The notes under the pieces were generated by a model. It ran no database searches, was not told the DNA's origin, and worked only from the letters and a program-made list of their open reading frames with translations. Positions 1 through 35,337 of a stretch of DNA of 35,337 bases are shown here, one piece after another; positions within the stretch are counted from its first letter, which is position 1, and every line of letters begins with the position of its first letter. Source of the DNA: a virus; the IMG/VR virus record IMGVR_UViG_3300045961_000264, positions 1 to 35,337 of that record. One strand, 5' to 3'. The position numbers and the translations under genes were made by a program.

Positions 1-30
1 GGTTTCAAGCGGGGATTTATAAGGGTGTAT

Positions 31-45
31 GTTACAAACAGTTAC
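31..45 (+). repeat. GTTAC-N5-GTTAC paired direct repeat, copy 1
   Basis: GTTAC occurs at 31-35 and 41-45, exactly 10 bp (one helical turn) apart. The 15-base string TTACAAACAGTTACA (32-46) is identical to copy 2 at 1937-1951, and copy 3 at 2194-2208 keeps the same spacing. Copies 2 and 3 sit next to predicted promoters, which suggests a protein-binding operator or activator site. The binding protein is unknown. Confidence 0.55.
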
Positions 46-214
46 AAAAAAAAAATTAACTACAATAATAATGAATCATAAAGGATTTCCCCTGGAACAC
101 CCTTGGGAACCCCCCATGTGTTATGGTGAGTAGTGCTGTAAGTGTAAGGGTGACTTTTGGAAAAAAGCGTTATGAATCAACGAGTTAGCTTGTGGTGCGA
201 TGGGTACGACGGCG

Positions 215-249
215 GGGACGGCGTGGTGTAGTGCTGCCCACGCCGTCCC
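215..249. other. Perfect 12-bp inverted repeat (stem-loop)
   Basis: GGGACGGCGTGG (215-226) is perfectly complementary to CCACGCCGTCCC (238-249), with an 11-base loop. No U-tract follows on either strand, so it is not a classical intrinsic terminator. It could be an RNA-stabilising 3' structure for the leftward operon, a protein-binding site or part of a replication signal. Confidence 0.55.
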
Positions 250-387
250 ATCTGCCCACGTTTCCGCCCAGCAAAACGGGGAGCTCGGCCGCGCTTGTTG
301 CGGGAAAGCAACAACTGCCGGCTAAATGTTACAGAAATTGGGGGACTGTAACGGGAATTGTTACGAATCCCCAAAAGTCGCCCTTCG

Positions 388-409
388 CGTATCGTGCGGA
401 TTGTCCCCC
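388..409. repeat. 22-bp inverted repeat, left arm
   Basis: Positions 388-409 are the exact reverse complement of 1687-1708, with 22 of 22 bases matching. The two arms flank the three leftward genes at 432-1645. If transcription starts at the promoter near 1902-1930, both arms lie in one mRNA, one in the 5' leader and one in the 3' tail, and could pair. Confidence 0.7.
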
Positions 410-410
410 A

Positions 411-425
411 GGGCCCGAAGGCCCC
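411..425 (-). terminator. UUCG-tetraloop hairpin after the leftward operon
   Basis: On the minus strand GGGCC-TTCG-GGCCC forms a five-pair stem with the stable C(UUCG)G loop. It begins about 7 bases after the TGA of the 204-aa gene. No run of U follows, so it may work as an mRNA 3'-end stabiliser or a weak or factor-dependent terminator rather than a strong intrinsic one. Confidence 0.4.
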
Positions 426-431
426 ATTCTG

Positions 432-1046
432 TCACATTGGCGCTTCCTCCTCGGGCTCGTCGCCCTCGTCTGCATCGCCGTCCTCGCCGTCGTCCTCGTC
501 ATCCAGCTCATCCAGCATATCCGCCGCATTGACGCGGGATGCCGCCGCGCGCTCCGCCTTGATGTCGGCGATCGCCCGGATGATGGCTTCGTTCTTGCCC
601 AGATTCGCGAGGACATCCTTCCGCTCGACATTGTGCTTGTCCATCATCTTCTTGATGATAGCCTCGGCACCCGCCAGATCCACGCCCTTCACGCGCATCA
701 GGGCCATCAACGTCAGCCCAGCATCCCCGCCAGCCCGCTCACCGCCCGCGGCCTTGCGGCCCCAGACAACAACCGACTTGTCGGCATAATGCGTCATGAT
801 CTCCACGATGGCCGACCAGCGCTCTTCGAGCGTGGGCGGTTTGCCGGTGATCTTATCGGTCGACTTCGCGCCCGCGTCCTCGAACGTGGATTTCCACCCC
901 TTGAGCGTGGCCACGGAATTGCATTCGAGGGATGCTTCCCTCGGGTGAAACTTGCGTTCACCCAGGGCGCAATACCCGCGGATGCTGCCATCGTACATCA
1001 CTTCCCACTTGATGGGGTTGACGCGCTTCTTCGTTTCGTTTGCCAT
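432..1046 (-). CDS. Hypothetical protein with acidic C-terminal tail (204 aa)
   Basis: The function is not recognised. I chose the ATG at 1046 because GGAGAG lies 6 bases upstream; the in-frame ATG at 1058 overlaps that ribosome-binding site and has none of its own. The N-terminal half is mixed and basic, with several Lys/Arg-rich stretches. The middle to C-terminal part looks helical, and the last ~26 residues are almost all Asp/Glu (DELDDEDDGEDGD and onward). Such tails occur on phage single-stranded DNA-binding proteins such as T7 gp2.5, but I see no definite OB-fold signature, so that role is only a possibility. It is the last gene of the small leftward group and is followed by a UUCG hairpin. 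A tandem hairpin leader precedes it. Confidence 0.75.
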   Translation of the reverse strand: MANETKKRVNPIKWEVMYDGSIRGYCALGERKFHPREASLECNSVATLKGWKSTFEDAGAKSTDKITGKPPTLEERWSAIVEIMTHYADKSVVVWGRKAAGGERAGGDAGLTLMALMRVKGVDLAGAEAIIKKMMDKHNVERKDVLANLGKNEAIIRAIADIKAERAAASRVNAADMLDELDDEDDGEDGDADEGDEPEEEAPM

Positions 1047-1060
1047 GTTGCTCTCCATAT

Positions 1061-1102
1061 CGGGCAGGGTTGCCCTCCCGAGCGGGCAGGGTTGCCCCTG
1101 CC
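1061..1102 (-). promoter_or_regulatory. Tandem stem-loops in the leader of the 204-aa gene
   Basis: CGGGCAGGGTTGCCC occurs twice as a direct repeat (1061-1075 and 1083-1097). On the mRNA-sense minus strand the promoter-proximal unit forms GGCAGGG-GCAA-CCCTGCC (1085-1102), a seven-pair stem with a GNRA tetraloop. The second unit can form a related stem just before the GGAGAG ribosome-binding site at 1051-1056. The spacer between the two genes is only 62 bases, so the hairpins fill most of it. A translational control or protein-binding element is plausible. Confidence 0.45.
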
Positions 1103-1108
1103 ATCGGG

Positions 1109-1345
1109 TTATCGCGGAAGGTCTGCCATCCTACCAATCGCTTTTGGCAGTTGCTCCCTGACCAGCCCATACGCCAGTCCTTCCGCGACAAGATCGTCCA
1201 GCTTGCGTAGGCACACCTGCAGGCTTTGTGCTCGCAGCCGCACTTTTGCGCTGTTGATCTCGTCAGGCGTTTTCACCAGCAGATCAAGGCATTGCTGCGT
1301 TAATCCACGTATTGCCCACAAAACCAGTTCCTCATGTGTCAGCAT
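1109..1345 (-). CDS. Small hypothetical protein (78 aa)
   Basis: The protein is not recognised. It begins MLTHEELVLWAIRGLTQ and appears fully alpha-helical, with alternating charged and leucine-rich segments and no membrane span. A weak AAGG lies about 8 bases before the ATG. It sits 24 bases after the 91-aa gene and 62 bases before the 204-aa gene in the same orientation, so the three probably share one early transcript. A small regulatory or host-interaction protein is possible, as is common for early podovirus genes, but nothing in the sequence proves it. Confidence 0.6.
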   Translation of the reverse strand: MLTHEELVLWAIRGLTQQCLDLLVKTPDEINSAKVRLRAQSLQVCLRKLDDLVAEGLAYGLVREQLPKAIGRMADLPR

Positions 1346-1369
1346 GATTATCGCCTTCAGTCGGGGGAA

Positions 1370-1645
1370 TTACACTTCGACGCGTTCGGTCAGCAGCCGG
1401 ACCATATCGAACTTGAACACGGTGGCGAGCACCTTGTCGGTGAGTTCGGGATCTTGCGTGGCGCCCAATGCTTCGGCCAGGGCAGCGTGATCGATCAGAC
1501 GCTGTTGAGCGCCCGACAACTCAAACACGCCATCCTCACCATAAACGGCTTTCAGCCCTTTGATGCGCAGCCGCACGGTATGCTGGGCTGGCGTATCAAT
1601 CGCGCTGGGATAGTCGTCGTCGCGGTAAGCTTGTTTCGTTGCCAT
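1370..1645 (-). CDS. Small hypothetical protein (91 aa)
   Basis: The protein is not recognised. It starts at the ATG at 1645 (MATKQAYRDDDYPSA), supported by GGAGAG at 1651-1656. The longer frame reaching back to 1702 lacks a ribosome-binding site and runs through the 22-bp inverted repeat, so I did not use it. The protein is charged, mixed alpha/beta and soluble, with a VRLRIKGLKAVY strand-like segment and a C-terminal helical part. It is the first gene of the leftward trio and has a ~250-base untranslated leader if the promoter at 1902-1930 is used. Confidence 0.65.
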   Translation of the reverse strand: MATKQAYRDDDYPSAIDTPAQHTVRLRIKGLKAVYGEDGVFELSGAQQRLIDHAALAEALGATQDPELTDKVLATVFKFDMVRLLTERVEV

Positions 1646-1686
1646 ATCATCTCTCCGTTCGGCCCGCGCGGGATGCGCGGCGCTCG

Positions 1687-1708
1687 GGGGGACAATCCGC
1701 ACGATACG
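1687..1708. repeat. 22-bp inverted repeat, right arm
   Basis: This is the exact reverse complement of 388-409. It lies 41 bases upstream of the ATG of the 91-aa gene, inside the predicted untranslated leader of the leftward transcript. Identity stops abruptly at both ends, so the repeat is a discrete unit and not part of a longer duplication. Confidence 0.7.
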
Positions 1709-1901
1709 GAAACCTATGTTGAATTGTTAAAGATAGCCGCCTCGGACACCGCAATGGCGCCTAGCTCGCATCGGTATCGCTACCGTTATCGCATCATCGC
1801 ACGCCCGCCGGTGCCACGTCAACCCCAGGATAACCCTATATGCGGGTATGGTGCTGTGGTGTCGGTGTCGGTGTCGGTCGGGTTGTTGCTGCGATGGATG
1901 A

Positions 1902-1930
1902 ATAATCGGCGTCTTCGATCGCCACGTCAA
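1902..1930 (-). promoter_or_regulatory. Predicted leftward sigma-70-type promoter
   Basis: On the minus strand TTGACG (1930-1925) is followed after exactly 17 bases by GATTAT (1907-1902). That is 5 of 6 and 4 of 6 matches to consensus with ideal spacing. A GTTAC pair (1936-1950) ends 5 bases upstream of the -35. The start would be near 1895, driving the genes at 1645-432 with a ~250-base leader. Confidence 0.5.
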
Positions 1931-1935
1931 TCGGT

Positions 1936-1950
1936 ATTACAAACAGTTAC
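1936..1950 (+). repeat. Paired TTAC direct repeat, copy 2
   Basis: ATTAC (1936-1940) and GTTAC (1946-1950) are 10 bp apart. Fifteen bases (1937-1951) are identical to copy 1 near the left edge. The pair abuts the -35 of the predicted leftward promoter, a usual position for an activator or repressor site. Confidence 0.5.
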
Positions 1951-1954
1951 ATCT

Positions 1955-2070
1955 GTCCGATGCGCATGGTGCATGCGCGCGCTGCGTGTCACGCGCAGTA
2001 TCGCACGCCTGCGCGACAACGCACGCCTGCACGCACGTAAGGCGCCCCCGGGTGCAGGCGCGCGCGTGGG
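1955..2070. other. GC-rich cluster of short repeats and hairpins
   Basis: CGCACGCCTGC is directly repeated at 2002-2012 and 2020-2030. The second copy, extended to 2032, pairs with GTGCAGGCGCGCG at 2052-2064 with one mismatch. GCGCAT (1962-1967) pairs with ATGCGC (1973-1978), and GCGTG-T-CACGC lies at 1984-1994. The block is followed by AT-rich DNA. That combination is seen at some phage origins and at regulatory switches, but there is no direct proof of either. Confidence 0.35.
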
Positions 2071-2193
2071 TGCGTCTGGGGGTGGGTGGGGGGCAAACGA
2101 GAAAATTTACTCTTGGATTAGTGCCCCACCTACATTTTGCGTTTGACTTTCAATGTAAGCGCGAATAATTTTAGTTTTGTGCGCTCGTACTGT

Positions 2194-2208
2194 GTTACAA
2201 AATGTTAC
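2194..2208 (+). repeat. GTTAC-N5-GTTAC paired direct repeat, copy 3
   Basis: GTTAC at 2194-2198 and 2204-2208 are 10 bp apart, as in copies 1 and 2. The pair ends 11 bases upstream of the -35 of the strong rightward promoter, so a bound protein would lie on the upstream face of RNA polymerase or compete with it. Confidence 0.5.
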
Positions 2209-2219
2209 GCTTTTCTAGC

Positions 2220-2248
2220 TTGACTTTTATACTGCGCGCCCATATAAT
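2220..2248 (+). promoter_or_regulatory. Near-consensus rightward sigma-70 promoter, apparently leaderless
   Basis: TTGACT (2220-2225), a 17-base spacer and a perfect TATAAT (2243-2248) precede the ATG at 2255 by only 6 bases. The expected transcription start therefore falls at or next to the A of that ATG, with no room for a Shine-Dalgarno sequence. Either the first late gene is translated from a leaderless mRNA, or its true start is further downstream. Confidence 0.7.
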
Positions 2249-2254
2249 CCGGCC

Positions 2255-2926
2255 ATGCCCGCACCACAGCTCCCGCCCTCCGCCGACGCTTTCGCCGCCG
2301 AGGTCGCCGCCAGGCGCCATACCCCGATTGACGTGGACGCGATGCTGGCGAACATGGCCGCCGAGGGTCGGAAGACCGCTACCGAGATGATCGGGCGCGG
2401 AAGCTACCCCAGCGTCCGGCCCCCCGCCAAGGTCCGCTACTCCCACGACGCAATGGCGCGGCTGCTGCTCGAGAATCCCTGGATGCACCAGAATGACCTC
2501 GCGGCATACTTCGGCCGGTCCCCCGGCTGGATCTCCACGATCATCACCTGCGATGCGTTTCAGGCGCATTACGCCAGCCTTCAGGCCGAGATGCTCGACC
2601 CCGAGCTGCAACTCACGCTGCGCGAACGCTTCAAGGCGTTGACGGAACAAAGCCTGCGCGTGCTGCAGGAGAAGCTGTCCAAGCCGGCCGACCAGGTGAG
2701 CGAGCAGCTGGCCCTCCGAGCCGCCGACCTGGGCGCAAAGAGCCTGGGCCTTGGCGGCAACGCACCAGCTCCTGCAGCCCCCAACCCAGCCGAGTACTTG
2801 CCCGCGCTTGCCGAACGTTTGCTGCGTTTGCAGGGCGGCGCTCGCCAGGGCGTGTCCGACGCGAAGCTTGTGTATGAGGCAGCCGACCTTCGGTCGGCGG
2901 TCCCACAACAAAATCCGGACGCCTAG
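2255..2926 (+). CDS. Helix-turn-helix protein, probable terminase small subunit
   Basis: This 223-aa protein has a central helix-turn-helix (about residues 79-100, NDLAAYFGRSPGWIS) followed by helices with the pattern DAFQAHYASLQ...DPELQLTLRERF. The arrangement matches small phage DNA-binding proteins usually annotated as small terminase subunits, which recognise the packaging site and activate the large subunit. The long C-terminal helices could mediate oligomerisation; the last ~55 residues are Ala/Pro-rich and less ordered. It is the first late gene, directly behind the strong promoter and with no ribosome-binding site. The large terminase lies 4 kb away, separated by the tailspike, which is less usual. 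A transcription regulator is the main alternative. Confidence 0.6.
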   Translation: MPAPQLPPSADAFAAEVAARRHTPIDVDAMLANMAAEGRKTATEMIGRGSYPSVRPPAKVRYSHDAMARLLLENPWMHQNDLAAYFGRSPGWISTIITCDAFQAHYASLQAEMLDPELQLTLRERFKALTEQSLRVLQEKLSKPADQVSEQLALRAADLGAKSLGLGGNAPAPAAPNPAEYLPALAERLLRLQGGARQGVSDAKLVYEAADLRSAVPQQNPDA

Positions 2927-2975
2927 CCTTCCGCGACTGCTTCGGCAGTCGTTTCTTCTTCAGGAGCTTACCGCC

Positions 2976-3152
2976 GTGGCCACCAACGCAAAAGTTCAGC
3001 CGAACCCCTGGGGCGACCCCAAGGCCCCGATCGCCGTCTCTGGCAACCGCAAGGGCCCGCGCGCGAAGGAAGCATCCCCCGGCCCCGCCGAAGCACCGCC
3101 GACACCAGCCCGCCCCACTCGCATGCGCTACAACATGGCCGGGGGCAAGTAA
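2976..3152 (+). CDS. Small proline-rich basic protein (58 aa)
   Basis: The protein is not recognised. I chose the GTG at 2976 because AGGAG (2962-2966) lies 9 bases upstream; the longer open frame upstream only overlaps the preceding gene in another frame. It is Lys/Arg-rich with a Pro/Ala-rich middle (GPAEAPPTPARP) and ends with a positively charged, methionine-containing tail (TRMRYNMAGGK). It looks disordered. Its stop codon directly abuts the ATG of the tailspike gene, so the two are translationally linked. Small proteins at this position are common in podovirus late operons, but no role can be assigned. Confidence 0.55.
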   Translation: MATNAKVQPNPWGDPKAPIAVSGNRKGPRAKEASPGPAEAPPTPARPTRMRYNMAGGK

Positions 3153-5633
3153 ATGGCTTCGCTCGCACCGTTTGGCCTGTCGGTCAGCCAGAAGCACGTC
3201 GGCCAGACGCGCGAGTACATCATCCGCTCATCGGATACGAACGCCTACGGCATCGGCGATCCGGTCAAGTCGACCGATGTGATCTTCCAGGGTCGCCTGC
3301 CTGACGGCCGCCCGACGCAAGGGCTGCCGGGCGTCACCAAGGCTGCCTCTGGCGACCGCATTCGTGGCGTGATCGTAGGGATGGCCCCCGCCCAAATCGG
3401 CACTGATTCAATGTCGATTCCGGCCACGAAGGCCCGCGACTACGTCGTCCTGGTCAACGACGATCCGCGCACCGTCTATGAGATCCAGGCCGACAATACT
3501 GCCATCCTGGGCACGCTCGCTGGCAGCTACGCTAACTTCGTCGCGGCTTCCCCGGCCGGCTCGGTCAGTGGAATCTACCTCGACTCAACGAGCTTTAACG
3601 CCTCGGCCGGCGACTTCCGCGTGCTGTCTGTGGAGAGGAACGAAGGCGTAAACTCTGTTTTGCGTGTACTGCCCGTCTTTCATGAAGATACGCCGCCGTC
3701 AAAGGCTTGGAAAGTCATGGGCGCGCCCGGCAGCGCGGCAGCCGCCGACATAAGTGGATACCTGAGAACGTTATCTGCGGCCGGTGGCGGCACGGTGCTG
3801 TTCCCGCCATCCACTACGCCGTGGATTTTGGATGACGAAATTTTGATGGCGAACAATACTGCTATCATCCTTTCTCCTGGCGTGACGATCACTCGCCCCG
3901 ATCCGTTTACGCTGACTTGCACGACCGTGAGCGGATCTCCAAATGTCACTGTGGTTGACGGCACCACTAGCAGCATCAAAACATCGTATTACAAGGCGCA
4001 CTATGTCGTTGGTACGGGAATTCCTGTTGCGGCTCGGATTTCTTCTGTAACCGACGGAACTCGATTTATGCTGGACGCAAACGCCACAGCATCAGGCACC
4101 GTAACGCTTACATTCCACTACGCTCACAATATCATCCGGCGCTCTGGAATCATCAATACTCGTATTATTGCGCCGTGGGGTAGAGCGACGCTTGATGGCA
4201 ATGCGGTTTTGTCGCCGTTCGAGTTTGCCAGCACTGACGCTATTCGCAACTGCATTCGTACCGAAAACTGCCAAGACGTTGAGACGTCTGGCCTTCTTTT
4301 AACTAATGCACATTATCACGGCGAAGTTGGAACAACAAACGTCGGAAAAGTGCGGATCAACAATGTCCGCACGTATCGCAACGGCTATCGTGGAATCCAC
4401 TATCACGGCGACAGCCCATCAAGCGCGATTGCCGATGTGCAGATAGACGATATTGAAGTTGACTCAGATGGTTGGAAAGCCTACCAAGTTCAGAGCGACC
4501 AACTAAACAGCGGCTTCTTTGTCGTGTACGACAATATGAGCCGGGTGCAGATCGGCAAGGTTCGCGTAAAAGGATGCCCAGGGCTGGGTGTCCACTTAAA
4601 CGGGAATATTTCCACCGGCGTCAGGTCTGGTGGAATCACCTACAGCAGTATCGTCTGTGAAAACGTAGGTGTCCCGGTGGGGCTGTTTAACGGGCTGCGC
4701 GGCATTTCTATTGACTCGGTCCAGGCCAGAGGCAAGCTCTACACGTTCGCCAACAGCACGCTCGGTTCGGGTACGTCGCAACTTCCGCTTATCCTAAATG
4801 CCACTGGTTACGTGTCGGGCGCCTTGATGCAGTCCATTGACCTCCCGGTCGGCACGGATATGACCACACTGGACATCGGCTACGGGGTGTTCTTGCAGGA
4901 CGTTACCGGCGGGCTCGATGTGCGGCTAGCTATCTGGAGCATTGACGCCACCAATCGACGCATCTGGGTCTACAACTACGCAACTCCAACGGCTCGCCCC
5001 TGGGTAATTGACAATGATGGATTGACTACTGCGACTGTCACAATCTGGACCTGCCGCGGCCCCGCGGTCATTATTACAGGAAGCGACTCCAACTCGCAAG
5101 ACTTGCAGGATATTCGCATCGGGTCTGTTCAATGCGACACTATCGGCGGCAAGACGTTGAGCGCCACCAATCTTGGCGCGTCTGTTCGTTATATCAACGG
5201 ACTGCACATCGGCTCTTATAGCGCCAGGGATTGCTACTCAGGTGTCTACCTTTACAACTTCACCGATTTGTGCGTTGGGGCGTTCAGCGCCATCGGCAGT
5301 GGCAATCGACGAACTGGTAACGATTCTGCAAATGTTGACCTAACCTTGTTAAATGCTGCGGGCGGCACAATCGGCCGAGCGCATATCGTCAGCAAAACAT
5401 CAGGGTCAATGACTCGGAACGGGGCGACGCTTTTGGCGCTGAACAGCGCCAATATCAGCAATATTAAAATCTTTGATGTTGTCGTAGAGAACGGAAACGC
5501 AAGCGCTTTTGCAATTGATTGGACAAACTCTGTCAACGTGATGCTCGGCGACCCGCGTACCACTGCCGGCACAGCCCTGACGCCGACAGGAACAGCGACT
5601 AACGGCAGCGCATTCAGGTACGGGCTGTCTTAA
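3153..5633 (+). CDS. Tailspike: decoration-like N-domain fused to pectate-lyase-type beta-helix
   Basis: The protein has 826 aa. Residues 1-~175 are homologous to the 198-aa protein encoded at 12608-13204: both have PFGL, NAY/FxIGDPV, GVIVGM/GCIVGM, IPATK, a YYVLV-type strand, DDP and NFVAA/NLVAA in the same order. Residues ~205-225 (GGGTVLFPPSTTPW) mark the start of a right-handed beta-helix of the pectate-lyase type, as in polysaccharide-binding or -degrading tailspikes. Many Asn/Gly-turn strands follow. Residues ~255-322 are a small beta module also found in the hub protein at 16120-17790. The role is probably host-glycan recognition or depolymerisation. The N-domain should anchor it to the virion, and its relationship suggests the capsid lattice. 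The beta-helix DNA is much AT-richer (35% GC in 5461-5520) than the N-domain (63% in 3241-3300). Catalytic residues could not be assigned. Confidence 0.85.
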   Translation: MASLAPFGLSVSQKHVGQTREYIIRSSDTNAYGIGDPVKSTDVIFQGRLPDGRPTQGLPGVTKAASGDRIRGVIVGMAPAQIGTDSMSIPATKARDYVVLVNDDPRTVYEIQADNTAILGTLAGSYANFVAASPAGSVSGIYLDSTSFNASAGDFRVLSVERNEGVNSVLRVLPVFHEDTPPSKAWKVMGAPGSAAAADISGYLRTLSAAGGGTVLFPPSTTPWILDDEILMANNTAIILSPGVTITRPDPFTLTCTTVSGSPNVTVVDGTTSSIKTSYYKAHYVVGTGIPVAARISSVTDGTRFMLDANATASGTVTLTFHYAHNIIRRSGIINTRIIAPWGRATLDGNAVLSPFEFASTDAIRNCIRTENCQDVETSGLLLTNAHYHGEVGTTNVGKVRINNVRTYRNGYRGIHYHGDSPSSAIADVQIDDIEVDSDGWKAYQVQSDQLNSGFFVVYDNMSRVQIGKVRVKGCPGLGVHLNGNISTGVRSGGITYSSIVCENVGVPVGLFNGLRGISIDSVQARGKLYTFANSTLGSGTSQLPLILNATGYVSGALMQSIDLPVGTDMTTLDIGYGVFLQDVTGGLDVRLAIWSIDATNRRIWVYNYATPTARPWVIDNDGLTTATVTIWTCRGPAVIITGSDSNSQDLQDIRIGSVQCDTIGGKTLSATNLGASVRYINGLHIGSYSARDCYSGVYLYNFTDLCVGAFSAIGSGNRRTGNDSANVDLTLLNAAGGTIGRAHIVSKTSGSMTRNGATLLALNSANISNIKIFDVVVENGNASAFAIDWTNSVNVMLGDPRTTAGTALTPTGTATNGSAFRYGLS

Positions 5634-5654
5634 TCACACCTACTGCTAGTACGC

Positions 5655-6128
5655 ATGCGCCTCCAGACATGCTACCACGCGCCACCGCATTGGCAGGTCG
5701 TTGCGGGCCTTGTTCTCGGCTTGCTGCTCATCCCACCGATGCAGGTCGAGTACACAGCATGGCGCAACTCGTTGCTAGAAGCTCAGGAACGCGCCAAGCC
5801 CGTTCTGACTGTGAACCCCGTCCTTCTCGAGCGTACCGACACCTACGCAAGATTTCATCTCAAAGGCTACAAACACAAGTATTGTGAATACCTCAGCGTG
5901 ATTGGCTTTCGCGCGCCGGCCGGGCAGCAGGCATCTGATGTTACCTGGGTTGACCGGATTGACGCCCCAAACCGTCAGATCACTCGCCCAGTCGGCCCCT
6001 GGGATGCCGGCGTTTGGCAGCTCGAGCTTAAAGTAGACGACGCTGGCTGGATCGAAATGCGTCATGACTGCAATAGCGTTGTAATTCAATCAGTCCTGGC
6101 GCTGGTAAACCCTGGCGAAATGCCTTGA
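5655..6128 (+). CDS. Membrane-anchored hypothetical protein (157 aa)
   Basis: A single hydrophobic segment (about residues 14-30, VVAGLVLGLLLIPP) follows a short N-terminus. The remaining ~120 residues look like a soluble, beta-rich domain with Cys pairs. It probably inserts in the inner membrane with the domain in the periplasm, or is an uncleaved signal-anchor protein. No family is recognised, and no Shine-Dalgarno is evident before the ATG at 5655. The start is kept because a later one would lose the membrane segment. The TGA overlaps the TTG of the next gene in TTGA. Its place before two small membrane proteins suggests a part in lysis or host takeover, but that is inference. Confidence 0.6.
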   Translation: MRLQTCYHAPPHWQVVAGLVLGLLLIPPMQVEYTAWRNSLLEAQERAKPVLTVNPVLLERTDTYARFHLKGYKHKYCEYLSVIGFRAPAGQQASDVTWVDRIDAPNRQITRPVGPWDAGVWQLELKVDDAGWIEMRHDCNSVVIQSVLALVNPGEMP

Positions 6129-6469
6129 ACTATGCCGAGGATCTCGCGGATGTACGGGCAAAACTGGAAAGTCACCAGCGGCAACTTGTCGAAATGCGTG
6201 CTGCGCTGGTGGCAATGGAAGAACGTGCAGTGTCTGTGATGGAGCACACCGCCAAGAAGGAAGTCGAGTCCATCGTCGGGACTTTGCCAACGCCCGACGA
6301 GGTCGCGCATTTGAAACTGCTCCACCGCTCCTTCATCAGGGCGGAGCAGCGCAAAAGCGAACTGTTTATGCACATGCTTAAGTGGGGTGTCGGCGGCGCA
6401 CTGGCGTTCAGCGTCCTCGCTTTCTGGGAAGGCTTGAAAGCCAAACTTGGACTGGCAAAAGCACCATGA
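6125..6469 (+). CDS. Coiled-coil protein with C-terminal membrane segment (114 aa)
   Basis: Translation appears to start at the TTG at 6125, inside TTGA shared with the upstream stop. The N-terminal ~35 residues (LADVRAKLESHQRQLVEMRAALVAM) form a heptad-type coiled coil. A single hydrophobic segment lies near residues 88-102 (WGVGGALAFSVLAFW), followed by a short basic tail (KAKLGLAKAP). The build is a cytoplasmic helical rod with a C-terminal membrane anchor. It could be a holin-like or lysis-accessory protein; the exact family is not recognised. The downstream ATG overlaps its stop in ATGA, so it is translationally coupled on both sides. Confidence 0.65.
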   Translation: MNYAEDLADVRAKLESHQRQLVEMRAALVAMEERAVSVMEHTAKKEVESIVGTLPTPDEVAHLKLLHRSFIRAEQRKSELFMHMLKWGVGGALAFSVLAFWEGLKAKLGLAKAP

Positions 6470-6768
6470 GCGTTTTCGAGTCACTGCCCAAAGACGTCAG
6501 CGAAACACGCAAGCTGACGTTTGACTTCGTTGGCAAGATGGCCTCGGGCGTGACAATCTCGTCGTCGGCGGCTTCGCAGGCCGTCTACACCGGCGCCACC
6601 TCTACGCTGACGCTCGGAAGCACGTCAAATTCCGGCACACAAGTCACGCTGACTGCCGCAGGCGGGACCGCCGGCGTCGTTTACCAGGTTACCGTCGCAG
6701 CCACCCTGTCCGACGGCCAGATTTTGCGGCAAGCTACCCTTCTCCCCGTCCTCCCTGACGCCCTGTGA
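6466..6768 (+). CDS. Small Ig-like structural protein, fibre-tail-adaptor type (100 aa)
   Basis: The start is the ATG at 6466 within ATGA; the longer frame reaching back to 6382 is only overlap with the previous gene. After SETRKLTFDF comes a beta-sandwich pattern ending GGTAGVVYQVTVAATLSDGQILRQ. This is typical of small phage proteins often annotated as fibre-tail adaptor or tail-fibre-associated Ig-like proteins. It has no cysteine and no membrane segment. It probably belongs to the virion and bridges a fibre or spike to the tail. It sits between two small membrane-protein genes, linked by four-base overlaps, an odd place for a structural protein. Confidence 0.6.
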   Translation: MSVFESLPKDVSETRKLTFDFVGKMASGVTISSSAASQAVYTGATSTLTLGSTSNSGTQVTLTAAGGTAGVVYQVTVAATLSDGQILRQATLLPVLPDAL

Positions 6769-7010
6769 CCACCGCGAAGTCTTTCCCCTTTGACGCTCTT
6801 GGCGGTCGCCGCTGGCTTTCAGCGGTCGGCCTCACAGTCGTCTCGACCTGGCTTGCCCGCACTGGTACTATCTCTGGCGATGCCTGGGTCAACTTCCAGA
6901 CATTTCTTTACGGCATCTTCGCTTTCGCCAACATCGGCCAGCGCGGCATCGAAGCCGCTCGCGATGTGAAGATGCCCTCCAGCGAAGCTCCCCCCGAAGC
7001 CTCCAAGTGA
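6765..7010 (+). CDS. Small membrane protein, holin candidate (81 aa)
   Basis: The start is the GTG at 6765, sharing GTGA with the preceding stop. Two hydrophobic segments are visible (about residues 17-33, LSAVGLTVVSTWLA, and 44-58, FQTFLYGIFAFANIG), with a charged, Pro-rich C-terminal tail. Size, two membrane spans and a hydrophilic tail fit a class II-type holin. No endolysin gene is seen nearby, so the assignment rests on topology alone. Its stop overlaps the GTG of the large terminase gene in GTGA. Small membrane proteins next to terminase genes are common in podoviruses. Confidence 0.55.
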   Translation: MTTAKSFPFDALGGRRWLSAVGLTVVSTWLARTGTISGDAWVNFQTFLYGIFAFANIGQRGIEAARDVKMPSSEAPPEASK

Positions 7011-8497
7011 CCGCCGTCGCCCTCACCCCAGACCTGATCGAGTCGTTCGCCGGCGTCTACTTGTCGCCGATGTACGATTCTCCGGTCCCAACTCCGCAGC
7101 TTCACCGCGACTGCTGGTCGCTGTACTGCGAGCCGGTGACGTATGCAGCAGTTGCGGCACCTCGCGGGCACGCCAAAAGCACTGCCCTCACGCACGATTT
7201 CGGCCTGGCGACCGCCCTCTTCCGCGTTGAAGACTACATCGTGATCGTCTCTGCGACGGAGGACCTCGCAATCCAGCATTTGGGCGACATCGCCACCGAG
7301 CTGCGCGAAAACGAGGACATCCAGCGGGATTTCGCCGTCGATAAGCTTGTCACTGATGCCAAGACCGACATCGTCGTCCGCTTCAAGGACGGCCACGAGT
7401 GCCGCTTCATCGCGAAGGGTTCTGGCCAGAAGATGCGCGGCATCAAATGGCGCGGCAAGCGTCCTGGCCTCATCATCTGTGACGATCTGGAGGAAGATGA
7501 GCAGGTTGAATCGCGGGACCGCCGCACCAAGTTCGGCCGCTGGTTCCGCCGGGCCCTCCTGCCCTGCCTGCGCAAGGGCGGCAAGGTCCGCATGCACGGC
7601 ACGATTCTGCATGAGGAGGCTCTCCTCGCCCGCGTGATCCGCGGTAAGGTCGCTGGCGAATCCGGCGCAGCCCGGAAAAGCTGGAAGACACTCATCTTCC
7701 GGGCCCACCGCTCGTTTGACGACTTCACCCAGATCCTCTGGCCCGAACAGTTCTCCGAAGAGCGCCTCCGGGAAATCCAAAATGAGTTTATATCTGACGG
7801 TGACGCAGCAGGCTATTCTCAGGAGTATCTCAATGATCCTCGAGATAACGCGGAAGCTTATCTTCGTCCGGAAGACTTCGTCGCAATGTCTGAAGCTGAT
7901 CGCCGTGCGGACAAGACGCACTCTGTCGGCTGCGACTTCGCCGTCAGCAAAGCCGACTCCGCCAACCGAACCAGCTTCACTGTCGGTGGACGGACCGTCT
8001 ACAACCGGACATGCATCGTCGATCAGCGAGTCGGCCGGTGGGACACTGCCGAGTGGATCGACGTGATGTTCGAGATCCAGGAACGCTACGATCCCGACAT
8101 CTTCTACGTGGAGGATGGTGTCATTTGGAAAGCGGTTGCCCCGACGATCTACCGCGAGATGCGCCTGCGCGACAAGTGGCTCAACTGCGTGCCTTTGCTC
8201 CCCGTCAAGGACAAGGCCACGCGCGGCAGACCTTATCAAAAGCGGATGCGCGCTGGCGCGGTCGTTTTCGATAAGGATGCCTCCTGGTACCCCGGCTACG
8301 AGGCCGAGAACCTGGCGTTCACAGGCGTCAGCGAGGCGAAGCTCGACGACCAGTTCGACTCGACCGCCACGCTCTTCCTCGGGCTCGACCGGGCGCCGGA
8401 TCTTGAGGACGAAGACTTCGAATCCGACGAAGACCGCGACATGCGCGAGAACGATCCGCGCTTTGGCCAGGGTCGGTCTACAGTGACTGGATATTAG
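7007..8497 (+). CDS. Terminase large subunit
   Basis: This 496-aa protein is the ATP-driven DNA-packaging motor and nuclease that docks on the portal. The N-terminal ATPase has Walker A APRGHAKST (residues 51-59), Walker B LIICDDLEED (155-164) and a downstream MHGTILHE segment that fits the coupling motif. The C-terminal RNase H-like nuclease has candidate acidic residues D311 (GCDFAVS), E370 (YVEDG) and D452 (DDQFDS). The length is normal for the family. It starts with GTG in a GTGA overlap with the holin candidate, so expression is probably tied to the upstream chain. A stem-loop overlapping its TAG stop may end this transcript. The APRGHAKS type of Walker A is shared with several podovirus terminases. 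Confidence 0.92.
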   Translation: MTAVALTPDLIESFAGVYLSPMYDSPVPTPQLHRDCWSLYCEPVTYAAVAAPRGHAKSTALTHDFGLATALFRVEDYIVIVSATEDLAIQHLGDIATELRENEDIQRDFAVDKLVTDAKTDIVVRFKDGHECRFIAKGSGQKMRGIKWRGKRPGLIICDDLEEDEQVESRDRRTKFGRWFRRALLPCLRKGGKVRMHGTILHEEALLARVIRGKVAGESGAARKSWKTLIFRAHRSFDDFTQILWPEQFSEERLREIQNEFISDGDAAGYSQEYLNDPRDNAEAYLRPEDFVAMSEADRRADKTHSVGCDFAVSKADSANRTSFTVGGRTVYNRTCIVDQRVGRWDTAEWIDVMFEIQERYDPDIFYVEDGVIWKAVAPTIYREMRLRDKWLNCVPLLPVKDKATRGRPYQKRMRAGAVVFDKDASWYPGYEAENLAFTGVSEAKLDDQFDSTATLFLGLDRAPDLEDEDFESDEDRDMRENDPRFGQGRSTVTGY

Positions 8498-8530
8498 GCG
8501 CGCAAAATGGCACAATTATCCGCGCCTTTT
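8496..8530 (+). terminator. Possible intrinsic terminator after the large terminase gene
   Basis: AGGCGCG (8496-8502), overlapping the TAG stop, pairs with CGCGCCT (8521-8527) across an 18-base loop and is followed by TTTTGTATTT. The loop is long for a typical terminator. The right arm CGCGCCTTTT (8521-8530) is also a perfect 10-base complement of AAAAGGCGCG at 8621-8630, so an alternative long-range stem would break the terminator. Confidence 0.45.
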
Positions 8531-8736
8531 GTATTTGGCTGTTCGGCGGACGCAGGCGCACAGCCGGCCTTGGCCGGCGCGCCGCGGCCGGCATGCCTTT
8601 TCACCTTCAAGAGCGGTATTAAAAGGCGCGAACAACGAGAGTATCTACTTTCAGGAGTTCGCGAACAAATGACCGCCGGCGCCGGCGGGATCACAGCGAA
8701 AGCTTCGATCACCACGTAACGAGCGTAACTCAGCCA
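8531..8736 (+). promoter_or_regulatory. Structured leader between terminase and portal genes
   Basis: I see no credible gene in this spacer. It contains GCCGGCC-TT-GGCCGGC (near 8562-8577), several further GCCGGC-type inverted repeats, AAAAGGCGCG (8621-8630) complementary to 8521-8530, and GTAAC at 8716-8720 and 8725-8729 just before the portal ATG. An open frame beginning at 8507 has no ribosome-binding site and low-complexity content. No clear promoter is recognised. Confidence 0.4.
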
Positions 8737-10824
8737 ATGCTAAACCTTCTGTCGCCAATCACGCTCACTCCAGCGATCGCCAAGTCGCCCAATCTCACCG
8801 CCGAGTTTGGGCCCGAAGACCTGCGCTCGATCGGCGAGTACGTCTGGCTGGGCTACCAGGAGGACCGCAAGTCCCGCCACACCTGGGAGCAGCGCTCGGC
8901 TGCCGGCATGGATCTGGCGATGCAGGTTGTCCAGGAGAAGACCTTCCCTTGGCCCAATTGCTCGAACGTCGCATTCCCGCTCGTCACGATCGCCGCCCTG
9001 CAGTTCCACGCTCGCGCCTATCCCTCCATCGTCTCAGGCACTGACGTTGTGCGCTGCCGGGCCGCCGGCTTCCAGCCTACCCCGCAGGAGCAGGCGACCG
9101 CCGACGAGGTTGGTCGCTACATGAGCTACCAGGTCCTCGAGGAGGATACCGCCTGGGAAGAGGGCACCGACCGCCTCCTGCTCAACTACTCCATCGTCGG
9201 TTGTGCCTTCAAGAAGTCTTACTACGACGCGCCGGAGATGCACAACGTCTCCGAACTCGTCCTGGCGCAAGATCTGGTCATGGACTACTTTGCCAAGTCG
9301 GTCGAGACTTGCCGCCGGAAGACTCACGTTTTCCCCCTGCATCGCAACGACATCATTGAGGGCTGCCGGGCCGACTCCGCCAAGTATCACGACGTCACCA
9401 AGGAGACCTGGTTCACCGCTCCGGCCCAGCCCATCGCTGACAACATGCCGAAGCGCGATGGCACCAAGCCGCCGCTCAACGCCCCGGCTACCCCCTTCAC
9501 CGCCCTCGAGCAGCATTGCTGGCTCGACCTCGACGGCGACGGCTACGAAGAGCCCTACATCGTCACCATCGAAGCCCAGACCCACACCGTCCTGCGCCTT
9601 GTTGCTAGGTGGGAGCGCGACGAAGACATCTCACGTAACAGGGCTAAACAAATTGTCTCGATCCGCGCGACGGAGTACTTCACCAAGTACGGCTTCATCC
9701 CGGCCCCCGACGGCTCCATCTACGACATGGGCTTTGGAACTCTTCTGGGCCCTCTCAACGAGTCAGTCAGCTCGGCTATCAACCAGCTCATCGATTCTGG
9801 GACAATGGCCATTGGGGCTGGCGGATTCCTGGGGCGTGGCGCCAAGATTCGTGGTGGTGTATATACTTTCGCTCCGTTTGAGTGGAAGCGAGTCGACTCC
9901 ACCGGCGACGACCTCAGCAAGTCTATCTACCCACTTCCTGTGCGGGAACCCTCCCAGGTACTTTTCTCTCTCCTATCCCTTCTGATCGACTACACCAACC
10001 GCATCTCCGGCGCAACCGAGACGATGGTTGGCGAGAACCCCGGCCAAAACACTCCCGCCGAGACCTCTCGCTCGATGGTCGAGCAAGGCATGAAGGTCTA
10101 CGCCGCCATCTTCAAGCGGACGTGGCGTGCCATGAAGGAGGAGTTCCGCAAGCTCTACATCCTCAACGGTTTCTTCGCTCCGGTGCGCTACCGCCATCTG
10201 TTCCTGGGCGATCCGAACCGCATCTGCCCAGCCGCCGACCCCAACATTGTCTCTGACAGCGAGCGCTTCGGCCGTGCTGCCGCAATTGCGCAGCGCGCTG
10301 CCACTGTCCCTGGTTACGATCCAGCGGCCGTCGAGACCAACTTCCTTCGCGCTCTGCGCATCGAGAACCCGCAGCAGTTCTACAAGGGCATCGACCCGAA
10401 CGCTCCGCCTCCCAAGGACCCGCGCGTCCAGGTTGCCGAGATGCGCATGCAGGTCGATATGGCCAAGCTGCAAAACGCCCAACAGGAGTTCGTGGCTACC
10501 CTCATCGAGGACCGCCGCCTCAACCAGGCCGAAATGGTCAAGATGCAAGCCGAGGTCGTTCTTCTCCTCGCGCAAGCCCAAGATGCCGGCGACAATCGCG
10601 AGATTGTTCGCATGCAGACCGCACTCGCGATGATGAAACAGCGCGACGAAGCTATCCGTGGTAAGGTCGACCACCTTCTCAAGCTAATGGAGTTGCAAAG
10701 TGAGCCAGACAGAAAACCCGTTGATTCTGGAGCAGTACAACGACTGGTTAACGCACCCGGTGACGGTGGCGCTGAACCGATACTTGCGCCAGCAGCGGGA
10801 GCTCCTGAAGGAGCAATGGGCTAA
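8737..10824 (+). CDS. Portal protein
   Basis: This 695-aa protein should form the dodecameric ring at the unique vertex through which DNA enters and leaves. The region KTFPWPNCSNVAFPLVTIAA (near residues 70-90) is a recognisable signature of podovirus portals, and the middle part (LNESVSSAINQLIDSGTMA; PAETSRSMVEQGMKV) fits the clip and stem segments. Residues ~565-655 are a long amphipathic helical or coiled-coil segment rich in Met, Gln and Lys. The final ~40 residues are Ala/Pro/Gly-rich and are encoded in DNA that also encodes the start of the next gene. The ribosome-binding site is weak, and the leader before it is highly structured. Confidence 0.88.
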   Translation: MLNLLSPITLTPAIAKSPNLTAEFGPEDLRSIGEYVWLGYQEDRKSRHTWEQRSAAGMDLAMQVVQEKTFPWPNCSNVAFPLVTIAALQFHARAYPSIVSGTDVVRCRAAGFQPTPQEQATADEVGRYMSYQVLEEDTAWEEGTDRLLLNYSIVGCAFKKSYYDAPEMHNVSELVLAQDLVMDYFAKSVETCRRKTHVFPLHRNDIIEGCRADSAKYHDVTKETWFTAPAQPIADNMPKRDGTKPPLNAPATPFTALEQHCWLDLDGDGYEEPYIVTIEAQTHTVLRLVARWERDEDISRNRAKQIVSIRATEYFTKYGFIPAPDGSIYDMGFGTLLGPLNESVSSAINQLIDSGTMAIGAGGFLGRGAKIRGGVYTFAPFEWKRVDSTGDDLSKSIYPLPVREPSQVLFSLLSLLIDYTNRISGATETMVGENPGQNTPAETSRSMVEQGMKVYAAIFKRTWRAMKEEFRKLYILNGFFAPVRYRHLFLGDPNRICPAADPNIVSDSERFGRAAAIAQRAATVPGYDPAAVETNFLRALRIENPQQFYKGIDPNAPPPKDPRVQVAEMRMQVDMAKLQNAQQEFVATLIEDRRLNQAEMVKMQAEVVLLLAQAQDAGDNREIVRMQTALAMMKQRDEAIRGKVDHLLKLMELQSEPDRKPVDSGAVQRLVNAPGDGGAEPILAPAAGAPEGAMG

Positions 10825-10951
10825 CGCCGGCTTCACCGCCGCGTCGTCCGAGCAAACCGCCCTTCTCACAGCCAACGCAGTCGGCCAGTGTGAAGTTCTT
10901 CAAACCCTTATCGACATCGAGCCAGATCAATTCCTCGGAGCAAACGAATGA
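10700..10951 (+). CDS. Small hypothetical protein overlapping the portal gene (83 aa)
   Basis: It starts at the GTG at 10700 with GGAG (10689-10692) 7 bases upstream, which lies inside the portal coding sequence. The first 125 bases overlap the portal gene in another frame. The protein is helical, with an aromatic and charged N-terminal part (EQYNDWLTHPVTVALNRYLRQQ) that resembles small proteins often encoded directly after podovirus portals. No biochemical role is known to me. Its stop overlaps the ATG of the GroES-like gene in ATGA. The good ribosome-binding site and natural amino-acid composition argue that it is real. Confidence 0.7.
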   Translation: MSQTENPLILEQYNDWLTHPVTVALNRYLRQQRELLKEQWANAGFTAASSEQTALLTANAVGQCEVLQTLIDIEPDQFLGANE

Positions 10952-11277
10952 ACCAGCCAATCCAGAATACCAGCGGCGTCTCCCCTCTCGGGCGTGCTGT
11001 CCTCGTCGAGTACTATGAGCCTGAGCGCAAGGAATCCCTCATTTTCATCCCGGAGTCCGTCCGCAAGGGCGAAGTCCTGATGGAGCAGCGCGCGGTGGTT
11101 GTCGAAGTCGGGCCAACTGCCTGGCCTAACGAACCGCCTCGGGCCAAGCCCGGTGACCGCGTGCTGATTGCTGCGTTCACTGGCTACGCCACGAAGGGGC
11201 CGGCCGACGGCCGCCTCTACCGAATCGTCAACGACCAGGACATCTTTGCCCGCATCGACCACGAGGAGAACCGCTGA
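10948..11277 (+). CDS. GroES-like co-chaperonin domain protein
   Basis: This 109-aa protein has the pattern of the GroES/Cpn10 beta-barrel: GRAVLVEYYEPERKES near the N-terminus, a mobile-loop-like stretch (IFIPESVRKGEVLMEQ), AVVVEVGP, KPGDRVLIAAFTG and the closing strand RIVNDQDIFARI. Phage versions such as T4 gp31 work with host GroEL to fold the major capsid protein; here the role is inferred from fold and position. It lies between the portal and scaffold genes, and both neighbours overlap it by one to four bases (ATGA before, TGATG after). GGAG 7 bases upstream supports the start. The length is slightly above bacterial GroES (~97 aa). Confidence 0.75.
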   Translation: MNQPIQNTSGVSPLGRAVLVEYYEPERKESLIFIPESVRKGEVLMEQRAVVVEVGPTAWPNEPPRAKPGDRVLIAAFTGYATKGPADGRLYRIVNDQDIFARIDHEENR

Positions 11278-12113
11278 TGCCCGCTGAAATCGAGCAAGCC
11301 GCCCGCGAGATGGGCTGGCGTCCGCAGGAAGAGTTCCGCGGCGACCTCTCCAAGTGGGTGGACGCCGAGACCTTTGTGTCTCGCGGCGAGAACTTCATCC
11401 CCATCCTTCGCAAGGACCGCGAGGAACTTCGTGCCGAGAACGCTGACATCAAGCGCTCCTTGGCCGAGACTCGCACTCTGCTGGAGACCTCCCAAGCGGC
11501 TATCGAGGAACTCAAAAAGTTCCACTCGGAGGACACCGCGCGACAGGTCGAGCGCGCTCGCAAGGCCCTTGTCCAACAGCTGAAGGAAGCTCGCGAAGCC
11601 GGCGACGTGGACAGCGAGGTGAAGATCCAGGACGAGCTGGCGGAGATTCGGACGGCGCAAGCAGCCCCGGAGACAATCCCCGTGGCGAAGCCCGCCGCAC
11701 CGCCGCCTCCCGCGCTCGACCCCGACCTCGTGGCGTGGCAGAAGGACAACACCTGGTTCGCCGAGAAGCCCCGCCTCCGTGGCTTGGCTTTGGGCATCGC
11801 CGAAGAGCTTCGTGCCTCTGAGCCCAAGCTCGTCGGCAAGGCCTTCTACGAGCGGATTACCGAGGAAATGCAGGAATACCTTGATCCGGCACCGGCCCAG
11901 CGCCCTGCCAACAAGGTAGGCGGTGGCCGTGGCTCTCCTTCCAACGGAGCCGCCGGCGCGCGCGAGCGCACCTACACCGACCTCCCGGCCGAGGCCAAAG
12001 CGGCTTGCGCCGAGTGGTCACGCAAGCTTGTCGGCCCCGGAAAGGCTTACAAGGATGAGGCTTCCTGGCAGGCCTACTACGCAACCCAGTACTTCTCCGG
12101 AGAAGCCGCATGA
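11277..12113 (+). CDS. Head scaffolding protein
   Basis: This 278-aa protein is highly charged. Residues ~48-130 form a long coiled coil (KDREELRAENADIKRSLAET and onward). A Pro/Ala linker follows (PVAKPAAPPPPAL), then a helical segment and a basic, flexible C-terminal part. Scaffolds guide procapsid assembly inside the shell and usually have this helical, low-complexity make-up with a basic capsid-binding end. The position, between portal/GroES-like and decoration/major capsid genes, is the standard one. GAGGAG lies about 8 bases before the ATG, which overlaps the preceding TGA. No protease is encoded nearby, so scaffold is likely released intact, as in P22. Confidence 0.75.
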   Translation: MPAEIEQAAREMGWRPQEEFRGDLSKWVDAETFVSRGENFIPILRKDREELRAENADIKRSLAETRTLLETSQAAIEELKKFHSEDTARQVERARKALVQQLKEAREAGDVDSEVKIQDELAEIRTAQAAPETIPVAKPAAPPPPALDPDLVAWQKDNTWFAEKPRLRGLALGIAEELRASEPKLVGKAFYERITEEMQEYLDPAPAQRPANKVGGGRGSPSNGAAGARERTYTDLPAEAKAACAEWSRKLVGPGKAYKDEASWQAYYATQYFSGEAA

Positions 12114-12607
12114 CCACCCCTGAGCAAATCAACAAAGTCAACCCAGCCAATGCACCTGAAAAGGCGCCTGCCAAGCGCACCCCGATGGCACTTCCTACCC
12201 TGAAGCTCGCCATGCCGGAAATCCCCGGCCATGTCTGCCACTGGTTCCGCGGCAACCCGCAGCGCATCCAGCAGGCTCTGCAGGCCGGCTACACCTTCGT
12301 TACGCGGGACGAGGTCCAAGTGAACTCGTATGGCTTGGCCAACGACTACAACGGGGACGGCAACACCGACCTCGGGTCGCGGGTCAGCCAGTCCGCTGGC
12401 GAAGGCGAAGGAACAGGCGCGCTCCTGTACCTGATGAAGATCAAGAAAGAGTTGTGGGACGAAGACGAACTCGGCGTTGCCGAGCGTCACGAGCAAATCG
12501 CTGCTCAACTGCGCGGCGACAAAGGTTTCTCCAAGGGCGGCGACGACACCAGTCATCGTTACTCCCGCGGAGAGAATCGCAATATGTTCACACCCAGGAG
12601 GTCTTAA
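12110..12607 (+). CDS. Hypothetical head-module protein (165 aa)
   Basis: The N-terminal 30 residues are Pro/Ala/Lys-rich and probably disordered. The core has LAMPEIPGHVCHWFRGNPQRIQ followed by QALQAGYTFVTRDEV and a helical C-terminal half, ending in a basic tail. The pattern of a short peptide describing a residue-to-ligand contact (HVCHWF...AGYTFV) recurs in proteins of unknown role beside capsid genes of many phages. It overlaps the scaffold stop in ATGA and is followed after a strong AGGAGG by the decoration-type gene. It is likely a minor head component or assembly factor; no more precise claim is justified. Confidence 0.6.
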   Translation: MTTPEQINKVNPANAPEKAPAKRTPMALPTLKLAMPEIPGHVCHWFRGNPQRIQQALQAGYTFVTRDEVQVNSYGLANDYNGDGNTDLGSRVSQSAGEGEGTGALLYLMKIKKELWDEDELGVAERHEQIAAQLRGDKGFSKGGDDTSHRYSRGENRNMFTPRRS

Positions 12608-13204
12608 ATGGCCAACGCAAATACCCCATTCGGCCTAGCGCCGGTGGAGTACCTTGGTGGCGCGCAGTGGAACGGCAAGGCGCGTCGCTACTACATCCCA
12701 TCGACTGACGGCAACGCCTTCGCCATCGGTGATCCGGTCGTTCTGGCCGGTGACGCCGACAGCAATGGTGTCGCCTCCATCACGCTGGCCACCGCCGGCT
12801 CGGCATTCCTCGGTTGCATCGTCGGCATGGGCGGCATGGCCTACGGCGGCCCGTCGGTCGATCCGACCAATCTGAACACGACGGTGATCCCGGCGACCAA
12901 GACGAAGGCGTACTACGTCCTCGTCGCGGACGATCCGAACATCATCTTCGAAGTCCAGGAAATCGGCACCGGCACCGCACTCACCTCCGCCGCTGTCGGT
13001 CTCAACTGCAACTTGGTTGCCGCCGCCAACAGTGGCTACCTGTCCGGTTGGGTGCTCGACAATACCACCGAAGCTTCAACCAGCACGCTCGACGTGAAGT
13101 TGCTCGGCCTCAAGCAAGTCCCCGGCAACGCCTTCGGCGCCTATGCCAAGTGGCTTGTGCTCATCAACAACCACGTCTACCGCGGTGGCGTGACCGGCAA
13201 GTAA
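12608..13204 (+). CDS. Capsid decoration/cement-type protein, paralogous to the tailspike N-domain
   Basis: This 198-aa beta-rich protein is encoded 9 bases before the major capsid gene with a strong AGGAGG (12596-12601), indicating high expression. In phages such as Bordetella BPP-1 a cement protein precedes the major capsid gene, so a shell-stabilising role on the outer capsid surface is likely, though not shown. Key segments are PFGL (7-10), NAFAIGDPV (36-44), CIVGMGG (70-76), VIPATKTKAYYVLVADDP (93-110) and NLVAA (135-139). The same series in the same order forms residues 1-~175 of the tailspike at 3153. The two therefore share a fold and possibly a docking site on the virion. Confidence 0.7.
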   Translation: MANANTPFGLAPVEYLGGAQWNGKARRYYIPSTDGNAFAIGDPVVLAGDADSNGVASITLATAGSAFLGCIVGMGGMAYGGPSVDPTNLNTTVIPATKTKAYYVLVADDPNIIFEVQEIGTGTALTSAAVGLNCNLVAAANSGYLSGWVLDNTTEASTSTLDVKLLGLKQVPGNAFGAYAKWLVLINNHVYRGGVTGK

Positions 13205-13213
13205 GGAGCAATC

Positions 13214-14134
13214 ATGCCCGCTGGCATTATCAACACAGGCTCACACCCAAAACTACTCTGGCCCGGTGTACGAGCGATCTGGGGCCAGGTCTACGACGCG
13301 CATCCGAACGAGTACGAGGACCTATACGACTGGGACACCTCATCTCGTGCGTACGAGGAGAATGTGCAGGTCACTGGCTTTGGGCTGGCGTCCATCAAGC
13401 CTGAAGGCTCGGGCGGCACGTTCGACAGCGAAGTGCAGGGTATCATCACCCGGTTCCAGCACATCGCCTACTCGCTCGGCTACATGGTCACCTACGAAGA
13501 AATGCAGGACAACCTGTATGCCGAAGTCGGGGCACGTCGCGCCCAGGCCAACGCCTTCTCGATGAACCAGACGGTCGAGACCATCGCCGCTTTCCTGTAC
13601 AACAACGCCTTCAGCACGACCTACTTCACCACCGGTGACAGTGCGGCCCTGTGCTCGACGGCGCATGTGCAGGCGACCGGCGGCACGTACTCGAACGCGC
13701 TGACCCCCTCCGCGGATCTGTCCGAGGCGGCGCTCGAGGACGTGTGCATTCAGATCATGAACTTCCAGAACGACCGCGGCCTGCGGATCGCTCTGATGCC
13801 TCAGAGTCTGCATGTCTCGACCGCCGAGTGGTTCAATGCGAACCGCATCCTGAAGTCTGTTCTCCAGTCCGACACTGCGAACAACAACATCAACGTGCTC
13901 AAGGCGACGTCCGCGTTCCCCAAGGGCATCAAGATGAACCACTTCTTCACGCTCCCGAGCACGTGGTTCGTTCGCACCAACTGCCCCGAAGGCATGACGG
14001 CGTTCTGGCGTCAACGGCCGGACTTGGCGCAGGACAACGACTTCCCGACGCGCAATGCGCAGGCCTTGGCCTACATGCGCCTGTCCGTCGGCTGCACCGA
14101 CCCGCGCGGCATCGTCGGCAGCAACCGGCCGTAA
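13214..14134 (+). CDS. Major capsid protein
   Basis: This 306-aa protein is preceded by AAGGAG. Its position after scaffold and decoration genes and its length fit an HK97-fold shell protein. Recognisable elements are a long helical spine-like region (GYMVTYEEMQDNLYAEVGARRAQANAFS is the centre), a surface-like loop with Ser/Thr-rich segment, QNDRGLRIALMPQSLHVS and a final beta-rich A-domain-like part with FFTLPSTWFVRTNCPEGM and FWRQRPDL. Such FWR/RP segments near the C-terminus occur in Mu gpT-like and related capsid proteins. Expected behaviour is assembly into a T=7-type procapsid around the scaffold. A nested hairpin follows the stop. Confidence 0.85.
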   Translation: MPAGIINTGSHPKLLWPGVRAIWGQVYDAHPNEYEDLYDWDTSSRAYEENVQVTGFGLASIKPEGSGGTFDSEVQGIITRFQHIAYSLGYMVTYEEMQDNLYAEVGARRAQANAFSMNQTVETIAAFLYNNAFSTTYFTTGDSAALCSTAHVQATGGTYSNALTPSADLSEAALEDVCIQIMNFQNDRGLRIALMPQSLHVSTAEWFNANRILKSVLQSDTANNNINVLKATSAFPKGIKMNHFFTLPSTWFVRTNCPEGMTAFWRQRPDLAQDNDFPTRNAQALAYMRLSVGCTDPRGIVGSNRP

Positions 14135-14213
14135 CCCGCATGAGGGAGCTTAGGAGCTGAAGGTCCCTAGGCTTAAACGACTGTCCTGAAGTACAGCGTC
14201 CCTCCCCGACCCA

Positions 14214-14246
14214 CCTTACGCCTTCGGGCGTGACAACCACGTAAGG
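14214..14246 (+). promoter_or_regulatory. Nested hairpins after the major capsid gene, covering the next ribosome-binding site
   Basis: ACGCC-TTCG-GGCGT (14218-14231) is a five-pair stem with a UUCG loop. An outer or alternative pairing joins CCTTACG (14214-14220) with CGTAAGG (14240-14246). The right outer arm contains the GTAAGG that serves as Shine-Dalgarno for the ATG at 14254. The element could reduce read-through or hide the ribosome-binding site, which would lower expression relative to the capsid protein. No U-tract follows. Confidence 0.45.
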
Positions 14247-14253
14247 ATCTATC

Positions 14254-14985
14254 ATGGGTACCCCCGTTCGTTTTCCCTACGGCGTCACTAACGTCGTCAA
14301 GGCATCTCCCACCGGCATGCTCGGCTTGCCCGACCCCACCACCTGGGTCACCTACTTCAACGACTTCCAGACCTTCGCGACTGCCGAATGGACTATCACC
14401 ACAACCGAGGGTGGTGCCGGCGATGCCACTGAGGCTCTCACGGACGCACACGGCGGCGTGCTGCTCATCACCAACGACGCCGCCGACAATGATCTGGACT
14501 TCTTCCAGAAAGTCGGTGAGTCTTTCCTGCCCGACTCGGCGAAGAAGCAGATCGGCAAGATTCGCTTCAAGATCAGCGACGCTACGCAGAGTGAGTTCTA
14601 CTTCGGCCTGATGATCACCGACACCGATCCACTCAGCTCGACCGCGGGCGATGGCGTGACTGACGGCATCTTTTTCATGAAGGAGGACGGCACTACCAAT
14701 GTCAACTTCTACGTCCAGAAGAATGCGACCACCGGTCAGCTCACCTCTTCCGCAGTCACGACGCTAACGGCGGACACCTGGACCGAGCTCGCATGGGCCT
14801 ACGACGGCCGCCGCTACGTTACTCTGTGGAAGGACGGCGCGCAGCTCAGCAGCGTTGACCTGACCGCGACCGTGACCGACTACCTGCCAGACACCGAGTT
14901 GACCGTCAGCTTCGGCCTGAAGAACGGCGAGGCCGTTGCGAAGACGCTGTCCATCGACTACATCTTCGTCGCGCAAGAGCGTTAA
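14254..14985 (+). CDS. Jelly-roll/lectin-like structural protein (243 aa)
   Basis: The sequence is almost all beta, with YFNDFQTFATAEWTITT at the N-terminus, several Gly/Asp/Asn turns, GKIRFKISD, a VTDGIFFMKEDG segment, an alternating strand pattern WTELAWAYDGRRYVTLWKDG and a final SIDYIFVAQ strand. This fits a concanavalin-A/LamG-type beta-sandwich, a fold used by phage head or tail surface proteins to bind glycans or to stabilise capsids. It lies directly after the major capsid gene. It could be a second head protein, a head-fibre-like protein or a tail component. A hairpin overlaps its ribosome-binding site. Confidence 0.6.
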   Translation: MGTPVRFPYGVTNVVKASPTGMLGLPDPTTWVTYFNDFQTFATAEWTITTTEGGAGDATEALTDAHGGVLLITNDAADNDLDFFQKVGESFLPDSAKKQIGKIRFKISDATQSEFYFGLMITDTDPLSSTAGDGVTDGIFFMKEDGTTNVNFYVQKNATTGQLTSSAVTTLTADTWTELAWAYDGRRYVTLWKDGAQLSSVDLTATVTDYLPDTELTVSFGLKNGEAVAKTLSIDYIFVAQER

Positions 14986-14997
14986 TCGGGGGCTGCT

Positions 14998-15387
14998 ATG
15001 GCAAACGCAGTCACCACACAAACGCTCATTGACGGGGACCGCAATGTCGTCATCCTCCTTACCGGCGTGCTGGACACCAGCAACGAGTCGCGTACAATCA
15101 AGGTGGACGTTTCCGGGCTCGGCCCGGCGCCCACCAAGGTTCGCGTGGACACCATCCGCCACCTGATCTCGCCCGGCCTTATCGTCGTGCTAGACTGGGA
15201 TGCAACAGCCCCGGTGACGTTCGCTGCCCTCACCGGCTACGACGAAGTCGAGGCGAAGTGCTTCGGCGGTCTGCAGAACAACGCAGGCGCCGGCGTTACC
15301 GGCGACATCTACCTGACAACGCTCGGCTGGGCGTCAGGCGTTTTGGCCTACAACATCATCCTTGAGATGACGAAGGTGAGCTTCTAA
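14998..15387 (+). CDS. Hypothetical structural protein, connector region (129 aa)
   Basis: A compact, beta-rich protein with no Cys-rich or membrane segments beyond one cysteine. It starts MANAVTTQTLIDGDRNVVIL, has repeated strand-like segments (VVILLTGVLDTS, LIVVLDWDATAPVTF) and ends ILEMTKVSF. Small proteins of this size and make-up are common between the major capsid and adaptor genes of podoviruses. GGGGGC precedes the ATG by a few bases. The stop overlaps the ATG of the gp4-like gene (TAATG), so the two are probably made in linked amounts. The precise role is unknown. Confidence 0.6.
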   Translation: MANAVTTQTLIDGDRNVVILLTGVLDTSNESRTIKVDVSGLGPAPTKVRVDTIRHLISPGLIVVLDWDATAPVTFAALTGYDEVEAKCFGGLQNNAGAGVTGDIYLTTLGWASGVLAYNIILEMTKVSF

Positions 15388-16106
15388 TGGCCGGCCCCGC
15401 ATCCCTCAATACGCCATCTCGTCTCATCACCCAGGCGCTGCGGGATTGCGGGCGCCTCCAGATCGGCGACACCCCTACAGGCGAAGTCATCGCCGACGCG
15501 ATGGGCCGCCTGACCGACCTGATCAACACCTGGCAAACGCAGGGGTTGAAGCTCTGGCTCAACACGACGCAGAGCATTACTCTGACCGCCGGCCTCGCAT
15601 CATATACCCTCGGTCCAGCTGGCGCCATCATCACAGTCAAACCAATGCGTGTCATCGAGGGCTGGTTTGTCCGCGCCGACAGCACGCAATATCCGATCTG
15701 GCCGCTGTCGTGGAACGAGTATCAGCGCCTGGGCAACCTCACCGCGCAGGGTGCCATCAACAGCTACTTCGTCGACAAGCAGGCCGCGAACCTCGTCGTC
15801 AAATTTTGGCAGGTCCCCAACGCCACCGCCGCTCTCGGCACAGTCAAGCTCCTTATCCAGGCGCAAGCGCTGGCCCCGACCGAACTCGACGAGACGATGT
15901 CCTTCCCCATCGAGTGGTTTCTGGCGCTGCGCTGGGCCCTCGCCGACGAGTTGGCCACCGGCCAACCCCTCCCCATCATGGAGCGCTGCCAGGCCAAATC
16001 CCTGTACTATCGCGACCTGCTCGAGGACTGGGATGTCGAGGACGCGCCCACCCGCTGGCAGATCGACCCGATCACTTCGGGCATGCGGCCGAGCAGGTTT
16101 CGTTAA
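15387..16106 (+). CDS. P22 gp4-like head-to-tail adaptor protein
   Basis: This 239-aa protein begins with helices (SRLITQALRDCGRLQIGDTPTGEVI; MGRLTDLINTWQTQGLKLW), continues into a beta domain (SITLTAGLASYTLG, RVIEGWFV) and ends with a helical region (MSFPIEWFLALRWALADELATG; LYYRDLLEDWD). Helix-beta-helix order and the LN.W...GLKLW motif match P22 gp4-type adaptors, which attach to the portal after packaging and close the head. The gene lies just before the gp10-like hub, as in P22-type tail clusters. The length is somewhat above P22 gp4 (166 aa), in line with other podovirus homologues. The start overlaps the preceding stop (TAATG). Confidence 0.75.
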   Translation: MAGPASLNTPSRLITQALRDCGRLQIGDTPTGEVIADAMGRLTDLINTWQTQGLKLWLNTTQSITLTAGLASYTLGPAGAIITVKPMRVIEGWFVRADSTQYPIWPLSWNEYQRLGNLTAQGAINSYFVDKQAANLVVKFWQVPNATAALGTVKLLIQAQALAPTELDETMSFPIEWFLALRWALADELATGQPLPIMERCQAKSLYYRDLLEDWDVEDAPTRWQIDPITSGMRPSRFR

Positions 16107-16119
16107 TAGGGGCGCATAA

Positions 16120-17790
16120 ATGGCCGATTATACGCGCGATGCCCCCAAGGAGTTAACCCTCCCTCCGCGCCTTCCTTTGGTGGGTGTCCCTAACCAACGC
16201 CAGACGTCCGTCGAGACCGACTCCCGCCTGATCAACGGCTATGTGGAGATGGGCGAGGATGGCGTGCTGCGCGTGGTCAAGCGGCCAGGCCTTACTGAGC
16301 TGTACACCTTGTCCGGCCTCGGTGCGGGAATGTTCGAGAATTACTCGATATTCTACACCGTCAGCGGCGGAACGGCAACCGCCAAGATCCACTACGATGG
16401 CGCAGCTGGCACAACGATCGAGTCCTACCCAAGCAGCGAACCGCTCACCCGCTTCTTCCATTTTGCCACCGCACCGACCAGTAACGACCCGACTGACGAT
16501 GTGCTGGTGTATCAAAACGGCTTCAACTGGTTTATCAGCACAACGCTTCAGCCGAAATCGCTTGACGCCTCCTCAATCACCGCTAGCATTACCCTGGGTT
16601 CGCCCACCGCGACTGTCGCCAGCACGACCGGCCTCACCGAATACACTGCGATTACGCACGCCAGCATCCCGGCAAACACGCTGATCCAGAGCATCGACTC
16701 CGCGACGCAGTTCACTATGACTGCCAACGCCACAGCGACAAACGCTGCCGCCGCACTCACCTTGGCCGTCGGCGGCCCTGCAATTCGCGAAGGCTTCTCG
16801 AGCGCCTCCAGCATTCGCCACTGGGTCCACGGCATCACGGTCCTCAACAACTCCGTGTACTTTTTCACGGTGCAGCGCAAGCTCATCGGGGCCGACTTCA
16901 ACGAGCCAACCTCGTGGAATCCGCTCAACTTCCTGTACGTGTACGTCGAGCAGGATTCTGCGATTAGCCTCGAGCGCCAGCTCACCTACATCGTTGCGTT
17001 TAAGTCAACTACCACTGAGTTCTTCCGTGACGCCGGCAATACCCCAGGCTCCCCACTCGAGCGCGTCGAGGGTCTGCAGCTCAACGTTGGCTGCCTCGAC
17101 GGCCGCACTGTTCAGTCCATCGACGGCTCCGTCTTGTGGGTCAGTGTGACCGAATCCGGCTTGCGCAGCGTCTACCTCATGGAAAAGATGAAGGCGGTCG
17201 AGATAGCTACACCAGCTGTACGTCGCGTCCTATCCGCAGTCACGCCAACGCACGGCATCTCTTTCTCGGTGGCTGGCCACTCCTTCTACTGCATCACCGA
17301 CTTCGTCGCTGGCGTCAGTCTGGTCTACGACATCACTTCCAAGTTTTGGTCCTATTGGCAGGCCCTCGGCACGACGTACTTTCCCTTCGTCGCGGCCACG
17401 GTCGTCAACGGAGTCACCCGCCTGCAGCATGCCACCAACGGGAAGATCTACGTTCTTGACCAGACGGTCTACCTCGACGTTTCTACCCCCATCACGATGG
17501 ATATCTACTGCCCTCAATTCGACGGCAATATCCGTGTGGCCAAGCACCTCGCCCGCATGCACGTTGTCGCCGACCAGCAGCCCGGCGGTGTCTTGCAGGT
17601 CCGCAACAACGACTACGATCAGACCGCCAGCCGCTGGACCAACTGGCGCGAGTTCGACCTTAGCCAGGCCCGCCCCACAATAACCAACTGCGGTTCGTTC
17701 ACCAAGCGATTCTATCATTTCCGGCATGCCTCCCCAACTCCGTGCCGCCTCACCGCAGTTGAACTTGAGTTGCAGCCTGGGGTGCTGTAA
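16120..17790 (+). CDS. P22 gp10-like tail hub / packaged-DNA stabilisation protein
   Basis: This 556-aa protein is a beta-propeller-type hub that binds the adaptor ring and carries spikes. Recognisable pieces are the N-terminal VETDSRLINGYVE followed by RVVKRPGL, the central VYFFTVQRKLIGADFNEPTSW, AFKSTTTEFFRDAG and the SIDGSVLWVSVTESG.RSVYLM series. These are typical of the phage-stabilisation family (gp10). Residues ~153-217 form an inserted small beta module that resembles residues ~255-322 of the tailspike (shared GSP..TV, IP...I.S, T.F...ANATA). AGGGG precedes the start. The next gene starts in TAATG. Confidence 0.8.
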   Translation: MADYTRDAPKELTLPPRLPLVGVPNQRQTSVETDSRLINGYVEMGEDGVLRVVKRPGLTELYTLSGLGAGMFENYSIFYTVSGGTATAKIHYDGAAGTTIESYPSSEPLTRFFHFATAPTSNDPTDDVLVYQNGFNWFISTTLQPKSLDASSITASITLGSPTATVASTTGLTEYTAITHASIPANTLIQSIDSATQFTMTANATATNAAAALTLAVGGPAIREGFSSASSIRHWVHGITVLNNSVYFFTVQRKLIGADFNEPTSWNPLNFLYVYVEQDSAISLERQLTYIVAFKSTTTEFFRDAGNTPGSPLERVEGLQLNVGCLDGRTVQSIDGSVLWVSVTESGLRSVYLMEKMKAVEIATPAVRRVLSAVTPTHGISFSVAGHSFYCITDFVAGVSLVYDITSKFWSYWQALGTTYFPFVAATVVNGVTRLQHATNGKIYVLDQTVYLDVSTPITMDIYCPQFDGNIRVAKHLARMHVVADQQPGGVLQVRNNDYDQTASRWTNWREFDLSQARPTITNCGSFTKRFYHFRHASPTPCRLTAVELELQPGVL

Positions 17791-18221
17791 TGGCTTTGTA
17801 TGCAGCGCCACCCTTCTACTACCCAATCTTCGATGAAGACAAGGCGCGTGCTGGCAACTACCAAATCAGCCAGCCCTGGCACGATTGGTTTCTCAAGCTC
17901 GGCTCCGGTTCGTCAAGCACAGGCACCGATCTTACTGCCCTTAACACGCAGGTCGCCGCTCTGTCCTTGCGCGTCACGGCCCTCGAACTGGAGTTGGCAT
18001 CCTTGACCGCAAACTACGCAACCCAGTACGATCAGGACTCGTCCACGCCCACGTATGCTTACTATGGGCGGGCCGATCCAGGCGTGGCAACCTCGGCGGC
18101 CGCGTGGCAGATTCAAAAGCTTACCTACGCTGCGGATGGAGATGTTACGATTCAGTGGGCTGATGGCAATGACTCATTCGACAATGTCTGGGATAACCGG
18201 GCATCCCTTTCCTATTCATAA
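17790..18221 (+). CDS. Small trimeric fibre or needle-type protein (143 aa)
   Basis: The N-terminal part (YYPIFDEDKARAGNYQISQPWHDWF is its start region) is followed by a trimeric coiled coil (residues ~49-75, LNTQVAALSLRVTALELEL) and a short C-terminal domain with YYGRADPGVATSAAAWQIQK and WADGNDSFDNVWDNRASLSY. That last signature is typical of the distal or core segment of phage tail-fibre proteins. The gene follows the hub directly (TAATG overlap). It may be a short fibre, a tail needle or plug component. The DNVWDN motif reappears in the protein at 18758. Confidence 0.65.
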   Translation: MALYAAPPFYYPIFDEDKARAGNYQISQPWHDWFLKLGSGSSSTGTDLTALNTQVAALSLRVTALELELASLTANYATQYDQDSSTPTYAYYGRADPGVATSAAAWQIQKLTYAADGDVTIQWADGNDSFDNVWDNRASLSYS

Positions 18222-18230
18222 GGACAAACT

Positions 18231-18722
18231 ATGGCAACCGGAACAATCAAGTGGTTCGCTCAGGCGCTCGAAGACCTGGGCAACAAGCTCCACAATATCA
18301 ACGGCGACACGCTCAAGCTCGGCATTGTCACCACGGCGACGGTTCCGTCTCTGAGCACGGCGGCCCCCCATTGGGGCGGAACAGGGACCACGAACTTCGC
18401 AACGAATCAGGTCGCCACCGGCGGCACCAGCTACACAGGACCGAAGACGCTGGAGATTTCAAGCGGTGGCGGCGGTTCGCAGACCTGGGCACTGGTTAGC
18501 AATGTGCCGACTTTGCGCGCCGACACGATCACGATGGCGCAGGATGCCAGCGGCTTCACCAACGGCGCTTATGGCATCATCTACAACGACACGGACGCCA
18601 ACAAGCGGGCGATCGCGTTTATCGAGCTGAGTTCGGGCGGCACGCTGTCGCTGGTTTCTGGGCAGGTAATCATTGACTGGTCAGGCGCCAGCAATGACAT
18701 CCTGACGATCACCCAGAGCTAA
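18231..18722 (+). CDS. Hypothetical structural protein (163 aa)
   Basis: After a helical N-terminus (IKWFAQALEDLGNKLHNINGDTLKLGIV) comes a Gly/Ser/Thr-rich, beta-rich protein with a linker containing GGGGS. It closes with strands (GIIYNDTDANKRAIAFIELS; LSLVSGQVIIDWS). Proteins of this form in podoviruses are minor tail or capsid components. A ribosome-binding AAGGA precedes it. I cannot name a family; it does not look enzymatic. Confidence 0.55.
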   Translation: MATGTIKWFAQALEDLGNKLHNINGDTLKLGIVTTATVPSLSTAAPHWGGTGTTNFATNQVATGGTSYTGPKTLEISSGGGGSQTWALVSNVPTLRADTITMAQDASGFTNGAYGIIYNDTDANKRAIAFIELSSGGTLSLVSGQVIIDWSGASNDILTITQS

Positions 18723-18757
18723 CGCGCGGCGCGATCTGCAACCCTGAAGGAGTTGAC

Positions 18758-19186
18758 ATGAAACGGTATTATCTATCTAAAATCAAGGCGGTAGAAATCC
18801 CTGGCATGGGTACTGCCTACAGGCACCGATTGCAGGAATACGCCGATGCAACATACGCTGGAGGCGAAATTGCCGTTGATCCGATCACCGGCATACCGAC
18901 GCAAAAGGCGCTGTTGGTGCTTGTCGGCGCCAAAGTGCATAGTCGTTTTGTAAATGACCCGGAGCTGATCGAGTTCCCCTTGGTGTCGCTTGATTCCAAG
19001 GTATCAACCATTCACACACCGACAAAAACAAAATGCAAGAACGACATTGTTGCGCTGGGGCTCACAAAGAATGCCGTTGATAACGTATGGGACAACGCCG
19101 ATGGGCTGCGCGATGTCATTAACCATTATGGGCGATTAAACACGCCAGCATTTGACGCCAACGACTTTGATCTAGACGAGAATTGA
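18758..19186 (+). CDS. Hypothetical protein (142 aa), AT-richer DNA
   Basis: AAGGAG precedes the ATG. The N-terminal part is basic and beta-like (MKRYYLSKIKAVEIPGMG), the middle mixed and the C-terminal part helical and acidic (NDFDLDEN at the end). It contains VDNVWDNADGLRDVINHYG, sharing DNVWDN with the protein at 17790. No family is recognised. It is encoded in a segment (18758-20830) with lower GC and more varied codon use than the head genes, suggesting recent exchange. A virion-associated or tail-assembly role is likely from position only. Confidence 0.5.
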   Translation: MKRYYLSKIKAVEIPGMGTAYRHRLQEYADATYAGGEIAVDPITGIPTQKALLVLVGAKVHSRFVNDPELIEFPLVSLDSKVSTIHTPTKTKCKNDIVALGLTKNAVDNVWDNADGLRDVINHYGRLNTPAFDANDFDLDEN

Positions 19187-19195
19187 CGATACACC

Positions 19196-19795
19196 GTGGC
19201 CAATCGTTCAGATAATTTCAATAGAGCCGACTCAACATCTGCACTGGGGTCGCCCAGTGATGGTGGCTCTGATTGGGTTGCGGCGGCCGGCACATGGGGG
19301 ATTTCTTCAAACACCGGCTACAAAGTTTCGTCTGCCGCGTTTCAGTCAGCATATCTTGAGGCGTCGTCGGCAACATGTAGTGTTTCCTTCACGGTTGCCG
19401 CACAAGGCAACGGAGGGCTTGTTGGGAGACTGGCAAACGATAACAACTTTATTTATGGGCAGGTTGTTAGTAATTCAACAGTCTGCTACGTTTATCGGAA
19501 AGTTGGCGGAACATTCACCCAGATCGGCCCCTCAGCCACAGTTACTCACACTGTTGGGGATGTGTGGCTGCTGTCGATTGACTCCTCAGATAACATTTTA
19601 CTTAAACAAAATGGCACAACACGCATAACAACGTCATCGTCCAGCGGGTCAACAAACACCAAATGGGGATTGTGCGATTTCGCGATGAACACAAGGTACG
19701 AGAACTTTGAGGTAATAGATTTGGCTGGCGGAGCATCTGCTTATTCTCCCGGCCGTCTTTCACGCGCTTTCCCGCGTCCAATATTGAATTTTTAG
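19196..19795 (+). CDS. LamG/concanavalin-A-like surface protein (199 aa)
   Basis: GTG start at 19196; no clear Shine-Dalgarno. The protein opens NFNRADSTSALGSPSDGG, followed by AGTWGISSNTGYKVSS and regular beta strands (VSFTVAAQGNGGLVGRL; NNFIYGQVVSNSTVCYVYRKVGG). The NRAD..LG....G..W......W.I pattern is typical of a concanavalin-A-like lectin/glucanase fold used by phages and bacteria for glycan binding. A small basic tail with two prolines follows. GC falls to 35% (21 of 60) in 19441-19500. It is probably a virion surface protein involved in host attachment. Confidence 0.65.
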   Translation: MANRSDNFNRADSTSALGSPSDGGSDWVAAAGTWGISSNTGYKVSSAAFQSAYLEASSATCSVSFTVAAQGNGGLVGRLANDNNFIYGQVVSNSTVCYVYRKVGGTFTQIGPSATVTHTVGDVWLLSIDSSDNILLKQNGTTRITTSSSSGSTNTKWGLCDFAMNTRYENFEVIDLAGGASAYSPGRLSRAFPRPILNF

Positions 19796-19804
19796 GGGTA
19801 TTTT

Positions 19805-20275
19805 ATGAATGGTCGAATCTACACGGTTGTCTTCTCTGCAGTTGCTGTCACCGCAGCACAGGACCTATTTGAAATCAGCCCGGCAGATGATAAGCCTGTT
19901 GAGATTGTCGGTATCGAACTCGGGCAGACGACCGATTCCGGCGACGCCCAGGATGAGCAACTGCAGATCAGCATTATTCGGGGCTTTACCACGAGCGGTT
20001 CAGGCGGGTCTGCACCTACGCCCGCGCCGCTATCGCCTTCTGATACCGCTGCCGGATTTGCAGCCGAGGTCAACAACACCACAGTTGCAAATACCGGCAC
20101 CTCAGTGACTCTGCATACGGGGGCATGGAATGTTCGGGCTGGCTATATCAACTGGTTCCCGGAGGGGATCCGCCCAGCCGCGACCCAGGCAAACACAACC
20201 ATCGTCGTTCGGCAAACAGCCCCGGCCGACTCAATCACAATGAGCGGCACGCTGTACGTGCGCGAATTGGCCTAA
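19805..20275 (+). CDS. Hypothetical structural protein (156 aa)
   Basis: AGGGG lies before the ATG. The protein is beta-rich (TVVFSAVAVTAAQDLFEI; PVEIVGIELGQTTDS; VTLHTGAWNVRAGYINWFPEG; ADSITMSGTLYVREL) with a Pro/Ser/Thr linker (SAPTPAPLSPSD). Proteins with this strand pattern occur widely next to tail-fibre genes of environmental phages without a known role. It is probably a virion component. No cysteine, membrane span or catalytic pattern is seen. Confidence 0.55.
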   Translation: MNGRIYTVVFSAVAVTAAQDLFEISPADDKPVEIVGIELGQTTDSGDAQDEQLQISIIRGFTTSGSGGSAPTPAPLSPSDTAAGFAAEVNNTTVANTGTSVTLHTGAWNVRAGYINWFPEGIRPAATQANTTIVVRQTAPADSITMSGTLYVRELA

Positions 20276-20288
20276 CAGAAACTGACCA

Positions 20289-20837
20289 GTGACGATGTTC
20301 CGGTACCGACCTTGGTGGCCTAGTCGCGTTATTGCGCGACAGCCAACGTCGGTACTTTTTACAAACACCATAACGGCAACAGTCGGCAATGCCGCTGCAG
20401 ATGGCTCTACAGCAAATGTCAACCAGCAAACATACATAAGCGCAAGCGCTGGCAACGCTGTTGCGGATGGCGCACTTGCCAACCTAAACACTGAAATAGT
20501 TGTTTCCGGCCTCGTCGGAAATGCCGTAGCAAATGGCGCTGCGGCTTCCGTTTCTGGTGACACGACGATCAGTGCCGATACTGGCAATGCAGTCGCAAAC
20601 GGCTCAACCGCCAGTGTCTCCAATTCCAGCGATGTCACGATAAGCTGCACGGCCGGGAATACGGTCGCCGATGGGTCAACGGCAACTCTTTATCTCGGTA
20701 TCGTCGTCACAGGAATTACAGGAAATGCTGTTGCGGATGGGCCAACCGCCAGCATCGGAAGTGGCAGTACCAGCACAGGCAACGCATATTTCGACATTAT
20801 CTCAGGGCGCCTGCTGATCTTGCGCCGCATCAACTAG
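20289..20837 (+). CDS. Repeat protein with six GNAVADG-type units (182 aa)
   Basis: The start is GTG 20289 or ATG 20295; neither has a clear ribosome-binding site, so it is uncertain. After a 32-residue basic N-terminus come six imperfect repeats of 22-24 residues beginning GNAAADG (33), GNAVADG (55), GNAVANG (77), GNAVANG (99), GNTVADG (123) and GNAVADG (145). Each continues with two or three small residues and a strand-like, Val/Ile/Ser/Thr-rich half. The protein ends in a helical basic segment (ISGRLLILRRIN). The repeats look like a short solenoid or stacked beta structure, possibly part of a fibre shaft. I do not recognise the family. Confidence 0.6.
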   Translation: MTMFRYRPWWPSRVIARQPTSVLFTNTITATVGNAAADGSTANVNQQTYISASAGNAVADGALANLNTEIVVSGLVGNAVANGAAASVSGDTTISADTGNAVANGSTASVSNSSDVTISCTAGNTVADGSTATLYLGIVVTGITGNAVADGPTASIGSGSTSTGNAYFDIISGRLLILRRIN

Positions 20838-20845
20838 GAGCTTGT

Positions 20846-21781
20846 ATGGGCTTTTTCGGCAAACTGTTTGACGACGTCCTCGGCTTCGACCCGAACGGCG
20901 GCGGCATTTATAGTGCGGCTCGCAGCGTCCTTGGTGATACGGTCGCCGACGACTGGTTGGGCATGGACCCGAACGGCGGAGGGGCAGTTGGAGCTTACAA
21001 TGTACTGGGGCCGCTTGCCTTGACCGCCGGGGCAGGCTACGCTGCGGCGCCTTACCTTTCCGGGATGGCCAGCGGCTTTGGCAGTACGCTGCCGGGTGCG
21101 GCCGGCGGCGCAATTGCTGATCTGTCAATGGCGCCGGAGCTGGCAGCCTTGATGGGCGGCTCATCGGTGCCGGCGGGATCGCTTGGCATGAGCGCCGGCA
21201 TGGCTGGAGGTGCTGCAGGCATCGGGTCCGCGGCGACTGGCGCGTCGTGGCTGTCTCAGCTAGCGTCCGGGCTGTCTGGCGGCGGAGGTCCTGGCGGAAC
21301 GACCGGCGGCTACGGTAGCCTTATCTCGCGGCTCCTCAACGCTGGCTCCGGCATCTACGGGATGAAGCTGGCGGGTGACGCCCGCGAGGTCTCCGACCCG
21401 TTCGCGCAGTATCGTCCTGGGTACGGCGCTGCCCTACAACAGCTCGAGTCCAATCCGAGCCAGATCCAGACGCGCCCCGGCTTCCAGGCTGGCGTCGAGA
21501 CGATCAACCGCAATGCAGCCTCCCGCGGGTACGGCGGCTCCGGCAATCAGGTCGGCGCGCTGATGCGTTATTCCGGCGACTTCTACAACCAGGAAGCACA
21601 GCGGCTTGCGGGCCTTGCTGGTGCCGGGCAGACCCCCGGCGCTGGCCAATTAGGCGCCGCTGATCTGGCGAGCAAGTCTCTCGGCTCCATCGGCTACGGA
21701 GTGGCGCCGTCAACGCAGCCTGGCTATATGGCTAATCTTTACATCCAGCGCGCACTTGAGCGCATGGCTGCTGGGGGCTGA
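20846..21781 (+). CDS. Internal virion / DNA ejection protein 1 (311 aa)
   Basis: AGGAG precedes the start. The protein is very Gly/Ala/Ser-rich. It has two related N-terminal units (GFDPNGGGIYSAARSVLGD and GMDPNGGGAVGAYNVLG) and a low-complexity, weakly hydrophobic middle. A more ordered C-terminal part (QYRPGYGAALQQLESNPSQI, RPGFQAGVETINRNAASRGY) ends in AQRLAGLAGAG. The QYRPGYGAAL and NAASRGY motifs are typical of P22 gp7/gp16-type internal proteins released with DNA through the tail. It is the first of three ejection-type genes in a row. Confidence 0.65.
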   Translation: MGFFGKLFDDVLGFDPNGGGIYSAARSVLGDTVADDWLGMDPNGGGAVGAYNVLGPLALTAGAGYAAAPYLSGMASGFGSTLPGAAGGAIADLSMAPELAALMGGSSVPAGSLGMSAGMAGGAAGIGSAATGASWLSQLASGLSGGGGPGGTTGGYGSLISRLLNAGSGIYGMKLAGDAREVSDPFAQYRPGYGAALQQLESNPSQIQTRPGFQAGVETINRNAASRGYGGSGNQVGALMRYSGDFYNQEAQRLAGLAGAGQTPGAGQLGAADLASKSLGSIGYGVAPSTQPGYMANLYIQRALERMAAGG

Positions 21782-21782
21782 T

Positions 21783-23012
21783 ATGCCGAACGAACTGTTT
21801 GGGACGCCCTCCGGCTTCCGCGCATACGACGAGGATCAGCGCCAGCTAGCGGACCTGGCTGGCACGACGATGCTGCGCGCGGGACAAGCGGAGCACCAGA
21901 AGTCGCTGTCGGCGTTGAATCAGGCGCAGGCACGTAACCTTGACGCCCAGTCCGCGGCAGAAGGCAAACGAGCTGCAATGTACGGTGAGGCCTTTGGCGG
22001 CGCGCCAGCAACCGCTGAAGCCCCCACGCTCGATGACCTGACAGAGCAGCTGCGCCGCATTGCCTGGCTTGAGGGGAAGTCTGGTAACCTTAAGGGTATG
22101 GAGGATGCTACGAAGGTGGCTAGTCAAGTCGTGCAGCAACAAGCGGCTGCTGACGCGTCTAAGGCATCCGAAGAGCTTCGTCGTACACGAGCAACGCAGG
22201 AAAAGTTGAGTTATGTTGAGCAGCGTCTTGCCGGAATACCTGTTGGCGACGCTAAAGCCTACGGCGCTGTCCTGATGGAGTTGCAGCAAAGCCCGCTCCT
22301 CAAAGGACTTGACATATCCGATTTCCCGACCACATATGATCCGGTGTGGGTTAGCCGCTTTGTCGCCAACAGCAAGACAGCGAACAACAAACTCGAATTG
22401 CAACTCAAACAAGCTGACCTTGCGCGCAAGCAGAACGACTCCAAAGTCCGTAATGCGCAGCGCGAGCGCGATGTTGCTGTGCACGAAGCGAACAGCAAAG
22501 CCTATCGCGATCAGGTTGATGCGAAGGTCAAAGCTGGCGAGGCGGTTGCGCGGGACAAGAACGACAAGCCGATCGGGATTTCCTCCCCAGAAGAAGTCGA
22601 TGCGGTGAAGAAGGAGCTGAAGGAACTTGGCTACCATGTCGGCAACAAGGATGCCTTGGCTGTCCAGGCTCGCGACATGGCTGATGAGGCCAAATACATG
22701 GCGCAGAAGCGCCGTATTAGCGTGCCGGAAGCTCGTGCTCAGGTCATGAAGGATGCGATTGCTCGCGGGGACCTGAAGATTGACAACGGCCTGTTCTCCA
22801 ACGACACAACCTATAAGCCCACGCAAGGCTCCTTCGGCAAGCCCATTCCAGTGAAGAAGGGGATGTATCTGGAAGACCTCCAACCCAACCAGTACTACCG
22901 GATGGAGGACGGCTCGATCAAGATGTTTGATCCAGAAGAGCTGAAACGCTCGGCGGCTGCACCCGCTCTGCGCCCACCAGCCAACAACCCGCTTGCTGAC
23001 GACGAGGAGTAA
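21783..23012 (+). CDS. Internal virion / DNA ejection protein 2 (409 aa)
   Basis: I chose the ATG at 21783, just after the preceding stop, because GGGGG lies before it; a longer frame begins at 21756 inside the previous gene. The protein is helical and charged throughout, with long coiled-coil segments (DEDQRQLADLAGTTMLRAGQ; RNLDAQSAAEGKRAAM; LQLKQADLARKQNDSKV). The C-terminal end is a soluble beta-like unit (VKKGMYLEDLQPNQYYR) and an acidic tail. Composition and place between two other internal proteins suggest a packaged, ejected protein rather than an outer structure. No enzyme motif is seen. Confidence 0.65.
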   Translation: MPNELFGTPSGFRAYDEDQRQLADLAGTTMLRAGQAEHQKSLSALNQAQARNLDAQSAAEGKRAAMYGEAFGGAPATAEAPTLDDLTEQLRRIAWLEGKSGNLKGMEDATKVASQVVQQQAAADASKASEELRRTRATQEKLSYVEQRLAGIPVGDAKAYGAVLMELQQSPLLKGLDISDFPTTYDPVWVSRFVANSKTANNKLELQLKQADLARKQNDSKVRNAQRERDVAVHEANSKAYRDQVDAKVKAGEAVARDKNDKPIGISSPEEVDAVKKELKELGYHVGNKDALAVQARDMADEAKYMAQKRRISVPEARAQVMKDAIARGDLKIDNGLFSNDTTYKPTQGSFGKPIPVKKGMYLEDLQPNQYYRMEDGSIKMFDPEELKRSAAAPALRPPANNPLADDEE

Positions 23013-23014
23013 TC

Positions 23015-26000
23015 GTGCCCATCACCGACTTCTCGCAGTTGCCCTCACGCGGCACGGCTACGCCTGCCGGCAAACCGGCATCGTCCGGCCAGATCACAGA
23101 CTTCTCACAGCTGCCATCGCGGCCTGTGCCGCCGAAGGATGAGCGCCTCGAGTTGGAGTTTGGCTCGACCGCTCCGGGGCTGGCTATGGATGCGCTGCCC
23201 TCGTTTCAGAGCGAGGCCGGCGGCATGCCATTCCTCTCGAAGAAGGGCGCACGCGAGTGGAAGAAGTACAACACGCCAGGCCTGCCGAAGCCGGCGAGCG
23301 CGGAAGACCTGACGTCAGAGGTCAAGCGTAAGCCCGGCTTCGGTGAGGGCCTTGTCGCGGGTAGCGCGGAGCTTGTCGACCTGATCGCAACAGGCTTGTT
23401 TGCCATGCCGCTTGCTGCCGCACGCGAGCAACTCACCCGCGGCCAGCGGGCGATCGAGCAGGGCCTTGGCTTCGGGCGCGGCAAGAATATGTCTCGGCGT
23501 GAGATCGCGGAAGAGGCGGCCGCGGACGCTGCGCGCATCAACGAGACCTACGGCTCGCCGGTGTTGTCGACGCTGCGTAACTGGGGCGTTGTCGGTTCCG
23601 ACGAGACGCCGATCGAGCAAGGCTTCTCGGCAGCGATGGCTCGCGCAGGGCAGCTCGGCGAAAACATCGAGCATCTGTCGAAGGGACAAGTCCTAAAGGA
23701 GGACGTGCTGTCGCTGGTGAATCTGAGCTTCGGCGCGCTAGGCGTGAAGGGCGTCGAGGCGGTTGGCAAGGCGCGCATGTCTCGCGCGAAAGCCCAGGAA
23801 GCGGCGAAGTGGCTCGAGGCAGTGAACCTGGATGCGTCGTTGCGGGAAACCGCGCGCATGCAGCAGGGCGACAAGCCGCTGCAACTCGGCCTTGGCAGCA
23901 ACGAGCCAATGATCTCCTTTCCTGACGGCAGCGTCAGCACGCGGGCGGAGGCCGAGACCTACATTCGTGGGCTGCCGGAATCGCAGCAGGTTGCCGCCAG
24001 GGCAAAGCTGCTTGGGTTCAAGACGGAGCCCGGCGCTCCACAACCCCAACCGTTTGCGGCACCTGGCTACGTCGAGACACCAACCGGCCGAGTGGTTAAG
24101 CCGGGCGAACGTGCCGAGAGTCCTGCCGAGGCCCGTCAACGTCAACTGGCTGACGAAGCCAATGCGCGCAAGAAGGCTCGCGAGCAGGCACGCGCCAACG
24201 CCCGGGCTGCCTTCGCGCAAGAGCCCGGCCTGGACGCCGAGACCAAATCCGCGCGCGGTCTCGACCTGAACGAGGCGGACCGCATGCAGCGGCTGGCTGA
24301 GGGGCAGGTCGAACAACGGCAGGCTACACTGCCCCCGCAAGCTGGCGACATGCGTGGAGGTGTCTCGGCTGCGGTGCAATCCGGCATGCAGAAGCTTGCT
24401 CGCGGTAAGCCCCTTTCCCTAACGGAGGCCGAACGCGCTGCCCTTCGTCTCGAGACACTTCCGTCCAACAAGAAAGGCTTTGCCGCCGACCCCAAGTTGC
24501 TGACGGCTGCGGCTGTCGGCGCGACTGGCCTGGGCCTCGCAATGACCTACGAGCCGGACGCGAGCGAGGCTGCTATGGCGATCGGCGCTGGCGCGCTGAT
24601 GCTGGGCAAGGGGAAAGGCCTGACGCTGGACGCCATCCGCACGGCGGCTGACGACACTCCGCTGCGGACGTTTCGGGACGCTTCCGCGACCACGCTCAAC
24701 ACGCTGGAGAACCTGCCAGGGAACCGCTCGCGTTTCACCTTTCGCGAAATAGAAGAGCTGCTGACTCGGCCGGAAATAACCGAAGCTGAACGCGGCATTC
24801 TGCGTGAGGTGTTGGAGACTACACGCTCGCCCTTTAAAGCGGAGGGTGCGGTAAGTGCTCGTGCAGCGCTTGGCGGCACCCAGCCGCAGCGGTACGACTT
24901 CGGCCTTGACGCTGTGCGCGGGGCCATACAAGATCGCCCACTTCCATCGCGTGAAGGTCTTGAGGATACGATTACTGCCAAGCAATTGATGGCGGGGGTG
25001 AAACAGGTTACTGGCGATTTCGAGCTGAAGCCAATTGCGAGCGATCAATATGCGGATTATGGGCTCAAGAATATCGACCGTAAAGTCTACAACAAATTCA
25101 GTGACGATCCATGGATTCCTGACAACGCAACCCCTGCGGAAGAAGCGGCTTTACGCGCAGAGCACGAACAGGGTCGACCGACGGCTCCGCAGGCCACCAC
25201 CACCATCTACCGCTCCCCCATCGAGCTTGGCACTAACAACCACTTCGGCGATCCGAACTACTTTGCCCACACGCGCAGCTTCGAAGAGGGCGGCGTCAAG
25301 CATGTGGTGGAACTGCAGAGCGATCTGGCGCAGAAAGCGGGGAAGGTGCTGACGCCCGAGGAACGTGCTACTATACAAGCGCAGTTTACTTTGGCTGAAA
25401 ATGTCAGCAAGTACCTAGATGAAATTGCTACTAAAGACAAACCTTATGGCATGGAGGAGCGTAACCGCGCCCGCGAATTGGCTGATGCAGCAGACATACC
25501 TTATGTGCCTGGAGAATCTCTAAAGATACTTGATAACCGAGTTAACCTGCGTCTTGACGAGCTTTCGGCGAAGCTTGGTGCCGGCGAAAACATTGCCGCC
25601 ATCTCCCCCATGCTCAAGAACTGGCACAAGCGTCTCGTGCGCGAGGAGCTGGCGAGTGCGGCGCGGGGCGCGATGAATCCTGAGTACGTAGCTGCCCGTG
25701 AAGAACTGAAAAACAAGATCCGCTACGCCAAAGAATGGGAAGGCCCACACACCTCTGTGCTGGCTGCGCTGCAAGAAGAAATCCAAGCTGACGCAGCCAA
25801 ATTGCAAGCGATCCCCGAGCGCCTTCCCCCTCAGCCATTCGTCCGTTTCGCCACCGCCGACACAGTCGCCAAGGTGGAGGGGTGGCCGGAGGCCCGTCTG
25901 CGCGAAGTTGATCAGAAGGTTGTCGATCTTCGGGATGAACTTGCCCGCATTAAAGAGCTGGGTTACACTGCCGGCGAGGACTGGTTCGATCAAGTTCAAT

Positions 26001-28297
26001 CCGCGCTTACTAAAGCAGAGAAAGCACAAGCAGAGGCACCGCCGCCCCCTCGCTTCTCCCCCGAGCACCAAGGCATCTACGACCGCTACGCCGGCGACGT
26101 TGAAAAATTCCTCAAGCAGCTCGGCGGCAAGCCCTACAAAGACTCGGCCGGCCACACCTGGCTGGAGGTTCCGGTCGAGGGGACGAAGCGCATGCCGGCC
26201 GGACCGCGGGCTCAGCAGTTCGGCTTTGGTCAAGTTGAGCTGATGGCTACTCTTGCGGCTCTTGGTGTCGGCGTCTATGCCGGCAAGTGGATCGAGCAAT
26301 ACCTCAGCGATAACGAGGATTCGAAGGGCAGGCTCGGCGCCACCCTCGGATTTGCTGCCGCCGGTCTAGCCGCCTTGGCGGCGTCGAAGCACGGCGGGCT
26401 GTCTGACTTTGCGCGAGCCGCGGTCAGCAAACTTGACTATACGTTGGGGGCACTCGAGACGCGGCTGGGCAACATGTCGCAAGCGTTACTCCGGCGGCTC
26501 ACCGATTTCGAGTTTGCTTCGATGAAGCGTGCCCACGAAAGTGGGATCGCGTTTGCGCCCTTTGTGAAGGCCTGGAAAGCCGTCAAGAAAGGCCCGGAGA
26601 AGGAAGCGTTGCGCGCGGCACTGACAACCAACGAGCCGGGCAAGATCTTGCCGGCACTTGGCAGGGCAGGTAGTCCTGCGTTGGTCGCCGCGTACAAAGC
26701 CGCAATCGCGGGGCAGCTCGAAATCGGCAAGGAGCTGCAGAAGTACGGACTGCTTAAGGATCTGCGTCCAGAGTACTTCACGCGTATGGTGACTGACTAT
26801 GCCGGCCTGCGCAAAGCGATGGGGAAGGATGACGGCGACCGCTTGCACGCCCTAATTGACGCGGCGGAGAAACGCTCGGTTAAGCTTACCGGTGCACCAC
26901 TTTCACCTATCGAAGTCTCCAACATCACAAACAAATTCCTTACCTCTGGCGAGTACCGCGGAATCGGGAAGAAGGCTGGCTTCCTCCGCAAGCGCGTGAT
27001 TGGGGAGGTTACGCAGCAATACCTACCGTTCTACGCGCAGCCGGACGAGGGCTTGTTGCTGTACGCACGTGCGGCTTCGAACGCTATCGAAAAGGCGCGC
27101 CTGTTTAAGGACTTCGAGGTCAAGGACCCGGTAACAGGTAAGATGGATCTTGAGAAGTCTATCGGCAATTTGCTGATGGCTGAAAAGGCCGCCGGCCGAG
27201 TATCGCCGGAGCAGGTACAGGAGCTGCACCAGATGCTGCTGCATCGCTTCGGCCCAGGCGAGCATTCGATGGCTGGGTGGTTGCAGGATATTCGTAACAC
27301 GACCAATCTGTTCTTGCTCGGCAACCCCTACGCAGGTATTGCGCAGGTGGGCGACATCTATACGAATGTGGCGGCTAACCGGCTGCTTCCCACTATCTAT
27401 GCCGCGGCGCAGCTTGTCGGCCAGAAGCCCGGCCGAGTCACACTGCGTGATATGGGGATCGTCAACCATATCGCAGAGGAGCTTACCGGGACGCGGGCCA
27501 CCGCAAAACTGCTTGACAAGGCCCTCAAGACTGGCTTGTCGCCGGTGGACACGCTGGGTAAGTCGCTCTTCCTCAACGGAAAGCTGAGGGACTTTCAGCA
27601 ACAGTCACGGACGGCAAACGGTCTGCGCAATCTGACTGATCGCTACGCCGAGTACTTTGGGCCGACGGATTTTCCGCAGCTGATTTCCGACCTGCGCGCT
27701 GGCGTGCGCAGTCCGTTGGTAGACTCAATGCTGTTTCGCGAGCTGTCGAATGTGCAGCCGATTACGAAGTTGGCGCAATCTGAACTGGCGCTTAAGCACC
27801 CGAACGCGCGAATCTTGTTTATGTTGCGCAGCTTTCAGCTAAAGCAGATTGACAACCTTCGGCGAGAAGCTTACAATGAAATTCGCGCAGGCTTCAAGAC
27901 CGGCGAGCGGCATCGAGTGCTGCGTGGGGCCAACCGCTTGATGCGTTTCGGTATGGCCCTTGGCGTTTCTGGTGCAACAACGGCGGCTGTCATGGACTTT
28001 CTGTACGGCAAGGATGTCGATGTGAGTATTGGCGATGTATTGCTTAACGCTACCAAAGTGTTTGGCCTGTCGCAATACACGCTGGCGGCCTTGGAGCGCG
28101 GTGAGCGGATTGAGGCAGTTGCTTCGATGGCCCTGCCGCCCTGGCGGGTGTGGGATCATATCGTTAGCGGCGATCCGAAGGCATTGCGCTATCTGCCGCT
28201 GATCGGCCCGTATGTTTACTGGCATGGAACCGAAGCTGGCCAGGAAGCCCGCGAACGTGAGGCGGCCCGTAAGGCTCGTGAGGAGGCTAAGGAATGA
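23015..28297 (+). CDS. Giant internal virion / ejection protein (1760 aa)
   Basis: GTG start with GAGGAG 5 bases upstream. The N-terminus repeats ITDFSQLPSR exactly (residues 3-12 and 27-36). Residues ~495-530 hold two hydrophobic, Gly/Ala-rich segments. Residues ~740-1050 carry a series seen in large 'polyvalent' phage proteins: YFAHTR, VVELQSD, WHKRLVREEL, RFATADTVAKVEGW, QGIYDRYAG and GHTWLEVPV. More Ala/Gly-rich hydrophobic segments occur near 1075-1125 and 1645-1660. The C-terminal RYLPLIGPYVYWHG pattern is also common in such proteins. It is probably packaged and ejected ahead of the genome to form part of a membrane conduit. I see no clear lytic transglycosylase motif. The next gene overlaps in ATGA. 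Confidence 0.8.
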   Translation: MPITDFSQLPSRGTATPAGKPASSGQITDFSQLPSRPVPPKDERLELEFGSTAPGLAMDALPSFQSEAGGMPFLSKKGAREWKKYNTPGLPKPASAEDLTSEVKRKPGFGEGLVAGSAELVDLIATGLFAMPLAAAREQLTRGQRAIEQGLGFGRGKNMSRREIAEEAAADAARINETYGSPVLSTLRNWGVVGSDETPIEQGFSAAMARAGQLGENIEHLSKGQVLKEDVLSLVNLSFGALGVKGVEAVGKARMSRAKAQEAAKWLEAVNLDASLRETARMQQGDKPLQLGLGSNEPMISFPDGSVSTRAEAETYIRGLPESQQVAARAKLLGFKTEPGAPQPQPFAAPGYVETPTGRVVKPGERAESPAEARQRQLADEANARKKAREQARANARAAFAQEPGLDAETKSARGLDLNEADRMQRLAEGQVEQRQATLPPQAGDMRGGVSAAVQSGMQKLARGKPLSLTEAERAALRLETLPSNKKGFAADPKLLTAAAVGATGLGLAMTYEPDASEAAMAIGAGALMLGKGKGLTLDAIRTAADDTPLRTFRDASATTLNTLENLPGNRSRFTFREIEELLTRPEITEAERGILREVLETTRSPFKAEGAVSARAALGGTQPQRYDFGLDAVRGAIQDRPLPSREGLEDTITAKQLMAGVKQVTGDFELKPIASDQYADYGLKNIDRKVYNKFSDDPWIPDNATPAEEAALRAEHEQGRPTAPQATTTIYRSPIELGTNNHFGDPNYFAHTRSFEEGGVKHVVELQSDLAQKAGKVLTPEERATIQAQFTLAENVSKYLDEIATKDKPYGMEERNRARELADAADIPYVPGESLKILDNRVNLRLDELSAKLGAGENIAAISPMLKNWHKRLVREELASAARGAMNPEYVAAREELKNKIRYAKEWEGPHTSVLAALQEEIQADAAKLQAIPERLPPQPFVRFATADTVAKVEGWPEARLREVDQKVVDLRDELARIKELGYTAGEDWFDQVQSALTKAEKAQAEAPPPPRFSPEHQGIYDRYAGDVEKFLKQLGGKPYKDSAGHTWLEVPVEGTKRMPAGPRAQQFGFGQVELMATLAALGVGVYAGKWIEQYLSDNEDSKGRLGATLGFAAAGLAALAASKHGGLSDFARAAVSKLDYTLGALETRLGNMSQALLRRLTDFEFASMKRAHESGIAFAPFVKAWKAVKKGPEKEALRAALTTNEPGKILPALGRAGSPALVAAYKAAIAGQLEIGKELQKYGLLKDLRPEYFTRMVTDYAGLRKAMGKDDGDRLHALIDAAEKRSVKLTGAPLSPIEVSNITNKFLTSGEYRGIGKKAGFLRKRVIGEVTQQYLPFYAQPDEGLLLYARAASNAIEKARLFKDFEVKDPVTGKMDLEKSIGNLLMAEKAAGRVSPEQVQELHQMLLHRFGPGEHSMAGWLQDIRNTTNLFLLGNPYAGIAQVGDIYTNVAANRLLPTIYAAAQLVGQKPGRVTLRDMGIVNHIAEELTGTRATAKLLDKALKTGLSPVDTLGKSLFLNGKLRDFQQQSRTANGLRNLTDRYAEYFGPTDFPQLISDLRAGVRSPLVDSMLFRELSNVQPITKLAQSELALKHPNARILFMLRSFQLKQIDNLRREAYNEIRAGFKTGERHRVLRGANRLMRFGMALGVSGATTAAVMDFLYGKDVDVSIGDVLLNATKVFGLSQYTLAALERGERIEAVASMALPPWRVWDHIVSGDPKALRYLPLIGPYVYWHGTEAGQEAREREAARKAREEAKE

Positions 28298-29268
28298 GCA
28301 CCAAAGGACGTTCCGATTACTACGCACCCGGCGATTACAACGCCTGCTGCGACCGCTGCTGCGCCAAGTTCAAGGCGAGCAAGCTGAAGCGCGACTGGCA
28401 CGGGTTCATGCTGTGCGAGTGGTGCTGGGAGCCTCGACATCCGCAGGATTTCGTACGCGGACTGGCGGACCCGACGCCGGTACCTTGGGTGCGTATGTGC
28501 TGCGGAGACAACTTTGTCACGCTGTGCACACCGCCTGTTGCCGAATTTACAGTGGAGGCAGATGAATCAGATCCCCTCACCGTGCATGTGACTCGCGTTA
28601 CGACTACGCCAGACCCGGTTGCATGCCCGGTTACTTGCTCAATCGACTTCGGCGATGGGACTGTCGTCGAGAGCTGCACTGCGTCGCACACATACGCCGA
28701 AGGGACTTACGAGATTGAGGCCTCCGTATCGAACGACGCTGCTGTCGATACGCAGACGTTGTCTTTTGAGGCGATTTCTCCGGTCATTAGTTGCCTTGAC
28801 TGGCGCTCTGATACTATCATAACCGCCGGAGGTGTTTGGCCGAGTTATGCCGTAGACGGTTTCGAGATAATCACTTATGAGCTGCGGACTTTGTGGGGCA
28901 GACCTTACATATCCGCGTTACCGCCGCCGGTTGGCACGTCTGGCATTGGCTTTGCTTCGTTTGATCCGCATGGATTTATAGTCAACATTAATCCAGCAAT
29001 TATCCAAGTTCGTAAAGTCGTAATGACCTGGCTTTATGGCGATATTACTACATTCAATATCATTGTCCAGGGCGGCGGCTCTATACTTCGCAATCGCCCC
29101 TCAAGCTCGGCGGCAGGGGGCGATGATTGGGATACTAATGCTGTGCTGATTACCTCCGCCGATCTTGTGGCTAATGGCTATCCAACTCAGTTTATTACGA
29201 GTATCGTTTTCAACTCCCCTTCGTCCGGCTGGCAGTTCGTGAGCCAGATAATCTTTGGCTGCGAATAG
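28294..29268 (+). CDS. Zinc-knuckle and PKD-domain protein, possible adhesin (324 aa)
   Basis: The N-terminus has C19xxC22...C41xxC44 and then EPRHPQDFVRGLADPTPVPW. This Cys4 zinc-ribbon-like unit with the HPQDF motif is recognisable in phage virion proteins of unclear function. Residues ~111-147 form a PKD/Ig-like domain (DFGDG 118-122, HTY 132-134), a fold used in surface and carbohydrate-binding proteins. The last ~165 residues are a beta-rich domain I do not recognise. It is the last late gene, coupled to the giant ejection protein by ATGA, and is followed by a bidirectional terminator. A surface or host-recognition role is plausible. Confidence 0.65.
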   Translation: MSTKGRSDYYAPGDYNACCDRCCAKFKASKLKRDWHGFMLCEWCWEPRHPQDFVRGLADPTPVPWVRMCCGDNFVTLCTPPVAEFTVEADESDPLTVHVTRVTTTPDPVACPVTCSIDFGDGTVVESCTASHTYAEGTYEIEASVSNDAAVDTQTLSFEAISPVISCLDWRSDTIITAGGVWPSYAVDGFEIITYELRTLWGRPYISALPPPVGTSGIGFASFDPHGFIVNINPAIIQVRKVVMTWLYGDITTFNIIVQGGGSILRNRPSSSAAGGDDWDTNAVLITSADLVANGYPTQFITSIVFNSPSSGWQFVSQIIFGCE

Positions 29269-29272
29269 TGCG

Positions 29273-29292
29273 TGCGCATAATTGCGCATTTT
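29273..29292. terminator. Bidirectional intrinsic terminator between convergent genes
   Basis: TGCGCA-TAAT-TGCGCA (29273-29288) is a perfect six-pair stem with a four-base loop, followed on the + strand by TTTT (29289-29292). On the minus strand the stem is preceded by AAAA and followed by TACGC-type sequence with little T, so it is stronger rightward. It ends the late transcript, and the leftward gene's TGA (29294-29292) touches it. Confidence 0.7.
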
Positions 29293-30497
29293 CACGCGCC
29301 CACATACACCAGAAATGCGTGCTCTGGTTGCGTGCTATTCCCCTCATAGCGCATCTGGATTTGCCCTGACTTGATTGCGCCAGCCAGCACGCCCTCGAAG
29401 TCTCGGAAATCCGGGAAGTACGAGTGGATGTGCTGGTACGCCTTCATATACTGGACCTTGCCGTACCGCTTGACGAAGTCGATGAAGCGCTCCGCCTGTA
29501 GTGAGTCCTCCGTCCGGCCGATACGTGAGAAGACCTTGTCCAGATTAGGCTCCGTGGCGGACAGCATCTTGTCGGCTAGGACGACGTCCTCCAGGGTGAT
29601 CTCCATGGAGTCGCCGCGCGAGGCGGACAGCACCAGGGCGAGCTTCATCATGTGCGTTTGCTTACGCGCACGGTAGCCCTCGAGCTGCTTGTCGTCCAGC
29701 TGCATTTGCTCGGGCGCCCACAGGGCGGCGTACCAGTCGCGAATCCATGCGCGGGCCTCCTCTAGGATGGTGTACGGGCCGACGAGGTTGTTCGCCATGT
29801 GCTCCAGATCGGCGGTCAGCGCCGCGCCATAGGCCTCATGATCTGGCCGAGTGTGCTCGTCGGGTAGCGCGATCAACGTCTCCTTCCGGTCGGCATAGAC
29901 GAACACGCAGCGTGAGGTGAAGCCGCCGCCCACTGTCGCAGCTGGCATGTTGTCGGCAATCCAGTGTGGGGTAGTGCAGCCGATCAGGTTGATCCACGGG
30001 GCGCTGATGATGTCCGTGCCAGAGCCCTTAGTGATCTTCTCGAAGCTCCCGCGGCCGTCCCACAGGGCGATGAAGAGGTTCACCATGTTGCGGTCTTGCG
30101 GGTCGAGCAGGTTGCCTAGTTCGCCGGACGCCAGGGTTAGTGGGGACATCGGGATGAAGTCCTCGCCGTAGAGGAAGTCCTCCTGGGAGGCGGCGAAGGC
30201 CGTGACGAGCGCCTGCCACGTTACGACATCTGGGCCGAACTTGATGCCCGGCACTGCCTTCAGCAGATCAATCCCCATGTCCATCGTTGTGGTCTTCGAC
30301 ACGACTCCCGGCGGCGCCACAAAGATGATGTAGAAGGATGGTGTCCACTTGAACCGCTTCATGTCGATCCAGACCTTGCGGCGGAGGCACGCAGCGATGC
30401 AAGAGACGCCAGCCCAGAAGTGCATTAGACGGGGCGCCTCGGTGCCGGCGGTATAGTCGAGGTAGGCGGGAAGCCAATCCTTGAGGATGCGGGTCAT
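29292..30497 (-). CDS. P-loop ATPase, probable replicative helicase-type (DUF3987-like)
   Basis: This 401-aa protein starts at the ATG at 30497, overlapping the polymerase stop in TGATG; the longer upstream frame is overlap only. A Walker A-like APPGVVSKTT lies at residues 61-70, with Ser in place of the usual Gly before Lys. Downstream are SGELGNLL (acidic Walker B-like), a GCTTPHWIADNM sensor-like segment and GGGFTSRCVFVYA. This order fits the DUF3987/primase-helicase-associated ATPases found beside phage DNA polymerases. It probably unwinds or remodels DNA at the fork. The role is inferred from motifs and context. Confidence 0.65.
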   Translation of the reverse strand: MTRILKDWLPAYLDYTAGTEAPRLMHFWAGVSCIAACLRRKVWIDMKRFKWTPSFYIIFVAPPGVVSKTTTMDMGIDLLKAVPGIKFGPDVVTWQALVTAFAASQEDFLYGEDFIPMSPLTLASGELGNLLDPQDRNMVNLFIALWDGRGSFEKITKGSGTDIISAPWINLIGCTTPHWIADNMPAATVGGGFTSRCVFVYADRKETLIALPDEHTRPDHEAYGAALTADLEHMANNLVGPYTILEEARAWIRDWYAALWAPEQMQLDDKQLEGYRARKQTHMMKLALVLSASRGDSMEITLEDVVLADKMLSATEPNLDKVFSRIGRTEDSLQAERFIDFVKRYGKVQYMKAYQHIHSYFPDFRDFEGVLAGAIKSGQIQMRYEGNSTQPEHAFLVYVGA

Positions 30498-32974
30498 CAG
30501 CAATGTCCCCAAGAAATAGTCGATGTCTTCGTGCCGCTCGGGATAATCAGCGGGTCGTCGTAGGGAAGGACGATCTGCGAAGCCTCGTCGAGTTGCGCCA
30601 GACACTCGGCCCGCCGATGCATCGGGAACTGGCCGACCAGCGAGTCGTGCACTTGAAGAAGAATCTGGATGTGCGGGTAGCGCTCGTAGACGTTCATCCA
30701 AATCCTGTTGATGTACAGGGCGACCGTCGACTGTGGCACCCAGGCTATAGCTTCGCGGCAGGTCTTGTCGGTGACTCGGTCGAAATAATATCGTCTATAA
30801 CCAAAAATGTTTGTCGCGTAGCGGCGGGAGCGAAGGGCGGCACAAAAGTCGTTTTGCCAAGCTCGAATCCTGGGGAAGCGGCCAAAGTACCAACGCTGCG
30901 TACTTTCCGCTTGATGTACTGAAAGACCAAGTCGTCCGGCAAGTCCGTAGGGCGTGCCCAGATAATGAGTACCGTGAGCGAACGACTTGAAGGTTCGGTA
31001 CTTCGGATTCTCACTTCCGTCTGAGCGAGTCTTGTTGATGGTGGGGTCTTTGTAGAATTCACGGGCAATCTCCACGTAAGGGTCGCGGCCTTCCTTCAGC
31101 ATTGCCTTCATCTCGGGCTCGTCCGCTTCCCAGGTAACGATCCGCAAGTCCGCCTTGCTGAGGTCCTTGTCGAACATCTCGTAGCCGCCGTCGGGCACAA
31201 AGATCTTGCGGACGTTCGGCAGATGCAGGCCGGCCATCTCGTCTTCGTCGTCGGCTTCGCTTTCGCTCGCCTCGTCCCCCTTCGGGATGTTCTGAAGGTT
31301 GGTGCCAGAGTCGAACGCGTTCTTGCGCGACGAGAAGCGGAACGTCTCCGCCCCACAGATGTTGTAGCTCGTGCGCATCCGCTGATCGATGTCGAGCTTG
31401 GCCAGCACGAATGTCTTAAGGAACACGCCCAGGCTACGATACTCGGCGATCGCCTTGAGGAGGGGCAGCAAGATGGGCTCACGCAGGCCGATCAGCTTGA
31501 GGGCGGCCTTGTCGCATGTCAGTGTGGCAGGCATGCCGGGCTTCGGTTTGGACCAGACCTTCTGCTGCTTCAGGTCCTCGTAGAAGAGGGTCTGCATCTG
31601 AGTCTTGCTCGACGGGTTCAGCTCGTGGCCCAGAACGTGCCGGAAGTAATCTTCGCGCGTTGACATCTCCTCCATCAGCTCCTCGCGCAGCGCATCGCGG
31701 TGCTTGAGGTCGATGCGGACGCCGCGCTGCATGCACTGGAGGACTGGCCAGAAGAACTTCTGCTGGAATGCGTCTACGGACTGCATGCCGTAGGCTTCGA
31801 TGACGCTGGCGGTGACCTCTCCGACCTCGCGCGTCCGCACACAGTCAGTACCGTTGTAGAACCACCGCCGCTCCTCGGGGACCTTGGCATCGGCCACCTT
31901 GCCGTCGTCCTTCCAGTAGACGTAATGGTCACAGTACATCGAGGCTTGGAAGGCCAGCGACTTGGGCAGCCCACAGTACACGCTGTGGTGGGAGATCATT
32001 GTGTCCTGCGCACCGCGCGGAACGAAGTGCCAGTGGCGGTACGTGTACTGCGCATCGTACAGGCCGTTCTGCCAGCGCACCTTCACGTTGGAATGGGTTA
32101 GGACGCGGTACAGGGCGTAGACGACTGCGGCTTCGTCGGTGGCGGTAGCGAAGTATCCGTGCGGGTCGTCCCGACACATGAGGGGGATGATAAGGGCGTC
32201 TGTGCGCGACCAGGACAGCCCGACGCACTCGATGTGGCCGGCGGCTGTCTCGATGTCGAAGTCGATCCACTCGACGGCGCCGTTGTCGAGGCCACGTTCC
32301 AGGTAAGCGAGGATCTCGAGGCACTCAGCAAGCGTGGGCTTGACGTGGAACTTCCAGGAGGGGACGTTGGTGTATTCTTCGGTTGCGCGCTCCTTGGCCG
32401 CCCGCTTGAGGTCAAGCACAGCCAGCGGGCGCTGGTCGAACATGCGCAGGATAAGCGCGGGGTGGAGCGTCGGGATGAGCTTGCCTGTCCATGTGCGCTC
32501 CCCTGGCGCAAGGATACCCTCTGGATACAGCTCGCGGGGGATCGTGCAGTTAAGCTGCGAGCCTCGCCACTTTGTGATGCCGGTCTGGCCGGTCAGTGCC
32601 CACATTGCTGTGTTACCCAGCGCGATGATGACGTTCGGCTGCACTTGATGAATTTCCTGCAGCAAGCGCGCAAAGCCCTGATGCACAATCGGCTCGGCCC
32701 AGAGGTTGCGCAGCTGACGCATCGTCGGGGTGATGTCCTTGCGCTTGCCGGTAATCCAGGCCTCAATGCGGTTGCCCGGCGGTCGAGCATTGACTACGTT
32801 CGTCGCGTAGCATTCTGAGCGCATGATCCCGGCATCGTGCAGCATGCGGTTCAGCTCTTGCCCCGAGCCGCCCATGAAGGGCAAAAGGGTGCGCTCTTCC
32901 TCGCTCCCCCAGGCCTCGCCGACGAGCATAATCTTGGCGGGGATTGGGCCGTCACCGCTGTGTGCGTGAAGCAT
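30497..32974 (-). CDS. Family-A DNA polymerase with N-terminal uracil-DNA-glycosylase domain (825 aa)
   Basis: Residues 1-~200 match family 4/5-type uracil-DNA glycosylases: GEAWGSEEE (19-27), NVVNARPPGNR (59-69), ALGNTAMWALTG (118-129) and HPALILR (171-177). The CxxC residues of Fe-S family-4 enzymes are missing. A 3'-5' exonuclease follows with DFDIE (238-242), YDAQY (306-310) and YNGTD (373-377). The polymerase has motif A D604-LSKADLR, motif B K663...H667...Y671 and motif C HDS (776-778). Relative to E. coli Pol I, E710 is Asp, F762 is His and E883 is Ser. An acidic insertion (566-582) separates NLQNIP from motif A. GGAG 5 bases before the ATG supports the start. Replicative polymerase with possible uracil sensing. 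Confidence 0.85.
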   Translation of the reverse strand: MLHAHSGDGPIPAKIMLVGEAWGSEEERTLLPFMGGSGQELNRMLHDAGIMRSECYATNVVNARPPGNRIEAWITGKRKDITPTMRQLRNLWAEPIVHQGFARLLQEIHQVQPNVIIALGNTAMWALTGQTGITKWRGSQLNCTIPRELYPEGILAPGERTWTGKLIPTLHPALILRMFDQRPLAVLDLKRAAKERATEEYTNVPSWKFHVKPTLAECLEILAYLERGLDNGAVEWIDFDIETAAGHIECVGLSWSRTDALIIPLMCRDDPHGYFATATDEAAVVYALYRVLTHSNVKVRWQNGLYDAQYTYRHWHFVPRGAQDTMISHHSVYCGLPKSLAFQASMYCDHYVYWKDDGKVADAKVPEERRWFYNGTDCVRTREVGEVTASVIEAYGMQSVDAFQQKFFWPVLQCMQRGVRIDLKHRDALREELMEEMSTREDYFRHVLGHELNPSSKTQMQTLFYEDLKQQKVWSKPKPGMPATLTCDKAALKLIGLREPILLPLLKAIAEYRSLGVFLKTFVLAKLDIDQRMRTSYNICGAETFRFSSRKNAFDSGTNLQNIPKGDEASESEADDEDEMAGLHLPNVRKIFVPDGGYEMFDKDLSKADLRIVTWEADEPEMKAMLKEGRDPYVEIAREFYKDPTINKTRSDGSENPKYRTFKSFAHGTHYLGTPYGLAGRLGLSVHQAESTQRWYFGRFPRIRAWQNDFCAALRSRRYATNIFGYRRYYFDRVTDKTCREAIAWVPQSTVALYINRIWMNVYERYPHIQILLQVHDSLVGQFPMHRRAECLAQLDEASQIVLPYDDPLIIPSGTKTSTISWGHC

Positions 32975-33185
32975 TGTGTCTCCAGTTGAAGTACCGCCGG
33001 ATCACATATCCGCGGGCGACCGAAGCCGCCGCAAACAAGGTTGTGATGCCGAGGTTGTCGCCGATGGAAGTGGAAAAGCCCCACAAGGGCTTCACCACGA
33101 ACTCCCACATCAGCATGGAAAGGATGAAGCCAACCCAGGTGTTGGCGTTGGCCTCGAGGAAAGATGTGATGCGGGGCTGGGTCAC
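32952..33185 (-). CDS. DUF7220-like small membrane protein (77 aa)
   Basis: It starts with GTG at 33185 in GTGA overlap with the exonuclease gene and overlaps the polymerase gene by 23 bases. Two hydrophobic segments are present (WVGFILSMLMWEFVVKPLW and NLGITTLFAAASVARGYVI), ending with a basic tail (RRYFNWRH). The pattern N-terminal S.LEA, TSIGDNL.I, and SVARGYVIRR is the hallmark of a widespread phage inner-membrane family (DUF7220) often found in replication regions. Its role is unknown; membrane anchoring of replication is one idea. Confidence 0.7.
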   Translation of the reverse strand: MTQPRITSFLEANANTWVGFILSMLMWEFVVKPLWGFSTSIGDNLGITTLFAAASVARGYVIRRYFNWRHNASRTQR

Positions 33186-33874
33186 CGCAGGAGGCCTTGC
33201 CGGCGGAACGCCAGAAGCAGGTAGGGATCAGGGTCTGGCTGCCGTGCGTACCAGCTGGCGTAGCCGCGATCGACCGCCGAGATAGGCTCGCCGGCGAACT
33301 TGCCGAAGGTCATCTTGCGCGGGATGCGGGCGTCCTCGGAGGCGGCGTACAGGCCCGGCAGGTCGTGGATCTTGAGGTGCTCCATAATGTCGCCGAGGAT
33401 GTCGAGGACGAACTCGCAATCGGCGGTTGCTGAGTGGGCGTTGCGCAGGCGATCGCGGGTCTGCGCGTTTGCCCCCTTGAGGAAGTACATCATCGCTGAC
33501 AGGGTGTGGGCGTCGCACTCGGGCCACAAGCTGCGCGACAGGGCGAGCGTGCAGATGCGCTTGACGCCGGGCGGGCTGCCGAGCGCCTTCCAGTCGAAGT
33601 CGATATTGTGGCCGATCCAGTACTCGGCGCGCGGCAGGTCCTCCCGCGCTTGCGCTGACGGCGGCTTGTCGAGCAGCTCGAGGGGCAGGATGTGGTGAAC
33701 CGCCGTGGCGCCGAAGGTTGCCGGCATGGTGGGCTTGTACAGCTGGCGGAAGCCCTGCACGACAGCATTGGGCGCGGCCAGTGATTGCCACGCCAACTCA
33801 ATCACCTCGAGCGGGCGGTCCGGCGTCTCCTTGTTGGTGGTGGTCTCGGTGTCTAGGATGATGGCGGGGTACAT
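33182..33874 (-). CDS. DnaQ/ExoX-like 3'-5' exonuclease (230 aa)
   Basis: The start is the ATG at 33874 (MYPAIILDTETT), overlapping the preceding stop in TGATG; a longer frame upstream lacks support. DEDDh catalytic residues are visible: D8 and E10 (LDTET), D92 or D94 in GHNIDFD, and H147...D152 (HSATAD). Residues ~185-222 (MTFGKFAGEPISAVDRGYASW...QPDPDPYL) are the C-terminal module found in exonuclease X and DUF3820 proteins. It probably degrades single-stranded or nicked DNA or proofreads in concert with the polymerase. It lies in a chain of overlapping leftward genes. Confidence 0.8.
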   Translation of the reverse strand: MYPAIILDTETTTNKETPDRPLEVIELAWQSLAAPNAVVQGFRQLYKPTMPATFGATAVHHILPLELLDKPPSAQAREDLPRAEYWIGHNIDFDWKALGSPPGVKRICTLALSRSLWPECDAHTLSAMMYFLKGANAQTRDRLRNAHSATADCEFVLDILGDIMEHLKIHDLPGLYAASEDARIPRKMTFGKFAGEPISAVDRGYASWYARQPDPDPYLLLAFRRQGLLR

Positions 33875-34086
33875 CACGCGTCCTTGATAAGTTGAAAGCG
33901 CCTCGCAGTTGCGATCGCTGTGGCAGCGGCCTCCGACGAGACCAACGGGCGGACCCGCTCGACCTCGAGGAGGTAGGCCTGGGCGGTTGTATGCTCTTCG
34001 GGGTAGCCCAAGCCCTGCGTGTACACGGCCCACAGGTCGATGCTGCCGTCGGACCGGCGGTGCCACTTGTGGTCGGGGTCGGTCAT
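33874..34086 (-). CDS. Small hypothetical protein (70 aa)
   Basis: The protein is not recognised. It begins MTDPDHKWHRRSDGSIDLWAV and has a mixed soluble composition, with a C-terminal helical, Ala-rich half (SEAAATAIATARRF). Both ends show tight coupling: its ATG overlaps the zinc-protein stop (ATGA) and its own stop overlaps the exonuclease ATG (TGATG). Overlap and size agree with a true gene of the replication module. No function can be given. Confidence 0.6.
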   Translation of the reverse strand: MTDPDHKWHRRSDGSIDLWAVYTQGLGYPEEHTTAQAYLLEVERVRPLVSSEAAATAIATARRFQLIKDA

Positions 34087-34298
34087 GAGCAGTCCTCGTC
34101 AAAACTACACCGCGCTGACCACTGCTTACCGCAGTGAGGGCACTCTAGGATGTCACGGTCAGGCATCACTTTGCAGCAGTCTACTACACGCGCCTCCGGG
34201 CAGGCATGATGATACGGCTGACATCTATCCGGCATCTCAGCTTCGTGCAAGCTGTATCCGCCCACGACACGGCCATTTTCGTAACGCTTTTCGCTCAC
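34083..34298 (-). CDS. Small Cys-rich putative zinc-binding protein (71 aa)
   Basis: The GTG at 34298 is shared with the methyltransferase stop in GTGA; a longer overlapping frame is not supported. Nine Cys are present, including LECPHCGKQW and two close Cys after it (RCSFDEDC). One Cys4 zinc-ribbon site is likely. The N-terminal part begins SEKRYENGRVVGGYSL. No enzyme signature is seen. Small zinc proteins are common in phage replication or takeover regions. The role is unknown. Confidence 0.6.
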   Translation of the reverse strand: MSEKRYENGRVVGGYSLHEAEMPDRCQPYHHACPEARVVDCCKVMPDRDILECPHCGKQWSARCSFDEDCS

Positions 34299-35337
34299 AG
34301 CAGCGCCTCCTCGAATGCGGCCAGCCCCTTCACGCGCTTCACCGCGATGCCGTAGGCCGAAGCGTCTTGCTCCAGCCCCACGCACGCGAGCTTCAGCTCG
34401 TGGGCGGCCTCGACGGTTGAGCCAGACCCCATAAACGGGTCGAAGACGGTGTCGCCGGGCCGTGCGCTCCGACGCAAGAGGTCGACGAGCAAAGGCACGG
34501 GCTTCTGCGCTGGGTGGCCCTGCGACGGGTCCTTCGAGTACATCAGCACATCGCCCTTCAGCTGATTGACCTTGCGCTCGCCCTTGCGTGCGTACAGGAT
34601 GAACTCGTACTTCCGCTGGCAGCCGTGCTCCGGCCACGGCGCTCGGAAACCGTCCGGGTTGTGCCATATCAGGGGGGTGCGGTGGACTGTCCAGCCGGCA
34701 CCGCCAAGCATCGTGCGCAGCGCGGCAAATCCGTCGACGTCACAAAAGGCGTACAGATGCGCATCCGCCTTCGCAAGGCGGAAGGACTGCTTCGCAAAGT
34801 ACTTCATGATGTTCAACCACATCTCAGGGCTGTCGTCGTAGAAATGCGCAGCCGCCGAGACGCCGACGCCGGAGTTGCCGAACTCGTGTGCGCCCATACC
34901 GTAAGGTGGGTCGGTGAGGATGATGTCGAACTGCGCGGGTTGAGCCCCACACATCCATTGGACAGCCTCGCAGTGCTCCAGGCGGTGAACGCTGCTTGAG
35001 AAGGCAGCACCAGTCATCTCGGCAAGGTCCGCCTGTTGGCGGCGTTCCTCTCGCTTCTTGAGGATCTTCACTGCCTCCTTGAGGGATGGCGCTGCCCTCA
35101 CCTCGGGGTCGTCGAGGAAGCGGGAGGCGATCAACTCGTTACGGGTGGTGGTGTGGGCCTGCTCGTAGGCATCATCCGGCCGGACCTCGGCGGCGATGTC
35201 GCGCACCTTGGGGACTGGCTGGCCGGCGTCCTCGGCCTGCGCCTTGCGTAGTTCCATCAGCTCGGCGGTGGCCTGCGCTTTCTCCTGCCACGTCAGATCG
35301 ACCCGGCGGATGTTCTCCTCGAGTTCGGCCTCCCACG
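34295..35337 (-). CDS. ParB-like/DNA methyltransferase fusion, N-terminus beyond the window
   Basis: The reading frame stays open to the right edge, so the ATG at 35257 is not necessarily the real start. Codons upstream of it read LEENIRRVDLTWQEKAQAT, typical of a ParB/Spo0J-type domain, and residues 50-75 after the ATG (DDPEVRAAPSLKEAVKILKK) also fit such proteins. The methylase part has DPPY (116-119), HPAQKP (248-253) and FDPFMGSGST (272-281), giving a beta-type DPPY-before-FxGxG order of an N6-adenine or N4-cytosine enzyme. It probably modifies phage DNA to evade restriction or to mark replication or packaging sites. The target sequence cannot be predicted. Confidence 0.85.
   Translation of the reverse strand, partial: WEAELEENIRRVDLTWQEKAQATAELMELRKAQAEDAGQPVPKVRDIAAEVRPDDAYEQAHTTTRNELIASRFLDDPEVRAAPSLKEAVKILKKREERRQQADLAEMTGAAFSSSVHRLEHCEAVQWMCGAQPAQFDIILTDPPYGMGAHEFGNSGVGVSAAAHFYDDSPEMWLNIMKYFAKQSFRLAKADAHLYAFCDVDGFAALRTMLGGAGWTVHRTPLIWHNPDGFRAPWPEHGCQRKYEFILYARKGERKVNQLKGDVLMYSKDPSQGHPAQKPVPLLVDLLRRSARPGDTVFDPFMGSGSTVEAAHELKLACVGLEQDASAYGIAVKRVKGLAAFEEALL

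Follow-up and report, generated by a model that had tools for sequence, protein, structure and literature searches.

A perfect 22-bp inverted repeat flanking a short leftward operon in a phage contig is best read as the closing helix of a leader–trailer module that resembles the one around bacterial rRNA (rrn) operons but encloses phage protein genes, with the leader handed over from a first partner, element I, to a second, element II, and the operon isolated or processed as a result; we assign this reading a probability of roughly 0.6. Judged from its sequence, the short early phage mRNA probably folds its two ends together in the way that precursor ribosomal RNA does.

Genomic context of the leftward operon

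The window, meaning the whole stretch of 35,337 nt that was analysed, is a linear IMG/VR record, a metagenomic contig that is probably incomplete. Rightward genes span 2255–29268, including a terminase (7007–8497) and an SU10-like portal (8737–10824), and leftward genes, DNA polymerase among them, begin at 29292. The leftward operon under study (432–1645; Table 1) points away from the rightward block. Relatives were taken from a terminase profile search, which yielded 80 IMG/VR contigs; the terminase of one of them, L024, is 74% identical to that of the window. Homologs of gene 3 occur in 12 relatives and a homolog of gene 1 in L024 (30% identity, 2e-7), so on the evidence of these sequences the operon is real and lies on the minus strand. 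The three operon proteins had no match in Pfam, PHROGs or PADLOC, a structure model of gene 3 was of low confidence and without a useful structural match, single-protein scans of viral contigs with genes 3, 1, 4 and 5 returned no relatives, and positions 1–3000 of the window had no match in Rfam.

Behind gene 3 lies an untranslated region with a T-rich/A-rich core (1–431), which contains a perfect 12-bp hairpin at 215–249. Regions of the same kind follow the gene 3 operon in L102 (5085–5455), L104 (4560–4720), L105 (4610–4843) and L026 (1–300), with long inverted repeats flanking the core in L102 and L105; by sequence, this is a possible replication origin. The operon is also flanked by a tandem site, TGTAAC-N4-TGTAA, of which 15 bp are identical at 32–46 and 1937–1951 (−), just upstream of a −35, and which presumably resembles the binding site of an OmpR/PhoB-type regulator. 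Similar tandem TGTAAC-type sites are found at L084 1415 (−), L024 185 (−) and L026 1451 (+).

Table 1. Features of the leftward transcript in the window, listed along the minus strand from the outermost promoter candidate to the trailer arm
Feature	Position	Strand	Evidence or remark
Second promoter candidate, TTGACG -17- GATTAT	1902..1930	−	Consensus match only; start near 1895
Probable promoter, TTGACG -18- GATGAT, TG before −10	1793..1822	−	Consensus match; start expected near 1786
boxA-like element TCTTTAACAATT	1722..1733	−	Matches E. coli rrnB boxA at 12/12 nt
Leader arm, putative 5′ arm of closing helix	1687..1708	−	Perfect complement of 388–409; counterparts in L024 and L084
Hairpin CCGCGC-AUCCC-GCGCGG, between leader arm and Shine–Dalgarno	1664..1680	−	Identical in L084, analogous in L024
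Gene 1, 91 aa	1370..1645	−	Homolog in second bracket of L024
Gene 2, 78 aa, orphan	1109..1345	−	No relatives found
Hairpin GGCAGGG-GCAA-CCCUGCC, between gene 2 stop and element I, adjoining the latter	1085..1102	−	Same in L084
Element I, weaker leader partner, just upstream of gene 3	1067..1084	−	Homologous element in L084 (88% DNA identity)
Gene 3, 204 aa, acidic C-terminus	432..1046	−	Bracketed in both window and L024
Hairpin GGGCC-UUCG-GGCCC, after gene 3 stop, directly before trailer arm	411..424	−	Sequence
Element II, trailer arm, putative 3′ arm of closing helix	388..409	−	Complement of leader arm; pairing computed

Properties of the inverted repeat

The left arm, CGTATCGTGCGGATTGTCCCCC (388–409, +), has its exact reverse complement at 1687–1708, and both the coordinates and the sequences that an earlier note on this DNA gave for the two arms are borne out. 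The same note described the arms as ending abruptly; the perfect 22-bp core stands, but a weaker match runs on both ways, inward to 27 nt with two mismatches and outward to 31 nt in total with one wobble and one mismatch. It had also placed one arm in the 5′ leader and the other past the last stop codon, and this is where they lie, 42–63 nt before the first start codon and 22 nt after the stop. Direct masking of the first Shine–Dalgarno sequence by the closing helix is not predicted: a stretch of 42 nt with a hairpin in it separates the end of the leader arm from the first start codon, and the Shine–Dalgarno stays uncovered.

Perfect pairs of at least 22 bp are expected by chance at 1.4e-5 within 4 kb and at 1.4e-7 within the 1.45-kb transcript. 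When the window was simulated 60 times with a first-order Markov model, the longest inverted repeat was 17, and the next longest perfect one in the window itself, with arms at most 4 kb apart, is 13 nt, which makes the 22-bp pair the sole one of its kind. The 22-mer is without internal symmetry and occurs in exactly two copies in the window, a third being absent there at up to three and at up to five mismatches. The exact 22-mer had no copy in 2.9 million viral contigs, nor had a 20-mer of the repeat in 84,980 genomes; plasmid matches to the left-arm region were weak and were judged to be chance. No target-site duplication is found beside the arms, whose flanks (TTCG/CGTATC and GATACG/GAAA) have nothing in common, and no transposase was found among the genes searched, which cover part of the window, in agreement with what had been noted before.

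A boxA-like element and candidate promoters

The leftward transcript carries the boxA-like element TCTTTAACAA, with the leader arm 15 nt behind it; the E. coli rrnB boxA region used for comparison was read from the K-12 record. The core TCTTT(A/T)ACAA is common to the leaders of the window, L084, L024 and L041, and among all sites of this core in the 1.58 Mb of sequence scanned a comparable arm follows, at 9–25 nt, only in the leaders of the module. L041 has a boxA and no clear long helix: the arm of its boxA leader scores only 31, and a possible trailer arm is cut off by the contig end. In that leader (912–1006), boxA is followed by CTCCTATCTCCTAT, which is complementary to the Shine–Dalgarno sequences of the following genes. 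A check for boxB and boxC in the window found a hairpin (CGGTA-GCGA-TACCG, 1772–1785) preceding boxA and recognised no boxC sequence.

Transcription probably starts near 1786, because a −10-like GATAAT/GATGAT element recurs before boxA, at 67 nt in L084 (968–963), 54 nt in L024 (1763–1758) and 59 nt in the window. The start near 1895 that had been proposed earlier is retained as the second candidate on its consensus match, and 1786 is likelier given the recurrent −10. Either start puts both arms in the RNA, provided that transcription passes 388.

The module in related phages

The module was seen in three genomes only: the window, L024 and L084, whose contig ends inside gene 3. In L024, read leftward, TCTTTAACAA at 1703 is followed 9 nt behind by arm A (GATACATCCCTTCGCTGTGGGTGTCATCCG, 1684–1655). 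Next come, in this order, a small ORF, the homolog of gene 3 with its stop at 801, and arm A′ (793–764). The A/A′ helix covers 30 nt with no mismatch (27 Watson–Crick and 3 G–U pairs), 18 bp of it perfect. Directly adjoining A′ is arm B (765–743), followed by the gene 1 homolog (691–374) and arm B′ (354–332); B and B′ pair over 23/23 nt (21 Watson–Crick and 2 G–U) and form a second bracket around the next gene. Ahead of gene 3, L024 has a further element (1484–1466), which pairs with the 3′ half of the leader arm (1664–1646) along 19 nt. The L084 leader is homologous to that of the window (79% over 117 nt, extending well outside the arm); the L084 arm forms a 19-nt pairing, interrupted by one mismatch, with an element that precedes gene 3 (556–538). 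Between the leader and element I of the window, 18 nt contain 15 Watson–Crick pairs, 1 G–U and 2 A–C mismatches (p 0.007).

The order promoter, boxA, arm, hairpin, Shine–Dalgarno, gene, stop, hairpin, arm is the same in the window and L024, and in L084 up to element I. Hairpins lie between leader arm and Shine–Dalgarno in all three phages, and likewise between stop codon and trailer arm (3/3, L084 being visible to element I only). What is encoded between leader and element I varies: 91 + 78 aa (window), about 73 aa (L084) and at most 52 aa (L024). DNA identity between the window and L084 is 79% for the leader, 88% for element I and 71% for gene 3; by this comparison, the non-coding parts, leader and element I, are what is kept between the two. 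Relatives with gene 3 and without boxA (L026, L027, L104, L105) had no long arms.

Long inverted repeats in L012, L043, L051, L053, L055, L072, L077, L082, L086 and L095–L097 first resembled a bracket and were rejected as multi-copy palindromic sites. Each of L072, L055, L076, L077, L086, L095, L096, L097, L051 and L082 has its own multi-copy long palindrome, with arms of 15–20 nt, often GTAAT by the centre, and a sequence that differs from phage to phage. L012 42824–48108, the early region of Alcaligenes phage vB_Af_QDWS535, holds many copies of the palindrome TCCTAATATTAGGA, which from their sequence are probably operators. Sites identical or near-identical to the bacterial centromere parS (TGTTTCACGTGAAACA) were found in L043 (5306 and 6948, flanking the gene 3 operon), L053 (5152, 6206, 7184, 8502), L012 (47934), L027 (775), L082 (5492) and L086 (6322).

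Pairing of each leader with its own partners

Pairing was scored as ungapped complementarity; whole-segment RNAduplex energies were dropped as too GC-driven to discriminate, and a control that compared direct with inverted repeats across all relatives gave no information, owing to palindromes. Leaders scored 34.5 (I) and 59.5 (II) with their own elements in the window, 43 (I) in L084, and 55 (I) and 71.5 (II) in L024, where the second bracket scored 56. Foreign combinations of leader and element reached at most 35, except for the L084 leader with window element II (46), because these two leaders are homologous. Among random 60-nt segments of relatives, 43 was reached in 9/3000 and 59.5 in 0/3000. 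The leader, counted with its opposite-strand mirror, ranks top among all segments in the window and in L024; within L084 it does not stand out, a score of 43 not being unique in that genome.

Arm sequences differ fully from those of the window in L024 and partly in L084, and each pairs with its own downstream element. One two-sided change, A–U to C–G, distinguishes helix I of L084 from that of the window. Pairing with different arms is found in the window, L024 and L084 (helix I), three genomes only, and within this comparison the sequence is replaced while pairing is kept. The wobble or A–C imperfections in the L024 helices are all G–U on the leftward transcript (7 versus 0); over all helices the ratio of G–U to A–C is 8:3, which is not significant. 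The core of the earlier proposal, that the mRNA closes through its two arms, is thereby supported by the very check that the note had named as able to refute it: the arms change together in relatives, with new sequences forming the L024 helix and the two-sided change in the leader–element I helix of L084. The pairing probability computed for the window is 1.00. As a whole that reading is supported in part: an RNase III site, shielded ends or linked translation, the consequences it suggested, may follow, and it had missed boxA, the hairpins by the arms, the second L024 bracket and element I, which competes for the leader ahead of gene 3.

Folding predictions and a proposed mechanism

Folded alone, the leader is no more stable than shuffles (z 0.65). 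Partition functions, computed without ribosomes and proteins and from folding energies that overstate pairing in GC-rich RNA, gave leader–I pairing of 0.99 in the window, 0.87 in L024 and 0.93 in L084 when the RNA ended after element I. When it included element II, leader–II pairing was 1.00 in the window and L024, and leader–I pairing dropped to 0.00 and 0.06, respectively. Ribosomes translating the operon could hinder closing of the helix.

We propose that transcription would start near 1786 and that the emerging boxA, by analogy with rrn operons, would bind NusB/NusE and keep the leader near RNA polymerase. As element I is made, the leader arm is predicted by the folding model to pair with it, looping out genes 1–2; as element II is made, the leader is predicted to pass to it and form the perfect 22-bp helix, a pairing backed by the comparison of phages, with the whole operon looped out. 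The long duplex would then isolate the operon from the untranslated region beyond and would probably act as an RNase III cut site or as end protection, while boxA would keep the polymerase going through region 1–431. The sequences themselves show the complementary pairs, where they lie, their replacement with pairing kept in L024, and the boxA match; from these we infer that the operon is transcribed, that Nus factors bind, that the helix closes in the cell and that the polymerase passes through 1–431. RNase III processing of the helix is plausible, and the module would probably serve to isolate or process cistrons. More tentatively, some tailed phages may copy the co-transcriptional folding of rrn on early mRNA: a boxA-tethered leader would be passed from trailer to trailer (I, II, further tandem brackets) with each finished cistron, the genes would be looped out in turn and cut or protected as units, and the bracket sequences would evolve freely with pairing kept.

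Alternative explanations

The alternative that we consider least unlikely accepts that the arms pair in the mRNA and takes TCTTTAACAA for a promoter −35 or a chance likeness, with pairing serving ordinary mRNA stability without Nus factors. A promoter scan does list TTAACA -18- TATCGT over boxA and arm in the window, but L024 and L084 have no −10 at that distance, another −10 is conserved 54–67 nt upstream, and the 12-nt match covers more than a −35. It is also unlikely that a small mobile cassette carrying phage genes, intact or as a remnant, has the arms as its terminal inverted repeats, which would match within a phage because both ends belong to one element. The earlier note had raised such a remnant, and the exchange of bracketed genes fits it: these genes differ between phages, and gene 1 lies in the first bracket of the window and in the second of L024, so elements could swap as units. 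The idea is disfavoured by the missing target duplication, transposase (in the part of the window searched) and further copies in the contigs and genomes screened, by nested partners I and II using one leader arm, by the fixed place of boxA beside that arm, and by window/L084 leader homology reaching well beyond it.

Slightly more doubtful is a reading of the arms as two copies of a DNA-binding site, an operator, in both flanking intergenic regions, inverted relative to each other by chance. Both regions also have the tandem site TGTAACTGTTTGTAA, and intergenic palindromic sites in multiple copies occur in several relatives; against this, the 22-mer lacks internal symmetry and has exactly two copies, the arm pairs of L024 and L084 are also inverted with other sequences, all three L024 brackets are inverted, and the G–U bias in L024 falls on one strand. 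That the repeat has no function and arose through an inverted template switch or during assembly is very improbable: mutation does yield short inverted duplications and the record is a metagenomic contig, yet the same anatomy recurs with other sequences in two independent contigs. Least probable of all is a recombinase switch that inverts the DNA between the arms, for which the geometry alone speaks (two 22-bp sites in inverted orientation at a distance of 1.3 kb, with the promoter outside them). No recombinase was found among the genes searched, which are part of a probably fragmentary contig; promoter, boxA and leader lead directly into the operon, no relative was seen in the inverted orientation, and arm sequences differ among relatives.

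Comparison with known systems

The closing-helix reading finds its nearest parallel in rrn operons. The E. coli pre-16S rRNA forms a long leader–trailer helix behind boxA, of which more than 17 bp are needed, and rrn boxA is thought to keep the leader near the polymerase until the trailer emerges (PMC10250234). Shared with that system (PMC10250234) are the boxA sequence, an arm close behind it, small hairpins beside the helix, and a helix of more than 17 bp around the transcribed unit, which is 22 bp and perfect in the window and 30 nt in L024. The phage module differs in that it lies in a phage genome and encloses translated protein genes instead of rRNA, has arms that vary between phages, and has a second, nested partner (element I) competing for the leader. 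Since there is no Rfam match and protein genes lie inside, it would work like an rrn module without being an rrn operon. In rRNA, the idea that boxA tethers the leader up to the appearance of the trailer is difficult to examine because ribosome assembly depends on it; if our reading is true, a small phage mRNA with a built-in competitor would be a simple system for studying tethering, hand-over and RNase III processing, and would represent a novel route by which a phage borrows Nus factors, no N-like protein being known here.

Outside rrn, boxA occurs in the mRNAs of suhB and of a ParE-like toxin gene, where it represses translation (PMC5725501). These share a boxA in the mRNA leader with the phage module; the closing helix proposed for the phage has no counterpart described for those mRNAs in the sections of that source covered here (PMC5725501). 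In the icaR mRNA of Staphylococcus aureus, pairing of the 5′ and 3′ untranslated regions is cut by RNase III, so there, too, both ends of one bacterial mRNA pair intramolecularly; the short UCCCCUG motif of icaR covers the Shine–Dalgarno, whereas the phage helix has 22 bp, precedes a hairpin of its own and an uncovered Shine–Dalgarno, and comes with boxA (PMC3868564).

A short, partial literature search found no report of a boxA/leader–trailer module in phages. The long-range closing predicted for this short mRNA is shared with hok-family mRNAs, but there the 5′–3′ fold-back silences a toxin until the 3′ end is trimmed. The RNase III separation of early phage cistrons proposed here has its counterpart in T7 early mRNA, but the T7 sites are local hairpins between genes. 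From its sequence, the phage module would combine on one early operon what is known singly elsewhere: a boxA, a leader–trailer helix and 5′–3′ UTR pairing.

Follow-up and report, generated by a model that had tools for sequence, protein, structure and literature searches.

Our analysis suggests that an 826-aa protein, which the first-pass annotation had called a tailspike, is best read as a capsid-mounted adhesin or depolymerase. It is encoded in the window, by which we mean the whole stretch of DNA that was analysed, an IMG/VR virus record of 35,337 bases. We put the probability at about 0.64 that it is a two-part virion surface protein, in which a decoration domain of family X sits on the capsid and carries a beta-rich cargo outwards. 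X is the name given here to a stand-alone protein of 198 aa encoded beside the major capsid protein (MCP) gene, and to its relatives. Since the N-domain of the spike shares the X fold, attachment to the head is the most economical reading. The relevant features, all on the plus strand, are:

3153..5633, plus strand: spike reading frame of 826 aa, N-domain fused to a large C-terminal part (C-part)
3153..3686, plus strand: spike N-domain, residues 1-178, member of family X (phrog_37556-like, capsid-decoration-like; BLASTP, profile, AlphaFold2, Foldseek)
3687..5633, plus strand: spike C-part, about 648 aa, beta-rich, probable right-handed beta-helix adhesin or depolymerase (fold judged by eye)
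7007..8497, plus strand: terminase large subunit (phrog_38, E 3.5e-72)
8737..10824, plus strand: portal protein, 695 aa (phrog_1216, E 1.9e-11; PF23899 SU10_portal, E 4.5e-7, just under the cut-off)
11277..12113, plus strand: probable scaffolding protein, 278 aa, coiled-coil-like, placed between portal and MCP, with a homologue in 259 fetched loci
12110..12607, plus strand: conserved head-module protein, 165 aa, between the scaffold-like gene and X, with a homologue in 226 fetched loci
12608..13204, plus strand: X, stand-alone, 198 aa, probable capsid decoration (cement) protein (phrog_37556, AlphaFold2, Foldseek, adjacency to MCP)
13214..14134, plus strand: major capsid protein, 306 aa, Mu gpT-like (phrog_371 major head protein, E 1.7e-4; PF10124, E 9e-4, just under the cut-off)
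15387..16106, plus strand: tail adaptor, SU10 adaptor-like (PF24175, E 9.8e-6, just under the cut-off)
16120..17790, plus strand: head closure or tail stabilisation protein, Hc3-like (phrog_578, E 2.2e-29)

The N-domain of the spike is homologous to X across the whole domain, which makes it a member of this family. In a BLASTP comparison of the whole spike, residues 6-165 match X with 34% identity over 173-176 columns (E 3e-21), the N-domain alone reaches E 4e-23, and a profile of 57 X sequences matches residues 4-164 with E 1.5e-21 (E 0.36 for the MCP as a control). In a wider alignment the match reaches about residue 178, and the spike therefore contains the complete fold of the 198-aa protein. 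The first-pass annotation had aligned the two proteins lengthwise through a series of shared blocks, and both the coordinates and lengths of the two reading frames and the blocks themselves are as it described: PFGL, NAYGIGDPV/NAFAIGDPV, GVIVGM/GCIVGM, IPATK, VVLVNDDP/YVLVADDP, YEIQ/FEVQ, NFVAA/NLVAA and SGIYLD/SGWVLD are present and keep their order. No further X domain was found in the window record. The reading frame of the spike is intact over 826 codons, and GGGGGCAAGTAAATG is plausible as its ribosome-binding sequence. The fused domain is divergent and forms a long branch in trees; its N-arm is 5-6 residues shorter than that of X in the alignment, and 64% of the family core residues are kept (44 conserved columns), which places it at the 3rd percentile of the family, with the losses in the C-terminal third. 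Because of this divergence, that is the long branch, the lost core residues and the shorter N-arm, the fused domain could have lost capsid binding.

X itself is probably a capsid decoration protein, as its conserved position and its fold matches indicate. It matches phrog_37556, a family of unknown function, and has many relatives in IMG/VR, with 218 distinct X coding sequences collected, the window and annotated phage records counted in. In the five annotated phage records that contain it, X is labelled a hypothetical protein each time. Alcaligenes phage vB_Af_QDWS535 is a cultured phage that carries X. One scan of bacterial genomes with a single query sequence found no X and so gave no hint of a prophage or host. 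The first-pass annotation had placed the separate copy just before the major capsid gene, and this position turned out to be a family trait. In the window, 9 nt separate the end of the X gene from the MCP gene, and X lies immediately upstream of a Mu-gpT-like MCP gene in 268 of 269 testable loci. This count is based on a stop-to-stop listing of reading frames, includes a few loci that are overlapping copies of one contig, and is made up of 231 loci with the MCP next to X and 37 of the 38 listed exceptions, in which the MCP reading frame overlaps the end of X. The sole true exception, L061, has about 1 kb between X (9977-10594) and MCP (11602-12519), unique among the testable loci. The 198-aa protein is thus encoded directly upstream of the MCP, whereas the fused copy is encoded upstream of the terminase. 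This location of the fusion gene, at the left of the structural module and away from the MCP, counts against an anchorage at the head.

Several other genes of these genomes deserve mention. Neither the 278-aa scaffold-like protein (no significant match) nor the 165-aa head-module protein could be matched to a family. Genes for GroES-type co-chaperonins are found between portal and scaffold-like gene, upstream of X, in all five annotated phage relatives (L083, L084, L085, L086, L087). The first large gene after the MCP (14254-14985 in the window) is highly variable among relatives, for example L010 11603-12577, L007 11652-12635, L008 8299-9045, L015 7344-8387 and L036 11857-12888. Many of these genes start with a short F-x-x-G-V/L type motif, after which comes, as judged by eye, either a module of about 240 aa resembling LamG or one of 320-390 aa resembling a beta-helix; this gene possibly encodes a second exchangeable surface protein. 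A TFDF/FSxxxxxGETI-like motif marks a short protein of beta type encoded at window positions 6382-6768, and similar-looking genes lie upstream of the terminase large subunit gene in L072, L194 and L196. A 324-aa protein with a PKD domain (28294-29268; PF18911, above the cut-off), encoded after a giant gene of 1760 aa, may be a further surface or tail protein.

Structure prediction gives an all-beta model of X with high confidence (AlphaFold2, 52 sequences, pLDDT 88.2, pTM 0.84). Its five best PDB matches in Foldseek are all phage-capsid chains, namely T1, FCWL1 (two chains), the TW1 capsid-stabilising protein and Sf11; phage 21 SHP and lambda follow lower in the list. The best match has E 5.3e-3, probability 0.99 and TM 0.40/0.47, all E-values are above 1e-3, and the top five show TM of about 0.33-0.48 with large rmsd. 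Because the single E-values are weak, the weight rests on the consistency of the capsid match list. In the full-length model of the spike, residues 20-178 of the N-domain are the only well-modelled part (pLDDT 67-93), and the top three Foldseek matches of this model are again T1 and FCWL1 capsid chains. Both domains are therefore predicted to have the same fold, with T1/FCWL1 chains on top for either of them. The first-pass annotation had argued from such a shared fold to display on the head; the common fold and the decoration-like nature of X are in keeping with this, and a location on the head is what we infer from them.

The proteins of T1, TW1 and Sf11 are beta-tulip decoration proteins (PMC11945409, PMC7602432, PMC12724387). 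A profile search of X against the PDB gave no sequence match and no link to known decoration families, and hhalign probabilities of X with the TW1 and T1 decoration sets were below 1%. For Sf11 gp40, too, no homology to lambda gpD or P74-26 gp87 can be recognized in the sequence (PMC12724387), and therefore a shared fold is possible for X in spite of its missing sequence similarity to the known beta-tulip families.

One further case of such a fusion was found. The contig IMGVR_UViG_3300037692_000289 (loci L010, L124, L186) encodes a 703-aa protein (L010 2284-4395) with an X-like N-domain (156 bits with the X profile), which retains 70% of the family core residues, and a C-part of about 500 residues that is unrelated to that of the window spike. 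The gene lies immediately upstream of the terminase, and this genome also has its own X beside the capsid gene; the window and this contig each combine X with a second, divergent X domain that bears a C-terminal extension. Among 45 whole records searched, only the L010 contig had two X domains, since a second match in G031 reads as a single X split across the record ends. Fusions are found in 2 of 218 distinct X-bearing loci, in 2 of the 48 for which 2.5 kb or more of sequence ahead of the terminase is available (window and L010), and no more were found in the nearest X subclades. The fusion is rare but recurrent in form, and the unrelated C-part of the second case points to the X domain as a reusable anchor.

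Concerning the origin of the fused domains, the designation as a paralogue made in the first-pass annotation holds in the sense of homology and is disfavoured in the sense of a duplication of the window's own X. In tree tests with 38 X domains, both fused domains branch apart from the X encoded in the same genome (window, AU p 0.019; L010, AU p 0.0018), and in a wider tree of 149 rows both fall within a different X subclade. A recent duplication of the neighbouring X gene is accordingly rejected for L010 and disfavoured for the window, although both fused domains are long branches and the AU results are taken cautiously. With such long branches, the fused domains may have come from another phage lineage or from a duplication long ago. 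A single shared origin of the two fusions gave p 0.053 in the tree test.

The C-part of the spike is less well defined. By eye, AAADISGYLRTLSAAGGGTVLFPP followed by rows of V/I-rich strands gives the impression of a pectate-lyase-type beta-helix. Its AlphaFold2 model, made without homologues, is beta-rich with pLDDT mostly below 60, and the P22 tailspike and lyases are among the non-significant Foldseek matches of the spike model. Hydrophobic periodicity is weak at lags 15, 25 and 29 (59 lags tried) and suggestive only. The C-part has no match in Pfam or PHROG and no relatives among phages and IMG/VR viral contigs, and the beta-helix models PF12708 and PF13229 did not match the spike at E<=10. 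The label tailspike for this part hence goes back to a sequence pattern and is not backed by a family, a relative or a confident model.

Based on these data, we infer that X sits on the capsid and that the fused copy still binds there. The N-domain (1-178) would bind the outer capsid at the sites, or within the trimers, used by the 198-aa X, either as homotrimers or mixed with plain X in the manner of T1 gp48 with gp49. Most likely, the spike would be seated on the head, either substituting for X or interspersed with it, and its C-part of about 650 residues would project outwards to act there as an adhesin or polysaccharide depolymerase. Such a cargo may serve in an early and reversible phase of binding to the cell surface.

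In the main rival reading, a decoration-derived domain has taken on a new role and attaches an ordinary podophage tailspike to the tail, with the spike at the tail only. The Hc3-like protein, as the tail hub, would be the contact of a conventional P22-type tailspike. The adaptor and Hc3 genes in the window belong to a P22/SU10-like tail, no other large spike was recognised in the window, and the N-domain of the spike is divergent with an altered N-arm and C-terminal third. Moreover, the phi29 preneck (tail) appendage is among beta-tulip structural matches, so the fold can occur in tail proteins (PMC7602432). Nevertheless, we consider tail attachment rather unlikely, as a separate tail-binding domain was not seen in the spike and the domain is homologous end to end to the MCP-linked X, while the unrelated cargo behind the same domain in a second phage is expected for an anchor to a common site.

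Alternatively, X could have some other part in head morphogenesis, as a minor internal protein or in assembly, and its fold would serve the spike for trimerisation or folding instead of capsid attachment. The PHROG family of X has no assigned function, the Foldseek E-values are weak and X has no sequence-level link to any known decoration family, all of which would be compatible with this view. It appears improbable in the light of the five best fold matches, which are exclusively phage-capsid chains, the gene position, which X shares with TW1 gp56 and T1 gp48/49, and the scaffold-like gene already present upstream of X. Finally, the fusion is known from a single IMG/VR record and its C-part lacks relatives in phage and viral collections, as might be seen with an artefact of metagenomic assembly. 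Such an accident is highly improbable because the same design, with a divergent N-domain, recurs in an independent contig; in addition, the N-domain of the window spike does not duplicate the window's X, and the frame with its ribosome-binding sequence is undisturbed.

If our reading is true, the protein represents a natural capsid display of a full-size spike through a decoration-protein anchor, as laboratories engineer it with lambda gpD, and this anchor would be one that naturally carries about 500-650 residues of cargo. It would add a head-mounted, possibly enzymatic adsorption to a widespread uncultured group and imply that the word tailspike is no safe guide to the location of a spike. 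Furthermore, a common unannotated gene adjoining the MCP thereby obtains a probable function. We also raise, with slightly less than even confidence, the broader idea that the decoration domain is a swappable head anchor for large unrelated adhesins or depolymerases in these uncultured podovirus-like phages, which would provide each head with several full-size, tail-independent spikes.

P22/Sf6-type tailspikes attach to the tail via their own N-terminal domain. The window spike resembles them in its possible beta-helix cargo, in line with the P22 tailspike in the non-significant Foldseek list, and differs in lacking a family match. A head-mounted spike as proposed here is known from RcGTA, whose head spikes attach the particles to capsule polysaccharide (PMC7296036); these, however, consist of a jelly-roll base and a separate fibre protein at the five-fold vertices, encoded by two genes (PMC7296036). 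The X model matches the folds of TW1 gp56 (PDB 5WK1; PMC7602432) and Sf11 gp40 (PMC12724387), with sub-significant E-values, and the TW1 gp56 gene lies 13 nt upstream of the coat gene gp57, in the same order as X and MCP. Unlike the window spike, both are plain decoration proteins of about 150 aa without cargo, and TW1 gp56 has no profile-level sequence similarity to X.

Closer parallels are T1 gp48 and phi29 gp8.5, beta-tulip capsid anchors seen experimentally with their C-terminal parts outward (PMC11945409; PMC6542822; PMC7602432). In phi29 gp8.5, a capsid base, formed by an N-terminal beta-barrel (beta-tulip) at quasi-threefold capsid positions, and a fibre proposed to aid adhesion are combined in one protein (PMC6542822; PMC7602432). 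The window spike would have the same layout of N-terminal capsid-base domain and C-terminal extension in one chain, whereas gp8.5 has 280 aa and a coiled helical stem, and its base contacts the Ig domain of the phi29 MCP. In T1, one gp48 monomer and two gp49 form a heterotrimer at threefold-type positions of the capsid, and gp48 is a homologue of gp49 with a protruding C-terminal domain, for which the authors propose a role in adsorption (PMC11945409). If X is a decoration protein, the window presents the same situation as far as the genes tell, with two homologues in one genome, a plain domain and a copy with C-terminal extension. The two T1 proteins share 43% identity (34% for spike N-domain and X), and in T1, too, the N-terminal stretch is shorter in the extended copy. 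The T1 decoration genes adjoin the MCP gene in the order gp49-gp48-gp47 (AY216660) whereas the window fusion lies upstream of the terminase, X has no detected sequence homology to the T1 decoration proteins, and the gp48 cargo of about 100 aa (Ig-like by annotation) compares with about 650 aa in the window spike. No report of a tailspike fused to a decoration protein was found in the open-access literature, and the first-pass annotation had regarded the exact chimera as unfamiliar. With gp48 and gp8.5 as smaller precedents this is true only in part; what these precedents lack is a cargo of such a size (about 500 and 650 residues here, about 100 in T1) and the swapping of unrelated cargoes on one type of anchor.
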